A DNA stretch of 64,000 nt, from assembly GCA_030430575.1 (NCBI GenBank), contig JAUIKF010000045.1, forward strand, positions 1 to 64,000, written 5' to 3'. Origin of the DNA: Bacteroidia bacterium (GTDB lineage: Bacteria; Bacteroidota; Bacteroidia; J057). Of the stretch, positions 1 to 64,000 are shown piece after piece. Every line of letters begins with the position of its first letter. Positions within the stretch are counted from its first letter, which is position 1. The notes under the pieces are model-generated. The model saw only the letters and a list, made by a program, of their open reading frames with translations. It had not been told where the DNA came from and ran no database searches. A program made the translations under genes and the position numbers.

Positions 1-180
1 AAAGTTCGTTATCTTCGAACAGGTAGTGAGATCTGTCATTTTTTTTGTTTAAGCACCTTAAAGATGCCTAATTTCTCACTACCGTTTTTCTTTTTCTAAA
101 GGGGGACAGATCGCAACTGCGCCCATTAAAGAATCTTTTCTGAATGAAAAAACAATTTGTTTTCAAATATATATTTTCCA

Positions 181-212
181 CTATTGCGACGGGTTTAAAC
201 CCGTCGCAATAG
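181..212. repeat. Perfect 32-nt palindrome (CTATTGCGAC family)
   Basis: The two 16-nt arms CTATTGCGACGGGTTT and AAACCCGTCGCAATAG are exact reverse complements. The palindrome lies just past the stop of the minus-strand CotH gene and could act as its transcription terminator or 3' RNA stabiliser. The same arm sequence recurs in the composite elements at about 11.9, 27.6 and 37.6-37.9 kb. The rest of bases 1-222 shows no gene. Confidence 0.9.
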
Positions 213-222
213 AAGCAATAAC

Positions 223-2517
223 TCACTCCACCACCACCTTCTTCACCCAAAACCCCTCCACATCCTTCACCTGCATCAGGTAAACACCTGACAATAAGCC
301 ACTTACCCTCACCTCTGTCCCACCATTTCCATCCAGTACATATCGCCCATTAAATAGCTTTCGCCCTGTCAAATCAAGCAGCGTCACCTCCACCTCACCG
401 CCTACAGGCGCATCGAGGTGAACGGTCCATTGACCATTGCTGGGATTAGGGAATATCCGTAAAGGGCTGCCAAAGTCTTGCAGCAGATACTCGCGCAGCC
501 AGAAAGGACGCTGCGCTGCGAAGGTCCGCAGGTCATCGATGACCGCCAGCCAACTAGCCAGGCTCCGCGGCTGTCCCCATCGACGAATATGCGCCACCAT
601 TTCGGGTTCGAAGAGCCGTTGCAGGCTGTCGATCTGGGAGATGACACGAGCTGGGGCAAAAGTAGTACTCAAATGATGGTGAAAAGCCGCGCGGAATTGG
701 CGGTTGAAGCGTTCATTTTTGAGGAGGTTTTGGAGCAAAACTGTCCCCCATTCGGGTTTTAGAGGGGTTGGCGTAAAGTCGGGGTAGATAAAGGGCGTAA
801 AAGGATTGTCGGCAAATCGCTGAAAGGAAGCGTCCTGGTCATAGAAAAACCAGCGCCATTTGGCGTTGGGGGCTTGCTCCCGCCAAAAGCGGGTATTGCC
901 CACAGGCCAGTCTGTGTTCATGGCATAAAGCTGAGCAATGTAGTATAGGATAAAAGCCTCTATATCAATCTGTTCTGCGACAGTTTGATACTGGACAGAG
1001 TCCCTCAAATCATGAGCGCGGACAAAGTCCAGTAAGGCGAGATAATCGGCATTATCGCCTTCGGATATTTGACCATCCTCTTCCAGAATGTCTACTGCGT
1101 CGTCATCCACCCCGAAGTGCTGCGCCAAATAATGTTTATCATGGCGCTCGCGCAGGTTCTGAATCCCCCAATATTCGCCATTAAGAAATACGATAGTTGG
1201 TCGAAAGGCCTGTATCTCAAGGCTTTGCCAGGGCAAGAGACTGTGAATCAAAGCATCTTTGATGCCTGTCCGGCCCCAGTCCGAACTGGGGGTGCGTAAT
1301 AGAAAGCGCTTATAGCGGGTATAGGGCCTGTCAGGGAACAGCGGATATTCCAGGTAATTGTCGCCGTATTCACTGCGGGCGTAGAACCGCAATGACTTTT
1401 GCGGACCGCCTCGGCTTCCGCGGCCGTGAATGCGAACGCCCATATCCTGAGCGATTTCAAGTTGCCCTTCCTCACTGAAAAACGACACGTGTACAGGCCG
1501 TTCCCATTTTTCCCCGCCTTGTGTGTAATTGCCATAAGGGCTTTCATCCCCCAATTTGCCCGAAACATAGATCCCCTCTTCATAGCCAAAAAAATGGGCT
1601 GGATCAGTTACCAGGCTGATCACGGGAAAAGTAAAATGCAGATTCCCCACCAAATACGTGTGGGTATAAACGCGGCTACTAGGCGCCCCTTGACGAAATG
1701 CTGCCGCACGAATCACAGTCGCTTTGGGGACTTGTCCTATTGGAGCTTTCCATAGATGAGAAGTGGAAATCGTGGAAATAGTATTAGGTAAAGGGGTGCG
1801 GTCGGTGAGGGTAAAAGGACTTTCCCATTTGGGCGAATTTGCTGTAGGGAGGGAACCGTCAAGGGTGTAGTGAATCGATGCAATCCCTTCGTGAGATGTA
1901 ATTGAAAGCGGCGTATTTTCGGGATAAAACCCACTTTCCACCGAAAAAGTCAATGTATCAACTAAGGGAGGAAATCCTATCTGACTATTCGTGGCACCAG
2001 GCGTCGCTTCCATAAACAGTACCCACAAATCCCCCCCATCAGGCTTCCGCCCAAAGGATTGGTCACCCGCTAGTGCGACGACAGGCAGTCGGTCCATTAC
2101 CCTTCCCTGCGGATCGACCAGCCACAAATCTTCTCCAGCTGCGCGAAGCTTGAAGTTGGTATGGAGTTGGGCACCTGTGCGATTTTTATCCGAAGCAAAA
2201 ACTAACAAGTGCGCTTCGGACGCTAGCGTTATACTGGGAAAAGTCCATTTGTCAAGGCGCAAGGTATCATCGGTCAGGCGGTAGCCTTGGAGATTGATAG
2301 GAGCAGTGCCCTTATGGTATAATTCTATCCAGTCAGAATAGTCACCGTCTTCGTCTGCCACCGTCATATCATTGGCCGACATGACTTCATTCAAGACCAC
2401 TTGTGCGGGCAAAGAGGTGCTTAATAAAAGGGAAAATAGGGTTAATAGGGTATGGTTCAAGAGGTTGTTAGGTTGTTTTTTGAACCATATAAGGCATTTA
2501 AGTACATATAAGGTCAA
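223..2517 (-). CDS. Secreted CotH-family protein with lamin-tail domain and T9SS sorting domain
   Basis: This 764-residue protein has a hydrophobic signal peptide ending near residue 39 (SLPAQ), preceded by an unusually long polar stretch, so the true start could lie downstream of the ATG used here. A lamin-tail domain follows (VVLNEVMSAN, DWIELYH, about residues 40-145). Next is a chitobiase C-terminal-like region (IHYTLDGSLPT) and a CotH kinase-like domain in the middle (VRIHGRGSRG, RFLLRTPSSDWGR, FFYDQDASF). The C-terminus carries a T9SS sorting domain (IFPNPSNGQWTV to the end). CotH proteins are atypical protein kinases known from spore coats. In Bacteroidota this architecture is common in cell-surface proteins of unknown substrate. 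It stands alone, with a palindrome just past its stop. The family assignment is firm; the role is inferred. Confidence 0.85.
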   Translation of the reverse strand: MTLYVLKCLIWFKKQPNNLLNHTLLTLFSLLLSTSLPAQVVLNEVMSANDMTVADEDGDYSDWIELYHKGTAPINLQGYRLTDDTLRLDKWTFPSITLASEAHLLVFASDKNRTGAQLHTNFKLRAAGEDLWLVDPQGRVMDRLPVVALAGDQSFGRKPDGGDLWVLFMEATPGATNSQIGFPPLVDTLTFSVESGFYPENTPLSITSHEGIASIHYTLDGSLPTANSPKWESPFTLTDRTPLPNTISTISTSHLWKAPIGQVPKATVIRAAAFRQGAPSSRVYTHTYLVGNLHFTFPVISLVTDPAHFFGYEEGIYVSGKLGDESPYGNYTQGGEKWERPVHVSFFSEEGQLEIAQDMGVRIHGRGSRGGPQKSLRFYARSEYGDNYLEYPLFPDRPYTRYKRFLLRTPSSDWGRTGIKDALIHSLLPWQSLEIQAFRPTIVFLNGEYWGIQNLRERHDKHYLAQHFGVDDDAVDILEEDGQISEGDNADYLALLDFVRAHDLRDSVQYQTVAEQIDIEAFILYYIAQLYAMNTDWPVGNTRFWREQAPNAKWRWFFYDQDASFQRFADNPFTPFIYPDFTPTPLKPEWGTVLLQNLLKNERFNRQFRAAFHHHLSTTFAPARVISQIDSLQRLFEPEMVAHIRRWGQPRSLASWLAVIDDLRTFAAQRPFWLREYLLQDFGSPLRIFPNPSNGQWTVHLDAPVGGEVEVTLLDLTGRKLFNGRYVLDGNGGTEVRVSGLLSGVYLMQVKDVEGFWVKKVVVE

Positions 2518-2556
2518 AAAGAGCGGTTACTTTAATTTTAATTTCGATTTTCATTT

Positions 2557-3330
2557 TCATTCTACCTTATCCGCATCCTTCCAAACGGGAAACTTGGTCC
2601 GATAGGCACGAATTTGTTCAAGATCAAAGGTAGCCAAAAGCAAGGCTTCTTGATCATCACCTTGCACAAGCACCTTTCCAAGGGGATCAAGAGCCACTGA
2701 ATGTCCTGGATAGTTCCAGGAGGAGCCATCTACCCCTACGCGGTTGACACCTACTACAAACGCCTGATTCTCAATGGCCCTGGCCTTAAGCAACGCATCC
2801 CAGTGTGCAACTCTGGGGGACGGCCAGTTGGCGACGTAGACAAGTAAATCATAGTCAGGACCGTCTGGCCCCGAATGTGTCCGACTCCATACAGGGAACC
2901 GCAGGTCGTAACAGATCTGTGGGCAGATCCGCCACCCTTTATAGGAAAACACTACGCGTTTTTGCCCAGGCTCATAATGCTCGTGCTCCCCTGCCATCCG
3001 AAAGCAATGTCGCTTGTCATAAGTCGTCACCAACCCTTCAGGCCCCATAGCGACGAATCGATTGTAATATTGCTCATCTTCCATGATGATGATGCTTCCC
3101 ATCACCAATGCCTGGTGCTGCGCTGCCAGCCCTTTCATCCACTGCATGGTCCGACCATGCATTTCTTCCGCCAGCGGCGCAGGATTCATCGAAAAACCTG
3201 TGGTGAACATCTCGGGCAAAACGATCACATCCGTTTGGGAGGCACTTTGAAGCATCGTTTCAATATGTTGACGATTCGCCTCGTGGTTTTCCCAGCGCAG
3301 ATCGAGTTGAAGGAGGGAGAGGTGGAGCAT
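2557..3330 (-). CDS. Omega-amidase / nitrilase-superfamily amidohydrolase (YafV/NIT2-like)
   Basis: This 257-residue cytoplasmic enzyme has the carbon-nitrogen hydrolase fold. The catalytic triad is visible as Glu40 (VLPEMFTTGFSMN), Lys106 (YDKRHCF) and Cys140 (PQICYDLRFP). The FSMN and RMAGEHEHY segments are typical of the YafV/omega-amidase branch, which hydrolyses alpha-ketoglutaramate or alpha-ketosuccinamate in glutamine and methionine salvage. Its length is normal for the family. It is preceded by the pyrimidine leader CCCTTCTTCCT directly before the ATG, as in several other genes of this window, and shows no operon partner. Substrate preference is inferred from family membership only. 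Confidence 0.9.
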   Translation of the reverse strand: MLHLSLLQLDLRWENHEANRQHIETMLQSASQTDVIVLPEMFTTGFSMNPAPLAEEMHGRTMQWMKGLAAQHQALVMGSIIIMEDEQYYNRFVAMGPEGLVTTYDKRHCFRMAGEHEHYEPGQKRVVFSYKGWRICPQICYDLRFPVWSRTHSGPDGPDYDLLVYVANWPSPRVAHWDALLKARAIENQAFVVGVNRVGVDGSSWNYPGHSVALDPLGKVLVQGDDQEALLLATFDLEQIRAYRTKFPVWKDADKVE

Positions 3331-3451
3331 AGGAAGAAGGGTTCAGGGGTAGCTTATAAAAGATTGCCATTCAAAATTCATTAAATTACTATCTTGTTAA
3401 TCCTGAAAATCATGTCAATCTTGTCAAAAATAGCAAAAAACGCCAATTCAT

Positions 3452-4657
3452 ATGGCTGAAACTCATACCCTCTCCCGCCAACAGGCCCAACGTCTGACTC
3501 TTGCGCAGCAAGGCCTGCTGAAGCCTGCCGCTTTTGGCAAGGGCCCAAATGCAGTGGTCGCAGCGATTCAGCGACTAGGGTATGTGCAGATAGACACAAT
3601 TTCTGTGATCAATCGCGCCCATCACCATACGCTTTGGACGCGCGTCCCAACCTATCAACCCGATTGGATCCATCGGTTGCAGGCTGAGGAGAAAACGATC
3701 TTTGAGTATTGGAGCCATGCGGCGGCTTACCTGCCTATGCGAGATTTTCGCTTTTCGCTACACCGCAAGCAGGAACTGCTGGCGGGGGGGAAACACTGGT
3801 TCAAGCGTGATCCCAAGGTGATGAAATATGTCATGGATCGAATCACGGCTGAAGGGCCGTTGCAGGCGCGAGATTTTGCCGCTCCTCCCGATTGGGAGTC
3901 CTCCCATATGTGGGACTGGAAACCTGCTAAACGAGCATTGGAGCAATTGTTCATGGAAGGGCAGTTGATGATTGCGGAGCGAAAAGGATTCCAAAAAATC
4001 TTTGACTTACCAGAAAGGGTCCTGCCAAGTGACATCTCTACCCAGGTACCTTCGCAAGCTGAAATGGCGCGCCACCTGGTGGAGGTTACGCTACAGGCCC
4101 ACGGCATTGCTTCGGCGCAGGAGATGGGGTATTTGCGGAAAGGCCCGTTAAAAAAGGAAGTAGTGAAACAGGCGAAAGCCATGGCGGAAGCTGGTGAAAT
4201 AGTGAGAATTAGGATCAAAGGCGTAGAGAACGATTATTTTGCCTACCCTATCCTACTCGAAACAGCCAGAACCCGCTTAGGCAAAAAGCAGGTCCATTTT
4301 CTATCTCCATTTGACAATGTGGTCATCCAACGCAAACGACTCAACCAACTGTTTGGATTTGATTATCAAATCGAGTGTTATGTGCCAGCACCTAAGCGGA
4401 TTTATGGCTATTTTTGCTTGCCGATCCTGTGGGGAAATCGGTTTGTAGGGCGAATGGATGCCAAAGCAGATCGAAAAGCGAAGGCATTCCTGGTTCAGTC
4501 CTTATGGTTGGAAGATGTTGAAGTGGAAGGCACTCCTTTCTTTAGTATTCTTGCAAAAAAACTACAGGACTTAGCTGCGTTTAATGGCTGTAGCGAAATA
4601 CACCTCAAAAAGATTGATCCCCAACCATATAAGTCCGAAATTCAAGCGTTTTTGTAA
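3452..4657 (+). CDS. YcaQ/AlkX-type winged-helix DNA glycosylase
   Basis: This 401-residue protein belongs to the HTH_42 (AlkZ/YcaQ) family. Characterised members are DNA glycosylases that unhook interstrand crosslinks or remove bulky alkylated bases. The catalytic motif is visible at about residues 46-48 (YVQIDTI), the Q-hydrophobic-D form used by YcaQ/AlkX rather than the QxQ form of AlkZ. Other family signatures are AHHHTLWTRV, EYWSHAAAYLP near the N-terminus and LSPFDNVVIQRKR with GRMDAKADRKAK towards the C-terminus. Length is typical. It stands alone on the plus strand, divergent from the amidase gene. Lesion specificity cannot be told from sequence. Confidence 0.88.
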   Translation: MAETHTLSRQQAQRLTLAQQGLLKPAAFGKGPNAVVAAIQRLGYVQIDTISVINRAHHHTLWTRVPTYQPDWIHRLQAEEKTIFEYWSHAAAYLPMRDFRFSLHRKQELLAGGKHWFKRDPKVMKYVMDRITAEGPLQARDFAAPPDWESSHMWDWKPAKRALEQLFMEGQLMIAERKGFQKIFDLPERVLPSDISTQVPSQAEMARHLVEVTLQAHGIASAQEMGYLRKGPLKKEVVKQAKAMAEAGEIVRIRIKGVENDYFAYPILLETARTRLGKKQVHFLSPFDNVVIQRKRLNQLFGFDYQIECYVPAPKRIYGYFCLPILWGNRFVGRMDAKADRKAKAFLVQSLWLEDVEVEGTPFFSILAKKLQDLAAFNGCSEIHLKKIDPQPYKSEIQAFL

Positions 4658-4697
4658 AGATTAATTGACTGAATTATCCTTGAAATACCATTAAGTC

Positions 4698-5354
4698 ATG
4701 CGTTATTTTATCATCCTTGGAATCGCTTTCCTATGTTGCACGCCCACTTATGCGCAACAGTCATCAGATGAACCTACCATCACGGGGGTAGGGCTTCGGT
4801 TCGCCACAGACTTCAATTATTTCCATCGAGCCAAGGACCTCGACCTGGTAGATAACTGGTGGTCCAGTGGGGTATTTGGTGTCTTTTATCGATGGTATAC
4901 GCCGAAAAGAGGGGTAGAATTGGGGCTGAATGTTAATTATAAAAATGGCATAAACCGAGGCTTCAAGCTGCCTGTGATCATGAATGATTTTGACAATGGA
5001 GGCCCACAGCATGTGGGGATGACAGCCCTGGAGCTAGACCTAAAAGTAGGTCCTCGATTTGGGGGATTTCATCCTAAGATCGGCTATATCATGGGCTATC
5101 GCGTATTCCGAGATGGGTTCCTCGAAGCTGCCAGCGAAATGAATATCAATCGGCTATACGTTCAATTGCCCTTTGGGGCATCGATGTCGCTCCCGACGGG
5201 ATTTGGCTCTGTAGGCTTCGGCGCCTACTACGAGCTCGACGTCACCAACGTCATGCAAAATGACGGCTCTGTCATCCGAGGGGGCATCTTCATGGGCGGT
5301 CGACAGCACGCCATCAATCTAGAAATCATTGTGACCTACGATACCTTCCGATGA
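4698..5354 (+). CDS. Predicted outer-membrane beta-barrel protein
   Basis: This 218-residue protein has a clear signal peptide (MRYFIILGIAFLCCTPTYAQ). It then shows alternating hydrophobic and polar strands with Gly and aromatic residues (GVGLRFATDFNYF, GVFGVFYRWYTPKRGVELGLNVNYK, VGPRFGGFHPKIGYIMGYRVF). The final strand ends in hydrophobic and aromatic residues (INLEIIVTYDTF). This pattern fits a small 8- to 10-stranded outer-membrane barrel of the kind often annotated as porin family or PorT-like in Bacteroidota. No specific function can be assigned. It follows the glycosylase gene by 40 bases and may be cotranscribed with it. Confidence 0.7.
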   Translation: MRYFIILGIAFLCCTPTYAQQSSDEPTITGVGLRFATDFNYFHRAKDLDLVDNWWSSGVFGVFYRWYTPKRGVELGLNVNYKNGINRGFKLPVIMNDFDNGGPQHVGMTALELDLKVGPRFGGFHPKIGYIMGYRVFRDGFLEAASEMNINRLYVQLPFGASMSLPTGFGSVGFGAYYELDVTNVMQNDGSVIRGGIFMGGRQHAINLEIIVTYDTFR

Positions 5355-5476
5355 GGGGGATAAATTAAAATTGAAATGAAAATCAAAATGAAAGTATGAG
5401 CTGATTATCAGCGAATTAGGCATAAAAAACTTTCATTTGTTTCCAATTAACCATTCACAATTAACCATTTACCATT

Positions 5477-6094
5477 ATCTCTCCATCGCTCCACATTCGT
5501 CTCCAAGGTATAGGTAAAAAATTCTATCATCGATGGCTTTTCAAAGACATCCATGCTGACCTTGTACCTGGCAGTCGCCTGACCCTTACGGGCCGCAATG
5601 GCTCTGGCAAAAGTACGCTCATGCGCATCATCGCGGGGCAATTGAATCCTTCAGAAGGGAAAATCGGTTTTTCGATCGGCGAAAAGGCGGTGAATACGGA
5701 GGCTGTATATCGCTACTTGAGTTGGTCTGGCCCCTATGTAGATCTTTACCAGGACCTCACCATGGAAGAGCATGTGAAACTTCACTTCCAGTTTCGCAAA
5801 TGCCTGCTAGATCACCCCAATGACCTCCTCGAAGTCCTCGACCTCAAGGCCCATAAAGACAAAAAGCTACGCTTTTTCTCCTCAGGCATGCAACAGCGCG
5901 CCAAAGTAGGCATCGCCCTCTTCACTGCAGGCGACCTCCTCCTCCTCGACGAGCCTACCAGCAATATGGATACCGACAATGCGCAACGCATGCTCAGTCT
6001 GATTGACCAACATCTTGGCGATCGTACCTATGTCCTCGCTTCCAATATGAAGCGCGAATTTGAAGACATGGAACATGTATTGAATCTGGGATGA
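5477..6094 (+). CDS. Orphan ABC transporter ATP-binding protein without a canonical start codon
   Basis: The frame encodes a complete small ABC ATPase of about 205 residues. Walker A is GRNGSGKST, the signature loop is a weak FFSSGMQQRAKVG, and Walker B is LLLLDEPTSNMD. The first ATG in frame (5621) lies after Walker A and cannot be the start. In-frame sequence extends back to a stop at 5462 without any ATG, GTG or TTG. Two observations point to ATC at 5477 (or ATT at 5474) as the start: the codons from there read as a normal ABC N-terminus (LQGIGKKFYHRWLFKDI), and the upstream words AACCATTTACCATT resemble the leader ACCATTGACCATTTA-ATG of the gene at 13767. No permease gene is adjacent. It may export lipid or haem-like cargo, as CcmA-like ATPases do, but this is a guess. 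Confidence 0.7.
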   Translation: MSPSLHIRLQGIGKKFYHRWLFKDIHADLVPGSRLTLTGRNGSGKSTLMRIIAGQLNPSEGKIGFSIGEKAVNTEAVYRYLSWSGPYVDLYQDLTMEEHVKLHFQFRKCLLDHPNDLLEVLDLKAHKDKKLRFFSSGMQQRAKVGIALFTAGDLLLLDEPTSNMDTDNAQRMLSLIDQHLGDRTYVLASNMKREFEDMEHVLNLG

Positions 6095-6312
6095 GGAAGA
6101 CCGCTCGGGCTTCGAAGACTCAGCCATCGCTGCGAGAGGCGAGACCGTTCGGCCTTAAGGCCTCACTGCGAGACCGCTCGAAAACTCGCTGTGAGACAAG
6201 AGACTAACAGTCTTGCCTTTGTCTCGCAGCGAGGTGAGTCTTCGAGCCGAGCGGTCTCGCAGTGAGCGTCAGCGAACGGTCTCGCCTCTCGCAGCGACCG
6301 CAGGGAGCGGTC
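6095..6312. repeat. GACCGCTCG palindromic element, copy 1
   Basis: This GC-rich, largely self-complementary stretch is built from the words GACCGCTCG, GAGACCGTTCG, CACTGCGAGAC and GAGTCTTCGAG. It begins with GGAAGACCGCTCG and ends with GGGAGCGGTCTC, with a central part around GAGACAAGAGACTAACAG. It fills the whole space between the convergent ABC ATPase and response regulator genes and touches both stop codons. Homologous copies lie at 28765-28987 and 32814-33059. No open frame of interest is present. Confidence 0.9.
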
Positions 6313-6936
6313 TCACACAATATTATCCTTCAACGCCTTGATCACCGCTTCCGACTTCGAATTCACCTGCAATTTCCTGTAAATCTTCTTGATATGGAAA
6401 CGGACCGTATCCTCACTCACACAAAGGGTATCGGCGATCATCTTATAGCTTTTACCTTGGCAGAGTTGTTCCAATACCTCGCGTTCCCTGCGCGTGAGGG
6501 AAGGTTGGGGCTTGCGGAAATGGTTGAAGGAATTGACAACCATACGGGCTACGTTGGAGCTCATGGGAGCGCCGCCCTTGTGAGCCTCGTCGATCGCTTC
6601 TAGCATGCGATCGGGGGAAGTGTTTTTGGTGAGGTAGCCGCAGGCGCCTGCTTTGAGGGAGTTAAAGACGTACTTATCGTCTGCGTGTACAGTGATCATC
6701 AACACATCCAATTCTGGAAGCTCCGCTTTGAGCTTTTCCACACACTGAATGCCAGACATCCCAGGCAGTTCTATGTCCATCAGCACCACATCTGGCGGCT
6801 GCGCCAGAATCCCTGGGATCGCTGACTCGGCGTCACCATAAGCGGCGATGCACACACACTCGTCTGAACTGTCAATAATGAAGGAAAAGCCTTCACGGAT
6901 GTCTCGATTATCTTCTACAATGGCTACGGAAATCAT
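6313..6936 (-). CDS. NarL/LuxR-family response regulator
   Basis: This 207-residue regulator has an N-terminal receiver domain with acidic pocket VEDN, phospho-acceptor Asp54 (VLMDIELPGMSG), conserved Thr in MITVHADD and Lys in GYLTKNT. A C-terminal LuxR/GerE helix-turn-helix follows (LTRREREVLEQLCQGKSYKMIADTLCVSEDTVRFHIKKIYRKL). It is the expected output partner of the histidine kinase encoded just upstream on the same strand, 99 bases away, and the two likely form one transcription unit. The C-terminal Val and TGA stop overlap the edge of the GACCGCTCG repeat. Confidence 0.95.
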   Translation of the reverse strand: MISVAIVEDNRDIREGFSFIIDSSDECVCIAAYGDAESAIPGILAQPPDVVLMDIELPGMSGIQCVEKLKAELPELDVLMITVHADDKYVFNSLKAGACGYLTKNTSPDRMLEAIDEAHKGGAPMSSNVARMVVNSFNHFRKPQPSLTRREREVLEQLCQGKSYKMIADTLCVSEDTVRFHIKKIYRKLQVNSKSEAVIKALKDNIV

Positions 6937-6985
6937 GGGAATGAAGAATTAAAAATGGAGAATGAAAAAATTAAGAATTGTCTTT

Positions 6986-7031
6986 CTGTTCTCCGTAGGG
7001 GCGCGATATATCGCGCCCCTACGGAGAACAG
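6986..7031. repeat. Perfect 46-nt palindrome between kinase and regulator genes
   Basis: The 23-nt arms start CTGTTCTCCGTAGGGGCGCG and meet at a central TATA; the right arm is the exact reverse complement. It lies in the intercistronic gap between the histidine kinase stop and the response regulator start. It could be an mRNA hairpin that sets relative expression or terminates some transcripts. Confidence 0.92.
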
Positions 7032-7035
7032 CCTC

Positions 7036-10000
7036 TCACACTTCGCACGTTAGGGTCACAAGCGTGCCGTTATCGTTGGAATCGATGGAAAGATCCGCTT
7101 CGATCTTTCCTGCGCGTGTCTGTAAATTGACCAATCCATTGCCTTTTTGTTTGCTAGCGAGGTCAAATCCTACGCCGTCGTCGCGGAAGGAAATGGTCAA
7201 TTCATGAGCATCAAAATAAGCGTTAAGTACGGCATTTTCGCAGGATGAATGTTTCAATGCATTATTCATTACTTCCTTGAATATCAGCACAATATGCCGT
7301 TTATAGTCCATAGGTAAAGCCTGCCCTCGCATCCGCGTATCGATGCCTTGGGTCCGGAAAGCGACGCCCGTTTTATCAAATAATTCATCCCCAAAATCCT
7401 TTAGCAATAAGGCCAAATCATACACGGAATCCTTATTGGGGTCCAGTACCCACAAGAGGTCTTTCATCGAATAATAAAGGCTATTGGCATTTTCGATGAT
7501 CTTGTTGAGTTGGGGTAAAATGTCGTCACGACCATTGAGCTTTTTCTTCACAATTTCGCCAAAAAGCGAAATCACCGTAAGCTTATGCCCTAGCTCGTCG
7601 TGGAAGTCCGCCGCAGCATTTTTTCGCACGCGTTCTAGTTCCATCACACGGCGGACTTTGGCGCGGACGCGGTACTGGTGGATCAAGGTAAAGCTGAGGA
7701 TCATCAGCCCCGCCAATAGCAAGTAAAACCAGGCCCGCTGCCAAAACGGGGGGTTTATGACGATCTGAAGGGCATCGCCTGTTTCGTTCCAGATGCCGTC
7801 ACCATTGGCGGCAATGACGCGGAAGACGTAGTCCCCTGGGGCTAAGCGAGAGAAATTCACCTTTCGACTCCCCTTACAGTTAATCCAGTGGTCGTCACGG
7901 CCTTCCAGCATATAAGCGTAGGCATTTCGCTGAGGCTGAGTATAGTTCAGGGCGATGAAGTCAAGGGAAAAAGAGTTCTCGGCGTAGTTGAGTTCGATCG
8001 TTTTGCTTTCGTCGTGCAGCAGATTACGCTCCTCATTGTCACTGGTCGTGAGCGAGGTGATCCATACTTGAGGAGGGACGCCGTCTATTTGGATTTTTTC
8101 GGGGTAAAAACGCGAGTAGCCCGCTATTCCGCCAAAAAGCATTTCCCCATCAGCCGCTTGAAAAAAAGCATTTCCATTAAACTCATTGCTCTGCAATCCA
8201 TCACTGCTATCAAAATTGTCAAATGTCTTATAGGCAGGATCAAATTTAGAAAGTCCTTTATTGGTGCTCATCCACAGACAATGGGTCTTGGGATCTTGGA
8301 GAATGCCGTAGACCACGTTATTGGAGAGGCCCGAATTCTTTTCTGTAAAAGATTCAAAATGCAAGCGGTCTCCCCCATCTTTTACCTTGATCAATCCACT
8401 AAATGTCCCTAACCACACGGTCCCTTCATGATCTTCTGTGATGCAGAGGATGGTATGATTGCGCAGGCTCGTGACATCATCGGGATTGTGGTAATAGATT
8501 TCTGGTTGAAAATCTTTAAGCTCTCTAGCAGGGTTTTGCAAGTTGCGGTACAAGATCAACCCATGCGATGTACCAATCCACAAGTGCCCTTTCTGGTCCC
8601 TAAATATATCAAAAATGCGGTAGTCAATCCCTTGACTTTTGCTGATGTCAGGGGTATGACTACATGCCCAGAATTCCTGTGTCTCAGGATCATAGATCGT
8701 GATGCCATCTCCTAGCGCCAAATAAAAATAGCCTTCGGCATCTTCATGGGCTGCCCAGACATGGCTTCCATTACAGCGTTTAGAAAACCAACAATTTTCA
8801 AAGAGCACTTGACCATTTTGTCCTTTTGCTATTTTTTGAAATCCCCTATTTGTCCCCACCCATATACTGCCTGAGTGGTCTTCTACCAGGGTTGAAACGG
8901 CATTGTCGCTGAGGGAAAATGGATCCCCATGCTGATGTTGGAAGAGGTGATAGCTACTGTCATATCGTATCAAGCCATGATTGGTTCCAATCCAGGTGGT
9001 GCCTTCCTGATCTTTGAGCAGAGAACTCACATAGCGGGTTCTAAGGCTTGTCAAAGCTGGGGCATCTAAGTGATCCGTCTCAAAGGGAGCTGTCACAGGG
9101 GTAAATTTCTCCAAGCCGCCGGTGGTATGGCCCACCCATAAGATATGCGGATTTAGCCGGTCGATATGTAAAGACCTCAGCCAATTATTGCTCAGGGGCG
9201 GCTGGCCTGAAGAAGTAGGTTTATCTAAAAAATGAATCCAGGACAAGTCATAGGCATTCGTTTGAGGGTTAAAAGGGATTTTCAACAGGCCCAACCCAAT
9301 TGTTGCCGCCCAAATATTGCCGTCAAGGTCCATTTTCAGATCACTCACCACAGCATCTCCTAAGGCGCAAAGATCATTTTCGAGATAAGTCTGCCAGTTC
9401 TTGGTTCCAGGTTCCCAGCGAAACAGGCCGACGCCTGTCCCAAACCAGAGACCGCCAAGGCGGTCTTGGAGCATAGCACCTACGCCTCTTTTATGCCCCC
9501 AAAAGGCGGGCGTCTGCATTTGTTCGGGGATCACAGGGATCAACTGAAGGCGGCCCTCCAGTCGGTTGAGACGGCCAAGCCCCATCAAAGTGCTCACCCA
9601 GAGATTGCCTTGGGTGTCTTCATAGATACATCGCACGTAGTGCGTGGAGCGCTCGGGTTGCTCGATGGGGTCGGTGTGGAAGCGTTGAAAGGATATTTCG
9701 TCACTTTTAGGGTCAATAATCACCCGATTGACGCCATTGGCTGTCCCTATCCATATATTGCCACTCAGGTCCTCAGCAATACATGTGATATGGCTATGAC
9801 TGAGAGAGTTTGGATTTTCCGGGTCATGGGCAAAATTGAGAAAACTACCTGATTGCGGTTGATAAAGGCTTAAGCCTTCCATCTGAAGGCCGATCCATAG
9901 TCGCCCCTTTTGGTCTACATGTATGCTGCTGACTTGATTGCCTGCCAAAGAGGTCGCATCGAAGGGTTCGTGTTTAAATACTTTAAATTCGCGCCCATCA

Positions 10001-10176
10001 TATCGATTAAGCCCGTCTTCTGTGCCCAACCACAAAAAACCCTTGTGATCCTGCGCAATGGCAAACACGGTACTTTGGGAAAGGCCGTCTTCTAACGAGA
10101 TTACCGTCGATTCATAGGTTTGTGACATGGTAGCCACCCCCCAACAGCACAGCAAAAAACACATTACTTTCCGCAT
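7036..10176 (-). CDS. Two-component propeller sensor histidine kinase
   Basis: The start chosen gives MRKVMCFLLCCWGVATMSQ, a signal peptide; an in-frame ATG 57 bases upstream would add a polar tail and is less likely. About 720 residues of two-component-regulator propeller repeats follow (GLSQSTVFAIAQDHKGFLWLGTEDGLNRYDG and many WIGT motifs). Then come a Y_Y_Y domain (NAYAYMLEGRDDHWI, LAPGDYVFRVIAANGDG), one transmembrane helix (AWFYLLLAGLMILSFTLI) and a HisKA_3 dimerisation domain with phospho-acceptor His in FHDELGHKLT. The C-terminus is an HATPase domain (EVMNNALKHS, DDGVGFD, GNGLVNL). It has no fused receiver or AraC domain, so it signals to the separate NarL-type regulator encoded downstream. 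The periplasmic ligand is unknown; such propellers often sense glycans. Confidence 0.95.
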   Translation of the reverse strand: MRKVMCFLLCCWGVATMSQTYESTVISLEDGLSQSTVFAIAQDHKGFLWLGTEDGLNRYDGREFKVFKHEPFDATSLAGNQVSSIHVDQKGRLWIGLQMEGLSLYQPQSGSFLNFAHDPENPNSLSHSHITCIAEDLSGNIWIGTANGVNRVIIDPKSDEISFQRFHTDPIEQPERSTHYVRCIYEDTQGNLWVSTLMGLGRLNRLEGRLQLIPVIPEQMQTPAFWGHKRGVGAMLQDRLGGLWFGTGVGLFRWEPGTKNWQTYLENDLCALGDAVVSDLKMDLDGNIWAATIGLGLLKIPFNPQTNAYDLSWIHFLDKPTSSGQPPLSNNWLRSLHIDRLNPHILWVGHTTGGLEKFTPVTAPFETDHLDAPALTSLRTRYVSSLLKDQEGTTWIGTNHGLIRYDSSYHLFQHQHGDPFSLSDNAVSTLVEDHSGSIWVGTNRGFQKIAKGQNGQVLFENCWFSKRCNGSHVWAAHEDAEGYFYLALGDGITIYDPETQEFWACSHTPDISKSQGIDYRIFDIFRDQKGHLWIGTSHGLILYRNLQNPARELKDFQPEIYYHNPDDVTSLRNHTILCITEDHEGTVWLGTFSGLIKVKDGGDRLHFESFTEKNSGLSNNVVYGILQDPKTHCLWMSTNKGLSKFDPAYKTFDNFDSSDGLQSNEFNGNAFFQAADGEMLFGGIAGYSRFYPEKIQIDGVPPQVWITSLTTSDNEERNLLHDESKTIELNYAENSFSLDFIALNYTQPQRNAYAYMLEGRDDHWINCKGSRKVNFSRLAPGDYVFRVIAANGDGIWNETGDALQIVINPPFWQRAWFYLLLAGLMILSFTLIHQYRVRAKVRRVMELERVRKNAAADFHDELGHKLTVISLFGEIVKKKLNGRDDILPQLNKIIENANSLYYSMKDLLWVLDPNKDSVYDLALLLKDFGDELFDKTGVAFRTQGIDTRMRGQALPMDYKRHIVLIFKEVMNNALKHSSCENAVLNAYFDAHELTISFRDDGVGFDLASKQKGNGLVNLQTRAGKIEADLSIDSNDNGTLVTLTCEV

Positions 10177-10256
10177 ATCAGCCTCAATATACGGATTTAA
10201 TCTTTTTGGGTACGACGCCCTTCTAAACCCCACATTATGGTGTAGGGAAGAACAAT

Positions 10257-10335
10257 TTAGGTTCTAGGTTCTAGGTTCTAGGTTTTAAGTTCTAGGTAAA
10301 ATCCAACATAGAGCCTAGAACCTAAAACCTAGAAC
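10257..10335. repeat. Inverted array of GGTTCTA / TAGAACC words
   Basis: Tandem copies of GGTTCTA (left) face copies of TAGAACC and TAAAACC (right), so the RNA from either strand can form a long imperfect hairpin. It lies directly past the stop of the minus-strand universal stress gene and upstream of the kinase gene. Related arrays occur near 16.45, 20.63, 26.1, 29.73 and 50.36 kb. Confidence 0.88.
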
Positions 10336-10340
10336 ATTCT

Positions 10341-11165
10341 TTAGGCCTCTGTACTCAAAGTCAGAATAGGCTGCTCCAATTCATTGACAAGCGCTTCGGT
10401 GATACTTCCCCCCTTGAAAAGGCGCTGGAAGAAGGGTTCTCCATGGCTTACCATAGCGACTACCGAAGGGTTATGTACATTGGCAAATAATTTGATTCCG
10501 CCTTTGATGTCCACATCCCCTTCTTTGTGCCTGGTCACAGGCAATGATCCACACATGGCTTCGAATGCTTTCATCTTCTTTTCTGTCAGGTAGTCTTCCA
10601 CTTTTGTGGCGTCAGAGAGGGATACAGCAAGCAGATGGATATGGGAGCCAAAGTTTTCAGCTAAAGTAACTAATTGCTTAAAAGGAGCCTGTGCCTCACG
10701 CCTAAAGTCAGACGCAAAGACAATTTCTTTAAAGTCGTATGACTGCCGGGCTTGTTTTACAACAAGTACAGGGATCGTCAATCGGTTGACAACTCGCTGG
10801 GCATTTGATCCAAAGATCGACTTGAGTCCCACGGCTCCACTGGAACCCATGATGATCATGGTAATGTCTTCTTGTTTAGCGAATGCCTCCATCCCATGAA
10901 TCAGGCTATCATGGGTATAAACCAAGCGAATGGGTACACCGCTAGCGGTATAGCGTTGTCGCAGGGTCTCAAAGTGAACCTGCAACTGAAGGGGCAACTG
11001 TCCTTCTTCGCCTGGGTGGGCCTCGAAGAAAGTAGCTTCCCGTTTTCCAGGAATACTTGAGAAAAAACAGACAGTAGCGCCCATTTGAGGGGCTATGGCC
11101 ATGGCGGCATCTGCGCCCAAAAAGGACGTATCTGAAAAATCGGTGGGGACGAGTAGATATTTCAT
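10341..11165 (-). CDS. Two-domain universal stress protein (UspA family)
   Basis: This 274-residue cytoplasmic protein has two Usp domains. The first begins MKYLLVPTDFSDTS and carries the nucleotide-binding signature MGSSGAVGLKSIFGSNAQRVV. The second, from about residue 147, starts KEIVFASDFR and has lost most of the glycine-rich signature (MVSHGEPFFQRLFKGGSITEALV). Tandem Usp proteins are typical stress and starvation modulators in Bacteroidota. A paralogue of the same length lies at 12156-12980 on the other strand, and the two flank a small membrane protein gene. Confidence 0.92.
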   Translation of the reverse strand: MKYLLVPTDFSDTSFLGADAAMAIAPQMGATVCFFSSIPGKREATFFEAHPGEEGQLPLQLQVHFETLRQRYTASGVPIRLVYTHDSLIHGMEAFAKQEDITMIIMGSSGAVGLKSIFGSNAQRVVNRLTIPVLVVKQARQSYDFKEIVFASDFRREAQAPFKQLVTLAENFGSHIHLLAVSLSDATKVEDYLTEKKMKAFEAMCGSLPVTRHKEGDVDIKGGIKLFANVHNPSVVAMVSHGEPFFQRLFKGGSITEALVNELEQPILTLSTEA

Positions 11166-11307
11166 ATGGCGAATCTACTATGGGGAAGTTGCTGTCAGAA
11201 ATGAGCGAAAGCATTGGTCACAATGATCATAGTCATTCTGCCCCAAAGACAAACGCATCATGAGATTCGCTGTATATCATTACCTTAGTAGGGTAAAAAA
11301 TGATGAA

Positions 11308-11817
11308 ATGAAATCTCCATTTATTAAACACAAAGCCTTCTGGTGGCTCCTCTTGGTCCTTGCACTGTCTTTATTATTGATAGGTGGGACCAATGGTCTT
11401 TTTACCCCAAAGACGCCTACTCCTGACTATACCCCACAAGACCCCCTACCATATGTCCTCAAAATTGAGGGAACTTGGTTTGATGAAGACTACGTGGCTC
11501 ACGGAGGTGAAATAGCGCCATTGTTGCGCATTGAGATCGACCCGATGAACATCGTCAAAGACGAAGTGCGAATCGTCGTCAGTGACTATTGCCGCGACAG
11601 CATCGCCGACTTCCTCCATTTCAAAATCCGAGATGACCGGCTCGTCTATGTAGGAGCCACGCTCGACGACTGTGCGTTTGACCTCGAAAGAATCGACTAT
11701 ATGGAAATATGGTACGAGGATATAGGCCCAGATCGAATCTTGTTTTATGAAGCCTGCGAAGCGGAGTACCAAAACTTTCTCCAGTTGCGCATGCGGCGAA
11801 CCGAAATGGTTCAATAG
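11308..11817 (+). CDS. Hypothetical membrane-anchored protein
   Basis: I do not recognise this protein. From the ATG used here it has about 169 residues, with an N-terminal membrane anchor (KAFWWLLLVLALSLLLIGG) and a soluble extracytoplasmic part rich in acidic residues (LPYVLKIEGTWFDEDYV, MNIVKDEVRIVVSDYC). Four cysteines (DYCRDS, LDDCAFD, YEACEAEY) could form disulfides outside the cytoplasm. An ATG 48 bases upstream would add a polar extension. It lies between the two universal stress genes. Confidence 0.65.
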   Translation: MKSPFIKHKAFWWLLLVLALSLLLIGGTNGLFTPKTPTPDYTPQDPLPYVLKIEGTWFDEDYVAHGGEIAPLLRIEIDPMNIVKDEVRIVVSDYCRDSIADFLHFKIRDDRLVYVGATLDDCAFDLERIDYMEIWYEDIGPDRILFYEACEAEYQNFLQLRMRRTEMVQ

Positions 11818-11844
11818 GGGAAAGTCAAGGGTTGAGTCCGCTCT

Positions 11845-12006
11845 GGAAAGTCAATTTTGACTTTTTCTCTTGTTGCGACGGGCTAAAGACTTCGGCGTGA
11901 GCTCAGTCGAACGCCCAGTCGCAATAGTTCTTTACCTATCATTTCCTACTATTGCGACTGGGTTTCAACCCGTCGCAATAAGGCAAATTCCTTAAAAGGA
12001 ATTTTT
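11845..12006. repeat. Composite four-hairpin element, copy 1 (inverted)
   Basis: Read left to right, it consists of a small palindrome AAAGTCAATTTTGACTTT, a TTGCGACGGG...CCCAGTCGCAA hairpin, a spacer containing TAGTTCTTT, a second ATTGCGAC...GTCGCAAT hairpin, and an AAATTCCTTAAAAGGAATTT palindrome. The same parts in the opposite order form copy 2 (27580-27717) and copy 3 (37528-37957). In this copy the loop of the first hairpin carries an extra ACTTCGGCGTGAGCTCAG segment that also occurs near 16331. Confidence 0.9.
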
Positions 12007-12044
12007 AGAGCAACCTTAGGGCTCCAGGCGTTCCATTCACTTAC

Positions 12045-12145
12045 TTTGAACGATTTGATCGACTTGAACCTTTGAACCTTTTTGAACCATTGAACGATTT
12101 GCCTCTCCATTGAACCTCCTTGAACCATTGAACGATTTGAACCTT
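12045..12145. repeat. TTGAACC / TTGAACGA word array before usp gene
   Basis: Repeated words TTGAACC, TTTGAACGATT and CCATTGAACG fill the leader of the plus-strand universal stress gene. They run into the pyrimidine tract CCTTCTTCCTCCTC just before its ATG. No coding sequence is seen. Confidence 0.75.
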
Positions 12146-12155
12146 CTTCCTCCTC

Positions 12156-12980
12156 ATGAAAAAACTCCTCGTCCCTACAGACTTCTCTGTCCACGCGTCC
12201 CACGCCGCAGCATTGGCGATGGACATCGCCGAGCGGTTCGGCGCAGAAGCGCATTTCTATACCCGCATCCCCATGCACCCCTTCTGGGAGAACCTTCCAG
12301 AACGCAAAAGGCGCGATTTTCCCGAAACCTACGCCACCCTTTACGACCTCAAAAAACACTATAAGGAGTGGGAAGATTTGTACAATAAACCTTCCGTCAA
12401 GATGACCTATAGCTACTCTGCTGGCAAAATGCTCTCAGTAGCGAAAAACTATATATCGGAACATAGAATCGATATGGTAGTCATGGGTACACATGGTGCA
12501 GGAGGAATGGAAGAATTTGTCTTTGGGTCCAATGCTGCTAAGATGGTGCGTCATGCGCCTTGTCCTGTCTTGGTGGTCAAAAAACCCGTGCAGGACATGC
12601 ACTTTCGGCACATCGTATTTGCCTCAGACTTTGACAAAAAAGCCCTACCTGAATTTGAATGGCTCGTTAAGTTTGCGAAAGTATATGGGGCCCATCTTTA
12701 TTTACTCAATATCCTCCCCTTCCCGCAGTTTGAAGCACCGGCTACGATGTCACATCCCGATACGGCCCCCTTCGAGGCACTCTGTAAGGATATACCCTAC
12801 ACGATCCATCAACACATCGATAAGAATATAGAAGTAGGCATCGCCAATTATGCCCGTCAGGTGGAAGCCGACCTCGTGGCCTTGGCCCATTACGATAGGT
12901 CCTTTCTGGAGCGCGCCCTGACTGCTAGCATCACGGAGAGTTTGGCCAATCATTTGGATTTGCCGTTGCTGTCGTTGTGA
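12156..12980 (+). CDS. Two-domain universal stress protein (UspA family), second copy
   Basis: This 274-residue protein is a paralogue of the gene at 10341-11165. The first Usp domain starts MKKLLVPTDFSVHASHAA and ends with MGTHGAGGMEEFVFGSNAAKMVRHAPCPVLVVKK, a full nucleotide-binding signature. The second domain starts RHIVFASDFDKKALPEFEWLV and has a degenerate signature (LAHYDRSFLERALTASITESL). The start is set by the pyrimidine leader immediately upstream. A role in stress adaptation is known for the family; the exact stimulus is not visible. Confidence 0.92.
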   Translation: MKKLLVPTDFSVHASHAAALAMDIAERFGAEAHFYTRIPMHPFWENLPERKRRDFPETYATLYDLKKHYKEWEDLYNKPSVKMTYSYSAGKMLSVAKNYISEHRIDMVVMGTHGAGGMEEFVFGSNAAKMVRHAPCPVLVVKKPVQDMHFRHIVFASDFDKKALPEFEWLVKFAKVYGAHLYLLNILPFPQFEAPATMSHPDTAPFEALCKDIPYTIHQHIDKNIEVGIANYARQVEADLVALAHYDRSFLERALTASITESLANHLDLPLLSL

Positions 12981-13008
12981 GGGGGGTATTAATTGATAGA
13001 TTGACTAA

Positions 13009-13767
13009 TTATTTATTAATAATTCCTACCATCTCCCCAGCCTTATCCTTCCACTTCTCCCCCTCGCGCGCGATGCGCGCGAAGATCGCCTCGGCGACTT
13101 CCGTCTCGCCACGTTTCAGCTGAGACATGGCAAGGTACCATTGGGCATCTTCGAGGAAGGATGAGGTAGGCGTCTGGAGCACCTTCACCAAGAAGCCTAC
13201 GGCTTGTTCGGGTCGGTCGAGCGACAACTCGCAGATGGCTGCATAGAACTGCCAGCGGCTCCATTTTTCGTCAGAGGTATTTTGGCTGGCGAGGTGGCCT
13301 TGAAGGCCTACCAGGGCCAGCCCATAATCACCCGTTTGGTACGCTTTTTCCCACGGCACAACCGCCTGATTATCTGAGATGGAGAGGGCAGGCGCTTGAT
13401 AATAAGTCGAAAAAAGGTCCGTAGGACTAGCAGGTGAAGGGATCAAAATGACAAAAACAGCCAGCAGCGCCAATAAGATCACCCCTCCCCCAAAAGCATA
13501 AGGATATTGCTTGACCCACTGCTTGATAGGTTCTAACCAACTACCTCGATGAATCATCGAAGTCTCGATTTGCCCCAACATCTGATCAAATGCGATCACA
13601 TCCTCTTCCGTCGCTGCTTCTATCAGCGTACGGTAGCGTAAGACCTCCATCCGGAACGACTCGTCCTGGGCACAGCGTGCCTCTACTTTCGAGCGTTCGA
13701 TGGCGTCTAGCTTCTCAAGGAGATATGCCTCGATCAATTGGTAATCCTGGGTAGAGAAAGGGGGCAT
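13009..13767 (-). CDS. Membrane anti-sigma-like protein with helical repeat domain
   Basis: This 252-residue protein has a cytoplasmic N-terminal helical segment (DYQLIEAYLLEKLDAIERSKVEARCAQDESFR) that resembles the sigma-binding part of Bacteroidota anti-sigma proteins. A transmembrane helix follows at about residues 93-110 (GGVILLALLAVFVILI), then a periplasmic TPR-like domain (LALVGLQGHLA, WQFYAAICELSLDRPEQAVGFLVKVL, QWYLAMSQLKRGETEVAEAIFARIA). It starts 36 bases after the ECF sigma gene on the same strand, the usual sigma/anti-sigma order. Its last codons (IINK and stop) fall in an ATTATTAATAA word repeat. It is related in layout to the protein at 21816-22628. The anti-sigma role is inferred from layout and neighbours. 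Confidence 0.72.
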   Translation of the reverse strand: MPPFSTQDYQLIEAYLLEKLDAIERSKVEARCAQDESFRMEVLRYRTLIEAATEEDVIAFDQMLGQIETSMIHRGSWLEPIKQWVKQYPYAFGGGVILLALLAVFVILIPSPASPTDLFSTYYQAPALSISDNQAVVPWEKAYQTGDYGLALVGLQGHLASQNTSDEKWSRWQFYAAICELSLDRPEQAVGFLVKVLQTPTSSFLEDAQWYLAMSQLKRGETEVAEAIFARIAREGEKWKDKAGEMVGIINK

Positions 13768-13803
13768 TAAATGGTCAATGGTTAAGGGTTAATTGTCAAT
13801 TGA

Positions 13804-14400
13804 TTATCTCCTAGACAAGCTTTCAAATAATTGAGAAGTGCAAAGGTCCTTTTGCTTGAGTGCTTCCGCTTCTGAAGTCCCTAGCAAATCCGCTATTTCA
13901 GCAATAGCGTTTTTTTGATAATACAGCGATAAGAGTTCTTGACACTTTTCGCCTAACTGCGAAAAGGCATGGCGAAAAAGCTGTTTTTGGCGGGTTTCAT
14001 GAATGAAGCCAACGGTTTGAGAATCCGGCGCTACATAGTCCAAATGGCCGATGATCTCCATAGGCGCTTTTTCGGAGGGAGTAGCGGTAGCTGATTGTCG
14101 TGCCAGCCACTGGTAGCGGCAAATGCCTGCAATGTACTGATCCAGCGACGCGGGCATGCTCATTTTTCCGCGTTTCACTTTCCGAAAGAGGACAACCAGC
14201 GCTTCTCGAAACAAGGCATATGCATCCGCTTCGGTGCCTTGGTTGTGCTTAATATAGGTAATGATGCTGGGGAGATAACGGCGATATAGCTCCCGAATGA
14301 CTTTTCGGTCAGCTAAGGCAATAGCCCTTAAAAGGGTCTGATCATCCGCACGGCTAAGGTTTTTCATGACGAAGTCCAAATTACTATGAACATTCATCAT
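13804..14400 (-). CDS. ECF-type RNA polymerase sigma factor
   Basis: This 198-residue protein has a region 2-like segment (LADRKVIRELYRRYLPSIITYIKHNQGTEADAYALFREALVVLFRK), where ADAYALFREA matches the usual DAEDVVQE core. A variable linker follows, then a region 4 helix-turn-helix (LGEKCQELLSLYYQKNAIAEIADLLGTSEAEALKQKDLCTSQL). It is cotranscribed with the membrane anti-sigma-like gene downstream and divergent from the CHAT protease gene, with 84 bases between start codons that must hold both promoters. A second ATG at residue 12 is an alternative start. A paralogous sigma gene lies at 22625-23224. Confidence 0.88.
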   Translation of the reverse strand: MMNVHSNLDFVMKNLSRADDQTLLRAIALADRKVIRELYRRYLPSIITYIKHNQGTEADAYALFREALVVLFRKVKRGKMSMPASLDQYIAGICRYQWLARQSATATPSEKAPMEIIGHLDYVAPDSQTVGFIHETRQKQLFRHAFSQLGEKCQELLSLYYQKNAIAEIADLLGTSEAEALKQKDLCTSQLFESLSRR

Positions 14401-14484
14401 TTTGAAATATATTTAGCATAAATGCGGGCTTTCCCTTCTTCAGTCCTTGTTCTGCAATCATTATTCTGAAATCATTCAACATCC
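14401..14484. promoter_or_regulatory. Divergent promoter region between sigma and CHAT genes
   Basis: This 84-base gap separates the divergent start codons of the ECF sigma factor and the CHAT protein. Both promoters and any binding site for the encoded sigma factor must lie here. I cannot point to a clear consensus hexamer. Only the position supports the call. Confidence 0.4.
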
Positions 14485-16284
14485 ATGCTTCCCGTAGTAT
14501 TCCTCGCCTTCGCCAATGATCCCAATGACCGCCTTGCCCAGTTGGGAGAGGAAGACGAATGCATCCACAGCCATCTGCTCCCGTGGAGCAATGCTCAGCG
14601 CATTCAACTACATCGCAATTCCTTTGCGAAGCTGGATATCATGGCCAAGGAACTGGCGAGCTTTCATCCACGCGTAGCACTGCTTCACTATGCAGGGCAC
14701 GCTGGAGGCCAAAGTCTACTCCTAGAAGATGGCACCGCCGATGCCCAAGGCATCGCTGGACTCCTAGGCCGTCAAGACGCATTAAAACTCGTGTTTCTCA
14801 ACGGCTGTGCGACAGAGGCACAGGCGGTCAGACTGCTCCGAAGTGGAGTGAAGGCGGTCATCGCGACCTCCGTGCCCATCAATGACCAGCGGGCCAAGGC
14901 CTTTGCCGATCACTTCTACCATGCCTTATGCCTGGAGGGGAATCCCCATACCCTTGGGGAGGCATTTGACCAAGCCAAGAGTGTGCTACTCAGCGAAACA
15001 GGTGCGGAGAATGTAGGAGAACAAATTCAGGAAATAGACGGGCTATCAGTCGCCTACCGCGGCATTCGCATCCCCAAAAAGCCCAACGCGGCTATAGACA
15101 TCCCTTGGTCCCTCTTTTATCAAGAATCGGATCGTGACGCTGTCCTCAATTGGCGATTACCCCAGGAAAGCGGACGATCCATCATCATCCAAAGTGCTAC
15201 CGACCGCTATCAGGGGCGGGAAGCCCCTGTGAATGAACTGCTGGTAAAACAGTTGTTTGAAGCCTTGGCGGGCTATAGTGATGACCTGGAGTTTTTTCAA
15301 TTTCAGGCAAGTAAGGGGAAAAAAGTGGACATACGCATCCTGCGTCGCGCCATCATGGACTGCCTGCCTGCACCGATCGGCGAGCAGATCCGCAAACTCT
15401 TTGCGGCGGACAGCAAGGGGGGCAGCAGTCGCTTGGACCAGATCGGCGAACCTCGTCTGGCTCAGTTGGTCACGACCTATTCCACTCTCATGGAGCTGCT
15501 CAGCTTTATCGTCATGGCCCAGCTATGGGATGTGAAGTATGAGCGAAAGGCGAATTGGAAGCCTGTGGAAGCAGCCGAAGGCGCGCTGAAGGATTTTATC
15601 CAACAAGGACAAGCTTATATCATAGGGAAACGTGCCCCATTTTTAGGACAACTTTATGCGCTATTCCAGGCCCAGGGAGTTCCTTTCTTTGTAGAAGAAA
15701 TGGGTGATTTTGGGAAAAGGTTAACAACGGAGCCCCTAGCAGAAGCTGTTGCTTTCTTTGACGCGCTGGAAGCGCAACTAGCAGCGCCTGACACCAAGAT
15801 CAGCGCAGATGAACTTCAGCAATTCTGCCTCGCAGCAGAAGACAATCTAGGCCAGGTCATGGCTACCACAGCCTTCCTCGCAAAATATAAACTCCTGACA
15901 GTCAAGAACATTGACTTTGTCAAAACCCGTCACGAATCGCCAAAATACCGCCACTATAAGGTAAACCTGGACACCGTAACCGCAGGTTACCTCGACATCG
16001 AGGAGACCTACGATCAGTTCACAGACAATAAAAGTGTCATCCTGCTCAAATCAGCAGATACCATTTCACCTTCTCTGAATCTTTCGCCCTTTATCCTCGA
16101 CGAAAATGCCTTCACAGGAGACGACAAATCTAAGCTCTTTTTTTTCCAAAACTACGATGCCACCCAAAACGCCTATCGCTTCAAATTCGCCTATGTGCAG
16201 TCAGAAGAATTGTGGGCTTCGAAAGCCTCCTTTGCCGAAATTCACGCTCAGTTTGAGGCGTTTAGAGAATGTATGGAGGGATAA
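14485..16284 (+). CDS. CHAT-domain caspase-like protease with uncharacterised C-terminal region
   Basis: The first 200 residues of this 599-residue protein form a CHAT (caspase HetF-associated) peptidase domain. The catalytic His is His72 (LLHYAGHAGG) and the catalytic Cys is Cys108 (LVFLNGCATEAQ). GVKAVIATSVPINDQRAKAFADHFYHAL is the typical following segment. The remaining 400 residues, starting IPWSLFYQESDRDAVLNWRLP, I do not recognise; they are mostly helical with a beta-rich end and may recognise substrate or a partner. No signal peptide is seen, so it should act in the cytoplasm. It is divergent from the sigma/anti-sigma pair and followed after 215 bases by a STAND NTPase gene on the same strand. 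CHAT proteases in type III-E CRISPR systems cut a sigma-inhibiting protein, which makes the neighbouring anti-sigma protein a candidate substrate (inference). Confidence 0.85.
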   Translation: MLPVVFLAFANDPNDRLAQLGEEDECIHSHLLPWSNAQRIQLHRNSFAKLDIMAKELASFHPRVALLHYAGHAGGQSLLLEDGTADAQGIAGLLGRQDALKLVFLNGCATEAQAVRLLRSGVKAVIATSVPINDQRAKAFADHFYHALCLEGNPHTLGEAFDQAKSVLLSETGAENVGEQIQEIDGLSVAYRGIRIPKKPNAAIDIPWSLFYQESDRDAVLNWRLPQESGRSIIIQSATDRYQGREAPVNELLVKQLFEALAGYSDDLEFFQFQASKGKKVDIRILRRAIMDCLPAPIGEQIRKLFAADSKGGSSRLDQIGEPRLAQLVTTYSTLMELLSFIVMAQLWDVKYERKANWKPVEAAEGALKDFIQQGQAYIIGKRAPFLGQLYALFQAQGVPFFVEEMGDFGKRLTTEPLAEAVAFFDALEAQLAAPDTKISADELQQFCLAAEDNLGQVMATTAFLAKYKLLTVKNIDFVKTRHESPKYRHYKVNLDTVTAGYLDIEETYDQFTDNKSVILLKSADTISPSLNLSPFILDENAFTGDDKSKLFFFQNYDATQNAYRFKFAYVQSEELWASKASFAEIHAQFEAFRECMEG

Positions 16285-16316
16285 GCATATAATTCTAAAG
16301 GCCGTAGCCTGAGCGT

Positions 16317-16430
16317 GGCCGTAGCCTGAGACTTCGGCGTGAGCTCAGTCGAACGCTTGTCGAAGGCGATGGCCACTCGAACCTCAGAGGCTTCTCCGGC
16401 TTCGACAAGCTCAGCCTACGAAGCCTACTA
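16317..16430. repeat. CTTCGACAAGCTCAG-type repeats
   Basis: Between the CHAT and STAND genes lie inverted words GTAGCCTGAG, ACTTCGGCGTGAGCTCAG, CGAACGCTTGTCGAAGG and GGCTTCGACAAGCTCAGCC. They can pair with each other. The ACTTCGGCGTGAGCTCAG part also occurs in the composite element at 11.9 kb. The following bases up to 16499 are TAGAAC words plus the pyrimidine leader of the STAND gene. Confidence 0.8.
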
Positions 16431-16499
16431 AGCCACAGAAGCCTCCCTAAACATAGAACATAGAACCCAGAACCTAGAACATAAAACCTTCTTCCCCCC

Positions 16500-19400
16500 A
16501 TGAAAAGTCCATTCAAGTTTCTTGACGCCTACACCGCAGACGAGCGTCACCTGTTTTATGGACGGGACGAAGAGATCGACCAGCTATACCGCATGGTCTT
16601 TCAGACCGATGTGCTGCTGGTCTACGGCCAGTCAGGGACGGGGAAGACCAGCCTGATCCAGTGTGGTCTCGCCAACCGCATGCAAGACTCAGACTGGTTT
16701 GAGGTATTTGTAAGGCGCAAAAATGACCTCAACACGTCGCTCGACGCTGCGCTAGCGAAGGCCGCACAGACGCCTTTTGAAACAGATGCTACGCTAAGCC
16801 AAAAGGTAGAATCCCTTTTTCTGGACTATTTTAAGCCGATTTTCCTCATCTTTGATCAGTTTGAAGAATTGTTTGTTCTTGGAAATAAAGACGAATACGA
16901 GCAGTTTGTGGAAGACGTACAAGCTCTGCTCAAATCGGGTCACAACTGTACGCTCATCTTCGTGATTCGCGAAGAGTATTTGGGACAGCTTTATCATTTT
17001 GAGAAACAAGTGCCTCAGCTGCTGGACAAGCGCCTGCGGGTAGAGCCGATGGGCCTGGGCAATGTAGAAAAAGTGATCAAAGGGTCTTGCCAAGCCTTTG
17101 ACATCGCGTTGGAACAGCCCGAAGTGACGGTCCCTAAGATCATGGACAAGATCAGTGCGGGCAAGTCAGGTGTGCAATTGGCGTATTTGCAAATCTACCT
17201 CGATCGCCTGTATCGAGAGGGAGGCAATACGTTTACCCCAGCTCTGAGTGAGCAAGTTGGGGATATTACAGAAGTGCTGGGCGATTTTTTGAGTGAACAG
17301 CAGCAGGCCGTTCAGGCTGCCCTTTCTAAAGCATTTCCCAAGGCCCCAGTCACGGGCATCCGCCAACTGCTCAATGAATTTTCGAGCCTGGAAGGCACCA
17401 AACGCCCTTTGGCGCGAGAACACATCAACGTCCCTGACCTTTCCCAAGAAGCCATTACCTTTAGCCTAAAACAACTCGAAGACGCACGCCTCCTCCGCTT
17501 CAATGACGGCCTCTACGAGCTGGCCCATGACACGCTTGCCTTGCACATCGCCCAAGGGCGCGATGAGCGAGAGCGCAGCTTGATCGAAATCGTCTCAGTC
17601 ATCCGCAATGGCTTTCGCAGCTACGAGACGACGGGAAGTCTGCTCAGTGAACGGGAACTGCAAGCGGTCGCCCCCCACGAGGTGGAACTCAAGATTCAGC
17701 AAAAGCTGAAACAAGCCGAGTGGGGCTACCTGCGTCAGAGTCGCAGCGAGCTAGCCCAACAGAAGCGCAAAGCAAGCCGCCTGCGCATGGGCATCATCGC
17801 TGCCTTGACCCTCTTCAGCCTCTTTGCTGGCTGGCAATGGTTCGTCGCGGAGCGTGAACGCGACGAGTCGCAACGCGCCCTCGCCAACTTCTGGATGTCA
17901 GAATCAGGACGCAAGATGGTTGAATACGACTTCGCTTCAGCATTCCGGCTGGCGCAGCATGCCAAGCGGGAGAACCCCGACCTGGCGGAGGTAGACCTCC
18001 ACCTCAACCATATCAAAAATCATTTAGCAGATGGACAAGGCAAGGCCTCTGACATCATCAGTAATGGGAATTTCATTCGCTTCTTTGACCAGTACAATGA
18101 CTCTACGCGCCTCGCAAGACTGAACTTGTGGCGACGGCTTGCGGATGGCAGCTTTACCAAGAAAACCTTCCCCAATGTGCCCAGACCTGAATGGATATTC
18201 AGCCCAGATAGCAGCCTGTTGGCTGTTTTTTCCCTTACGGACAGAAAAACGAGCAAGGGCATCTATTACCTCCTCCGGGCTGATAGCTTACAAGAAATGG
18301 CACAATTTGAGGGACAAGACGATTCCTATTTCTGGGCAAGTGAGGGGCAATATTTTGGATTTTACCAGATCGGAGATTCCACCAGTCATGTCTACTTAGT
18401 GGACCCTGTGGGAAATGACTCGTTGATGTTTGACACCCATTATAGAAATGTCACTGCGGCCCCTATTGGGGGAAAGATCGCTATCTTCAAGCATAGGCCG
18501 AACCCAATTCTTCACCTCCAAGACCTGGGGGGGAGTTGGGAGGACAGCATTTTGAATGCGACAAATGGTGGACAGCCACAGTTTGATCCGACCGCTCAGC
18601 GAATCTCATTTGTTCGAGAACCTACTATTCCTGATAACCGATATATCAAATCTGACTTATATGTAAGGGAATTAGCTACTGGGAAGGAAGTATTGCTCCA
18701 CAAAAATGGCCCAAGATACCCTAATCATTTGCCTTGGTCCTCCGATGGCAAATGCCTTGTGTATAAGACTGCGGAGCATCCGTCAAATAATGATCTGCTC
18801 AAAATAGCCCTTTGGAGTTCGTATGGGCATCGTTTTTCCCCCAAAGGATATATTCAGTATGACCTGTCTTACCCAGAAGATATGGGCATTCAATTTTGTG
18901 CCACCCAAACGCATAAAGCAATCCTTCATGAGCAAAAGGAGGCATCATCTCGGAGTTTCGAAGGAACCTCTTTTACCATTTGGAATTATCAGACAGGGGA
19001 GACAAAAGTATGGCAAGGCATCGTTTCTTTCGAATTGAGTGCAGATAGCTCGGTAGTATTATTGGTACAAAATGCAGGCAATTACGAGCGGAAGTTGATT
19101 GGAATTGACCTTGCCAACGATCGTCAAAGAGTCTTTGATCGATTTTCCAGGTATCAGATACATCCCCGCAAACGAGAAGTTATGATTGTGCAGGAAACAC
19201 CAGATGTCCTTAGCACGAATATTTTGCGGTATTGGGAAGTTGATTCTGATCATATTAAGCACTGGAATAGCCTAGATTTATTGGGGTCTTTATCCTTTTG
19301 GGGATTCAGTGACGATGGAAAATATGCGATTGCATCTAGAAATGGAGAATATGACAGTGATACTAGACGGAGACTTGACGCCCTTTATTTTCTCAACTTA

Positions 19401-19880
19401 GCTACGCAACATATAGACAGTCTTCGTGGATGGAGTCTGGGCAATTATGCACGGAGTCTGGATGGAAAATACTTTTCTTATTCTATGGGAGATACTACCG
19501 ATTCTAAGAAAAAGTTCTTGTATATCTACAACCTTGAAACACACGAGTCGTGGAACCCGCTCAGCCTGGAGGAGGATCCTCATTATGACTACAATCAGTT
19601 TGAGTTTGGCTACGGTGTACTGGCTATAATGAAAGGGGATAGAACCCTCGCTTTTTACGATCTCGAAAAGAAGCAAAAAATAGCTGAGGTGAATCACCAG
19701 CGTAAACTGCAAAGAAACTACACCTATTTCCCCCCCCATTCCTCCTATGCCATTACTTATTCAGAAAACAGCTGGCATAAAATCATTCGCTTAGACACTC
19801 CGCTCACTGTCGATTATTATGACAAAATCCTGCCGCCCCTGGATGAGGAGGCACGAAAGCGGTATCATATCTTGGAATAA
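16500..19880 (+). CDS. nSTAND1-type NTPase with transmembrane helix and C-terminal beta-propeller
   Basis: The protein has 1126 residues. Residues 1-20 read FKFLDAYTADERHLFYGRDEE, the usual nSTAND1 entry motif. Walker A is GQSGTGKT at 43-50. Walker B is IFLIFDQFEELF with Asp119 and Glu122-123. A winged-helix part follows (SFSLKQLEDARLLRFNDGLYELAHDTLALHIA near 321-351). A transmembrane helix lies at about 429-449 (MGIIAALTLFSLFAGWQWFV), then a short helical region (AFRLAQHAKRENPDL) and about 600 residues of TolB/WD40-like propeller blades (WIFSPDSSLLAVF, HLPWSSDGKCLVY, FWGFSDDGKYAIAS). Such STAND proteins act as switches that oligomerise on sensing a signal. Here the propeller is on the far side of the membrane from the NTPase. 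It probably works with the upstream CHAT protease. The start is set by the CCTTCTTCCCCCC leader. Confidence 0.9.
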   Translation: MKSPFKFLDAYTADERHLFYGRDEEIDQLYRMVFQTDVLLVYGQSGTGKTSLIQCGLANRMQDSDWFEVFVRRKNDLNTSLDAALAKAAQTPFETDATLSQKVESLFLDYFKPIFLIFDQFEELFVLGNKDEYEQFVEDVQALLKSGHNCTLIFVIREEYLGQLYHFEKQVPQLLDKRLRVEPMGLGNVEKVIKGSCQAFDIALEQPEVTVPKIMDKISAGKSGVQLAYLQIYLDRLYREGGNTFTPALSEQVGDITEVLGDFLSEQQQAVQAALSKAFPKAPVTGIRQLLNEFSSLEGTKRPLAREHINVPDLSQEAITFSLKQLEDARLLRFNDGLYELAHDTLALHIAQGRDERERSLIEIVSVIRNGFRSYETTGSLLSERELQAVAPHEVELKIQQKLKQAEWGYLRQSRSELAQQKRKASRLRMGIIAALTLFSLFAGWQWFVAERERDESQRALANFWMSESGRKMVEYDFASAFRLAQHAKRENPDLAEVDLHLNHIKNHLADGQGKASDIISNGNFIRFFDQYNDSTRLARLNLWRRLADGSFTKKTFPNVPRPEWIFSPDSSLLAVFSLTDRKTSKGIYYLLRADSLQEMAQFEGQDDSYFWASEGQYFGFYQIGDSTSHVYLVDPVGNDSLMFDTHYRNVTAAPIGGKIAIFKHRPNPILHLQDLGGSWEDSILNATNGGQPQFDPTAQRISFVREPTIPDNRYIKSDLYVRELATGKEVLLHKNGPRYPNHLPWSSDGKCLVYKTAEHPSNNDLLKIALWSSYGHRFSPKGYIQYDLSYPEDMGIQFCATQTHKAILHEQKEASSRSFEGTSFTIWNYQTGETKVWQGIVSFELSADSSVVLLVQNAGNYERKLIGIDLANDRQRVFDRFSRYQIHPRKREVMIVQETPDVLSTNILRYWEVDSDHIKHWNSLDLLGSLSFWGFSDDGKYAIASRNGEYDSDTRRRLDALYFLNLATQHIDSLRGWSLGNYARSLDGKYFSYSMGDTTDSKKKFLYIYNLETHESWNPLSLEEDPHYDYNQFEFGYGVLAIMKGDRTLAFYDLEKKQKIAEVNHQRKLQRNYTYFPPHSSYAITYSENSWHKIIRLDTPLTVDYYDKILPPLDEEARKRYHILE

Positions 19881-19888
19881 GTGGGGAG

Positions 19889-19966
19889 AAAATTCAAGTG
19901 CAAATTCAAGCTCAAACTCAAATTTTCTTGCTTGAGGTTGTACTTGAGTTTGAGTTTGAACTTCTC
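19889..19966. terminator. Inverted TTCAAAT / CTCAAACT word array at convergent gene ends
   Basis: Words AATTCAAGTGCAAATTCAAG and CTCAAACTCAAATT on the left face ACTTGAGTTTGAGTTTGAAC on the right, giving a long imperfect hairpin in RNA from either strand. It fills the space between the converging stops of the STAND gene and the next gene, so a two-way terminator is plausible. Similar words occur at about 27.5 and 56.3 kb. Confidence 0.65.
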
Positions 19967-20620
19967 TTATCCTTCCGTAACGACTAGTTTTCGTACCCGC
20001 GCCTCTTCGCCTCCATCCCTTCGGATGAGCGAAAACCGGGCGTAGTACACGCCTGCACGCACGCCGTCCAGAAGAAGTGCATACTCACCAAATCGCGTAA
20101 AGCTATTCAGTTGACGAAAGACAAAGGATTGTCCGGTTATGCGTCCGTGAGCATCGAAGAGGTCCATCTTCACCTCAGCCACACCTTCCAGCGCAGCCCA
20201 ATCAACCCGCACCAGGCTGGCTGCGGGCGTAGGATTCTCCATCGCGATGCCGAAGTTGGCAGGCGGCGTAGCCGCTTGGAAGTTAGAAATCTGTGACCAG
20301 CCTGAGCTGTCCCCATTGGCAAAAAATACCCGTGTAATCCAGTAGTATTGGATGTTTTGGATCAGGTCATATTCGATCGCTGTAGTGGCAGCGACGCGTT
20401 CCTCACGGGTATCGCCCGCACAGCCTGCAAAACACATACTGTTATTGGTGAGGACATACTCATAGGCGACGGCGTCAGGCACCTCCGCCCACTGGATCAC
20501 AAAAGAGTTCAAAATAGGCCCTGGAAGGCCCATTTCACCACTGGGCGGCGCCAGGTGTTCTTGGGCGGAGCCGCTAAATCCAATATGCAAAACAAGGGAA
20601 AGCAGGATGAATGGCTTCAT
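19967..20620 (-). CDS. Secreted protein with fibronectin-like domain and T9SS-like C-terminus
   Basis: This 217-residue protein starts with a signal peptide (MKPFILLSLVLHIGFSGSAQ). A fibronectin type III-like domain follows (SFVIQWAEVPDAVAYEYVLTNN, YWITRVFFANGDSSGWSQISNF). The C-terminal part resembles a T9SS type A sorting domain (ENPTPAASLVRVDW, MDLFDAHGRITG, GVYYARFSL, RVRKLVV). It is likely exported to the surface and processed. The two Cys in CFAGCAG may pair. Its leader is CCTAGAACCTTCCCCTT followed by ATG. No enzymatic domain is visible. Confidence 0.75.
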   Translation of the reverse strand: MKPFILLSLVLHIGFSGSAQEHLAPPSGEMGLPGPILNSFVIQWAEVPDAVAYEYVLTNNSMCFAGCAGDTREERVAATTAIEYDLIQNIQYYWITRVFFANGDSSGWSQISNFQAATPPANFGIAMENPTPAASLVRVDWAALEGVAEVKMDLFDAHGRITGQSFVFRQLNSFTRFGEYALLLDGVRAGVYYARFSLIRRDGGEEARVRKLVVTEG

Positions 20621-20699
20621 AAGGGGAAGGTTCTAGGTTTTAGGTTCTTTGTTGTAGGTTCTAGTGCATCAAGCACTATGTTCTTATCGGTTTGGGGCC

Positions 20700-20852
20700 G
20701 GATTACGCTCAAAAGCCAACCCTTCGGCTACGCTCAGGGCAGGCTCACGCGCCAGAAATCCGGCCCAGCGCAAATAAATGCGCATGTTCTTAGTTACCAA
20801 GCAAGCTGGCGCGGATTTCCGGATTGTGGGGCTGGATCTTTGGAGTAATCCG
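20700..20852. repeat. GGATTACGC element, copy 1
   Basis: The element has terminal inverted repeats GGATTACGC and GTAATCC followed by GCGCC, and an inner pair AGAAATCCGGC and GGATTTCCGGA. It shares this order and most of its sequence with 36888-37041. A CCCTTCGGCTACGCTCAGGG module sits inside its left half. The surrounding bases 20853-21001 contain no gene that I can support. Confidence 0.88.
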
Positions 20853-21001
20853 CGCCCCTCAGTTATATTTGCCTTTTTGAATCCTTTAACGCTTGAACTG
20901 TTGAATGTCTCTATAAACGTATTCAGGATCCCACTGGCAGCCTGTCGGATGTCTGACAAGTCGTGAGGTTACTCAGTGCAAAAATTCTGACACAGATTAA
21001 A

Positions 21002-21092
21002 ACGTTTTGGGTTTTGGGTTTGAAGTTTTGAGTTGATTTTTCCCTGAACCCTGAACCCTGAACCCTAAACCCTAAACCCTGAACCCTAAACC
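21002..21092. repeat. 7-bp tandem array CCCTRAA with inverted partner
   Basis: Bases 21042-21090 are seven perfect units of CCCTGAA or CCCTAAA. They are preceded at 21005-21030 by TTTTGGG and TTTGAAG units that can pair with them. The array runs into the pyrimidine leader and TTG start of the sugar transferase gene. Confidence 0.92.
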
Positions 21093-21103
21093 TTCTCCCC
21101 TCC

Positions 21104-21664
21104 TTGTTCCGCCTACGCGACATATTGATAGCTGGCAGCGCCCTGATTGTCCTCAGTCCAGTCATGGGGCTCATCTCAATTGTGCTTTATATAAAGTATG
21201 GATCCATTTTTTTTGTTCAAAAAAGGCCAGGGAAAGATGAGCAGCTGTTTCCCATGCTGAAATTCAGCAAGATGTGGGCAGATGTCCGGTGGGGCAGGAA
21301 AGCACAATTAGGGATGACGCCCTTTGGCCACTGGCTGCAGCGCACCTCCCTAGATGAACTCCCTCAGCTCATCAATGTCCTGCTAGGGCATATGAGCCTG
21401 GTAGGCCCGCGACCATTATTGGAAGAATACCTTCCCCTTTATACCGAAACCGAAAAACAGCGCCACCTCATCCGCCCAGGCATCACTGGGTGGGCACAAG
21501 TGAATGGCAGAAGTAGCCTCGATTTCAAGGCACGCTTTGTCTTAGACGTGTGGTATGTGCAAAATAGGTCTCACCTCCTAGACCTAAAGATCCTGTGGAT
21601 GACCGTGGGGAAAGTCCTCAGAAGGGAAGGGAACCGGTTTGAGGGGGGGAGAATGAGTGAATGA
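21104..21664 (+). CDS. Bacterial sugar transferase (phosphoglycosyl transferase, PglC/WcaJ type)
   Basis: This 186-residue monotopic phosphoglycosyl transferase joins a sugar phosphate from a UDP-sugar to undecaprenyl phosphate, the first step of surface glycan synthesis. An N-terminal re-entrant membrane helix (DILIAGSALIVLSPVMGLISIVLYI) is followed by IFFVQKRPGKDEQLFPMLKFSKM. The core motifs are RTSLDELPQLINVLLGHMSLVGPRP with the catalytic Asp-Glu pair, and RPGITGWAQVNGRSSL. The start codon must be TTG: no ATG lies in frame upstream and the N-terminus is complete from there. The leader CCTTCTCCCCTCC resembles that of other genes here. No other glycan genes are near, so it is an orphan. Confidence 0.92.
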   Translation: MFRLRDILIAGSALIVLSPVMGLISIVLYIKYGSIFFVQKRPGKDEQLFPMLKFSKMWADVRWGRKAQLGMTPFGHWLQRTSLDELPQLINVLLGHMSLVGPRPLLEEYLPLYTETEKQRHLIRPGITGWAQVNGRSSLDFKARFVLDVWYVQNRSHLLDLKILWMTVGKVLRREGNRFEGGRMSE

Positions 21665-21815
21665 TAGAATGAGTGGATGAGAGAATGGGAGGAAATGATA
21701 AGATGAATAGATGAGTAAATGAATAAATGGAGTTGGATGATTAAGTGGTTTTTCTACTCTCCATTTTCAATTTTTCATTCTCAATTCTCCATTTTCAATT
21801 TTCATTCTGAATTAT

Positions 21816-22628
21816 TCACTCTGAATTTTCCGTCTCGCCTTTCATTTGCTTGAGAAAGTCTATGGCGGCGGTTTGTTGGAAATGGGCATCGGTACGGGCG
21901 ATTTCTTCCATGAGGCCTATGGCCTGGATGATCATGCCATGGCGGAAGTACGCCAGGGAGAGGTACCAGCGCGCTTGTTCACTATAAGCTGTCTCATCGC
22001 TGATGAGCTGGACAAACTGTCGAGCAGCTTTATGCGTGCTATCCAAGGCCATATAGCTAAGGGCCAACGCCAGCGAAGCGTCGGAGCGCTCTGAGTCATT
22101 ATCCAAGAGTTGTTTAAGTAAGGGAACAGCTTGGTCGTATGAGGCATTGGAAAAGGCTATACGGGCTTTCTCAGCCAGTTGGCGGTTGCTGGCAGGTGTT
22201 TCCGTAGAGAGCTCTAGGGAGAGCGGCTCGAAATAAGCCACGGCAAGTGTTGCAGGGTCTTTAGTATTTCGTGGAGCTTCTGCTTCCACCACAGGGCTCC
22301 CGGCAGGAGATGAAATCAGTGGCGTATAAATGGCCAGCAGGGAGATCACGGCAGCCAGCGCCAAAGTAGCAGCCCCTATTCGTGTATATAGCCTACGTTT
22401 TTTCTGCTTTTCAGCCTTTAGTTCCTCCAATACCTTCTGCACTGCCTCCCTGGTATGGGCACGATATAGCAATTCAAAGGCCATTAAGGACTCTCGCTGA
22501 AGGCGTAGTTTCTTGGCGAGAAATGGATCATGCTCAGCCTCCTTTTCAAGGGCTTTACGCTCCACTTCTATGATGCTGTGATCATAGTAAGCTTCTATCC
22601 ATTCGTTATAGTCACGCGCGTCCGTCAT
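21816..22628 (-). CDS. Membrane anti-sigma-like protein with TPR-like domain, second copy
   Basis: Start taken at the ATG overlapping the sigma stop (ATGA), which gives about 270 residues beginning MTDARDYNEWIEAYYDHSII. An earlier in-frame ATG would overlap the sigma gene by 40 bases. It has an N-terminal helical segment, basic KAEKQKKRRLYTR, a transmembrane helix (IGAATLALAAVISLLAIYTPL) and periplasmic TPR-like repeats (AFSNASYDQAVPLLKQLLDN, ASLALALSYMALDSTHKAARQFVQLI, ARWYLSLAYFRHGMIIQAIGLMEEIA). The layout matches the protein at 13009-13767. Translational coupling to the sigma gene supports an anti-sigma role. The C-terminal stop lies in AATTTTCATTC word repeats. Confidence 0.75.
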   Translation of the reverse strand: MTDARDYNEWIEAYYDHSIIEVERKALEKEAEHDPFLAKKLRLQRESLMAFELLYRAHTREAVQKVLEELKAEKQKKRRLYTRIGAATLALAAVISLLAIYTPLISSPAGSPVVEAEAPRNTKDPATLAVAYFEPLSLELSTETPASNRQLAEKARIAFSNASYDQAVPLLKQLLDNDSERSDASLALALSYMALDSTHKAARQFVQLISDETAYSEQARWYLSLAYFRHGMIIQAIGLMEEIARTDAHFQQTAAIDFLKQMKGETENSE

Positions 22629-23224
22629 GAAGTCACCATCTGTGATTCGATTTCCTTCATCCATTGTGTATAATAGAAGGATTTAAGGGTTTTTGCTTCT
22701 TCTGTATTTCTGAGACCTACTAGCTGTGAAATTTCGTCCAAGCTGCATTTGTGGTGGTAGAACAAGCTGAGGATTCGCTGGCCTTCAGGGTCAAGACAGC
22801 TCAATGCCTGGTCAGTAGCAAATAGCAAGTTGGAAAAATGATCATCAGTGCTTTTCAGGATCTGTTCCTGAATATCGCGATCATATTTTTGTTGGGAAAG
22901 CTCGTAGAAGGCTTGCTTGATCAGGTCTTTCTTTCCTGCGGGATCAGCATCCTTCTTATGCTTGGAGCGCCATAGCTCCCAGCAACTGAGAAAAATGTAT
23001 TCTTTGAGATTGTGAATCGAGACGACCTTTTCATTCAACACTTTGTCCACAAAAACCAGCATCGCATCCACCAAGATTTCCTCTGCAACCGCCCGGTCAC
23101 ATCCCGCTCGCTTCATCAATGTTTGGGTGCAATACTCACTGCATTCTCCCAGAATCTCTAGGAAGACATCCCGATCGCCTGCACGCAGCCGTGTTTTGAG
23201 TTTTTCGAAAGCCGTTTTATTCAT
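22625..23224 (-). CDS. ECF-type RNA polymerase sigma factor, second copy
   Basis: The start is placed at MNKTAFEKLKTRLRAGDRDVF, about 199 residues; the in-frame extension upstream (FFFCKITFYFLKGTF) looks like untranslated AT-rich DNA. Region 2-like segment: AVAEEILVDAMLVFVDKVL. Region 4: LSCLDPEGQRILSLFYHHKCSLDEISQLVGLRNTEEAKTLKSFYYTQWM. Its stop overlaps the start of the membrane partner by 4 bases. It is similar in size and layout to the sigma factor at 13804-14400, so the two pairs are probably paralogous modules. No CHAT or STAND gene accompanies this pair. Bases 23225-23500 upstream hold its promoter but no clear motif. Confidence 0.82.
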   Translation of the reverse strand: MNKTAFEKLKTRLRAGDRDVFLEILGECSEYCTQTLMKRAGCDRAVAEEILVDAMLVFVDKVLNEKVVSIHNLKEYIFLSCWELWRSKHKKDADPAGKKDLIKQAFYELSQQKYDRDIQEQILKSTDDHFSNLLFATDQALSCLDPEGQRILSLFYHHKCSLDEISQLVGLRNTEEAKTLKSFYYTQWMKEIESQMVTS

Positions 23225-23500
23225 ACCTACTACAAAAGTCCCCTTCAAAAAATAAAAAGTTATCTTGCAGAAAAAGAAAATCAAATTTCATACCATTCCT
23301 TGCATTTGAAGGAGTGTTGCCAAAATAGCATACTAGAAGAATGATCCCCTAACCTGTTTTGTGCCAAAACTTTCATACCTTTTGACTCCTTCTAGGCAAA
23401 GTAACGCATATCAGCCATTAACGCAACTTTGGACCAAACAGCCCGTCTTTCTCTCAAAATGACTGTTTCCCCTGCCATTTTGGGATTTCTGAGAGAATGT

Positions 23501-23600
23501 AAAAATAATTAATAATGAACAAGGAAGTATAAAGTGAAGAGGAAAAACGTCTTGTAGCAACTTTCTACTTTATTATTCCTTGTTAGTTATTTTTACTTAA
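23501..23600. repeat. TAATGAACAAGGA inverted element, copy 1
   Basis: AAAAATAATTAATAATGAAC and AAGGAAGTATAAAGTGAAGA on the left can pair with ACTTTATTATTCCTTGTTAG and TTATTTTTACTTAA on the right. The same order of words recurs at 54551-54690. It lies upstream of the FtsX permease gene. I see no gene in 23225-23648. Confidence 0.8.
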
Positions 23601-23648
23601 ATATCCCGATAATGAACTTAATATTCTTATTAACATATCTCCTACCTC

Positions 23649-26090
23649 ATGATCAAAAATTACCTCCTCTCCGCTTTTCGTAACTTATGGCGAAAAAAAG
23701 CTTTTTCCCTGATCAATATTCTGGGACTCGCCATTGGGATGGCCGCATGTCTTATGATTTTGCAGTATGTCAATTTTGAGCGCAATTACGAGCGTTTCAA
23801 TGAGGATGCGGATCATATATTTCGGGTAAACAAGGAAAACTTTCGCGGGGAAGAATCCAGAGGCAAAGACCTCTACTCAGCCCACCGACTAGGCCCCAAT
23901 TTGGAGCAGGACTTGCCAGAGGTGAAGAAGGCTATTCGCTTTCACCCATGGTACGGAAGTGCTGTCATCAGCTATAAAGGAGAAGAGGGGGAATTGGTTC
24001 AGTTCAATGAGGAAGATATCTACTTCACCGATTCGACGGTATTTCAGGTATTCACCTACCCGCTGAGCTACGGCGATCCGCAGACGGCCCTGGCCGACCC
24101 CTTTAGCATCGTGATTACACGTAAGATGGCGACCAAATACTTTGGGACAGAGGTAGATCCAATGGGAAAAGTATTGACCGTAAATGGTGGATGGGCGGAA
24201 GGGGATTTCACCGTGAAGGGAATCATCGAGGAGGCACCAGCCAATACCCATATCGTCTTTGATTTTTTGATGCCCATGTCTGTGCTGCTGAGCAACGACC
24301 AATACAGAGAATCCTCTGGCTGGGGATGGACCAATTTTTTCACCTACGTACAACTAGACCCACAGGCCGACCCTGTCAAATTAGATGAAAAACTGGTCGA
24401 ATTGTCTGACAAATACCAAACAGAAGGCCAGGTAGAAAGGAATTCGAAGTACGTCTATCACCTCATGCCGATTACCGACATCCACTTATACTCAGAACTA
24501 GAAGGGGAACCAGAACCGGCCAATAAGGCCCAGAATGTCTATTTTTTTACCCTCATTGCCATCATTATCCTCCTCATCGCTTGGGTCAATTATATCAACC
24601 TCTCTACCGCGCGCTCCATGGAGCGGGCACGTGAAGTGGGCATACGCAAGGCCATCGGCGCCAAGCGCAGCCAGCTAGTCACTCAATTTCTCTTTGAGTC
24701 ATTTCTCATCAACAGCATAGCTGTTTTGATCGCTGTGGGACTCTCCTTCCTTCTGCTTCCCCAATTGGGCGAATTGTTTGGAAAGCCATTGGCTGTGAGC
24801 CTACAAGGGGATGCGCCTTTCTGGCTGACAGCCTTGGGCCTATTCGCCTTTGGGGCCTTTATCTCAGGCCTATACCCCGCCTTTGTCATGTCAGCGTTTA
24901 AGCCTGTGACGGCGCTGAAAAGTGGTGTGATGAAGCTCGGGGCTGGCGGATTGCTGCGCAAGGTACTTGTAGTGACGCAGTTTGCCGCCACCATCGCGCT
25001 GATCGCGGGCGCTTTTGCCGTACTGAAACAACTCAACTACATGCGTGGCATGGATGTAGGCATGCACATGGACCAGATCCTCGTGGTCAAAGGCCCTAGC
25101 ATCGTCGAGGACCGTGAAAACATCCGCGAGACGATCAAGACTTTCAAACAGGAGCTGAAGCGCCTCCCCAATATTCAGGCAGCAGCTAGCTCAGCGAGTA
25201 TCCCTGGCGCGGGCCACAACTGGGGCACGGGCATGCGGCGCTTGGGGGCAGATGTCAATGAGACACGCTCAGGGAGCATTGTCTGGGTGGATTATGACTT
25301 TTTTGATACCTATGGGATGGAGTTGCTAGCGGGGCGGACATTTTCTGACGACTTCGGTACAGACGAGGAAGGACTCGTGATCAATGAAGCGGCGGTGACC
25401 GCTTTTGGATTGGGGAGCCCTGAACAGGCCCTTACGGAGCGAATGTCTATAGGCGGAGATACCGCCAAGATTATTGGCGTCCTCAAAAACTACGGTTGGG
25501 CTTCGCTTAAAGACGACTTTACCCCCATGTTGCTGGCACCTTCCAAAGGCAGTCGCAGCTATTTTTCCTTTCACCTCCAGACTCGAAATCTCGACCAGAC
25601 GATCGCTGAGATAGAAGAAAATTTCCGGACTACTTTCCCTGGTAATCCCTTTAACTACTTCTTTCTCGACGATTATTTTGACAAAGAATACAAAGAAGAC
25701 AAGCAGTTTGGAAATGTCTTTGGGCTGTTTACGCTCCTGGCCGTGCTGGTCGCTTGTCTGGGGCTGTATGGCCTGTCTTCTTTCACCGCTATGCAGCGCA
25801 CCAAGGAAATCGGCATCCGCAAAGTCCTTGGTGCTAGCACCTCCAATATCGTGGTACTTCTCGTAAAGCATTTCTTCTCACTTGTCGGGATAGCAAGTGT
25901 TTTGGGGCTGATTTTGGCGTGGTTTGGGATCACCAGTTGGCTGGAGGAATTTGCCTTCCGCATCGATCTGGGGATAGTCTTATTTATCGTGCCTATCCTT
26001 GCCGTGATCTTCCTGGCCCTCGTGACCGTGATCGGCCATACGCTTCGCGCTGCTTCTACGAATCCGGCCAATGCGTTGAAGACGGAGTAA
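23649..26090 (+). CDS. MacB/FtsX-family ABC transporter permease
   Basis: This 813-residue inner-membrane protein begins MIKNYLLSAFRNLWRKKAFSLINILGLAIGMAACLMI, the typical entry of Bacteroidota MacB-like permeases. A periplasmic core domain (about residues 45-280) follows. Then three membrane helices of the first FtsX domain (IAIIILLIAWVNYINLSTARSMERAREVGIRKAIGA), a linker helix (VLVVTQFAATIALIAGAF), a second periplasmic domain, and a second FtsX domain (LFTLLAVLVACLGLYGLSSFTAMQRTKEIGIRKVLGA). No ATPase gene is adjacent; such permeases often use a distant LolD-like ATPase. The family assignment is certain, the exported cargo unknown. Confidence 0.95.
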   Translation: MIKNYLLSAFRNLWRKKAFSLINILGLAIGMAACLMILQYVNFERNYERFNEDADHIFRVNKENFRGEESRGKDLYSAHRLGPNLEQDLPEVKKAIRFHPWYGSAVISYKGEEGELVQFNEEDIYFTDSTVFQVFTYPLSYGDPQTALADPFSIVITRKMATKYFGTEVDPMGKVLTVNGGWAEGDFTVKGIIEEAPANTHIVFDFLMPMSVLLSNDQYRESSGWGWTNFFTYVQLDPQADPVKLDEKLVELSDKYQTEGQVERNSKYVYHLMPITDIHLYSELEGEPEPANKAQNVYFFTLIAIIILLIAWVNYINLSTARSMERAREVGIRKAIGAKRSQLVTQFLFESFLINSIAVLIAVGLSFLLLPQLGELFGKPLAVSLQGDAPFWLTALGLFAFGAFISGLYPAFVMSAFKPVTALKSGVMKLGAGGLLRKVLVVTQFAATIALIAGAFAVLKQLNYMRGMDVGMHMDQILVVKGPSIVEDRENIRETIKTFKQELKRLPNIQAAASSASIPGAGHNWGTGMRRLGADVNETRSGSIVWVDYDFFDTYGMELLAGRTFSDDFGTDEEGLVINEAAVTAFGLGSPEQALTERMSIGGDTAKIIGVLKNYGWASLKDDFTPMLLAPSKGSRSYFSFHLQTRNLDQTIAEIEENFRTTFPGNPFNYFFLDDYFDKEYKEDKQFGNVFGLFTLLAVLVACLGLYGLSSFTAMQRTKEIGIRKVLGASTSNIVVLLVKHFFSLVGIASVLGLILAWFGITSWLEEFAFRIDLGIVLFIVPILAVIFLALVTVIGHTLRAASTNPANALKTE

Positions 26091-26099
26091 GAAATGTTT

Positions 26100-26165
26100 A
26101 AGTTCTAGGTTCTAGGTTCTAGGTAAATAGACAACTTAGAACGTAAAACTTAGAACATAGAACCT
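26100..26165. repeat. Inverted GGTTCTA / TAGAAC array at convergent gene ends
   Basis: AGTTCTAGGTTCTAGG on the left faces ACTTAGAACATAGAACC on the right, with about 20 bases between. It overlaps the last codons of the minus-strand membrane protein gene: the codons for Gly-Ser-Met-Phe and the TAA stop are part of the word array. It could terminate both converging transcripts. Confidence 0.85.
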
Positions 26166-26800
26166 TCTTCTTCTTTCCCCATCTCTTCCACCATCTGCTC
26201 GTAGCTGAGCTGTAGCTTCTCTTCTTCCCGACGCTGAAGGTCGCGGAGGTTGAGGATCAAAACGGCGAAGCCTAATAGGTTCCAAAGCCCTAATAGGACA
26301 AGAGCCGTCTCTTCATTTCTGATGAAATCAGGCATTGAATTCGTCTCTACCAGGAAAAGGAGGACTAATGGGATCACGCCTATGGCAACTAGTATGAGGA
26401 GCCATTTGATCACTTCTGTCGGATAACGCCTCGGCTTTTGAAAGTGGCGGACTGTGTAGAGTAGGTTTAATGTGAGGGTAAATACCACAAATAACAATAT
26501 GGCAGTATCTTCATGGACTTTTTCCACAATTACTAAAAAGAAACACCCCACACTTGCCAAAAAGAAAATGATAAACCCCCAGAACATTCCTCCCTTAAAG
26601 CGATGTTTTGCAATAGAAATAATGGCTAACACAGGTATCCAGAGAAGGGTTAGGACTGCTAAGGCTCTGAGGAAATCTTTCAACATCCTACGCCATTCAA
26701 AATCAATATCTGCATATCCATTAAACAACCCCACTCCCCACAACAGCCCAAAAAGCATCAGGGTTATGTAAAACGGCCAACCATGTTTGAATTTCCACAT
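26150..26800 (-). CDS. Small polytopic membrane protein paired with LytTR regulator
   Basis: I do not recognise a named family. The 216-residue protein starts MWKFKHGWPFYITLMLFGLLWGVG and has about six hydrophobic helices. It ends in a charged helix (LNLRDLQRREEEKLQLSYEQMVEEM). Its start codon overlaps the stop of the LytTR regulator gene, so translation is coupled. The paralogue at 58059-58670 shares the MWK-K-WPF start and the NL-DLQRR end. A membrane sensor feeding the LytTR regulator is plausible because no histidine kinase is next to it, but it lacks any kinase domain. Confidence 0.75.
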   Translation of the reverse strand: MWKFKHGWPFYITLMLFGLLWGVGLFNGYADIDFEWRRMLKDFLRALAVLTLLWIPVLAIISIAKHRFKGGMFWGFIIFFLASVGCFFLVIVEKVHEDTAILLFVVFTLTLNLLYTVRHFQKPRRYPTEVIKWLLILVAIGVIPLVLLFLVETNSMPDFIRNEETALVLLGLWNLLGFAVLILNLRDLQRREEEKLQLSYEQMVEEMGKEEEGSMF

Positions 26801-27489
26801 TAGTTTTCTCCCAATAACTTACGAAAAGACTCTTTATATCCTTTACTAATCGGCAGGTCTTGTCCTCCGATCGTCACAGCATGTGGCTGTACGCTGGTGA
26901 TGTGCTTGAGGTTGATGATATAAGAGCGGTGAATCCGCGCAAAAGCATGGCCTTTAAGGTTTTGTTCGGTGAGGGCCATGGTTTGGCGGAGGGTGATCCG
27001 CCGATCTATTGTGTGAATGCGCACATACTCACGCATGCCCTCGATGAAGACCACTTCGTCATAAAAGACCTTTTGCAGCTTATAATCTGCTTTCACAAAA
27101 AAATAAGGCTTCTCCTCCCCTGCCGCAGCCTTCTGCAGCTGATAATATTCCCGCGCTTTATTTACCCCTGATTCAAATCGCTCAAAAGTAAAGGGCTTCA
27201 ACAAATAATCGATGACCTGGAGTTCATAGCCTTTGAGGGCGTATTGCTCATAGGCTGTCGTCAAGATGGTAATGGGGGGATGTTCCAATGTATCGAGCAG
27301 TTCGATGCCTGTCATCTCAGGCATCTGAATGTCCAAGAAGAGCAAGTCAATGTCCTGATTATTCAGCACTTCCAGCGCCTCTTGCCCGTCGGTGCAGACA
27401 GCTACCAGCTCCAGGTCGGGTACCTTGCTGACATAGTCCCGCAATAGTCGGCGGGCAAGGGATTCGTCATCTACGATGAGGGTCTTCAT
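26800..27489 (-). CDS. LytTR-family response regulator
   Basis: This 229-residue regulator has a receiver domain with acidic pair DDE at 7-9, phospho-acceptor Asp53 (LLFLDIQMPEMTG), Thr in ILTTAYEQYA and Lys in DYLLKPF. A LytTR DNA-binding domain follows (FFVKADYKLQKVFYDEVVFIEGMREYVRIHT, HAFARIHRSYIINLKHI). LytTR regulators usually pair with a His_kinase-type sensor; here the coupled partner is a membrane protein without a kinase domain. The leader before the ATG is rich in TTC and TCC. Confidence 0.95.
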   Translation of the reverse strand: MKTLIVDDESLARRLLRDYVSKVPDLELVAVCTDGQEALEVLNNQDIDLLFLDIQMPEMTGIELLDTLEHPPITILTTAYEQYALKGYELQVIDYLLKPFTFERFESGVNKAREYYQLQKAAAGEEKPYFFVKADYKLQKVFYDEVVFIEGMREYVRIHTIDRRITLRQTMALTEQNLKGHAFARIHRSYIINLKHITSVQPHAVTIGGQDLPISKGYKESFRKLLGEN

Positions 27490-27502
27490 GATAAGGGAGA
27501 AG

Positions 27503-27540
27503 AAAGTACAAATTCAAATTCAATCTCAAGTTCAAATGAT
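27503..27540. repeat. TTCAAAT / TCAAGTTC word array
   Basis: Upstream of the LytTR gene are words ACAAATTCAAATTCAATCTC and AAGTTCAAATG. They match the word family at 19.9 and 56.3 kb. No gene is present between here and the composite element. Confidence 0.6.
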
Positions 27541-27579
27541 CTCAGGACGCTCGACCTATCGAACGCTGAGGCTGTTCCG

Positions 27580-27717
27580 AAAATTCCTTTTAAGGAATTT
27601 GCCCAATTGCGACGGGTTGAAACCCAGTCGCAATAGTATAAAATGACAGACAAAGAACTATTGCGACTGGACTTTAGTCCGTCGCAATGAGGAAAAAAGT
27701 CAAATTTGACTTTCTGG
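27580..27717. repeat. Composite four-hairpin element, copy 2 (intact)
   Basis: This is the clearest copy. In order: palindrome AAATTCCTTTTAAGGAATTT; hairpin ATTGCGACGGG...CCCAGTCGCAAT; spacer with ACAAAGAA; hairpin CTATTGCGACTGGAC...GTCCGTCGCAAT; palindrome AAAGTCAAATTTGACTTT. It lies between the LytTR gene and the SRPBCC gene, and its last palindrome encodes the C-terminal residues and stop of the latter. Confidence 0.93.
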
Positions 27718-28182
27718 AGTAAACTCAACGCTCGAACCATCGAACTTTCCCTCCACATATTCTTTGAGCCACTGCATCTGCAATTGCACTTGTTGTTTGA
27801 ATTTGCCGGGCACGAGGAAAGCGATGATTTTGACAAAAATACCGATCAGCGCCGTGTAATGCACTTCTGTTTCATAGCGCGTCTGGTTCGGTCCCAAAGC
27901 GGTGAATCGATTTGTCATCGTATTCTCCGTGTGGGTATGCACATAGAAGCCACTCTGCTCGTGTGGCAAATTACTCACAGTGATGGTCTCATATAGCTCT
28001 TGCGGCCCTTGAGGAGAGTCAAATCGGATAAGAGATTTGGCCCCTACTTCCCCTGGCTCGCCCCTAAGCACTTCATAGCTGAGGGTATTCTTTTGCCAGT
28101 TTGTTCGCTGGGAAATGTCTCCATAGATGGCGGCGACTTTCTCCAAAGGCGCGTTGATATCGACGGTGCAGGTGAATTTCAT
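27700..28182 (-). CDS. SRPBCC-family (START-like) protein
   Basis: This 160-residue soluble protein begins MKFTCTVDINAPLEKVAAIYGDISQRTNWQ, the typical start of polyketide-cyclase/START-like SRPBCC proteins that bind hydrophobic ligands in a deep cavity. PHEQSGFYVHTHTENTMTNRFTAL and YETEVHYTALIGIFVKIIAFLVPGKF are also typical. Length is normal. The final residues (about PESQI) and TGA stop are encoded by the outer palindrome of the composite repeat, so the natural C-terminus may have been changed by repeat insertion. Ligand unknown. Confidence 0.85.
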   Translation of the reverse strand: MKFTCTVDINAPLEKVAAIYGDISQRTNWQKNTLSYEVLRGEPGEVGAKSLIRFDSPQGPQELYETITVSNLPHEQSGFYVHTHTENTMTNRFTALGPNQTRYETEVHYTALIGIFVKIIAFLVPGKFKQQVQLQMQWLKEYVEGKFDGSSVEFTPESQI

Positions 28183-28215
28183 AGGAGATTATTAATTGAT
28201 TGATTATTAATTATT

Positions 28216-28746
28216 TCAATACAATTCTGGTCGATGAAACGGAATCAAGGCCAACACCACAGCCTCCGCATAGTACGTCGATCGCACGATCACATCTCCC
28301 GTCAAAATGCCGACTGCGCCATTTTTCTGTTTGGAGTTATTTCCCCCAAATACGATGTCATCGGCATCTCCGAGTTCCATGCCTTCATTGATCAGCGAAA
28401 CGACTTGCTTGGGCAGGAAAAAAGTCCCTGTACGGGCTTTGCCCATTTGGTTCTTGGACTTCACGACGATCCAAGCAAAGGCCTCCATTTCTGGCCCTAC
28501 TTTTTCAATGCCCCCTTCTATTCCCACCCAATAGTCTGCTTCTGGAGCGGCTCGTTGGGCATTTTCGGCCCTATTCATCGCTCCCTGAAGGGTCTCGGAA
28601 TCGTCCATGGGTTGGTCAGGGACACCCGAAGGGACGGATATCCCTTCAGCGGTAAAAGTGGTGTCAGGAAATAACCGTTGGAACCCTAATTGGGCAGCCT
28701 GGATTTTGACGGGGTTTTTGGAGGCAATAATGATTTTTTGAGTCAT
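28216..28746 (-). CDS. yjjX: Inosine/xanthosine triphosphatase (YjjX family)
   Basis: This 176-residue enzyme of the YjjX/DUF84 family hydrolyses non-canonical ITP and XTP and so cleans the nucleotide pool. Family motifs: IIIASKNPVKIQAAQLGF near the N-terminus, VPSGVPDQPMDDSETLQGAMNRA, ADYWVGIEGGIE and GAVGILTGDVIVRSTYYAEAVVLAL. Length matches characterised members. It lies 33 bases from the SRPBCC gene on the same strand and the two may be cotranscribed. The gene starts after ACCTTCTTCTACT and is preceded by a GACCGCTCG element. Confidence 0.92.
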   Translation of the reverse strand: MTQKIIIASKNPVKIQAAQLGFQRLFPDTTFTAEGISVPSGVPDQPMDDSETLQGAMNRAENAQRAAPEADYWVGIEGGIEKVGPEMEAFAWIVVKSKNQMGKARTGTFFLPKQVVSLINEGMELGDADDIVFGGNNSKQKNGAVGILTGDVIVRSTYYAEAVVLALIPFHRPELY

Positions 28747-28764
28747 AGTAGAAGAAGGTATAAG

Positions 28765-28987
28765 AAGACCGCTCGCCCTTCGGGCTCGCTACGAGAGCCG
28801 AGACCGTTCGCTGACGCTCACTGCGAGACCGCTCGGCTCGAAGACTCGCCTCGCTCCGAGACTAAAGGCACTTTTCTTGTCTCTTGTCTCGTAGCGAGTC
28901 TTCGAGCGATCTCGCAGTGAGGAGCTCCGCGACGAACGGTCTCGCCTCTCGCAGCGAGGGCTGAGTCTTCGAAGCCCGAGCGGTCTC
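28765..28987. repeat. GACCGCTCG palindromic element, copy 2
   Basis: The element starts AGAAGACCGCTCG and ends GCCCGAGCGGTCTC. It carries the internal words GAGACCGTTCGCTGACG, CACTGCGAGACCGCTCGG, GTCTCTTGTCTCG and GAGTCTTCGAGC. It is the only copy located between divergent start codons (yjjX and the next gene), so it sits in a promoter region. Confidence 0.9.
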
Positions 28988-29033
28988 AGATAATTCCAAC
29001 AAAAGTCATAAATTCGCGGGGGAAAATCTACAA

Positions 29034-29606
29034 ATGCATAACCTCCCTTTATATTTTACTATTGTCCTCTTTATTCTGGGCCTCAACTGGCTGTGGAAAC
29101 AATGGATGGTGCATCCCTACTGGCAGCGTCGCCGCAAGCTCAAAGGCAGCCAAGCCCTGTTTGTCTCAACAGTAGATGAAATCCCTTCTGCTTGGAGTCT
29201 GGCACGCCGCCATTTCCTTTGGTTGCTGATCTCGATCAGTTGGTTTGGCATCTATATCACCACTTCTACTCAGCCAGGAGGCAATCACATGCTGTTGTTG
29301 GGCTTATTGGCATTCTTGATCGGATTGGGACTAATAGGCTTGGACCTGCTGTCACGCCCCCTGAGGGCGCTGGAAGTGCATACACATGGCCTTTCTTATC
29401 TGGAAGAAGCATTCGACTTCATCCCTTGGGAGGAGATCGTCCTCTTGCTAGACTACGAACAAGCCATTATCATCAAAACCCGAGAAGACATTTACGAATT
29501 TACCTTTGAACACGATCCTGAAGATTACGAAGGCTTCTTAGCTACCATCAAAACCATAGAACAAACCCAAGGCTTTGTTTTTCCCTATCATCAGGTGGAA
29601 TTTTGA
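29034..29606 (+). CDS. Hypothetical membrane protein with PH-like cytoplasmic tail
   Basis: I do not recognise a named family. This 190-residue protein has an N-terminal helix (LYFTIVLFILGLNWLW), two adjacent helices in the middle (HFLWLLISISWFGIYITTS and MLLLGLLAFLIGLGLIGLDLL) and a soluble tail of about 80 residues. The tail's strand pattern (LEVHTHGLSYLEEAFDFIPWEEIVLLLDYEQAIIIKTREDIYEF) resembles the PH-like domain of YcxB-type proteins. It stands alone between a repeat and purC. Confidence 0.65.
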   Translation: MHNLPLYFTIVLFILGLNWLWKQWMVHPYWQRRRKLKGSQALFVSTVDEIPSAWSLARRHFLWLLISISWFGIYITTSTQPGGNHMLLLGLLAFLIGLGLIGLDLLSRPLRALEVHTHGLSYLEEAFDFIPWEEIVLLLDYEQAIIIKTREDIYEFTFEHDPEDYEGFLATIKTIEQTQGFVFPYHQVEF

Positions 29607-29772
29607 AGGATTAATTTTGAATGATTGAATGTTAAATTTTGAATAGGGACCGCTTCACTAAGGGAGAAGAGAATAGAGATAAAACGCTTTTCCTTTTTAT
29701 CAGATTGATTTTCCTTCAAATATTACCTAGAACCTAAAACATAGAACTTAAAACATAAAACTTTCTTCCCCC

Positions 29773-30726
29773 ATGCCAAATTCCCTAAAAACGACCGATT
29801 TTCACTTCCCTGGCCAAGTCTCCAAATATGCGGGCAAGGTCCGTGATGTCTACAATATCGCGGAGAAATACATGGTCATTGTGGCCTCTGATCGCATTTC
29901 TTCCTTTGACTATGTATTGCCCAAGGCCATCCCCTACAAAGGCCAGGTCCTCAACCAGACCTCAGCTCACTTCTTCGATGCGGTGAAAGGAGACATCCCC
30001 AGTCATGTTATTTCGACGCCTGACCCCAATGTCACCATTGGGTTGTTGTGCAAACCCTATCCTATCGAAGTAGTGGTCCGTGGTTATCTGGCTGGCCATG
30101 CCTGGCGGGTCTACCGTGACGGCGGACGGGTGCTGTGCGGCGTTACACTGCCCGAAGGGCTGAAGCAAAGCGACCCTTTGCCCGAACCTATCATCACCCC
30201 TGCCACAAAGTCCACCATCGGCCATGACGAGGACATCAGTGAGCATGAAATCCTCAAATCAGGCCTGGTAGATGGGGAAGAGTGGGCGTATATCCGCCAC
30301 CAAGCGCTGGAACTCTTCAAGCGGGGAAGCGAAATGGCGCGGGAGCGTGGGCTGATCTTGGTCGATACCAAATACGAATTTGGTAGCCATGATGAGAAAA
30401 TCTACGTCATCGACGAGATTCATACGCCAGACTCTTCGCGGTATTTCTACCTCGACGGCTATGAAGCGCGACAGGCATCTGGTGAGCCTCAACGTCAACT
30501 TTCCAAGGAGTTTGTTCGTGAGTGGCTTATGGCCAATGGCTTCCAGGGCCTCGACGGCCAGCAAATGCCAGTCATGTCAGATGACTTTGTAGGGACAGTC
30601 ACAGAGCGGTATATCGAGCTGTATGAACAGGTGACAGGCAAAGCCTTTCAACGGGGAGACACAAGCGATATGGAGGCGCGAATTTATGAGAATGTGACGA
30701 GGGAAATCAGGCGTCTGAATGTCTGA
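29773..30726 (+). CDS. purC: Phosphoribosylaminoimidazole-succinocarboxamide synthase
   Basis: This 317-residue SAICAR synthase condenses CAIR with aspartate using ATP in purine biosynthesis. Characteristic segments: KYAGKVRDVYNI with the ATP-binding Gly/Lys, IVASDRISSFDYVLPKAIPYKGQVLN, PIEVVVRGYLAGHAWR, ITPATKSTIGHDEDIS, LILVDTKYEFG and VIDEIHTPDSSRYF. Length matches the longer Bacteroidota/yeast-like form. It is separate from other pur genes. The leader is TAAAACATAAAACTTTCTTCCCCC directly before ATG. Confidence 0.97.
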   Translation: MPNSLKTTDFHFPGQVSKYAGKVRDVYNIAEKYMVIVASDRISSFDYVLPKAIPYKGQVLNQTSAHFFDAVKGDIPSHVISTPDPNVTIGLLCKPYPIEVVVRGYLAGHAWRVYRDGGRVLCGVTLPEGLKQSDPLPEPIITPATKSTIGHDEDISEHEILKSGLVDGEEWAYIRHQALELFKRGSEMARERGLILVDTKYEFGSHDEKIYVIDEIHTPDSSRYFYLDGYEARQASGEPQRQLSKEFVREWLMANGFQGLDGQQMPVMSDDFVGTVTERYIELYEQVTGKAFQRGDTSDMEARIYENVTREIRRLNV

Positions 30727-30784
30727 TCGTTTGAACGTCTGAACGCCCAAGAAGTCTAAATCCGAGGTCTTTTCCCTTTCACAT

Positions 30785-32752
30785 TTACTCTTTTACTATC
30801 TTTTTGATCAGCTTTCCTGCTTTCGTTTCTAGGGTAAAAAAATAAGTCCCTTCTGACAAATCGCTGACATCCAGCGTCTTACGGAAGATCGTGGTTCGAA
30901 CCTCCCCTGCTATCGGCAGCTTTCGTCCGCTTACATCATACAGGGCAAAGCGGATCGTTTGAGTGCTACGAAGGTCTATTTCGAGGTAAATCGCATCTTT
31001 TGTAGGATTTGGGTAAATGTCAAATCGTTTGACTATGGGTAAAGAGGGTAAGCTTGTGGTCCTCACTTGTGAGGTATTCATGAGTACTTGAATCCAGAAG
31101 TCTTTTCTTCCATTGGAACGATGTACCTTCCAGCTCCCATCTTGAATCTCGAAGCTGCGACGCGAGATGGGAGGCGCGCTCAGGCGAGATTCACTGATCA
31201 GCAAAACGCTGTCTGAAAGCGGAATCCAGGCCACATAAAATCCACCTTTATTCAGTACCAAAGGCGGATCCAATACATGGGGTTGCCATTGCCCAAAACT
31301 CACATCCTTTGTCTGTTGTATTTGGCTAAACAATAGCGGGCCTGGCTTTCCAGGAACGGGGCCTTCTCCGTATACTTCTACTCGATAAGCGTCCCCGATG
31401 GACGGAAAAGAAAAGCTATCGATGGGGCTAAAAAAGAACTCCACTTCTTCGATCAAGCTAGGATAAGCAAATGGACGAAAATAGACGGCCAAGCCCGATT
31501 TTCCCGTACTATCTGCCCGCCCTTCTGTACCATCAGCCAGGGTTGGATCATTGCTCACATAGCTGAAAAAAGGGGCACCCCCAAAGGTATCGACTACCAC
31601 CATTTCCACCGTCATGCTATCATTCAAATGGTTGATGTCATTGGCATGCGTAGCTGTAAGTTCCAAAGTGTAGGTACCTGGAAATGGGGGACTGACCGGC
31701 AATTGAAAATCCAATGTATCTCGCATGCCACTTTCAAAGGGGGCCGGGATCGTTGTATTAAGGGTAATGGGGCTTGCAGATGGAATGTGAAAGGTAAAAT
31801 CAGCAGATACTGGGGTATCAAAATTGGTATTGCCAATATTGGCGATTACGCCCCAAAAATTGGGTTTAGGGCCCGCGGGCGGCGGGGTATAGGGGTAAAA
31901 GAACCCCCCATTTCGAGGATTTTGTAACCAAATACTCCGTAAGTCGCGCACATCTACTTCCCCTTTTTTGGGGGGAAAATATTGAATGGCTGATAATGCC
32001 TCTGGCAAGCTATCCATCACTTGCAGGCCCAAGGTACCTGTTACATCTTCTATCCCTATCACGACGGATCGTGTACGACTCTGGTAGACAGGGTCTATCG
32101 TGCCATTTTGCACAGCATATTGAAAAGTAATCGTAGAGTCTTGGGCAGAAAAAATGACCTGAAAAGTATTGGCTCCATCATAGCCATCAGCATTATTGGC
32201 ATACAGCGGCACCTCGTGATACGAGACGATAAACCGTTTATTAGCACTATCTGCATAGGTGTATACTTTCGCGGGGTTATTAGTCCCCAAAAACGTCATA
32301 TCCGCCATCAGGGGCGCGATCAGATTCTCCTGCCCATCGGCAGCAGGTAACGCTGGAAAGCCCATCGGAGACACATCTGCGATCGTAGAGATGGGGTTAA
32401 ACGACATGACGCCATTGTCACTGATCCAGAGCCTCGAACGGTGGTACCAGTAATAAGGAAAATCAATTTCCATCGAAATAGGTCCTACAATATTGTCATC
32501 CTCCAGCCCTTGAAGCTCCTCCCCCACCCCAGTGATATCTATCCAATTGTAAACCGGCCCATTAAGCGAATCGGAATGCTTCCACGTGTATCCGTAGGGG
32601 TCTGGCGGCTGGGCGACCAGGTGAAGATTTCCCAGAAAACACATGAAGAAGTAGAAAAAACTAAAGAGGATAAGGGAGGAGGACCGATTTCTATGCACTG
32701 ATCTTGAAGTATAGGTACAACAGAAGATATTATTAATGAATGGATACTTCAT
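30785..32752 (-). CDS. Secreted T9SS-exported protein with CARDB-like domain
   Basis: The 655-residue product has a signal region late in the N-terminus (LILFSFFYFFMCFLGNLHLVAQ), so the true start may be downstream of the ATG used. A beta-rich part of unknown fold follows (VGPISMEIDFPYYWYHRSRLWISDNGVMSF), similar to domains in secreted peptidase-associated proteins. A CARDB-like domain comes next (NFWGVIANIGNTNFDTPVSADFTFHI). The C-terminus is a T9SS sorting domain (FDIYPNPTKDAIYLEI, LYDVSGRKL, GTYFFTLETKAGKLIKKIVKE). No catalytic motif is visible. Probably a surface or released structural protein. Confidence 0.8.
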   Translation of the reverse strand: MKYPFINNIFCCTYTSRSVHRNRSSSLILFSFFYFFMCFLGNLHLVAQPPDPYGYTWKHSDSLNGPVYNWIDITGVGEELQGLEDDNIVGPISMEIDFPYYWYHRSRLWISDNGVMSFNPISTIADVSPMGFPALPAADGQENLIAPLMADMTFLGTNNPAKVYTYADSANKRFIVSYHEVPLYANNADGYDGANTFQVIFSAQDSTITFQYAVQNGTIDPVYQSRTRSVVIGIEDVTGTLGLQVMDSLPEALSAIQYFPPKKGEVDVRDLRSIWLQNPRNGGFFYPYTPPPAGPKPNFWGVIANIGNTNFDTPVSADFTFHIPSASPITLNTTIPAPFESGMRDTLDFQLPVSPPFPGTYTLELTATHANDINHLNDSMTVEMVVVDTFGGAPFFSYVSNDPTLADGTEGRADSTGKSGLAVYFRPFAYPSLIEEVEFFFSPIDSFSFPSIGDAYRVEVYGEGPVPGKPGPLLFSQIQQTKDVSFGQWQPHVLDPPLVLNKGGFYVAWIPLSDSVLLISESRLSAPPISRRSFEIQDGSWKVHRSNGRKDFWIQVLMNTSQVRTTSLPSLPIVKRFDIYPNPTKDAIYLEIDLRSTQTIRFALYDVSGRKLPIAGEVRTTIFRKTLDVSDLSEGTYFFTLETKAGKLIKKIVKE

Positions 32753-32813
32753 TAATAATTCCTGAGAACAGCTTTAGGAAATGGCAACCTCTAAGTTAGC
32801 AAAAAATGGGGAA

Positions 32814-33059
32814 AGACCGCTCGGCGGGGGAAGACCGCTCGGGCCGAAGACGGCCCTCGCTGCGAGACCGGTCGCCCTGCGGGCTCCCTGCGAGATCGTT
32901 CGCTGTCGCTCACTGTCAGACCGCTCGAAGACTCGCTGCGAGACAAGAGACTAAAAGTCATGCCTTTGGCCCTTCGACAGGCTCAGGACAAGTCTCATAG
33001 CGAGGTGAGTCTTCGAGCCGAGCGGTCTCGCAGTGAGTGCCTAAGGCCCGAGCGGTCTC
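32814..33059. repeat. GACCGCTCG palindromic element, copy 3, with nested insertion
   Basis: It starts AAAGACCGCTCGG and ends GGCCCGAGCGGTCTC next to the TAA stop of the E2 gene. In the centre, after GAGACAAGAGACTAAAAGTC, a CCCTTCGACAGGCTCAGGAC module is inserted that is absent from copies 1 and 2. Confidence 0.9.
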
Positions 33060-34412
33060 TTATATCTGCGTCTCAGGATCCCAAGCCTCCAAAATATCCG
33101 CTACGCGGCGTACAAAGCGTCCGCCCAGGGCGCCGTCGATGATCCGGTGGTCATAAGAATGAGACAGGTACATGCGCTGACGAATAGCAATCACATCCCC
33201 CTCTGGCGTTTCTACGACAGCAGGAAGCTTGCGGATCGCACCCGTAGCCATGATGGCTACCTGCGGTTGCAAGATCACAGGTGTACCCATGACATTGCCG
33301 AATGTACCGACATTGGAAACGGTATAGGTTCCACCCTCCAGCTCGTCTGGCTTCAATTTATTCTCGCGTGCACGAGTTGCCAGGTCATTGAGCTTAGCGG
33401 CGAGACCGGGGAGGTTGAGGTGATCTGCATTCTTGATCACAGGGACGATCAAGTTATCATTGGGCAAGGCAACTGCCACACCGATATTGATGTCTTTTTT
33501 GACCAAGATATTGGTTCCTTCTACAGAGGAATTCACCATAGGATGCTCACGAAGCGCCTTGATGACTGCCTGAATGAAAATAGGTGTATAGGTGAGTTTT
33601 TCGCCATATTGGCGTTGAAATTCGTCTTTGACGCGCTTGCGCCATAGGACCAGCTTGGTGACATCTGCTTCTACGAAGGAGGTCACATGCGCAGAGATAT
33701 GCTTAGAATAGACCATATTCTCCGCAATGAGGCGGCGCATACGGTCCATTTCGACGATTTCAATCGGTCCGCTGTGGGAGAATTTCTTCTCGGTGGTTGT
33801 GGCAGGCGCAGCGGCCTTGGCTTTGGGGGCAGGTGCTGCTTTGGCAGCGACTTTTTGCGGCGTAGCCGCAGGCTGTGCAGGGGTCGCGGTACGCGTCTCT
33901 ACATAGCCCAAAATATCTTTTTTGGTGACTCGGCCTCCCCTGCCAGTTCCTGGCAGTTGCTCAAGCTCTGTCATGGAAATGCCTTCCTTTCTGGCAATGT
34001 TAAGGACAAGGGGCGAATAAAAACGGCCTTCAGCAATGGGCTGAGCCGCTGTCGGACTCGGACCAGCAGCCACAGGCTGGAACGGCACCTCTGCTGCGAC
34101 AGCAGCGATTTCTTCAGCCTGCTTTTGCTGGCCATTCTTGGAGGGAGGGGTAGGCACATCTCCTCCTACACTTTCCGTCTCTATGATCGCGATCACTTCT
34201 CCCACAGGTACTACCGCGCCTTCTTCAAATAGGATCTCCATGAGTTTCCCATCTGCGGGTGCAGGTACTTCGGAGTCTACTTTGTCCGTAGCGATCTCTA
34301 AAACTGTCTCTTCTTGCTCGATGTCTTCCCCTACCGCCTTGGTCCATTTCAAGATGGTAGCTTCTATGATACTTTCGCCCATTTTGGGCATTACCAATTC
34401 GACTTTTGCCAT
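33060..34412 (-). CDS. 2-oxoacid dehydrogenase complex E2 (dihydrolipoyl acyltransferase)
   Basis: Start taken at MAKVELVMPKMGES, giving about 450 residues; a longer in-frame start would add a polar His-rich tail that overlaps the promoter. A lipoyl domain (residues 1-78) carries the lipoylated Lys in EIATDKVD. A peripheral subunit-binding domain follows (YSPLVLNIARKEGISMTELEQLPGTGRGGRVTKKDIL) between Ala/Pro-rich linkers. The catalytic acyltransferase domain has IVEMDRMRRLIAENMVYSKH and the active-site HSYDHRIIDGALGG. One lipoyl domain and the MPKMGES start fit branched-chain or pyruvate-type E2 of Bacteroidota. E1 and E3 genes are not nearby. Confidence 0.93.
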   Translation of the reverse strand: MAKVELVMPKMGESIIEATILKWTKAVGEDIEQEETVLEIATDKVDSEVPAPADGKLMEILFEEGAVVPVGEVIAIIETESVGGDVPTPPSKNGQQKQAEEIAAVAAEVPFQPVAAGPSPTAAQPIAEGRFYSPLVLNIARKEGISMTELEQLPGTGRGGRVTKKDILGYVETRTATPAQPAATPQKVAAKAAPAPKAKAAAPATTTEKKFSHSGPIEIVEMDRMRRLIAENMVYSKHISAHVTSFVEADVTKLVLWRKRVKDEFQRQYGEKLTYTPIFIQAVIKALREHPMVNSSVEGTNILVKKDINIGVAVALPNDNLIVPVIKNADHLNLPGLAAKLNDLATRARENKLKPDELEGGTYTVSNVGTFGNVMGTPVILQPQVAIMATGAIRKLPAVVETPEGDVIAIRQRMYLSHSYDHRIIDGALGGRFVRRVADILEAWDPETQI

Positions 34413-34451
34413 AGGGATATAGATATTTTTTGCTGTTGCGTGATGGTGGCG

Positions 34452-34459
34452 CAAAGGTA
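34452..34459 (-). promoter_or_regulatory. Promoter -7 element TACCTTTG upstream of E2 gene
   Basis: On the minus strand the sequence reads TACCTTTG, an exact match to the Bacteroidota -7 consensus TAnnTTTG, about 40 bases before the E2 ATG. It lies right after the T-run of the S1 terminator. The -33 element is not clear. Confidence 0.6.
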
Positions 34460-34460
34460 C

Positions 34461-34490
34461 AAAAAAAACCCTGAGCTTGTTTAGGGTTTT
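34461..34490 (-). terminator. Intrinsic terminator downstream of rpsA
   Basis: Minus-strand RNA reads AAAACCCT, a loop of about ten bases, AGGGTTTT and a run of T. This is a standard hairpin plus T-run at the end of the rpsA transcript, just before the E2 promoter. Confidence 0.8.
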
Positions 34491-34511
34491 GGAGAGGATT
34501 TTTTACAAAAC

Positions 34512-34540
34512 AAAAAAGGCCAGCCTCACGGCCAGCCTTT
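34512..34540 (-). terminator. First terminator hairpin downstream of rpsA
   Basis: On the minus strand AAAGGC-TG-GCC, loop GTGA, GGC-TG-GCCTTTTTT forms an interrupted stem followed by six T. It lies 30 bases past the rpsA stop. Together with the second hairpin it gives a double terminator. Confidence 0.75.
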
Positions 34541-34569
34541 ATATTTCAGAGAAGATAAAGTAAAATACC

Positions 34570-36762
34570 CTATTCTTCTTTTTTTGCTTCATCAGCAGGT
34601 GCTTCTTCAGTCGTAGCCTCTGCTTTTGGCGCTTCCGCCTCAGGAGCAGCTGGTGCTTCTGGTGTGGCTTCTGCCGCTGGAGCTTCAGGTGCTACCTCTG
34701 CTTTTGGCGCTTCAGGAGTAGCTTCCGCCGCTGGAGTCTCTTCTGCTGGAGCTTCCTCCTTCTTGGCAGCTGCCTTTTTCTTGGCAGGTGCTTTTTTCTT
34801 AGCAGGTTCAGGCTTTTCTGCAGCTTCCATCTGTGCTTTGAGCTGAGCCAAGGCATCGATATCACCTAGCGTGGTAGTGCTTTGCTTGACTGGCTTAGAA
34901 GCAGCAGGTTTAGCAGCACGACGTGGCTTAGGTTTAGGAGCAGGACGGCTGTCAGCACCTCCCATGTCATCTTTCCACGTACGCGTATGCGAGAGGACAA
35001 GCTTCTTGGCGTCTTTGTTAAATTCAATGACGACAAAGTCTGCTGCATCATCTACTTTAAGCTCTGGCTTATCATCGGCAGTCTTGAGGTGGCGAGCAGG
35101 CACGGTGCCTTCTACTCCATACTCAAGTTCTACTCTTGCCCCTTTACCATCAACACGCTTGATCGTACCTTGGTGCGCTGAACCTACGGTGAAGATAGAA
35201 GAGAATGTCTCCCATACATCTTCAGTAAGCTGCTTGTGACCGAGGCTGAGGCGACGGTTTTCTTGATCGATCGCTAAGACAATGACTTCGAGGTCTTCGC
35301 CCAACTTCACATACTCTGAAGGATGACTGAACTTCTTGGTCCAAGAAAGGTCAGAAATGTGCACCAATCCGTCTACGCCTTCTTCCAACTCTACGAACAA
35401 GCCGTAGTTGGTCATGTTGCGTACACGGCCTGTGTGACGGCTGTCAACAGGGTATTTGGCAGCGATGGCATCCCATGGATCTTCTTGCAATTGCTTGAGG
35501 CCCAAGGACATCTTCTTCTCTTCGCGGTTGACGTTCAAGACAACAGCTTCGAGTTCTTCGCCTACTTTGAAAGTCTCAGTAGGATTCTTAGAGTGCTGTG
35601 ACCAAGACATCTCACTGGTGTGAACCAGTCCTTCGACGCCAGGCATCACTTCCAAGAAGACACCATAATCAGCCACGGTAACAATCTTACCTGTGACTTT
35701 GGAACCTTCAACAATGGTTTCGGGAAGTGACTCCCATGGATGTGGCGTGAGCTGCTTCATGCCCAAGCTGATCCGCTTTTTCTCATTGTCAAATTCGAGT
35801 ACTACCACATTGACCTTCTGGTCGAGTTCGAGTACTTCTTCGGGGTGGTTGATACGCCCCCATGAGATGTCTGTAATATGGAGCAAGCCATCCACCCCTC
35901 CAAGATCGATGAATACCCCAAAGTTGGTCATATTCTTGACCATTCCTTCGAGTACCTGACCTTTGTCGAGGTTTTTGAGGATTTCGCGGCGCTGCTCTTC
36001 GAGTTTTGCTTCGATAAGGATCTTATGAGATACGACGACGTTCTCATAAGCGTGGTTGATTTTCACCACTTTAAACTCCATTGTCCGACCTACATACGCA
36101 TCAAAGTCCCTTACAGGCTTCACATCAATCTGTGATCCTGGCAAGAATGCTTCAATACCGCTAATGTCAACAACAAATCCACCTTTGGTACGACGGTGAA
36201 CCAGTCCTTGAAGAATGATGTCGCTTTCCATAGATTGGTTGATCATCTCCCATGCACGCATGCTCTTGGCACGTCTGCGCGATAGTTGGAGCTGACCATC
36301 CTGGTCCTCTACAGATTCAATGAATACTTCCACCTCGTCACCTGGCTTGAGGTCAGGGAGGTCTCTGAATTCAGAGTTGGGGACTACGCCCTCAGATTTA
36401 AAGCCGATGTTCAGGATCGTTTCTTTCTCACCGATAGATACGACGGTTCCCTGTACGATTTCATTTTCATTAAAAACCTTGAGGGTACTGTTGTAAAAAT
36501 CTTCCATCTCTCTCCGCTCCTTATTGGTGTACTCATCTTCATCTTTCCACCAATCATCATCGTCGTCATCATCATTCGAGTGGTCTTCAACATCAGTTGA
36601 GACAGGTGCATCAGCAGGAGCCGCTGTAGCTACTGCTGCAGGAGTTTCTTCACTAGCTTCTTCAGCTGTGGGGGTTGATTGCTCCTCTGTTTGAGAAGCT
36701 TGCACCTCTTGGGGTGCATCTTGGGGGGTTTCTGTTACGTTGTTTTCTACGTTTTCTGTCAT
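34570..36762 (-). CDS. rpsA: 30S ribosomal protein S1 with extended acidic N- and Ala/Pro/Lys-rich C-terminus
   Basis: This 730-residue protein contains six S1 RNA-binding domains between about residues 95 and 600. Examples are NEIVQGTVVSIGEKETILNIGFKSEGVVPNSEF, KGGFVVDISGIEAFLPGSQIDVKPV, TNFGVFIDLGGVDGLLHITDISWGRI, ADYGVFLEVMPGVEGLVHTSEMSW and TNYGLFVELEEGVDGLVHISDLSW. S1 recruits mRNA to the 30S subunit. The N-terminus is acidic (DDDDDDDWW), and about 120 C-terminal residues are low complexity (KKKAPAKKKAAAKK, then PEAP-type repeats), longer than the usual S1 tail. A clear AGGAGA lies 8 bases before the ATG, unlike most genes here. Confidence 0.95.
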   Translation of the reverse strand: MTENVENNVTETPQDAPQEVQASQTEEQSTPTAEEASEETPAAVATAAPADAPVSTDVEDHSNDDDDDDDWWKDEDEYTNKERREMEDFYNSTLKVFNENEIVQGTVVSIGEKETILNIGFKSEGVVPNSEFRDLPDLKPGDEVEVFIESVEDQDGQLQLSRRRAKSMRAWEMINQSMESDIILQGLVHRRTKGGFVVDISGIEAFLPGSQIDVKPVRDFDAYVGRTMEFKVVKINHAYENVVVSHKILIEAKLEEQRREILKNLDKGQVLEGMVKNMTNFGVFIDLGGVDGLLHITDISWGRINHPEEVLELDQKVNVVVLEFDNEKKRISLGMKQLTPHPWESLPETIVEGSKVTGKIVTVADYGVFLEVMPGVEGLVHTSEMSWSQHSKNPTETFKVGEELEAVVLNVNREEKKMSLGLKQLQEDPWDAIAAKYPVDSRHTGRVRNMTNYGLFVELEEGVDGLVHISDLSWTKKFSHPSEYVKLGEDLEVIVLAIDQENRRLSLGHKQLTEDVWETFSSIFTVGSAHQGTIKRVDGKGARVELEYGVEGTVPARHLKTADDKPELKVDDAADFVVIEFNKDAKKLVLSHTRTWKDDMGGADSRPAPKPKPRRAAKPAASKPVKQSTTTLGDIDALAQLKAQMEAAEKPEPAKKKAPAKKKAAAKKEEAPAEETPAAEATPEAPKAEVAPEAPAAEATPEAPAAPEAEAPKAEATTEEAPADEAKKEE

Positions 36763-36770
36763 TAATTGAG

Positions 36771-36847
36771 TCTCCTTTCTCTTTGAGAGGCATCAGGGCC
36801 GCCCAAAGGAACCGCAAAGGTAATAATTATTTGAAATTATTCCCAAG
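36771..36847 (-). promoter_or_regulatory. rpsA promoter and Shine-Dalgarno sequence
   Basis: Minus strand: TACCTTTG (36815-36822) matches the -7 consensus TAnnTTTG, with CTTG (36844-36847) 21 bases upstream resembling the -33 TTTG. AGGAGA at 36771-36776 is a good ribosome binding site 8 bases from the ATG. Confidence 0.7.
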
Positions 36848-36887
36848 TGTGGTCTTTTTTGTCTTGGAGAAAGAACGCAGAGGGGCT

Positions 36888-37041
36888 GGATTACGCAAAG
36901 AGCCATCCATTCGGCAAGCTCAGGGCAGGTCTCAATCTGGAAATCCGGCACAGCGCAATATATGCGCTTCTTCGCTGCTTGCTTACGCAAGCTGGCGTGG
37001 ATTTCCGGACTTGCAGCTTTGGTTTGAGGGTAATCCGCGCC
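36888..37041. repeat. GGATTACGC element, copy 2
   Basis: It has ends GGATTACGC and GTAATCCGCGCC, the inner pair GGAAATCCGGC and GGATTTCCGGA, and the shared cores CAGCGCAA and CAAGCTGGCG. It also has a TTCGGCAAGCTCAGGGCAGG module in the left half. It aligns over its full length with 20700-20852. A small hairpin AGTGCTGAAAGCACT follows at about 37063-37078. Confidence 0.88.
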
Positions 37042-37143
37042 TTAGCATAAACAATAGCTATTTAGTGCTGAAAGCACTAGTATCAATCCTTCTGCTGTAA
37101 TTAGTTGAAAGGGATTGGTACCAATGAGGAAAAAGAAATCATT

Positions 37144-37515
37144 ATGAATCCAACATTACTAAAAATTGGGCGCTTCCTCTTAGCAATCATTTTGGGATAT
37201 GCCGCCATGATCTTAGGCCTCGTTTTGGTACAAGACCTTACCTTGGGGAGGCCTGTATTAGGAGAAACGCCGCTGTGGAACATTGGCTTAGTAGGTGTTG
37301 GAAGCTTTTTGGCGGCTGGCTTAGGTGGATTTATGGCTGCCAAAATATCAAAAGCCTTTCTGCCTGCTATCTTCATGTGTGTGGCTACTGTATTGGAAAC
37401 CATTAATCTTACCCTATCAGGAAAATTTGACAATCCCATGTGGTTTGAAATTGTGGCTGAACTGACACTGATCCTAGGGATTATTTGGGGGGCGCGATTG
37501 GTGTTAAAGAAGTAG
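37144..37515 (+). CDS. Hypothetical small integral membrane protein
   Basis: This protein of about 123 residues has four hydrophobic helices: FLLAIILGYAAMILGLVLV, IGLVGVGSFLAAGLGGFMAA, LPAIFMCVATVLETI and FEIVAELTLILGIIWGA. The start used is the ATG before MNPTLLKIGRF; an upstream in-frame TTG is less likely. No named family is recognised; the pattern resembles small DoxX-like or TIGR membrane proteins. It stands alone between repeats. Confidence 0.6.
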   Translation: MNPTLLKIGRFLLAIILGYAAMILGLVLVQDLTLGRPVLGETPLWNIGLVGVGSFLAAGLGGFMAAKISKAFLPAIFMCVATVLETINLTLSGKFDNPMWFEIVAELTLILGIIWGARLVLKK

Positions 37516-37527
37516 TGTCTATCCCAG

Positions 37528-37957
37528 AAACTCATTTTTAATAGAGTTTGCCTGATTGCGACGGGTTGAAGTCCCTATTGATTACCCATATGTATTCTTT
37601 TTCATTTGAGTATCAGGGCTGGAAAACTCACCCCGCTCAAGCCTTCAGTCTTCGCTGCCCCTCTCTTGGCCGCCCACGAGCCTGCGCGTAGAGAGGGACT
37701 TTCTTGAGAAATCTTTGATTTTTTCAGCCAATCGTTAGCCATCCCTCTTGAGGGAGAGCGTCGAAACGAAAGGGTGGGTTTAAACCGAAAAAGATGCCTT
37801 TTATCGAACCTAAAGAAGGCGATAGCCTGCTAAAAAGATGTGGAGAATCAATAGGGTTGAAGCCCAGTCGCAATAGTAACAAATGGCAGGCAAAGAACTA
37901 TTGCGACTGGACTTTAGTCCGTCGCGATGAAGGAAAAAGTCAAAATTGACTTTCTGA
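37528..37957. repeat. Composite four-hairpin element, copy 3, interrupted by an insertion
   Basis: The left part (GAAACTC...GAGTTTGCC and ATTGCGACGGGTTGAAG) and the right part (TTGAAGCCCAGTCGCAATAG, spacer with GCAAAGAA, ATTGCGACTGGAC...GTCCGTCGC, AAAGTCAAAATTGACTTT) together match copy 2. They are separated by the element at 37572-37856. No protein-coding gene is seen in 37516-37988. Confidence 0.9.
37572..37856. mobile_element. MITE-like non-autonomous insertion (about 285 bp)
   Basis: Terminal inverted repeats CCCTATTGATT (37573-37583) and AATCAATAGGG (37846-37856) bound a non-coding stretch. It is flanked by direct repeats TTGAAG (37566-37571 and 37857-37862), or GGGTTGAAG if the inner GGG is counted. 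Removing it with one direct repeat restores the hairpin of the host repeat as in copy 2. Inside are further inverted pairs such as CCCTCTCT and AGAGAGGG. No transposase is encoded. Confidence 0.75.
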
Positions 37958-37988
37958 GGTGGGCTCAGTATTCAATTTCAACGATTGC

Positions 37989-38990
37989 TCAAAAGATCGT
38001 AACCTTCTTGGTTGTGAACTGACCATTCCCCTCCACCTCTACCACATAAATACCCTTGGTCCAACCCTTCGTATCAATGGCTATTTTCCCTTGAATTTGA
38101 CCTGATTGGATGAGTTGGCCCATCTGAGAACTGATTTTATAAGCCATCGGCTTAGAAGGTGATGAGGACAATCGTATGGTCAATGTAGCATCAGTAGGAT
38201 TCGGAAAAACGGTTAGGGTCGTCGCCGTGAATTCATCATCCACTCCTACCCCATTACATGCGCGTGCTGCGTCAAAGAGCGACTGCAACGTATCGATCGG
38301 CTCTATACCGGCATTGGAACGGGTCTTCACCGACAGCACAAAGGAGGGATTTCTAAACATATCCGTGGGCTGAGCCACTTTAACGAATGCAAAGAGGGAA
38401 GAAGTCCCATTGGGATCGCAGCGCGTATCCGCGCCGACTATATTAGCCCCCTGTAGGGCTGCCATCAGCTTACAGGCCAGGTCGCCTTTTGCCCGAATGA
38501 AACGCGCTTCCATCGAGTCAAGCACCTGCTGTCCCAGCAAGATATTGCCCTGGATGGCATAATTGGGTCCTACAATATGGTTTTTATAATCCAAGCAATT
38601 GGCCCCTGTAAAGGCTGCTGCCTGTGGAGCACTATCCACCAATGCGACAATGCCATACTGTCTTATCTCAGGGTTGCTGCCCACATCTGATGTTTTCAGG
38701 TGATCGATGATCTGGGCGGGCGTATCGCCAGCCTGCATCCGGAAACGCGCCTTTTGCTGATTGGCGAGGTCATAAGATGCCTGCGTATTGATGGCTCCTA
38801 CCCCAGGGAATAACTCCCCAATGAAGTCTGTGGCAAACCCTGGGAAGTTGATCATATCGACACAGGAAGCCCCTGCACTGCCTACTTCTCCCGTCACAGA
38901 ATCTACAGCGACGATAGAAAAAGTGTCTTGGGCATAGAGGTGAGCAAAGGAAAGACTCACAAAGAGAAGGGAAGTGGTAATGATTCTCAT
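37989..38990 (-). CDS. Secreted DUF1028 protein with T9SS sorting domain
   Basis: This 333-residue protein starts with a signal peptide (MRIITTSLLFVSLSFAHLYAQ). A DUF1028 domain follows (DTFSIVAVDSVTGEVGSAGASCVD, GVGAINTQASYDLANQQ, YAIQGNILLGQQVLDSM, GDLACKLMAALQGA), an Ntn-hydrolase-like family of unknown substrate. The C-terminus is a T9SS sorting domain (LTVFPNPTDATLTIRL, SQMGQLIQSG, GIYVVEVEGNGQFTTKKV). DUF1028 proteins are often cytoplasmic or periplasmic, so routing to the cell surface by T9SS is notable. It stands alone. Confidence 0.88.
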   Translation of the reverse strand: MRIITTSLLFVSLSFAHLYAQDTFSIVAVDSVTGEVGSAGASCVDMINFPGFATDFIGELFPGVGAINTQASYDLANQQKARFRMQAGDTPAQIIDHLKTSDVGSNPEIRQYGIVALVDSAPQAAAFTGANCLDYKNHIVGPNYAIQGNILLGQQVLDSMEARFIRAKGDLACKLMAALQGANIVGADTRCDPNGTSSLFAFVKVAQPTDMFRNPSFVLSVKTRSNAGIEPIDTLQSLFDAARACNGVGVDDEFTATTLTVFPNPTDATLTIRLSSSPSKPMAYKISSQMGQLIQSGQIQGKIAIDTKGWTKGIYVVEVEGNGQFTTKKVTIF

Positions 38991-39016
38991 GGTGGTAATT
39001 TACGCCTTTCCCTATC

Positions 39017-39046
39017 AAAAAAAAACCTGACACCACAGGCATCAGG
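39017..39046 (-). terminator. Intrinsic terminator
   Basis: Minus-strand RNA reads CCTGA, a loop of about eleven bases, TCAGG and nine T. It is the second hairpin past the AT-hook gene stop and lies just upstream of the DUF1028 start. Confidence 0.7.
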
Positions 39047-39060
39047 CAAATATCTCAACT

Positions 39061-39079
39061 AAAAAAGCGCCAGCTTTTT
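39061..39079 (-). terminator. Intrinsic terminator directly after the AT-hook gene
   Basis: AAAAAGC, loop TGGC on the minus strand, GCTTTTTT forms a short stem ending in six T, two bases past the stop region of the AT-hook gene. Confidence 0.75.
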
Positions 39080-39081
39080 GA

Positions 39082-39711
39082 TCAATAATTGTATTTCTTG
39101 GGGAGGTTTCCCTTGCTATTAAACCAATCTTGCAAGGCATAGGCAAAGCCTTTTCCCGAATAAGGCACCTTTACAATGACGCCTCTTTTATTGGCCAGTT
39201 TATGCAGACTCTGATTGAGTTTTGCGCGAACTTTGGTGTCGCTCCACTTCAGGCCATCGTTTTGGTTTTTGGTTTGGACCAGGTCCCAAAATTCTACATT
39301 GATCATCGACTTGCCTTTATTTCTCAATCCTTCCAAAAGCAAATTATCCCACTCATTGAGTTTGTGATTTCGCTTAAGTTCCTTTTTAGCGGTAGGGCCT
39401 TTGACAGCTTTTGGGGGATTGACAAGCTTAGGTTTGCCTGATCCTTTGGGTCTACCGCGTTTTCCTTTGGTGGGTTTTTCTTTAACAGCAGCCTTGGCAG
39501 CGGGTGCAGCCACAGCAGCAGCTTTTCTAGGTCTTCCTGGTTTCCTTTTAGGCGGAGCCGCCTCAGCAGCTTTGGCTTCTTTTATATAAATTTCTAGTTC
39601 TTGAATGGTTGTTCTTGTTTTGGACACTTGAAACTGGAGCTTTCGAAGCTCCGATTTGTAGCGGTCAATCAATTCCTTTATTTCTAAAGAAGATAATTTA
39701 AGCGTTGACAT
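39082..39711 (-). CDS. AT-hook nucleoid-associated-like DNA-binding protein
   Basis: This 209-residue basic protein has an N-terminal coiled coil (LEIKELIDRYKSELRKLQFQVSKTRTTIQELEIYIKEA). A linker follows with at least two AT-hook motifs (KRKPGRPRK and GKRGRPKGSG) in Ala/Lys-rich sequence. The C-terminal domain of about 90 residues (NEWDNLLLEGLRNKGKSMINVEFWDLVQTKN, SDTKVRAKLNQSLHKLANKRGVIVKVPYSGKGFAYAL) looks like a winged helix. The layout (oligomerising coil, AT hooks, globular domain) suggests a chromosome-organising or silencing protein analogous to H-NS, but this is inference. Two terminators follow it. Confidence 0.75.
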   Translation of the reverse strand: MSTLKLSSLEIKELIDRYKSELRKLQFQVSKTRTTIQELEIYIKEAKAAEAAPPKRKPGRPRKAAAVAAPAAKAAVKEKPTKGKRGRPKGSGKPKLVNPPKAVKGPTAKKELKRNHKLNEWDNLLLEGLRNKGKSMINVEFWDLVQTKNQNDGLKWSDTKVRAKLNQSLHKLANKRGVIVKVPYSGKGFAYALQDWFNSKGNLPKKYNY

Positions 39712-40319
39712 GAGTTAAAATTGAATTTGATAGGGTTATATAAAAAATGATTTTCACCAAGTCATTGTAACAGTAGGATTACCAAAATGATTGATTTTAA
39801 GGGCGAAAGTCATATTTTATCAGGGGAGGATAGGGGGTAAAAATAGTATTTCTTCAATTTAAAGGCAACCTTATTATTAATTTTACCTATGGTCTGATTT
39901 TATATTTTATGCTAAAAAAAATAAAAAGAGGATAAAACGACATACATGTAATAAATCACCCGCAGAATGCTTTTTTCCATCACTAAATTACCCTATTTGG
40001 ATTTTGTGTCTAAAACCAGCAGCATTTTTTGATATTATTTTTGTTCCAAATTCATAAATCAGGTTACTCCTTTAAAAGTGGAATCAACGCCTTTCGTTTG
40101 TTGTCACATTTTATTACCCATTGATAATGAGCCATTTACAATCAAAACATACCTTCTTATAGCTTTCTCCCCAATATTTCGCCCGCCTCAATACTTCACG
40201 TTTATGAAGGATTACAGCGAAAATCGGTTTAATCTTCCTACTAAAAAGTTCCAACTTGAGATCATGCAATAAGCCTATTGATGTAGGGCCATATTGCGGG
40301 TATTATAGGTAGTATCAAT
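39712..40319. other. AT-rich intergenic region upstream of the giant subtilase gene
   Basis: These 600 bases are AT-rich with runs of A and T. They contain only a short unsupported frame near 40078. They must hold the promoters for the AT-hook gene and the subtilase gene. I see no clear consensus, repeat or RNA. Confidence 0.4.
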
Positions 40320-43300
40320 ATGAACATTTTTACTTGTCAATTAGGCAGGCTTGTAATGGTCTGTCTAATTGCTTGTAGCCTTCCCTTATTGGGAATGGCT
40401 CAGCACGCTGACCAGAAAGGTCACACACCGTTACAGTCCCAACAAAAGGCTAAAATAGCCTCCATAGCCACTTCTGGGGCTTATGATAGCTTAAAAAGCA
40501 GTCAATTTGGCGGATTCTATTTTTTGAATATCAAAATAAACGAATTGCCTGATTTCTGTCAATGGACATCGTTTTCAGATAAGGGGATTCGCATCCTTTC
40601 GTATAAGCGTCCTCAGGAGTACCTGGTGGCGGTTCCTGACACGACTTCCCTCGAAGAACTCCTCCAATTGCCGATTCAACATATTAGCCCCATTCCCCTT
40701 CAAACCAAGCTGGCCCCCACACTTGCTGCCACTATATTGGCAAATGCTTATGTAGGACAAGATCACCTCAAGCTTGATGTGGCACTTTTTGATGTGGTAT
40801 CTTTTGAAGGGGCAAAGGCAGTGCTGACGCAGGCTGGATATGTTTTGACAAAATCGGCCCCTCAAGTGTACAGAGTGCAAGTAGCTATTCCATATGACCG
40901 ACACTTCGAGCAGGCCATCATTGGATTGGCGGCGTTTTCGTTTGTCGCCCATATAGATTGGGCCACTTCTCCGACTTTACCTGCCAATATTGAGGGGGTT
41001 CGGCGCCATGGCGCTAGTTATGCCCAGCATGTAGAAGGCCTCGACGGGGCTGGGGTTGTCATAGGGGTCGGTGATGGAGGGTATGTAGCACCTCATGTGG
41101 ACCTGGACCAGCGAGTTCTCAATCAGTCGCTTAGCATTCTCCCTAGCTACGCCAATCACGGTGACCACGTTACCGGAACCATCGGCGGCGCTGGCAATCG
41201 CCTCCCCATTCATGGAGGCATAGCCCCAGGGGCGATCTTGCTCACCCACCAAACCAAAAATATTTGGATGAATGCCCCTACCTACTTCCAGCAGCACGGT
41301 ATGGTCCTCACCAACAATTCTTATGCGGAACCTTTTAATTGTGCCACCGCTGGGCAGTACACCCTAGATAGTTATACCATCGATCAGCAAGCCAACAGCC
41401 TCCCGGCCTTACTCCATGTCTTCTCTGCGGCTAATGAAGGTAGCCAGACCTGTGCACCTTTCCCCAAAGGATACCATACCATCAATGGAGGATACACTTC
41501 CGCCAAGAACAATCTGGTGGTGGGCGCCCTAGACGCTGCAGGCGAAATCGCCAGTTACTCCAGCCATGGGCCAACCACAGACGGCAGGCTGAAACCCGAA
41601 ATCTGCGCTGTGGGAACAGGCCTGATGTCCACCGTTCCTACAGATGCTTACAATACCTTTTCAGGTACGAGTATGGCATCTGCTACAGTGACGGGTTCTC
41701 TTGCCTTGCTTTATCAGCAATACCGCCAACTTTATAATGGGGCCAATCCGGATGCCGCCTTGATCAAAGCAATTGTATGCAATACCGCCAAAGACTATGG
41801 TCTACCAGGCCCTGACTACCGCTATGGATTTGGCACATTAGATATACAAAAAGCTTCTGCTACCTTGAAAGAAGGTCGATTTGCAACGGGCAGCGTGGCA
41901 GATGGCCAAAGTCAAAGTCCAGTTTCTATCACTGTCCCTTCAGGCGCACATAGCCTGAAAATCATGCTGTGCTGGACAGATGCTGCCGCGCTTCCTGGAA
42001 CGGGCTCTTCTCTGGTCAATAACTTGGACCTCACGGTCACAGACCCTTCAGCTACGACCGTCCTGCCTTGGACGCTCAATCCCAATGGCTTCAACGTGCT
42101 GAACCCTGCCGTACGAGGCGTAGACACCCTGAACAATATGGAGCAGGTGACCCTTACCAATCCAGACCCTGGCACCTATACCGTATCAGTGACTGGCGGA
42201 AATGTGGCGGTAGGCACCCAAGCCTATTATATAGCCTATGAGGTAGGCTCGACCAATTTAGTCCTCGAGTACCCTGTGGCAGGCGAAGCGCTTGTGCCAG
42301 GGGAGATTGTACGCTTATGGTGGGATGCCCACGGGCTTAGTGGAGGGAACTTCCTGCTGGAGTATTCGGAAAATGGGGGAAATACCTGGCAAACGATCAG
42401 TACGGAACTGATTACTGCTAGAGATAGGAGTTGGCAGGTACCTGCTTCAGCAACCGCGCAAGCGCGTGTTCGCGTCAGTCACACCCAAAGTAGTGCCAGC
42501 AGTGAATCAGGTGATTTCACCATTATAAGCACTCCTACCCTCTCGGCTACCATCCCCTGTGATGGGGCTATAGACCTCTCTTGGAATGCCATCAATGGAG
42601 CAATAGGCTATGACTTTATGATGCTGGATACCAGCATGAAAACCATAGATACCCTAGCCGTCAATTCACACCAGCTAGTGGGCCTCAATCCTACAGAGAC
42701 CTACTGGCTGGCCGTACGGGCCAAGCTATCCACGGGAGCACCTGGCCGTCGGGGCCAGGCTATCAAGGTGACGCCTTCTGGCGCAGGACCCTGTCCTTCT
42801 CAGTATGACCTTGTGCTTTCGCAGATCATGAAGCCTGTAGGTACCGGGCGCACACATAGTATCACTTCCTTTTCTGCTGCAGAAGATTTGCAGGTGGAGA
42901 TTCAAAACTTAGGCACCAGTACTGTCAGTGGATTTCGACTTTGTTATCAAGTAAACGGTGGTGGACCCATCGTTTCTGATTCCCTTCACACGCCCCTATC
43001 CCCAGGGGCATCTTTTACCTATACCTTTGGTCAACAAGTCAATCTACTGGCAGCTGGGGCCTATACTATTGCTGCTTGGGTTGACTGCACAGGGGATGGT
43101 GCGAGCGCCAATGACTCAGTAGCCGTCACGGTACGTCAACTCGCCAATCCCCCCCTTACCCTTCCAGTTACAGAAGGGTTTGAATCAGGGATACCTGCTA
43201 CATATTCCAGTCCACTCATGGGAGTTGAAGGAATTGATTGTCTAGATTACGAGCAAGGGAGCTCAGGAGGAAGATTACGCACAGATGCAGGCCCTGGCTT

Positions 43301-46300
43301 TCCTTCTTCGGGCAATCGTGCCATCAGTATGGACGCCAGTTCTAGCACAGGGACGGTTCCCCATTATGCCATTTTGACTTTTAACCTAGCTGCTTATCAA
43401 GGAATCCCCAACCTCTACCTAGACTTTGCTTATATGCACCATGGAGAGGAAGCCCATCCTGAGGATAGGATTTGGATTCGGGGTAATGAACTGGATCCAT
43501 GGCTCGAACTGTACAACTGGTATGATAGCTGTGGGAATGCGGGCATCTATCATCAGGCAGAAAAAGTGCCTGTATCTGCCTTGCTTGCTAGTGCCAACCA
43601 AAACCTGTCTACGACTTTTCAAATACGGATCGGGCAGCAGGATGACTCTCTCGCCATGAATCTTATAAGCATGGATGGCTTGACAGTTGATGAGGTAAAA
43701 TTGTACCAATATGCGCCTCCGCTGAGCTTCTCTTGTTTGAACCCTCAAACCCTCCCTGCTACGACGGGGTGTGATGCGATGCTGCCAGATTATAGGGCCT
43801 TATTGAATGTTGGAGGGGGAATAAACCCTGTTGTCACTCAAATTCCTCCGAATGGAACGCCCGTTCAAGGAAGCAATACAGTGACCCTGATCATTTCAGA
43901 TCCTGGATCTGGACAAAGTGACACTTGCAGCATGCAGGTAACGGTATTGGACAATACCCCTCCTACCCTCATTTGCCCATCCCCTCAGACATTAACGCTC
44001 GACGCCAATTGCCAGGCGACTTTGCCTGACTACCGGCTGACTGCTTCAGTAAGCGACAATTGCGGAACGCCAATCATGACCCAAACCCCCGTTTCAGGGG
44101 TTTCTATCTCCAGTAATCAATTGATTACTTTGACAGCCAGTGATGGGAATCAGCAGGTGAGCTGCTCATTTGCCCTGACCCTGCTAGATCAGACGCCTCC
44201 TACCATCGCTTGCCCAGGCAACCAAGTGATCACTTTGAGCAGTAATTGCGCTTCTATTTTGCCAGATTATCGGCTGATAGCGACAGCAACGGATAATTGC
44301 ACCGCGACCCCTACCATTACCCAAACGCCCCCTTCAGGGACAGCCTTCACCAACCAGATCAATGTCATCATGACCGCTAGCGATGGGAACCAGCAGGCAA
44401 ATTGCTCCTTTAGTGTTGTAGCGACGACTTTGTCGTTGACAGCCTCTCATGTAGACCCATCAGCAGCAGGGGCTCAGAATGGAAGCATAGACTTGACGGT
44501 AGCAGGCGGCGTAGCCCCATTCAGCTACCAGTGGTCAAATAACATGACAACAGAAGACCTTTCCAACTTAGGAGGAGGCAGCTATTCCGTGACCGTGACT
44601 GATGGAAATGGGTGTTCAGAGACGATGACCATTACCCTGACATCTCCTCCTCCTGTCAGTACGATGCCTGAACTAACAGACGGGCACTTGACAGGGGTTG
44701 GCACGATATGGCAGACCGTTTCCTTGACACACACCTACACATCTATGGTCGTTATTGCAAGTCTTGTCATCCCTAACAGTAGTCTTCCTTCAGCCGTCCC
44801 ACGGATCAGAAACGCTTCTGGGAGTAGTTTTGAAATAATGGTCCAAGCTACCAATGGCACCGTAGGCCATACGTATGAAGTGTATTATGTCGTCGCAGAA
44901 GAAGGAGTGTATAATGTGGGGGCACATGGCGTCAAGATGGAGGTAGTAAAAGTAAATGCAACTCAAACTGCCAAAGCGAGCAATTGGGCCATGGAATCAA
45001 GGGCTTACCAGCAAAGCTATACAGCTCCTGTCGTTTTGGGGCAGGTCATGACCTATCATGATACCAAATGGTCCGCCTTCTGGGCGTCATCCCATACCAA
45101 CAAATCCGATCCCCCAACCGCCACCAGCTTCGCTGCTGGCAAACATGTGGGAGAGGATCCTTCCTCAACCCGCCTCGCTGAAACGATCGGCTATATCGTC
45201 ATCGAGGCTGGCACTGGCACCCTCAATGGGGTCAGTTATCTGGCGGGGCTTGGGGCTGACATCATCGCTGGGGTAGATAACACCACCACGGGCTATGCCT
45301 ACAGCCTATCAGGGTTTACACAGCCCACAGCGGCCATCGTCAGCCCTGCTGCCATGGATGGTGGCAATGGCGGCTGGCCAGTGCTTTTTGGCCCAACCCC
45401 CCTTACAGCTTCGCAGCTTTTATTGGCCTTTGATGAAGATCAAAGCAAGGATACCGAACGCAAGCATACCAAGGAACAGGCGGCTTACCTTATTCTTGAA
45501 GGAGCAGTAAGCAATCCATGTCCTACGATTACTTTGTCTGTGAATTCGACAGACGAAACTTGCGCAGGAGGCGACGGCACCGCCACTGCTTCCCCATCTG
45601 GCGGCAACGCGCCCTACACCTACAGTTGGTCCAACGGCAGTACAAGCGCTACGCTGACGGGGCTAGCCGCTGGCAGTTATCAGGTCATGGTCACGGATGC
45701 GAATGGCTGTACAGCCAATGGCTCGGCAACTGTCGTAGCGGCGCCTGCGGTGAGCCTTTCCATCTCAGCGACCGATGTGAGTTGCTTCGGGCTACATAAC
45801 GGAACAGCTACTGCCACCGCCGCAGGTGGAACAGCGCCTTACAGTTATTCTTGGTCCAATGGCGGTAGCGGGGCTACGCTTACAGGGCTTGGAGCAGGAG
45901 GCTATATCGCTTATGTAGTGGATGTAAATGGCTGTCAAACAGACGCATTCGTCCAAATCAATGAGCCATTTGCCCTTACCCTTACCCTCAGTCCCTCCAA
46001 TGAATCTGCGCCAAATGCAGGGGATGGGAATATCACTTTGACTGCAAGTGGGGGGACTTCCCCTTATAGCTATTTATGGTCCAATGGAGCGACAAACCAA
46101 GATTTGATCGGGGTAAATGGAGGGACTTATTCTGTGACCTTAACAGATGCCAATGGTTGTACAGCTTCGGACCAAGCAACTGTCCAAACCAACCCCGCCA
46201 CGGGTCCTACAGTGGTATTTGAGCAAGGCGTTATCTCAGGCGTCTCTGACTTCTGGTTGACGATCCCTTTGACCTATACCTATACGGAAATGGTGGTAGT

Positions 46301-47336
46301 AGCCACGATACGCTACCCCAACAATACCATTGCACCTGCTGTGACGCGCATTCGAAATGCTGCTAACAGCAGCTTTGACCTCATGCTTCAGAATCCTAGT
46401 GGAGCTACCTTGGGCAGCTATGAAGTGCATTATATGGTGGCAGAAGCCGGTGTTTATGACCTAGCCACGCATGGCGTAAAGTTCGAGGCGGCCCGAGCCA
46501 CTTCCACTATCTCTGCCCGCAAGGGCAGTTGGCAAAGAGAAGCACGGACCTATCAGCAGAGCTATAGCAACCCTGTCGTTGTCGGGCAGGTCATGAGTTA
46601 TAATGATGCGAAATGGTCGTCCTTTTGGGCAAGTGAGTCTGGAGAACGGCGAAATCCGCCTTCGCCAACCAGCTTTGCCGCTGGTAAACATGTCGGGGCT
46701 GACGTGGTCACTACTCGCACCAATGAGACCATTGGCTACATGGTCTTCGAAGCTGACAATGGTCTCGTCAATGGCATCGGCTTTGAAGCAGGAGTGGGGA
46801 TAGATGTAATCAAAGGGGTGCAAAATAGCGCTGCTGGCTATGCTTATTCGCTCAGCGGCATGGCATGGGTCGGCTCAGCGATTCTCAGCATGGCTGGGGC
46901 CGACGTGGGAGATGGCGGTTGGCCGGTTATTTTGGGAAGCAACCCGTTAACCGCGAGTCAAATCAGCATGGCCATCGACGAAGACCAGATTGCAGATACC
47001 GAGCGGAAGCACGGGACGGAGCAGGTAGCGTATATTGTATTTGGAAATACGAGTTCTAATACCCGATTGGCACAAGACCTCGCCACTGAAGGCATCAGGC
47101 TATACCCTCAGCCCGCTCAGGATTGGGTGATGCTCAAATGGGCAAACGTAGGAGAGGGAAATTATCGAATAGATATTCTCGATGTACAGGGACGGAGGAT
47201 CAGTTCCAAAGACATTTCTACCCTTACTCCTGGTATTGAAGAGAGAATCTCATTAAGTCACCTGTCACCAGGGATGTATATTATGAGGATTTCGGGTAAT
47301 GGGCATGAGGAAAGCAGGAAGTTTGTGAAAAAGTGA
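40320..47336 (+). CDS. Giant secreted subtilase (S8) with HYR, SprB-like and duplicated domains and T9SS sorting domain
   Basis: The product has 2338 residues with a signal peptide ending near residue 27 (LPLLGMAQ). A propeptide-like region follows, then an S8 peptidase at about 235-520 with Asp252 (IGVGDGG), His283 (NHGDHVTGT), Asn372 (FSAANEG) and Ser451 (FSGTSMAS). A beta domain (ILCWTDAAALPGTGSSLVNNLDL) and fibronectin/CARDB-like domains come next. Three HYR-type repeats each carry LPDYR or LPDY. A SprB-like repeat (NGSIDLTVAGGVAPFSYQW) leads into an unrecognised block of about 280 residues that occurs twice (from about 44663 and about 46204). Three more SprB-like repeats lie between the two blocks. 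The C-terminal sorting domain is RLYPQPAQDW to SRKFVKK. All catalytic residues are present, so it is likely an active surface protease-adhesin. Confidence 0.92.
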   Translation: MNIFTCQLGRLVMVCLIACSLPLLGMAQHADQKGHTPLQSQQKAKIASIATSGAYDSLKSSQFGGFYFLNIKINELPDFCQWTSFSDKGIRILSYKRPQEYLVAVPDTTSLEELLQLPIQHISPIPLQTKLAPTLAATILANAYVGQDHLKLDVALFDVVSFEGAKAVLTQAGYVLTKSAPQVYRVQVAIPYDRHFEQAIIGLAAFSFVAHIDWATSPTLPANIEGVRRHGASYAQHVEGLDGAGVVIGVGDGGYVAPHVDLDQRVLNQSLSILPSYANHGDHVTGTIGGAGNRLPIHGGIAPGAILLTHQTKNIWMNAPTYFQQHGMVLTNNSYAEPFNCATAGQYTLDSYTIDQQANSLPALLHVFSAANEGSQTCAPFPKGYHTINGGYTSAKNNLVVGALDAAGEIASYSSHGPTTDGRLKPEICAVGTGLMSTVPTDAYNTFSGTSMASATVTGSLALLYQQYRQLYNGANPDAALIKAIVCNTAKDYGLPGPDYRYGFGTLDIQKASATLKEGRFATGSVADGQSQSPVSITVPSGAHSLKIMLCWTDAAALPGTGSSLVNNLDLTVTDPSATTVLPWTLNPNGFNVLNPAVRGVDTLNNMEQVTLTNPDPGTYTVSVTGGNVAVGTQAYYIAYEVGSTNLVLEYPVAGEALVPGEIVRLWWDAHGLSGGNFLLEYSENGGNTWQTISTELITARDRSWQVPASATAQARVRVSHTQSSASSESGDFTIISTPTLSATIPCDGAIDLSWNAINGAIGYDFMMLDTSMKTIDTLAVNSHQLVGLNPTETYWLAVRAKLSTGAPGRRGQAIKVTPSGAGPCPSQYDLVLSQIMKPVGTGRTHSITSFSAAEDLQVEIQNLGTSTVSGFRLCYQVNGGGPIVSDSLHTPLSPGASFTYTFGQQVNLLAAGAYTIAAWVDCTGDGASANDSVAVTVRQLANPPLTLPVTEGFESGIPATYSSPLMGVEGIDCLDYEQGSSGGRLRTDAGPGFPSSGNRAISMDASSSTGTVPHYAILTFNLAAYQGIPNLYLDFAYMHHGEEAHPEDRIWIRGNELDPWLELYNWYDSCGNAGIYHQAEKVPVSALLASANQNLSTTFQIRIGQQDDSLAMNLISMDGLTVDEVKLYQYAPPLSFSCLNPQTLPATTGCDAMLPDYRALLNVGGGINPVVTQIPPNGTPVQGSNTVTLIISDPGSGQSDTCSMQVTVLDNTPPTLICPSPQTLTLDANCQATLPDYRLTASVSDNCGTPIMTQTPVSGVSISSNQLITLTASDGNQQVSCSFALTLLDQTPPTIACPGNQVITLSSNCASILPDYRLIATATDNCTATPTITQTPPSGTAFTNQINVIMTASDGNQQANCSFSVVATTLSLTASHVDPSAAGAQNGSIDLTVAGGVAPFSYQWSNNMTTEDLSNLGGGSYSVTVTDGNGCSETMTITLTSPPPVSTMPELTDGHLTGVGTIWQTVSLTHTYTSMVVIASLVIPNSSLPSAVPRIRNASGSSFEIMVQATNGTVGHTYEVYYVVAEEGVYNVGAHGVKMEVVKVNATQTAKASNWAMESRAYQQSYTAPVVLGQVMTYHDTKWSAFWASSHTNKSDPPTATSFAAGKHVGEDPSSTRLAETIGYIVIEAGTGTLNGVSYLAGLGADIIAGVDNTTTGYAYSLSGFTQPTAAIVSPAAMDGGNGGWPVLFGPTPLTASQLLLAFDEDQSKDTERKHTKEQAAYLILEGAVSNPCPTITLSVNSTDETCAGGDGTATASPSGGNAPYTYSWSNGSTSATLTGLAAGSYQVMVTDANGCTANGSATVVAAPAVSLSISATDVSCFGLHNGTATATAAGGTAPYSYSWSNGGSGATLTGLGAGGYIAYVVDVNGCQTDAFVQINEPFALTLTLSPSNESAPNAGDGNITLTASGGTSPYSYLWSNGATNQDLIGVNGGTYSVTLTDANGCTASDQATVQTNPATGPTVVFEQGVISGVSDFWLTIPLTYTYTEMVVVATIRYPNNTIAPAVTRIRNAANSSFDLMLQNPSGATLGSYEVHYMVAEAGVYDLATHGVKFEAARATSTISARKGSWQREARTYQQSYSNPVVVGQVMSYNDAKWSSFWASESGERRNPPSPTSFAAGKHVGADVVTTRTNETIGYMVFEADNGLVNGIGFEAGVGIDVIKGVQNSAAGYAYSLSGMAWVGSAILSMAGADVGDGGWPVILGSNPLTASQISMAIDEDQIADTERKHGTEQVAYIVFGNTSSNTRLAQDLATEGIRLYPQPAQDWVMLKWANVGEGNYRIDILDVQGRRISSKDISTLTPGIEERISLSHLSPGMYIMRISGNGHEESRKFVKK

Positions 47337-47364
47337 GGGGGTAATCAGGGAGTAACGACATAAA

Positions 47365-47440
47365 AATCACCACAGATTCCTCAGATTCCCACAGATTTTC
47401 TTCTTTAATCCGTGCAAATCTGAGGAATTCGTGGTGAATA
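47365..47440. terminator. Inverted repeat ATCACCACAGATTCCTCAG between convergent genes
   Basis: ATCACCACAGATTCCTCAGA on the left pairs with TCTGAGGAATTCGTGGTGAA on the right with one mismatch, enclosing ACAGATTTTCTTC. It lies between the converging subtilase and TonB-receptor genes and is a plausible two-way terminator. Confidence 0.7.
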
Positions 47441-47494
47441 TTAGCAGTAAGGTTATAACTCCACTAAATGTCTCAATGAACCAATTCTTTTACC

Positions 47495-50218
47495 CTATCC
47501 CCCCATCATATCACTTCCTTGCGTATTCATGCGATTACTTTTCCGCCTAAACAGGGAGACGTCCATCTTTCCAAAACGGTAAGAGAAATTCACCCTTACT
47601 AGCTGAGGGTTTCTGATTCTGGAAGTCTCTTGGGTAAAGAAATCGGAAACGGTCACAGCCCCAAATCTTCTGGTGGCAAAAATATCTTGAACGCTTACCG
47701 TGAGTGAAGCCTTATTATCCAGGAAACTCTTCTTGACAGAAGCAGCCATGAACCAAAAGCCTTTTGAATAGCCCTGAGCTGAGTTAGAACTACTTCCACC
47801 TCTACGCCATGGGCTATTATTGGTAGAGGGCGTAAATGATGCTCGCGTGCGGTACTCCCCGTTGAGTTGGAATGAATAGCCTTTTGGAAGGGTAAACTGA
47901 AGTGTCTCTTTCCAAAAACCACTCAACTGGCTGATTTCCAGGTCATTCTCCACATTGGATGCATCTACCTCCGACTGATACAGATTGATATTAGTTGTGA
48001 TATCCAACCAGTCAGATATGGTATTCCGCAGGGTAAACTCTGCCCCATAGGCAGCCGCAAAATCGCTATTGGTATAGCTGATAATGACGACTTCTTTGCC
48101 GAGTGTCTCATTGAACTCTGTGAATTGATAGCTAGTGATCAGATTGGATGCCTGCTTATAATAAACCGAGATAAGCAGATTCCCTTTTTTGAACATATTT
48201 TGGTAAGAAAGCTCTATCGAGTTGGAAAACTCTGGGAGGAGGCGCGGTTCTCCACGTCGGAGATTCAGAGAATCTGAAAAGTCGATGAAAGGCATCGTTT
48301 GGAAAAAATTCGGGCGATTCACGCGCCGTGTATAAGCAAGCTGGAGCTGATTATTTCCCTTCAGCTGACGTGTCAAAAATACACTGGGGAATAAGCTAAT
48401 GGGGTAATTGATAGAGAAAGAGGAATCCCGGTCCGTCAATTCGCCGGTATAGAAACTACTTTCAGCCCTCACACCCGCTTGGAAGCCCCATTTTTCCCCC
48501 TTTTGACTTCCCTGAAGGTAAGCAGCATAGATATTATCATTATAGGCAAAATGATCTGCAAATTGGTCGATATTTACCCATGTATTTTGGGTTTTGTCAA
48601 AAATTGAGTTTTGGTTGTCGTTTGTATTATCGCGGAGTGTAGCCTTGAGTCCCCCTTCGAGTTTGGTCTTTTTCCCAATCGGTTTGATGAAATCCGTCTG
48701 CAAAGTCATAAAGCTACCAGAACCGAGGTTATCTTGTCTCTCTTGGCTTTCAAGTCCCGATTCAAAGGCAGTCAGGAAATCATTATCCCCCTCGAACCTC
48801 ACCTCATTGTAAAAGACATCAGCGGTCCATTCTGCTCCTTTTTTAGGGAATAAATGTTTGAATTGTGCTGAAAAACCATAGTTGCGAAAGCCCCTGTTGG
48901 TATTTGACGTTCGCGTATAAAAATCAGTGACTGTACTATCGGGGAATAAAAAGTCTGTGGTATTAGAGATGACTTCGGAAGGATTGAACTGTCCCCGCAT
49001 ATAGCTCCCGCTCAGTGTCAGGGTATTGCGGTTGCTGAGGAAAAGGTCCATGCCTGCGCGGCCTCGACCGAAGAATCCTTTGGTAATCTGATCGGAGAGC
49101 TGAGTGAGGTTGGAAGGAGGGTTTCCAAATAAATTTTCCCGAATCGTTTCGCCATCCCCTACTGATCTTCTCCCAAATGCCATCAAAGAGGCAAAGAGGT
49201 TCACCTTTTCCCCTCTGGCATTGATATCCCCTCCAAAATTGGTGCCCCTACGGGAGTCTCCTCCAAAACGGAGATTACCATTATACCCTAGTCGTTTATT
49301 CTTTTTCAGAACGATATTGACAATTCCTGCTGTACCGCCTCCCGCATCGTACTTCGCCGATGGATTGGTGATGACTTCTACGGTCTCAATAGAGGTGGCA
49401 GGAATCTGTTCAAGGGAAAGGGTCGTCTGGCGACCGTCTACCAGAATTTGGGGGGCGCCATTGCGGAGGCTTACATTTCCGTCGAGATCGACGGAAAGGG
49501 AAGGCACATTTCTGAGTGCATCTTCTGCATTGCCGCCAGTAGTGGTCAGGTCGCGGTCCACCCGAAAGATCTTCTTATCGAGGGAAAGCTTCATGATTTC
49601 CTGCTTCCCCACAATTTCTACCTCTTCCAGGTCTGCTACCTGAACTTTTAACTGAATATTGCCCAAGTCTTTTTCAAAACCCCCTCCACTAAATCCAGGG
49701 AATCCTCCTCTGCCTGAGGGGCGTCCCCCTGAAGGACGGCCTCCTCCTGATGTGGGTCGACCGGATTGCTCGGCATTTTTCTTGGTAGAGTCATTTGCTG
49801 CTGGCCGACCGCTACCGCCTGGCCTACCTTGTCCCATTCTGAAATTAGGCATGGGGATCCCAAAGTCTACCTTTTGCTTAGATTCTGCATACCCCAGAAA
49901 AGAAATCACCAACGTGTATTCACCAATGATAGGGAGTTTCTCAATATTAAAATCTCCATTTCCCGCTGTCAACTGCCCTGCCCAGACGGTATCTTTGAGG
50001 GAAAATGTTTTGCGATCAAACTTTTTACCCAATAACTGTACTGAGGCATATTCGACCGCTTTTCCATTTTCATCTACCACTTTTCCATAAATACGGCCTA
50101 TTCGCATATCAGACATTTTGCCGCCTCCCCCACGTCCTCTCCAAGGAGGGCCTTGAGCTATGAGCGGCTGTAATATCAGGGAGAAAATAAGAAATAATAA
50201 TAGGTTAACTTTTTTCAT
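47495..50218 (-). CDS. TonB-dependent outer membrane receptor (OMP_b-brl_3 type)
   Basis: This 907-residue protein has a signal peptide (MKKVNLLLFLIFSLILQPLIAQ). A carboxypeptidase-regulatory-like domain follows (IGRIYGKVVDENGKAVEYASVQLLG) and is interrupted by a Gly/Arg/Pro-rich low-complexity stretch (about residues 130-185, GRPSGGRPSGRGGFPG). The plug domain has IVGKQEIMKLSLDKKIFRVD, DALRNVPSLSVDLDGNVSLRN and VEVITNPSAKYDAGGGTAGIVNIVLKK. A large barrel ends at VRVNFSYRFGKMDVSLFRRKSNRMN. This is the outer_membrane_beta-barrel family common in Bacteroidota, often with peptide or siderophore cargo. No SusD partner is adjacent, so the substrate is open. Confidence 0.92.
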   Translation of the reverse strand: MKKVNLLLFLIFSLILQPLIAQGPPWRGRGGGGKMSDMRIGRIYGKVVDENGKAVEYASVQLLGKKFDRKTFSLKDTVWAGQLTAGNGDFNIEKLPIIGEYTLVISFLGYAESKQKVDFGIPMPNFRMGQGRPGGSGRPAANDSTKKNAEQSGRPTSGGGRPSGGRPSGRGGFPGFSGGGFEKDLGNIQLKVQVADLEEVEIVGKQEIMKLSLDKKIFRVDRDLTTTGGNAEDALRNVPSLSVDLDGNVSLRNGAPQILVDGRQTTLSLEQIPATSIETVEVITNPSAKYDAGGGTAGIVNIVLKKNKRLGYNGNLRFGGDSRRGTNFGGDINARGEKVNLFASLMAFGRRSVGDGETIRENLFGNPPSNLTQLSDQITKGFFGRGRAGMDLFLSNRNTLTLSGSYMRGQFNPSEVISNTTDFLFPDSTVTDFYTRTSNTNRGFRNYGFSAQFKHLFPKKGAEWTADVFYNEVRFEGDNDFLTAFESGLESQERQDNLGSGSFMTLQTDFIKPIGKKTKLEGGLKATLRDNTNDNQNSIFDKTQNTWVNIDQFADHFAYNDNIYAAYLQGSQKGEKWGFQAGVRAESSFYTGELTDRDSSFSINYPISLFPSVFLTRQLKGNNQLQLAYTRRVNRPNFFQTMPFIDFSDSLNLRRGEPRLLPEFSNSIELSYQNMFKKGNLLISVYYKQASNLITSYQFTEFNETLGKEVVIISYTNSDFAAAYGAEFTLRNTISDWLDITTNINLYQSEVDASNVENDLEISQLSGFWKETLQFTLPKGYSFQLNGEYRTRASFTPSTNNSPWRRGGSSSNSAQGYSKGFWFMAASVKKSFLDNKASLTVSVQDIFATRRFGAVTVSDFFTQETSRIRNPQLVRVNFSYRFGKMDVSLFRRKSNRMNTQGSDMMGG

Positions 50219-50314
50219 TTGGATAAATAGTTAGCAAATCGTGGGTTTAAATTTCACTTCTAACCCGATATATATTAAAGGGTTTCTAAAACCACATTTT
50301 TTGCTACTAAACGA

Positions 50315-50354
50315 TAAAAAAATGCTGCAAACGGAGGGTTCCGTTTGCAGCATT
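50315..50354 (-). terminator. Strong intrinsic terminator of the HYR-protein gene
   Basis: AATGCTGCAAACGGA (50321-50335) and TCCGTTTGCAGCATT (50340-50354) form a perfect 15-bp stem with a four-base loop. On the minus strand it is followed by a run of seven T. Confidence 0.88.
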
Positions 50355-50430
50355 TTGGGTTCTAAGTTTTAAGTTCTGCGTTCTAGGTTGAGTGCTCCGA
50401 CTTAGAACTTAGAACCTAAAACATAGAACT
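50355..50430. repeat. GGTTCTA / TAGAAC word array
   Basis: GGGTTCTAAGTTTTAAGTTC and GTTCTAGG on the left face ACTTAGAACTTAGAACC and TAAAACATAGAAC on the right, a long imperfect hairpin. It is placed between the HYR gene stop and its strong terminator. Confidence 0.8.
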
Positions 50431-50435
50431 TGCCT

Positions 50436-53324
50436 TTACTTCTTCACCACTTTCAAGGTCTTGCGCTCCTCGCCTGCACGCACCTCTACAAGGTATACGC
50501 CTGCGGCTAGGTCGCCCATCTCGATGCGGTGCTCGATCATTCCCCCTTCTTCCACATCAAATCGCTGAACGATGAGTTCTTGTCCTACCGCATTGCGAAG
50601 GGTGATCGTAGCTTCGGTGACATTCCCGATCATACCTTTCACCGTAAGGTGACTGGTCACTGGGTTAGGGAAGGCATCGACAGCGATCTGACTGACCAGT
50701 CCCTGGGCAGCCGCTTCGCGATAGGATACGCCGTTGATCGTAAAGTTGTCAATATCAAATGGCGTAGGCGTAGTGGTAGGATACCCTGCAGTAGCTATCC
50801 CTACACAGAATGGGCCCATGATTGGGACGACTTGTGGCGTACCAATTGGCACCCACGTAATACCATCACTAGATACATAAGAATAGAAAATTGGGCCTAC
50901 TTTCTGAATCCTTGCCCAATATGGGAAGCCAGGAAGAGCTGGGCCAGCGGTATTAACCGTAAATGCGCCAGTGGTAGTACGGATAGCCCTGCGAGAAGAC
51001 TTGTCTGCTGCCAACAAGGTGGAGGCGTGGGCAGAATTAGCTGCAAGTGACTGTCGTACCATCACCCCTGCTTGGGTCCAGAAAGAACCTGGAGTAGGCA
51101 TACTGATGCGAGCTCTCACGTCCACATTCATATTCATCTGAAGGTAGATGAAGGTAAAGCCATCCATATTGGTCCCGATCTGATTGCCAGAAGCTACCAC
51201 ATCATACTCTCCTGAGTTTCCACCAGATGGAGGTGTATAACATACATTCCCTTGGACGTTTTGCGTATTGCCCACATCTACGATAGAGAGGCCATTAGGA
51301 AGTGGGTTACACTGCGTATTGACGGTCACGTCAAAGCAGCAAGTGGTCGTATTGCCAGCCTTATCTTCTGCTACGCAGGTGACCTTGGTTGTTCCCAACG
51401 GGAAGGTACTTCCAGAGAGTGGGAAGCAAGAGATGTTAATCTTGTTCACCTTGGTACAGTTGTCAGTAGCCGTAATGGTAGGCCAGGTATGCACGGCACC
51501 TGTCGTTCCAAATGGCACAGTCAGAGTGACTGACGACGGACAGTTGTCGAAGTCAGGTCCTTCGCGGTCGCGGACGCGCACAAAGAAAGAGCAGGTATGC
51601 ATATTGCCTGAAGCATCAGTCGCTTTCCAGGTGATGTCGGTTTTTCCTTTGGGGAAAGTAGCGCCACTGGCCAATCCCTGCGTAAGGGCAAGGGTTTCGC
51701 CTGGACAGTTGTCTGAAGAAGACACATTGTAGTTCACCACTGCTTCACAGACTCCTGGATCGGTGTTGACGCGCATATTGCCGGGGCAGGTAGCCACAGG
51801 GTCTTCATTGTCTTCGACAGTTACGTCAAATGAGCACCATTTATCATTCCCTTCTTCATCTTCTGCATTTACCCATACTTTGGTAGTCCCCACAGGATAG
51901 ACGCCAGAAGGCTGAGAGCGTGTACCTGTATAGTCATTCCAAAGTTCAATCCCACCACCATCAACAGTGATGCAAAAATAGGCATCGTTGCGGCCAAAGG
52001 AACATCCATCGGGATCGATTTGGTTATTTTTAGGGTCAAGGTCAATATCGAGAACACCATCGGCAGCCCATGCATTATATTTGGCAAGCGGAATGTTGAC
52101 AGTAGTTCGCTCATAACTGGACCTACAGCGGTCTCCATAGTCAGTGTCGCCCAAGTCCGTGCCATCTTCGCCTATGATGTCAAATCTCTCCCCGTTATTG
52201 TTAATGTCTCCTCTGTGGTAGACCCGTAACTCTACATAACTACTAGCAGAGGTAGGCACTCCACTAAGGCTGAGAGAAGTGACGTTCCCAGGGCCATTGT
52301 CTGTATTTGGGTTATAATCGACCACATCACTACAGCCTCTGAATACCGTGATTCCTTGGCTACAGTTATCAGACGCGCCTACACTGATGTCTATATCCGC
52401 CTCGCAGACACCAGGGTCTGCACTGACAGTGATGTCTGGACAAGACATGACAGGATCTTGATCGTCATCTCTCACACGGATTCTGAACCAGCAATCTTCT
52501 GTTTCACTTCCATTGGTAGCACTCCACTTGATCCAGTTGTCGCCTTGACCCAGGACTACCCCTGCAAGAGAAGTCCCGCTATTTTGGTTGTTCCAATGAG
52601 AAGTGGTTCCACAAGGAAGGCTGGCCAAGTCGTAGCGCGTATCGGGAATCGTGTAGTCACACTGTCCGTGGTCCATGTTTACCGTAGCATAAGAAGGACA
52701 GGTCGGCTCCTGATAAATACTCCTAAAAGACACATCGTCGATGGCCATGTCACTGCGGTAGCCATTTCCTGTTCTTCCGCGAAAGCGGATCTGAATCGTC
52801 TGGCCCGCATAAGCTGACAGGTCTACGGTTTTGGATCTCCAACTCGTAGAATTAGTCACTTCTCTGATAGAAGGGATCACATCATTGTGCCAGGTGCCGG
52901 AGCCATCCTTTACATCCACGTGAAGCCGTCCCATATGAGAATTCCAGCCACGCATACTGTGCCAGAACTTCATTTCCATACAAGGCTGTCCCGTCAAATC
53001 CACCATAGGTGACAGGAGCATGGCAGTTGAGTTGTTGCAGGAGCCGGAGGATTCTGTGTAGAGGTATTTTCTACCAGATCCAGGCGTATGATCGTAATCA
53101 GGGCCTGTACCACTGGTCGGAGTCCCAGACCTATCGACTGTCCAGTCGATGTCGTCACTGGAAGAGTTGACCCAGCCACTAGAGAGGGTACAGGCATCTC
53201 CACAGTCTGTGCCGCAGGTCGAGAAACTCTCAAAGGTTTGATAATGAGGGAAAGAATTAATCTGTGCTGAACCAGCCAGCCAACAGAATGTTACAAGAGC
53301 GAAGGTGAGTAAGATTTTTTTCAT
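50436..53324 (-). CDS. Secreted multi-domain HYR protein with T9SS sorting domain
   Basis: This 962-residue protein has a signal peptide (MKKILLTFALVTFCWLAGSAQ). An N-terminal MAM/concanavalin-like domain follows (INSFPHYQTFESFSTCGTDCGDAC, SPMVDLTGQPCMEMKFWHSM, IQIRFRGRTGNGYRSDMAIDDVSF). HYR-type repeats come next (DPVMSCPDITVSADPGVCEADIDISVGASDNC, DPVATCPGNMRVNTDPGVCEAVVNY, GPDFDNCPSSVTL). A LamG/DUF1349-like domain covers about residues 690-870 (YWARIQKVGPIFYSYVSSDGITWVPIG). The C-terminal T9SS domain is DAFPNPVTSHLTV to KTLKVVKK. Many Cys pairs fit an extracellular location. It is probably adhesive. It ends in a strong terminator and is on the same strand as the TonB receptor. Confidence 0.88.
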   Translation of the reverse strand: MKKILLTFALVTFCWLAGSAQINSFPHYQTFESFSTCGTDCGDACTLSSGWVNSSSDDIDWTVDRSGTPTSGTGPDYDHTPGSGRKYLYTESSGSCNNSTAMLLSPMVDLTGQPCMEMKFWHSMRGWNSHMGRLHVDVKDGSGTWHNDVIPSIREVTNSTSWRSKTVDLSAYAGQTIQIRFRGRTGNGYRSDMAIDDVSFRSIYQEPTCPSYATVNMDHGQCDYTIPDTRYDLASLPCGTTSHWNNQNSGTSLAGVVLGQGDNWIKWSATNGSETEDCWFRIRVRDDDQDPVMSCPDITVSADPGVCEADIDISVGASDNCSQGITVFRGCSDVVDYNPNTDNGPGNVTSLSLSGVPTSASSYVELRVYHRGDINNNGERFDIIGEDGTDLGDTDYGDRCRSSYERTTVNIPLAKYNAWAADGVLDIDLDPKNNQIDPDGCSFGRNDAYFCITVDGGGIELWNDYTGTRSQPSGVYPVGTTKVWVNAEDEEGNDKWCSFDVTVEDNEDPVATCPGNMRVNTDPGVCEAVVNYNVSSSDNCPGETLALTQGLASGATFPKGKTDITWKATDASGNMHTCSFFVRVRDREGPDFDNCPSSVTLTVPFGTTGAVHTWPTITATDNCTKVNKINISCFPLSGSTFPLGTTKVTCVAEDKAGNTTTCCFDVTVNTQCNPLPNGLSIVDVGNTQNVQGNVCYTPPSGGNSGEYDVVASGNQIGTNMDGFTFIYLQMNMNVDVRARISMPTPGSFWTQAGVMVRQSLAANSAHASTLLAADKSSRRAIRTTTGAFTVNTAGPALPGFPYWARIQKVGPIFYSYVSSDGITWVPIGTPQVVPIMGPFCVGIATAGYPTTTPTPFDIDNFTINGVSYREAAAQGLVSQIAVDAFPNPVTSHLTVKGMIGNVTEATITLRNAVGQELIVQRFDVEEGGMIEHRIEMGDLAAGVYLVEVRAGEERKTLKVVKK

Positions 53325-53531
53325 GAGTGATAAAATTAAGGCAGGTGAAAAAAAGGGTTAGTGTAGTTGCGTCAGGATGTTTTCTTTCTTTTTGACGAGT
53401 TATATTTAAGTTGTTAATGAATAAGGAGCAATTTAATTAGATTATTAGTTAAATACAATAATTGAAAAATCGTTTACGCGCACAAATATTTTTGTGAGAA
53501 AAATAATTTAGTAAAGGAAATATTTTACGCT

Positions 53532-54413
53532 ATGTCCGATTACTTAACAGAGATGATAAAGGGCTTTCAAAGCAAAGACCCTCGGTTCATTGACCTTGGA
53601 AACCATTCGGGAAAAGAGGAGACACATATTCTGACAGAAATCCCTTTTGATCTTTTAGGAGACCTCTCCCAGATCAAAGGCCTTTTTGCCAAAAACAACA
53701 ATATCCAACGCATATCAGCCCGAATCGGCGAAATGACCGCCCTTGAATCCCTGGATCTATCCGAAAATCCTTTGCTAGCGTTGCCGGATGAAATAGGGAA
53801 TCTTCAGTCACTGAAGGTATTCAGAGCTTCGGATTGCATGGAAGTTGACTTGGAAAAAATGATGGAGGATCTTTCGAAGAGAACCCCTGGCCACCATCCT
53901 ACCTTTTTGGGGGAAGGAGGGCTCAGAACTTTGCCCGATAGTTTTGGAAATTTGACCCAACTCGAATCTCTCACCCTAGATGGAAATCGATTGACGGAAA
54001 TCCCATCCGGGATTTTTAAGCTCAAAAACCTGGTCTCCCTGGATTTATTCAGCAACCTCATCACCCATATTTCTCCCGAAATCGGCCACCTCACGAGCTT
54101 GCGCTACCTCAAACTCACCCGAAACAATTTTCACGAATTGCCCGACGAGATCGGCCACCTAAAAAACCTCCAACGGTTGAGGTTAGACTATCTTGATCTC
54201 TGGGCCTTGCCCAAAGGGATCGGCGGCCTTTCTAGCCTCCAGATGCTCGAAGTCTGCCATGGCAGACTAGGTGACATCCCCGCTGAGATTCAGCACCTCA
54301 AAAACCTCAAGTGGATTTATTTGATCAACACCGAAATCTCTGAAACAGGCCTTAATGCCCTGAAAATCTTTGCGCCACAAGCTGAGATTGCATGGGAAAT
54401 GAATTGGGAATAG
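53532..54413 (+). CDS. Leucine-rich repeat protein
   Basis: This 293-residue protein has no signal peptide. From about residue 40 it consists of LRR units of the bacterial/plant-like type (LESLDLSENPLLALPDEIGNLQSLK, LESLTLDGNRLTEIPSGIFKLKNLVSLDLFSNLITHISPEIG, LRYLKLTRNNFHELPDEIGHLKNL). About eight repeats are visible, ending with LKWIYLINTEI. These units usually mediate protein binding in the cytoplasm. No GTPase or kinase domain is attached. It stands alone with its own terminator. Confidence 0.88.
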   Translation: MSDYLTEMIKGFQSKDPRFIDLGNHSGKEETHILTEIPFDLLGDLSQIKGLFAKNNNIQRISARIGEMTALESLDLSENPLLALPDEIGNLQSLKVFRASDCMEVDLEKMMEDLSKRTPGHHPTFLGEGGLRTLPDSFGNLTQLESLTLDGNRLTEIPSGIFKLKNLVSLDLFSNLITHISPEIGHLTSLRYLKLTRNNFHELPDEIGHLKNLQRLRLDYLDLWALPKGIGGLSSLQMLEVCHGRLGDIPAEIQHLKNLKWIYLINTEISETGLNALKIFAPQAEIAWEMNWE

Positions 54414-54448
54414 AAAAACTGCCAGCGGATTCTCCGTTGGCAAGTTTT
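54414..54448 (+). terminator. Terminator hairpin of the LRR gene
   Basis: AAAACTGCCAGCGGA, loop, TCCGTTGGCAAGTTTT forms a stem with one mismatch, directly after the TAG stop and ending in a short T-run. Confidence 0.72.
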
Positions 54449-54550
54449 GGGTTTTGGGTTTTGAAGAATACTTAACATACCCCATAGAACCTAGTATTCT
54501 TTCAATATTGAAAAGTGGAGTTGGAAGTCATTTACAATGCTTAACTGTGG

Positions 54551-54690
54551 TAAGTACAAATAATGAACAAGAAATAAAAAAGTGAAAAGGGAAGAGGAAA
54601 CTAGTTATCCATGATAGAGAAGTACTTTTTACTTCCCTTCGGCAGACTCAGGACAGGCCTTGTTCCTTGTTTTTTATTTTTACTTAACCC
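54551..54690. repeat. TAATGAACAAG inverted element, copy 2, with nested insertion
   Basis: TAAGTACAAATAATGAACAAG and AAAAAGTGAAAAGGGAAGAG on the left pair with AGTACTTTTTACTTCCC, CCTTGTTCCTTGTT and TATTTTTACTTAA on the right. Word order matches copy 1 at 23501-23600. A CCCTTCGGCAGACTCAGGAC module is inserted in the right arm. TTTCAATATTGAA palindromes flank the element at about 54499 and 54694. Confidence 0.78.
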
Positions 54691-54725
54691 GACATTTCAA
54701 TATTGAATAAACACTAGAACTTTTC

Positions 54726-56267
54726 CTACTTCACTCCTCCCATCAGCCTTAAAATCGCGGGTGAAATGATGAGGGCTAAAATGCCTATGGCAATCGTGAT
54801 AACGCCAAATACGGCGTAGACAGACACGTAGCTGTATAATTGGGTGAAGGCATCTCCCATACCGGTGATTTTGTCAGGGGTCAAACCTGTGATGAACTGG
54901 ACGATTTGGCCCAGTATCCCTTCCGAGAAGGGATTCTCCCCTCCGTCTGATGCCGTGAGGGTTGCGATCTTTCCGGCAAAGAAACTGCCGTAGAATACGG
55001 CTGAGAACCATACGCCCATGACAAAGGCAATATATTTAGGAGGCGCCAATTCTGTCATTTTAGAGAGGCCTATGGGGGACATAAACATTTCCCCTACGGT
55101 CAACACAAAGTATCCCATCAGCAGGTACCACATAGGTGTCTGAGCGAGTGTGTCCATGCTATTGGCAGATGCCCCGAATATGACGAAGCCCATGCCGAGC
55201 AGAATGAGGCCAATCGCAAATTTCACGGCTGAATTGGGGTTGATCCTACGACTGTCAAGGAATGACCAGAGGAGCGCAAAGGGGATAGCCAGTAAAATAA
55301 TGTAGCCTGCGCCAATGCTATTGGTCTGGGCAGCATTCATGCCGATGAGGTTGACATTGCGGTCCGCAAAGAGGGTCAGGGAGCTTCCCGCTTGTTCAAA
55401 TATCGCCCAAAACAAAGTCGCCAAGGCGGTAAAATAAAGAATGACCAACAAACGTCTTCGCTCTATTTTGCTAGATGTCACATAAATATAGCCCATCATG
55501 CCCAATAATAGGACCGTCACGCTGCCAATCACATAGGATTGATATTGGTACATCCGAACGAGTAAAGCAAAGATGGGAACAGAAAGGATGGCCAGGATCG
55601 TGACTTGATTGCCTTTTGTCAGGCCCATTGAGCGCTTATAATAGACTTCTGGATCAGGAATCATTCCCTTATCCCCAAAGACCTGGTTATTCACCCCTCT
55701 ATAGAAAAAGAACAAGCCGAGCATCATGCCGATGCCTGCGAGCATAAATCCAAAATGCCAACCATACGCTGCGGCAATCCAACCACATAGCAAGGGGGCT
55801 AGCCAAGCACCAAAATTGATTCCCATGTAGAAAATCGTGAATCCCGCATCTCTGCGGACATCATTTTCTTCATAAAGGTCTCCTACAAAAGAGGAGATAT
55901 TGGGCTTAAAAAACCCATTCCCTACGATGATTAACGCTAAAGAACCATAATAGAAAATAGGGGTTTCAATCGTCAAGAAGAAATGCCCTATGGCCATCAA
56001 AACGCCTCCTAAAACAATTGCTTTGCGATACCCAATGAGTTTTCCCGCTACCAACCCTCCGATAGTTGGCGTGATATATACCAAAGACATATAGGCAGCA
56101 TAAATGCCGATGGCCATTTCATCTGAGAAGAGCAATTGCTCTGTCATATACAATGTCAGCAGGGCGCGCATGCCATAGAAGGAAAAGCGCTCCCACAGCT
56201 CAGCGAAGAAGAGGTAGAAGAGGCCCTTGGGGTGTCCCCAGCGGGTGGTGGTAGATGGATCTATCAT
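54726..56267 (-). CDS. Proton-dependent oligopeptide transporter (POT/PTR family)
   Basis: This 513-residue inner-membrane MFS protein has the POT signature FAELWERFSFYGMRALLTLYM, including the proton-coupling ExxERFxxYG motif, and the second motif GANFGAWLAP-like sequence FYMGINFGAWLAPLLCGW. Also visible are NGFFKPNISSFVGDLY and LFWAIFEQAGSSLTLFADRN. About 14 helices are visible, as in the bacterial branch with two extra helices. It imports di- and tripeptides with protons, which suits an organism with surface proteases. Alone on its strand; TTCAAATT words precede it. Confidence 0.95.
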   Translation of the reverse strand: MIDPSTTTRWGHPKGLFYLFFAELWERFSFYGMRALLTLYMTEQLLFSDEMAIGIYAAYMSLVYITPTIGGLVAGKLIGYRKAIVLGGVLMAIGHFFLTIETPIFYYGSLALIIVGNGFFKPNISSFVGDLYEENDVRRDAGFTIFYMGINFGAWLAPLLCGWIAAAYGWHFGFMLAGIGMMLGLFFFYRGVNNQVFGDKGMIPDPEVYYKRSMGLTKGNQVTILAILSVPIFALLVRMYQYQSYVIGSVTVLLLGMMGYIYVTSSKIERRRLLVILYFTALATLFWAIFEQAGSSLTLFADRNVNLIGMNAAQTNSIGAGYIILLAIPFALLWSFLDSRRINPNSAVKFAIGLILLGMGFVIFGASANSMDTLAQTPMWYLLMGYFVLTVGEMFMSPIGLSKMTELAPPKYIAFVMGVWFSAVFYGSFFAGKIATLTASDGGENPFSEGILGQIVQFITGLTPDKITGMGDAFTQLYSYVSVYAVFGVITIAIGILALIISPAILRLMGGVK

Positions 56268-56283
56268 AAATGAGAAGATTTAA

Positions 56284-56362
56284 GAGAAGTTCAAATTCAA
56301 GTACAAGTTCAAACACATAGGATTTCTTTTTTGAACTTGAGTTTGCGCTTGACACTTGAACT
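56284..56362. repeat. Inverted TTCAAATT / ACTTGAG word array
   Basis: AAGTTCAAATTCAAGTACAAG and TTCAAACAC on the left face TTGAACTTGAGTTTGCGCTTG and ACACTTGAACTT on the right. Same family as 19889-19966. It occupies the promoter side of the POT gene. Confidence 0.75.
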
Positions 56363-56459
56363 TATTTCTTCCCGCAAGCTACGCGCTTTCCCTCAGCTCT
56401 CGCCAAGCTGTGGCAAAAAGTCCCAATAAATCGCAATTTGTGAGGATATGTGACTGCTG

Positions 56460-57590
56460 TCACAATTTGTTACAAAGGTCCTTATAGGCCTGACTATCAG
56501 TGCCTTCAGAAAACTCTTGCAGCAGGCTGGCGTCAAATGAAATATGGTCGGGCACCATGCGCAGGCGGTACCTTCCGTTGCCGATAAAGGTGAAAAGGTC
56601 GCGCCGTTCGAGTTTGCTGTCCTCGGGGAGGTCGAGGATTTCATTGATATTGTCGATGATGCGGCTGAGGTAGGTCTGGCTTTTGACCTCGCCATTTCCC
56701 CCAACTTCCATGCTCTGGTCTTGCCCTTCACCTGCCTTCCTGCGGATGGCAAATTTCAAGAGATTCTTGTATTGGGTGGTTTTGGAACCAAAATCTACCG
56801 TCTGGTCATAGACGCCTTTGGAGGGGATACTGAGCTTGACCAGCGACCAGTCGCGAAAGGAGATGGCCATCTCGTTGGGCTTGGGCATGGAGGCGAGGCG
56901 GATCACCCAACTGGTCGCCAAGACCAGGACAATGGCGATGAGTGATGTTTTGGCGACGAGCTTGATGAGCTGCTTATTGAATTCGCTCATGATTTCTCCA
57001 AAAACCTCGGGTAATTGGGAGACAAACATCAGAAGGATGGCCGCAACGGAGATCAGGGCGACGATATAGAGATTTCTGTAAGTAAAGGTGCGGTAAAATG
57101 AGACGATCAGGAGGTAGGAAAGAAATCCCGAGAAGGCAAGGTCGGGCAGTCCGCTGACATTCATTCCATTGTATGTGAAATCTGTCCCCAATAAGGCTGA
57201 CAGGAGGACGGTGATGCCTGTGACGGCTGCGATGCCTATCATAAAAAACGGGACGTTCTTTTGGTTTTGGGAGATGAAACGCGGCGCATGGGAGAAGTAA
57301 AAAAGCGCTAAGATGAGGAAGAGATTATTGGCCGTAGAGAGCAGATGAACGCCGATTTGGTACGCACCCGAATCCCGAAAAAATAAAGCCCAAACGCCCG
57401 AAACCACCCACACCATCATCGCCAAACTGAGGTGCAATAGTCCTTTGTCCAACCGTTTCTCCGAATCATCCTCCTCCAACAATTGCTTAAAGCGCTTGCT
57501 GATATGGTACCAAATCGCCATCAGCAGCACCGCCCCGATAAAGGAGATGAAGATGTGTGCGAGGGTATAGAATTGGGTAACTTTGTCCAT
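56460..57590 (-). CDS. Hypothetical multi-pass membrane protein with cytoplasmic C-terminal domain
   Basis: I do not recognise a named family. The first 230 residues of this 376-residue protein contain about seven hydrophobic helices (AHIFISFIGAVLLMAIWYHIS, LLSTANNLFLILALFYF, MIGIAAVTGITVLLSALLG, LYIVALISVAAILLMFVSQ, IAIVLVLATSWVIRLA). The C-terminal 140 residues are soluble, with two similar strand-turn segments (MAISFRDWSLVKLSIPSKGVYDQTVDFGSK) and a possible winged helix (YLSRIIDNINEILDLPEDSKLERRDLFTFIGNGRYRLRMVPDHI). A 7TM-type signal transducer is possible. It is alone on its strand. Confidence 0.7.
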   Translation of the reverse strand: MDKVTQFYTLAHIFISFIGAVLLMAIWYHISKRFKQLLEEDDSEKRLDKGLLHLSLAMMVWVVSGVWALFFRDSGAYQIGVHLLSTANNLFLILALFYFSHAPRFISQNQKNVPFFMIGIAAVTGITVLLSALLGTDFTYNGMNVSGLPDLAFSGFLSYLLIVSFYRTFTYRNLYIVALISVAAILLMFVSQLPEVFGEIMSEFNKQLIKLVAKTSLIAIVLVLATSWVIRLASMPKPNEMAISFRDWSLVKLSIPSKGVYDQTVDFGSKTTQYKNLLKFAIRRKAGEGQDQSMEVGGNGEVKSQTYLSRIIDNINEILDLPEDSKLERRDLFTFIGNGRYRLRMVPDHISFDASLLQEFSEGTDSQAYKDLCNKL

Positions 57591-57613
57591 TCTATGACTT
57601 TATCCATTGTGTT

Positions 57614-57638
57614 GTTACTTTTTTTAAAAAAAAGTAAC
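57614..57638. repeat. GTTAC(T)n(A)nGTAAC palindrome
   Basis: GTTACTTTTTTT faces AAAAAAAAGTAAC, a near-perfect palindrome just upstream of the membrane protein start. It is followed at 57653-57690 by CCCTTCGGCAAGCTCAGGGC and GGCTCAGGACAAG, the short nested module seen elsewhere. No gene is seen in 57691-57907. Confidence 0.8.
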
Positions 57639-57907
57639 CAAAATCCTTCGACTGTCCCTTCGGCAAGCTCAGGGCGACGGCTCAGGACAAGAATCGAAAC
57701 GGGCCAACCAAAGCCAACGCTTCTTTCCGTCCGCCCACGCCCGTTTACTCAGAGTCTGTCTATCTTCAAAGGCTTTCGTGAGGGCTTCGCCGTTCATCTC
57801 ATCCGCACGTATTCTCAAGATAAAATGCACTAGAAGTGCGAGACGTATCTTCCTTGGACAAGTTAGAGGACAGTTGTGAAAAATGAAAGTAGGTGGGCAA
57901 GACTGAA

Positions 57908-57945
57908 GAAGATGTAACAGATTTTCTTCAATCTGTTACATCTTC
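57908..57945. repeat. Perfect 16-bp hairpin with AACAGATT core (first of a pair)
   Basis: GAAGATGTAACAGATT, loop TTCTTC, AATCTGTTACATCTTC. The arms are fully complementary. The inner core and loop are the exact reverse complement of those at 58007-58042. Confidence 0.93.
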
Positions 57946-58006
57946 TGTGCTGTGCGAGCGGCTATACGCAAAATAGATTTCACCATATCTTACAGGGCGT
58001 ACCTTG

Positions 58007-58042
58007 AATACCCAACAGATTGAAGAAAATCTGTTGGGTATT
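58007..58042 (-). terminator. Perfect 15-bp hairpin with AACAGATT core (second of a pair)
   Basis: AATACCCAACAGATT, loop GAAGAA, AATCTGTTGGGTATT. It lies 16 bases past the stop of the minus-strand membrane protein gene and probably terminates it, though no T-run follows. Confidence 0.75.
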
Positions 58043-58058
58043 GTTGTGACAGAATCCC

Positions 58059-58670
58059 CTACGATTTTTCATCTCCAACTCGCTTGATTAGGTATTCCAG
58101 CTCTTTGATTTCAGCAAGTTGCGCTCTGCGCTGCAGGTCATAAAGGTTGATGACAAGGAGGGAAAGTAAAAGGAGATTGATTAATAATCCTGCCCATTGG
58201 TCTATCTGGGGGGTGTCTATTACGAGTGCTATTACCTGCCAACATCCCAGCATGATCAATAAAACGACCAGGGCTATCTTGGCCTTATCGCTCCATTGGG
58301 GAGGCTTTTGGGGTTTGTTAAAGTACCTATTTAGGTAGAAGAAAGTAGCGACACACCCCATAGATATAGAATAATATAACTTTCCTGTAAGTGCCCCTAA
58401 ATAGGCCAATCCACTTAAAAAAAGAGGCGTAATGATCATTATGCCGATTAATCGCCAAAAGAAATCGCCTTCAAACCGATGCAATCGCATATAGAATATG
58501 CTGACAAAAATGATCCATATCCAGATACCTAGCACAAAGATTAAATCAATTGCATCTAAATAAATGTATGCAAGTTCTTTGATTTCATCCGTCGAGATGA
58601 CCCACGCCCACCAGACCACGCTCAGGATGATACTGATGAAAAATGGCCAGGAATACTTAGTTTTCCACAT
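58059..58670 (-). CDS. Small polytopic membrane protein, paralogue of the LytTR-linked protein
   Basis: This 203-residue protein begins MWKTKYSWPFFISIILSVVWWAWV, like the protein at 26150-26800 (MWKFKHGWPF). It has about six hydrophobic helices and ends in a charged helix after LLVINLYDLQRRAQLAEIKELEYLIKRV, which matches the NLRDLQRREEE end of the paralogue. Here no regulator gene is adjacent. No named family is recognised. A signalling or envelope role is possible only by analogy with the paralogue. Confidence 0.7.
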   Translation of the reverse strand: MWKTKYSWPFFISIILSVVWWAWVISTDEIKELAYIYLDAIDLIFVLGIWIWIIFVSIFYMRLHRFEGDFFWRLIGIMIITPLFLSGLAYLGALTGKLYYSISMGCVATFFYLNRYFNKPQKPPQWSDKAKIALVVLLIMLGCWQVIALVIDTPQIDQWAGLLINLLLLSLLVINLYDLQRRAQLAEIKELEYLIKRVGDEKS

Positions 58671-58732
58671 AAGGCGAAAGATAGGGAATCAGATGTAATT
58701 TTGATGCATAATACTGGGTAAAACAGGGCATG

Positions 58733-58764
58733 CTGTAGAGACAGGGCATGCCCTGTCTCTACAG
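58733..58764. repeat. Perfect 32-nt palindrome CTGTAGAGACAGGGCA
   Basis: The 16-nt arms CTGTAGAGACAGGGCA and TGCCCTGTCTCTACAG are exact reverse complements. It lies between the beta-lactamase-like gene stop and the upstream side of the membrane protein gene. A partial copy ACAGGGCATGCTG precedes it. Word repeats TTAACCATTTACAATTAACC follow at about 58808-58832 up to the next stop codon. Confidence 0.92.
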
Positions 58765-58830
58765 TTTGTTTGGTGGATATTGCCGTTACATCAATTTAAT
58801 CATTAACCCTTAACCATTTACAATTAACCA

Positions 58831-60039
58831 TTATTCTCCGCTCCACGCTTCATAAAACAGCGGATTGACCTGCATGAAGATCGGGCAATCACGCCCATTG
58901 AACTGGGCGAACATAAGGCCTGCGACCTCATTCACGGGGTCTATCCAGAAGTAGGTGTGAGAAGCACCGATCCAGCCGTAGGAGCCCACCACCTGCCCGA
59001 TGGGATTGGGCTCATAACTCACCGCTACGCCCAGCCCAAAGCCCAGGCCCTTGAACGTCATGCCTGCGGCGCTGATGGGGAGATTCTCTGTGGGAATTTG
59101 GTTGATTGAGATCAAAGCCACCGTTTCTGGTTTGAGGATCTGAACGTCATTGTATTTGCCGTTATGAAGCAACATGAGGGCAAATCTGCTGTAGTCATCG
59201 ATGGTAGATACCAGCCCAAAATTGCCGCGAGGCATCATGCCTTTCAGATAGGGACTTTTGCTATTGGGACGTACCAATTGCAGCTCTTTTTGGGAATTAT
59301 ACTTATAGATAGAGGCAAAATGGGGACTCATCTCAGGCGTCACTCGGAAGCCCGTATGGGCCATGCCCAGCGGGTCAAAAATCTCTTGTTGGAGAAATAC
59401 ATCAATCGACTGGCCTGACACAATTTCGATGATGCGCGCCAAGACGTCTGTATTGAAACTGTAGGTGAATTTGGTGCCTGGATGGGTGCTCAGGGGCATG
59501 GTAGCCACGACATCCACAAACCCCGCCAGGTCATTTATTCCCGAAAAGTCATTTTCCTGGAAAATCTTAGCGATCTCTGGATCGTCCCCCATCGCTCCAA
59601 AGAGGCCGCTACTATGGGACAGTAAGTGGCGGACAGTCATGACGGTCTTGGGCTTTTTGTTGTTAGGATAAAGGCGCACTTTTTTGAAAAGGGGCAAATA
59701 GTTGGTGACAGGGTCATCGAGGGACAGTTGCCCCCTGTCCACCAATATCATGGCAGCGACGCTGACGATGGGTTTGGTCAAGGACGCTAGGCGAAAGATG
59801 GTTTGATCGGTAATGGGCGTTTGTTCTGCCAGGTTTTGGTAGCCTACATCGGTCTGGTAGATCAGTTGATTTTTGTGCCAAATGCGGGAGGAAATACCGG
59901 CTAGCTTTCCTTCTGAGATATAGGCTTCAAAAAACTGATCCAGCTTCTGGGTATCAAGGGTGTTTTGCGCTTGTGTAGAGAATGGGATGCATACAAGAGC
60001 AATTAGGAGGAACAGGTTAAATCGTCTATGTATTTTCAT
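58831..60039 (-). CDS. Class C beta-lactamase / penicillin-binding-like serine hydrolase
   Basis: The 402-residue protein has a signal peptide (MKIHRRFNLFLLIALVCIPFSTQAQ). The serine hydrolase fold shows SxxK at Ser86-Lys89 (FRLASLTKPIVS), a YSFN motif (FTYSFNTDVLA) equivalent to the class C YxN, HLLSHSSGLFG, and a GGxxS-like loop (PRGNFGLVSTIDDYSRFALMLL). Near the C-terminus, YGWIGASHTYFWIDPVNEVAGLMFAQ replaces the KTG box with IGA/SHT, as in many esterase-like members. Periplasmic. Esterase or D-amino peptidase activity is as likely as beta-lactamase activity. Divergent from the GlxA-type regulator. Confidence 0.9.
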   Translation of the reverse strand: MKIHRRFNLFLLIALVCIPFSTQAQNTLDTQKLDQFFEAYISEGKLAGISSRIWHKNQLIYQTDVGYQNLAEQTPITDQTIFRLASLTKPIVSVAAMILVDRGQLSLDDPVTNYLPLFKKVRLYPNNKKPKTVMTVRHLLSHSSGLFGAMGDDPEIAKIFQENDFSGINDLAGFVDVVATMPLSTHPGTKFTYSFNTDVLARIIEIVSGQSIDVFLQQEIFDPLGMAHTGFRVTPEMSPHFASIYKYNSQKELQLVRPNSKSPYLKGMMPRGNFGLVSTIDDYSRFALMLLHNGKYNDVQILKPETVALISINQIPTENLPISAAGMTFKGLGFGLGVAVSYEPNPIGQVVGSYGWIGASHTYFWIDPVNEVAGLMFAQFNGRDCPIFMQVNPLFYEAWSGE

Positions 60040-60111
60040 GCCTCAAGATAGCGGGGGAGGTTTTGGGAAAAAATATGCATATTTGACAATACTTATAGGT
60101 ATTTGTGCCAA

Positions 60112-61065
60112 ATGAAGAAAGTTGTCATTCCCATCCCCTCGGGCCAGAACAGCATGATCGGCATTTCGGGGATTGCCACGGTCCTGGAAGCTGCCAACAG
60201 TTTCCCCGGAGAGCATTTTGAGGTGATCACCGCGAGCGCCAAACGGGTTGAAACCCAACAGATTGGGCGTTTTAGTATGAAAATCGATGCTTGCCTGGAC
60301 GAGATCGAGGCGGTGGACCTCGCCATCGTGCCGCCCTTGGAAGGCGACTACCAAGCTGCTACCGCCAATAATCAGCCCATCGTCGAATGGCTCCGCCATA
60401 TTCACTCAACTAAACAAGCGGAGCTGGGCAGTGTCTGCACGGGGGCTTATCTCTTGGCTGATACAGGCCACCTTGACGGAAAGGAGGCTTCCTCCCACTG
60501 GGCAGCAATGCAGGAGCTAAAAATGCTGTATCCCGATGTCATCTGGCGACCCGAAGCTGTGATCACAGACATGGACGGCATGTACACGTCGGGTGGCACC
60601 CTGTCTTCCTTCAACTTGATCATTTACCTGATCGAAAAATTTGTTAACAAAACCACGGCCGTCCATCTCTCCAAGATCTTTGAGATCGACTATCACCGCA
60701 ATTCCCAGGCACCTTTCATGATCTTCAATAACCAGAAGCTGCATGGCGACGAATTGGTGCTAAAGGTGCAAAGCTATATGGAGCAGCATTTTCGGAAAAA
60801 TATCAGCGTGGAAGTGCTGGCGCAGCGGTTTGGGATGAGTCGTCGCAACCTGATCCGCCGCTTCAAGATAGCCACAGGCGACCCACCCAATACCTATATG
60901 CAGCGCCTGCGCATAGAGGAAGCGAAGCGCTTGCTTGAAGCCACCAACCACAAGGTGGGGGAGGCGATGGCTGCTGTGGGGTATTCAGATGTGAATACGT
61001 TTCGAACTGTGTTTCAGCGGTATACGGGGCTACTGCCGAGTCAGTATAAGAAGCGATGGGGGTGA
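60112..61065 (+). CDS. GlxA-type AraC-family transcriptional regulator with DJ-1/PfpI domain
   Basis: This protein of about 317 residues starts MKKVVIPIPSGQNSMIGISG; an in-frame TTG nine bases upstream is unlikely. The N-terminal DJ-1/PfpI-like domain has Cys in the nucleophile-elbow position (GSVCTGAYLLADTG) and HWAAMQEL. The C-terminal AraC domain has two HTH motifs (KNISVEVLAQRFGMSRRNLIRRFKIATG and KVGEAMAAVGYSDVNTFRTVFQRYTGLLPSQYKKRW). It probably regulates the divergent serine hydrolase or itself; 72 bases separate the start codons. The effector is unknown. Confidence 0.93.
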   Translation: MKKVVIPIPSGQNSMIGISGIATVLEAANSFPGEHFEVITASAKRVETQQIGRFSMKIDACLDEIEAVDLAIVPPLEGDYQAATANNQPIVEWLRHIHSTKQAELGSVCTGAYLLADTGHLDGKEASSHWAAMQELKMLYPDVIWRPEAVITDMDGMYTSGGTLSSFNLIIYLIEKFVNKTTAVHLSKIFEIDYHRNSQAPFMIFNNQKLHGDELVLKVQSYMEQHFRKNISVEVLAQRFGMSRRNLIRRFKIATGDPPNTYMQRLRIEEAKRLLEATNHKVGEAMAAVGYSDVNTFRTVFQRYTGLLPSQYKKRWG

Positions 61066-61133
61066 GGGGGGAAGGCGTTAACAGCAGGTTCAAGGGTTCA
61101 AGCGTTCAAGTATTTTATCTGCCGTTTTTTGGC

Positions 61134-61141
61134 TATATTTG
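61134..61141 (+). promoter_or_regulatory. Promoter -7 element TATATTTG upstream of tonB-like gene
   Basis: TATATTTG matches the Bacteroidota -7 consensus TAnnTTTG, 35 bases before the ATG. A weak ATTT-like -33 lies about 19 bases upstream. Confidence 0.5.
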
Positions 61142-61175
61142 ACCTTCAATTATCTTTCAATCCAATCCTATTATC

Positions 61176-61682
61176 ATGATGAAATTCCCCTTTCTACTCC
61201 TTGTCTTCTGCTTTAGTATCTTTTCCCTTTCTGCTCAGACAGAAGAACCTAAAGAAGAAAATATTCCTCTAGAAATTGTGGACGAGTCAGCTGTTGAGCC
61301 AACTGATGAACTGCCGCCTGATGTTACGGATGAACCGGACGTCAATGCCTTTATTTTGGGTGCAGAGGAACCTCAGCCCTTAAATATGGATGATGTAAGG
61401 AGACTGATCGGGTACCCTGCCGTTGCTAGAGATGCCAATATCCAAGGTCAAGTGGTGGCACGGGTGTTGGTGGATAAAGAAGGCAATTACCGCAAGCATG
61501 TGATTGTCAAAACAGGTCATCCGATTTTGAGGGATTCTGTCGAGCAGCATTTGCCCAAGTTGAAGTTTACCCCTGCCATGAAGAATGGCGAAGCGATCTT
61601 GTTTTGGGTGAATATCCCGTTTCGGTTTATGTTGCTTGGTGATGTGCCAAGAAAGAAGAAAAAGAAGCAGAGAAGGTGGTAG
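61176..61682 (+). CDS. TonB C-terminal domain protein (energy transducer-like)
   Basis: This 168-residue protein has a signal peptide (MMKFPFLLLVFCFSIFSLSAQ). An acidic linker follows (EEPKEENIPLEIVDESAVEPTDELPPD), then a TonB C-terminal-type domain (DDVRRLIGYPAVARDANIQGQVVARVLVDKEGNYRKHVIVKTGHPILRDSVEQHLPKLKFTPAMKNGEAILFWVNIPFRF) and a basic tail (RKKKKKQRRW). Unlike true TonB it carries a cleavable signal peptide rather than an anchor, so it may be periplasmic and link to outer-membrane partners. The neighbouring gene is a paralogue. Confidence 0.88.
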   Translation: MMKFPFLLLVFCFSIFSLSAQTEEPKEENIPLEIVDESAVEPTDELPPDVTDEPDVNAFILGAEEPQPLNMDDVRRLIGYPAVARDANIQGQVVARVLVDKEGNYRKHVIVKTGHPILRDSVEQHLPKLKFTPAMKNGEAILFWVNIPFRFMLLGDVPRKKKKKQRRW

Positions 61683-61778
61683 GGGAGAAAAAGGTTTAAG
61701 GGTTCAAGGGTTCAATCGTTGGTGAGCTTCTTTCCTCACGCCATCTCAAAAGTGATCCGCTAATTCTAATCCTCAATC

Positions 61779-62227
61779 ATGAAACTCCCATTTTTTTACT
61801 CTGCCTAAGCATCTTTATGCTTTCGCTTTCTGCCCAAACGGGAAAGCCCAAATTGGAATACGCTGTTCCATCTGTCGAAGAGGCTCCTACTGATACTTTT
61901 CCCGAAGAAAAAGAACCTGATATCAATGCCATTTTCACCGTTGAGAAAGAACCGAAGCCCCTGAACCTGGGCGAAGTAAGGAGATTAGTGGGCTTTCTAG
62001 TGGGCGCCCGAAGTGCAAAAATATCAGTGAGGGTAGTAGCTAGAGTTTTGGTCGGCAAAGAAGGAAGTTATGTGCGACATAAAATCATAAAGTCAACAGA
62101 TGATATCCTGAAGGACGCTGTAGAAAAGAAACTTCCATTATTGCGGTTTACGCCAGCTATGCATAAGGGTGAGCCAGTGATGTTTTGGGTGAATATTCCC
62201 TTTAAATTTAAAATGTTGGGGTATTAG
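61779..62227 (+). pseudogene. Paralogous TonB C-terminal protein with frameshift in the signal peptide
   Basis: From ATG 61779 the codons read MKLPFF and then meet a stop at 61806. Adding one T to the seven-T run (61791-61797) would give MKLPFFLLCLSIFMLSLSAQ, a normal signal peptide in frame with the downstream sequence. The open part from ATG 61817 encodes 136 residues with the same domain as the neighbour (GEVRRLVGFLVGARSAKISVRVVARVLVGKEGSYVRHKIIKSTDDILKDAVEKKLPLLRFTPAMHKGEPVMFWVNIPFKFKML). The rest of the reading frame is intact, so either the loss is recent, the run is phase-variable, or the base is a sequencing error. If translated from 61817 it would lack export. Confidence 0.72.
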
Positions 62228-62284
62228 CGGAATGGTAACAACATCAGGTGTCAGGTGATGACCCAGGTTATTTTTCATTTTCCT

Positions 62285-62527
62285 TTAGAATTTTGGTTCT
62301 CTGACAATTTTAGTGGAGCTTCCACTTTGGGCCTGAAACATCTCCTGAACCCCACAGGCCCTCCTTCGACTCCGCTCAGGACAGGCTCCTCTTCAAAGAG
62401 GACTTCCCACAAGACCTGGTTAGCGCGAAAACCCCTTTGAAGGGGTTGAGGCCTTGTGTGATCGGGGATGTTTTTGCCAGAAGTGACAAGCTTCCCACGG
62501 AATTTGTTAGAGAACCAGAATTTTTTT
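62285..62527. repeat. Long imperfect inverted repeat (about 240 bp)
   Basis: The left arm (AATTTTGGTTCTCTGACAA, GTGGAGCTTCCACTTTGGGC, GAAACATCTCC) pairs with the right arm (GGGGATGTTTTTGCCAGAAG, GACAAGCTTCCCACGG, TTGTTAGAGAACCAGAATT). The loop holds CCTTCGACTCCGCTCAGGAC and the palindrome CCCCTTTGAAGGGG. No protein is encoded in 62228-62709. Confidence 0.75.
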
Positions 62528-62593
62528 CAACCCTTCGGTTACCTTTTCCCAACCCCCTTCATGAATAGGCAGACACTACAAGAAAGAGGTTAC

Positions 62594-62668
62594 TGATTAT
62601 AGATTAATTGATTATTGATTGAGATATCCTAGCAAATCAATCATCAATAATCAATCAATCAATAATTC
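62594..62668. repeat. Inverted ATTAATTGATT word array
   Basis: TTATAGATTAATTGATTATT and GATTGAGATAT on the left face ATCAATCATCAATAATCAAT and CAATCAATAATTCCC on the right. Similar words occur at about 12990-13023 and 28187-28215. Confidence 0.75.
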
Positions 62669-62709
62669 CCTAGTTTTTAGAATGTTTCACCCCTTATTAC
62701 AGCTTGATT

Positions 62710-64000
62710 ATGCCTTATGAACTAAATGGAAGGCTGACAGGACTCGTATGTTCTGACTGCCCCGCTCCCCTTGCGAACACTATCGTTCGTCTCTACCGCC
62801 TGCCACAATTAGACATCATCGATGTCACCCATGGCACCTCTGCGGACTCGCGTTACAATTTCAAAGCCCTCAATGAATCCCAAGTCAAGGAAAAGCAGCA
62901 ACTGCTGGTTGGCGAAGGGAAAACCGATGATAATGGCAATTTTGAGGTTCAATTCATCGATGAATATGATGGCGGGCCGCTCCAGATGGATGTACGCTTT
63001 CCTCAAGCGCCCGACGGGCAAGCCTTTACCCAAACCCCTGATGCCCAGCAATTTACCATAGATGTCTTCCAGCCCAAATGGATTCAGCGTCCTGATAACA
63101 TCCGTGCGGTGCACGATGTAGAGCTGCTTTCACGGTATTGGTGCCGCATCCTTGAGTTTTTTGGCTTGTGGGTAATCTGTGGGACCGTCCTCGACGAGGA
63201 TTGTGAAAACCGTGTCCCCAATGTATTGGTCAAGGCATGTGACCGCGACCTGATCCAGGACGATCCTTTGGGCGAAGCCACGACGAATGGCGAAGGTAAA
63301 TTCTTGATTTATTACCGCAATAAAGACTTTACACGTACCCCCCTCTCTCCTTTGTTTAACAAAGAAGCAGGTTCACCAGACGTGTACTTCAGCGTACAGA
63401 TTCCTGGTTCTGACATCTTTTTGTTAAAGGAAAATCGCAACCGTGGCTTAGACAAAGACCGCAAGGACATTCCGCGCTGCTTCTGCGTGCGCCTCTGTGT
63501 CGAAGCGCCCAATCCAGGCGGCGGAACGCCAGATGTCGATCCCCTCTTCACCCATGTCGGCAATTACGACATCCGCACCGACTTTGATGCCAACGGCCTC
63601 ACCTCCGTGGGACAATGTGCCTTCCACAATACCATCGATCTCAACGGCATCAAGCCCAACGGTGGTGGATTGGCATGGGAGTACCGCTTCCAGTTTCAGC
63701 GCGTTGGCGGAACGATGCCAGAGGCGCTTACTGGTGGCATCATCGGCGCGGGGCTGATCTCGCCTCATACCATCATTGGACAGGTGATGACCAAGAAGGT
63801 GGATAGTAGTACGGCTACGACCACTTATGAATGGGACTATTATTATGTAAATAATCCTTCTAAGCCTTTCAACGTCACACCAGACGGCGACGGCTGGGTA
63901 CGGGTACCTACCCTCAATTCAGTCTCTACCGCAGGCACCGTGACCACGACCGTCATTTTCTTTGGCAACAGCCGTTTGGTACGCCTCAATACAGAGCAGC
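62710..64000 (+). CDS. Large protein with transthyretin-like domains (partial, runs off the window)
   Basis: An open frame runs from ATG 62710 to the last base with no stop, at least 430 residues. It begins MPYELNGRLTGLVCSDCPAP without a signal peptide. The N-terminal part (LTGLVCSDCPAPLANTIVRLYRL, VGEGKTDDNGNFEVQF) and a second part (LWVICGTVLDEDCENRVPNVLVKACDRD, GEATTNGEGKFLIYY) are transthyretin/carboxypeptidase-regulatory-like beta sandwiches. CFCVRLCVEAPNPGGG and GPCAF-like QCAFHNTIDLNGIKPNG follow, then an extended beta region. Cysteines are frequent. I do not recognise a full-length family. Similar modules occur in large structural or toxin-delivery proteins, but that is only a suggestion. 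Confidence 0.8.
   Translation, partial: MPYELNGRLTGLVCSDCPAPLANTIVRLYRLPQLDIIDVTHGTSADSRYNFKALNESQVKEKQQLLVGEGKTDDNGNFEVQFIDEYDGGPLQMDVRFPQAPDGQAFTQTPDAQQFTIDVFQPKWIQRPDNIRAVHDVELLSRYWCRILEFFGLWVICGTVLDEDCENRVPNVLVKACDRDLIQDDPLGEATTNGEGKFLIYYRNKDFTRTPLSPLFNKEAGSPDVYFSVQIPGSDIFLLKENRNRGLDKDRKDIPRCFCVRLCVEAPNPGGGTPDVDPLFTHVGNYDIRTDFDANGLTSVGQCAFHNTIDLNGIKPNGGGLAWEYRFQFQRVGGTMPEALTGGIIGAGLISPHTIIGQVMTKKVDSSTATTTYEWDYYYVNNPSKPFNVTPDGDGWVRVPTLNSVSTAGTVTTTVIFFGNSRLVRLNTEQ

Follow-up and report, generated by a model that had tools for sequence, protein, structure and literature searches.

A conserved CHAT-nSTAND1 pair and a sigma/anti-sigma pair lie back to back in a Bacteroidia genome, probably as two separately inherited modules

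The window analysed here, a 64-kb stretch of Bacteroidia DNA, contains all four genes claimed in the original prediction, with matching open reading frames between 13009 and 19880. On the minus strand lie the genes of a single-pass anti-sigma-like protein (13009..13767, 252 aa) and an ECF-type sigma factor (13804..14400, 198 aa, start codon uncertain). Across a divergent intergenic region of 84 bp (14401..14484), the plus strand encodes a CHAT cysteine protease homologue (14485..16284, 599 aa) and, after a 215-bp gap containing repeat elements (16285..16499), an nSTAND1 NTPase (16500..19880, 1126 aa). The CHAT and nSTAND1 genes are called module A here and the sigma/anti-sigma pair module B. 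A second pair of the same family, absent from that prediction, lies at 21816-23284 on the minus strand and consists of a TPR anti-sigma-like membrane protein (21816..22664, 282 aa) and an ECF-type sigma factor (22625..23284, 219 aa, start codon again uncertain). No CRISPR-like array was found in the 64-kb window, and none of its three direct-repeat families is array-like.

The first sigma factor matches the NCBIfam sigma70-ECF model just below the curated cut-off (41.5 against 42.9 bits, E=1e-10), and a search with its family profile retrieves solved ECF sigma factors. Its neighbour comprises a helical N-terminus (residues 1-90), a single hydrophobic helix (91-109) and a TPR part (about 138-251); from charges read by eye, residues 1-90 are assumed to be cytosolic and the TPR part extracytoplasmic. 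TPR profile matches to this protein are below cut-off, an anti-sigma profile matches residues 11-47 weakly (16.6 bits, cut-off 100), and DUF1822 gives no match at E<=1. The AlphaFold model is helical (mean pLDDT 87.6) and matched TPR structures in Foldseek, with no solved anti-sigma domain among the 50 matches listed. We infer the anti-sigma role from the tandem order with sigma genes: in 36 gene pairs of the family, the anti-sigma gene lies directly downstream of the sigma gene at a spacing of -73 to 231 bp. Together, the sigma70-ECF match, the membrane helix and the TPR structure matches uphold the earlier description of an ECF sigma factor with a membrane TPR anti-sigma-like protein.

The CHAT protein matches PF12770 (E=4.8e-10, 39.8 against 24 bits) in an N-terminal domain of about residues 1-228 that includes H72 and C108. 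Both residues, predicted to be intact, are kept in 9/9 aligned relatives with the window protein counted; H72 is present in all 80 named-locus rows, and the same count for the cysteine (80/80) is biased, as it formed part of the search pattern. The best solved match of the domain is SAVED-CHAT (PDB 8tl0, Z 20.0, rmsd 2.5, 184 residues aligned), and the VIA-align matches listed span about residues 1-228, a few of them reaching 312. The remaining region (about 229-599) belongs to no Pfam family, in agreement with the large unrecognised C-terminal region originally described, and is conserved across the CHAT-nSTAND family. Matches of designed PPR proteins to it were taken as chance. No TPR profile matches the CHAT protein at E<=1, and neither a signal peptide nor a TM helix was seen; it is apparently cytosolic, with a predicted protease activity.

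Residues 4-347 of the NTPase match nSTAND1 (PF20703, E=3.9e-40, 139.1 bits against a gathering threshold of 27.1), and a hydrophobic helix follows at 432-450. The claimed membrane nSTAND1 protein thus stands, but its external propeller goes unconfirmed by Pfam: residues 451-1126 give no match, propeller families included, even at E<=5. A propeller is suspected from propeller-like repeats read by eye alone. WD40 repeats do occur at the position corresponding to the NTPase C-terminus in L090, a paralogue encoded by the window's own genome.

CHAT and nSTAND1 are a conserved pair, as had been proposed. An nSTAND1 gene directly adjoins CHAT in 8/8 full-length in-family relatives from three near genomes and in 73 of the 74 informative named loci, with a spacing of at most 10 bp or an overlap in 46/73 relatives (overlap in 24). 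In 50/73 loci (34/44 plus 16/29) the NTPase is followed by a TM helix, encoded either by its own gene or by the one after it; none was found in the other 23. The sensor parts differ between loci. L096 has a weak C-terminal match only and no adjoining nSTAND1 gene. The 79 named-locus proteins represent 50 clusters at 60% identity, and the named loci L190 and L214 are identical with L088 and L094. A search of genome contigs with the window CHAT alone gave no confirmed relative; an alignment-based search did recover relatives. Two more candidates (G002 and G006) on contigs under 4 kb were left out.

The combination of STAND and CHAT with variable sensors would fit an abortive or cell-death conflict system, made of a membrane sensor and a caspase-like effector, rather than a gene-regulation switch. 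C14 caspase genes beside 2/8 relatives (upstream in L088, divergent in L090) point the same way. Several CHAT-nSTAND1 loci, however, adjoin ordinary genes, and PADLOC, whose models also cover other Avs types, matched only weakly or in part, both for the window and for the tested relatives; the exceptions are a caspase model (matched by the L088 caspase) and one model each for TPR and HEAT/ARM. The Avs4 STAND defence system was rejected for the window (22.8 bits against a cut-off of 1500, ATPase part only). Altogether, we consider a cell-death outcome of module A nearly as probable as not. Such an outcome is compatible with two modules at this locus.

The order of all four genes occurs in 0/8 in-family full-length CHAT-nSTAND loci and 0/80 named loci within the available flanks, which extend 2 kb or more ahead of CHAT in 68/79 named loci and 5 kb or more to either side in 54/79 (just 261 bases upstream in the closest relative, L147, at 42% identity). 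On this check across relatives, with flanks partial, the idea that all four genes form a conserved system is rejected. The single named locus with a sigma/anti-sigma pair of this type nearby, L174, unites both modules once more and carries its own TPR-CHAT. Because module B is absent beside all eight in-family module A loci and near just one of the 80 named ones, the modules appear to be inherited separately. It is therefore rather likely that the locus consists of two separately inherited modules back to back, for each of which a mechanism is proposed below. In the window they are probably independent of each other, and a link between them is possible at low probability.

The window sigma/anti-sigma pair is a member of a large family that has a CHAT association of its own. 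In five genomes, a TPR-CHAT gene is found no more than 10 kb away from 39/58 anti-sigma rows (about 3.6 expected), compared with 2/74 other sigma factors as a control (3.1 expected). Excluding the window's own genome, 21/32 rows in four genomes are associated (1.57 expected). The 19 rows of the 58 with no TPR-CHAT within 10 kb, some on short contigs, include 8/26 in the window's genome; in G003 the association is 0/1. Of the 35 genomes outside the family that have an anti-sigma match, the 14 with the longer matches were followed; the association recurs in eight of these 14 (5/11 families), once as a fully overlapping operon, and is lacking in six. These counts use the profiles A1 and A2, built from the window's genome, because iterated profiles drifted, placing anti-sigma labels on long TPR proteins. 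Anti-sigma rows below 67.6 bits were dropped before counting (among them G005:C1:6014766, near a TPR-CHAT, and G000:C64 and G001:C32:68617, not near), and CHAT rows below 80 bits were not counted as TPR-CHAT. The control set contains neither sigma rows below 50.5 bits nor neighbours of an anti-sigma row, and the stronger rows, mostly pair members, were left out too.

Divergence is the commonest order of the pair relative to TPR-CHAT (15/28 comparable loci), and the overlapping operon of sigma, anti-sigma and TPR-CHAT, in L131, has two 4-bp overlaps. L124 and L125 entered this set via CHAT coordinates, the stretch of the second pair of L116 was cut to include a CHAT gene, and the remaining module B loci entered via anti-sigma similarity or the window. 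The TPR-CHAT proteins near these pairs look exported and membrane-anchored, as an export-like N-terminus and a C-terminal TM helix occur together in 26/31, compared with 38/268 ORFs over 400 aa, the 31 included. All 31, found with a profile built from 12 of them, have the catalytic His and Cys; one (L126) has no sigma/anti-sigma pair in its stretch. A CRISPR-independent association of CHAT, anti-sigma and sigma thus seems widespread in Bacteroidia, but usually with a CHAT class other than that of the window. A limited literature search found no description of it.

Could the two modules nevertheless act as one system in the window? The membrane nSTAND1 would then trigger the cytosolic CHAT, which would cut the cytosolic N-terminus of the anti-sigma protein and free the sigma factor, as a CRISPR-independent counterpart of Craspase; perhaps the CHAT-nSTAND pair replaced the usual TPR-CHAT. 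The 84 bp between the divergent sigma and CHAT genes would agree with this (uniform chance would give about 0.01 such cases at 200 bp or less in the window's genome, calculated post hoc), as would the CHAT association of the anti-sigma family, its preference for divergent order and the presumed cytosolic location of residues 1-90. In the tree, the window pair falls into a group of ten with low support (0.30-0.35), a placement that is a hint only, and for eight of these ten a TPR-CHAT lies no farther than 12 to 13 kb away. Against it stand the absence of the order from all in-family and named loci within the available flanks, a tree in which the pair has no close orthologue and the periplasmic appearance of the usual partner protease; we regard a single system as unlikely. 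Alternatively, the link could be transcriptional only, the sigma factor acting on putative promoters in the 84-bp region to express both itself and the divergent CHAT-nSTAND operon, with module A as a regulon member rather than the upstream trigger. The short shared region and the divergent order in 15 of the 28 comparable loci are consistent with this; the repeat-bearing 215-bp gap, however, may uncouple nSTAND1, and the arrangement is seen in the window's genome alone, which leaves this reading doubtful as well.

Taking the locus as two separately inherited modules, we infer topology, activation, docking, cleavage and outcome of each from what is observed: the gene content and its pairing, the hydropathy signals, the conservation of the catalytic residues and the statistical association. 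In module A, an extracytoplasmic sensor of the nSTAND1 protein would detect a ligand, upon which the cytosolic STAND NTPase would switch and oligomerise at the inner membrane. The CHAT C-terminal region may then dock on the NTPase and activate the cysteine protease in the cytosol, with a conflict or stress response as the likely outcome. In module B, the cytosolic N-terminus of the anti-sigma protein would hold the sigma factor, with the TPR part on the periplasmic side. A nearby TPR-CHAT, apparently exported and anchored, could in many relatives cut or bind this periplasmic part and so start sigma release.

In the TPR-CHAT of Craspase the TPR part precedes the CHAT domain, whereas the window protein has its CHAT domain at the N-terminus and no TPR profile match at E<=1. 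The candidate trigger in the window is a membrane STAND NTPase, and in the widespread relatives an apparently exported and anchored CHAT is accompanied by an anti-sigma of the membrane TPR type; these are further differences from Craspase, besides the absence of a CRISPR-like array from the window. In the RseA/DegS and RsiW systems, regulated proteolysis of a membrane anti-sigma releases an ECF sigma factor; other proteases act there, and a CHAT protease is only a candidate here. Both are also named in PMC10028731, which gives Cas7-11, Csx29 TPR-CHAT, Csx30 and CASP-sigma as the parts of type III-E Craspase/CASP and reports that the protease cuts an inhibitor, relieving the sigma factor. As in that account, the genes of a CHAT protease homologue, a putative inhibitor and an ECF sigma factor lie together here. 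SAVED-CHAT, an effector of type III CRISPR and CBASS according to PMC11229360, differs in that the window CHAT lacks a SAVED part and is partnered by an nSTAND1 NTPase. PMC8195603 describes EACC2-caspase neighbourhoods with an ECF sigma factor and a DUF1822 TPR protein, predicted to act together; the combination of a caspase-superfamily protein, ECF sigma and TPR protein is shared, and by description they are set apart by the EACC2 caspase (CHAT here) and the DUF1822 TPR protein. nSTAND1 conflict systems, as presented in PMC8195603 and PMC10907252, likewise join an nSTAND1 NTPase, an effector and a variable sensor. In the pair described here, a CHAT gene of its own encodes the effector, whose C-terminal region is conserved, and most loci (50/73) have a TM helix after the NTPase.

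That module B relatives often lie near a seemingly envelope-anchored CHAT is a hint that proteases may control sigma factors without CRISPR. If TPR-CHAT cuts the neighbouring anti-sigma, caspase-like control of sigma factors would be a general form of bacterial envelope signalling and not a CRISPR speciality. This would offer a testable origin for the Craspase arrangement, for which single genomes would supply anything from several to about twenty natural loci. The CHAT-nSTAND1 pair is a second, separate kind, in which a sensor, often transmembrane, is coupled to a caspase-like protease. It is also conceivable, at rather long reach, that Bacteroidia run many parallel CRISPR-independent channels from envelope-anchored TPR-CHAT to TPR anti-sigma and ECF sigma, and that the window holds a rewired one, with a cytosolic protease under the control of a transmembrane STAND NTPase. 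If so, Craspase would be the CRISPR-coupled branch of an older CHAT/anti-sigma/sigma logic.

CHAT and nSTAND1 form a pair, and the usual neighbour of a sigma/anti-sigma pair of the window's type is a CHAT class (TPR-CHAT) other than the window's own. The four open reading frames of the original prediction are all in place: a putative anti-sigma gene (13009-13767, minus strand), a sigma gene of ECF type by profile match (13804-14400, minus strand), a CHAT gene (14485-16284, plus strand) and an nSTAND1 gene (16500-19880, plus strand). TPR profile, hydropathy and structure model describe the 252-aa sigma neighbour as a single-pass membrane protein with TPR, and Pfam places a CHAT domain in the 599-aa protein and an nSTAND1 NTPase in the 1126-aa protein, which has a hydrophobic helix at residues 432-450. 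The propeller assigned to the latter was not confirmed; WD40 repeats occupy the corresponding place in L090, a paralogous locus of the same genome. This genome (8.16 Mb) holds 39 CHAT matches, 11 nSTAND1 matches and 26 members of the anti-sigma family (at least 67.6 bits). Recurring intergenic repeats in the window (10248-10341, 11887-11914, 16285-16499 and 26089-26172) include an exact 28-bp copy at 11887 and 16329 and AACCTAGAAC-type repeats, and the set at 16285-16499 lies between the CHAT and nSTAND1 genes.

A single-sequence search found relatives of the window CHAT, many matching in the CHAT domain only, in all 13 genomes from the window's family (its own included) and in none of the 47 others. 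Eight full-length relatives retaining the CHAT C-terminal region were fetched (from G000, G001 and G005); an nSTAND1 gene adjoins CHAT in all eight, with a 4-bp overlap in three. The family is wider than this search implied, since searching named records with a profile yielded 209 relatives, including Saprospiraceae, Aureispira, Dyadobacter, Larkinella, Erythrobacter, other Alphaproteobacteria, KSB1, Aminicenantes and others. Among the best 80 of these 209, 74 loci were informative (in one no ORF was obtained and in five the sequence downstream was too short), and nSTAND1 lies within the next two genes in 73, the exception being L161. Spacing is at most 10 bp in 46 of the 73, with overlap in 24 of those. 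Two of the 80 (L190 and L214; CHAT 100% identical) duplicate loci already among the eight fetched relatives, and 79 named CHAT proteins fall into 50 clusters at 60% identity. Single proteins of about 1145-1192 aa fuse CHAT and nSTAND1 parts in L092, L103 and L105. In L095 (8051-10957) the NTPase part and the CHAT C-terminal region match the same 968-aa protein; this region can therefore share a protein with nSTAND1.

A hydrophobic helix is seen at 50 of the 73 loci: beyond residue 350 in 34 of the 44 with an NTPase gene of at least 450 aa, and supplied by the next gene in 16 of the 29 with a shorter one. Sensor parts vary, comprising WD40 (L087, L091, L090, L150, L154, L216, L192), OmpA (L093), TPR-like parts (L094, L173) and a second nSTAND1 (L157); no domain was recognised in this part in L147, L163, L175 and the window.

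The closest solved match of the window CHAT domain, from a structure model of moderate confidence (mean pLDDT 69.1), is SAVED-CHAT (Z 20.0, rmsd 2.5, 184 residues aligned), followed by gingipain (Z 14.4) and caspases (13.2 and less). Hydropathy revealed neither a signal peptide nor a TM helix. H72 is conserved in 80 of 80 aligned sequences, as is C108, but that Cys formed part of the search pattern. A C14 caspase gene lies immediately upstream of relative L088 and another divergent from L090, and in L096 a response regulator-PglZ gene (35-1822), presumably PorX-like, immediately precedes the gene for a CHAT protein belonging to the window's class.

Across five genomes, a TPR-CHAT gene (PF12770 score over 80 bits) lies within 10 kb of 39 of the 58 anti-sigma genes scoring at least 67.6 bits, where uniform placement predicts about 3.6 (own genome 18/26, G001 10/15, G005 7/7, G007 4/9, G003 0/1). 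With the own genome excluded the count is 21 of 32 (1.57 expected), and for other sigma factors, taken as control, 2 of 74 (3.1 expected). Conversely, 42 of 79 TPR-CHAT genes have an anti-sigma gene of this family within 10 kb. Sigma/anti-sigma and TPR-CHAT genes are divergent in 15 of 28 cases, convergent in nine and on the same strand in four; in L131 the sigma, anti-sigma and TPR-CHAT genes follow one another with a 4-bp overlap from each to the next.

When 149 genomes were sampled evenly across the class, 39 had an anti-sigma match (E<=1e-18), of which 35 belong to families other than the window's. Among 14 of these 35 examined further (11 families), anti-sigma and CHAT genes are close in eight, from five families, with three genomes from one genus and two from another: within 200 bp (G157, G158, G128), with about 2.3 kb between matches (G028, G072, G140) or about 6 kb (G084, G119). 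CHAT lies elsewhere in the genome in G159, G067 and G148, and none was found in G094, G077 and G113. The window also carries, at 21816-23284 (minus strand), another ECF sigma/TPR anti-sigma pair from the same gene family; it lies about 7 kb from the first, and TPR-CHAT is absent from its 71-kb contig.

No description of sigma/anti-sigma/TPR-CHAT loci outside CRISPR was found in a search mainly of open literature, and this absence is weak evidence of novelty. The sources concern CRISPR type III-E (PMC10028731), EACC2-caspase loci with an ECF sigma and a DUF1822 TPR protein (PMC8195603; no mention of CHAT was found in passages of its forerunner, PMC7159879), nSTAND1 and CHAT proteins linked to DGR (PMC10907252) and SAVED-CHAT (PMC11229360).

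A functional link between the two modules of the window, such as CHAT cutting the anti-sigma protein with STAND as trigger, is unlikely. The sigma and CHAT starts are divergent and 84 bp apart, where uniform chance would give about 0.01 such neighbours within 200 bp for this genome (calculated after the fact), and L174 (Flavilitoribacter nigricans) carries both modules on the same strand, in the order sigma, anti-sigma, TPR-CHAT, one further gene and the CHAT-nSTAND pair. However, the four-gene neighbourhood proved not to be conserved: such a sigma/anti-sigma pair occurs at none of the eight in-family CHAT-nSTAND1 loci and, among the best 80 named loci, in L174 alone, beside its own TPR-CHAT, although flank length limits these absences (261 bases upstream in the closest relative, L147). 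L095 has an ECF sigma, but of another type, and in six other named loci a sigma match stands alone, unaccompanied by anti-sigma. In the tree the window's sigma/anti-sigma pair also lacks a close orthologue, and it groups, at low support, with pairs most of which are linked to TPR-CHAT.

In L111, L116, L118, L121 and L122 the neighbours of sigma/anti-sigma pairs include proteins carrying a PKD domain or a T9SS tail, which are possible members of the sigma regulon. The window itself encodes a 2338-aa protein with a subtilase domain, SprB repeats and a T9SS sorting tail (40320-47336, plus strand).

TPR-CHAT proteins associated with sigma/anti-sigma pairs of this type look exported and membrane-anchored: by a plain hydropathy criterion rather than a signal-peptide predictor, 27 of 31 have a hydrophobic N-terminus, 30 a C-terminal helix and 26 both, compared with both features in 38 of 268 ORFs longer than 400 aa at the same loci (the 31 counted in). 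Among nine proteins aligned for the window's CHAT class, none has either feature. Putative catalytic His and Cys columns are kept in all 31 TPR-CHAT proteins. Charges read by eye suggest that the TPR part of the anti-sigma protein lies outside; if so, TPR-CHAT and its candidate substrate would share one compartment, and TPR-CHAT may cleave the anti-sigma protein.
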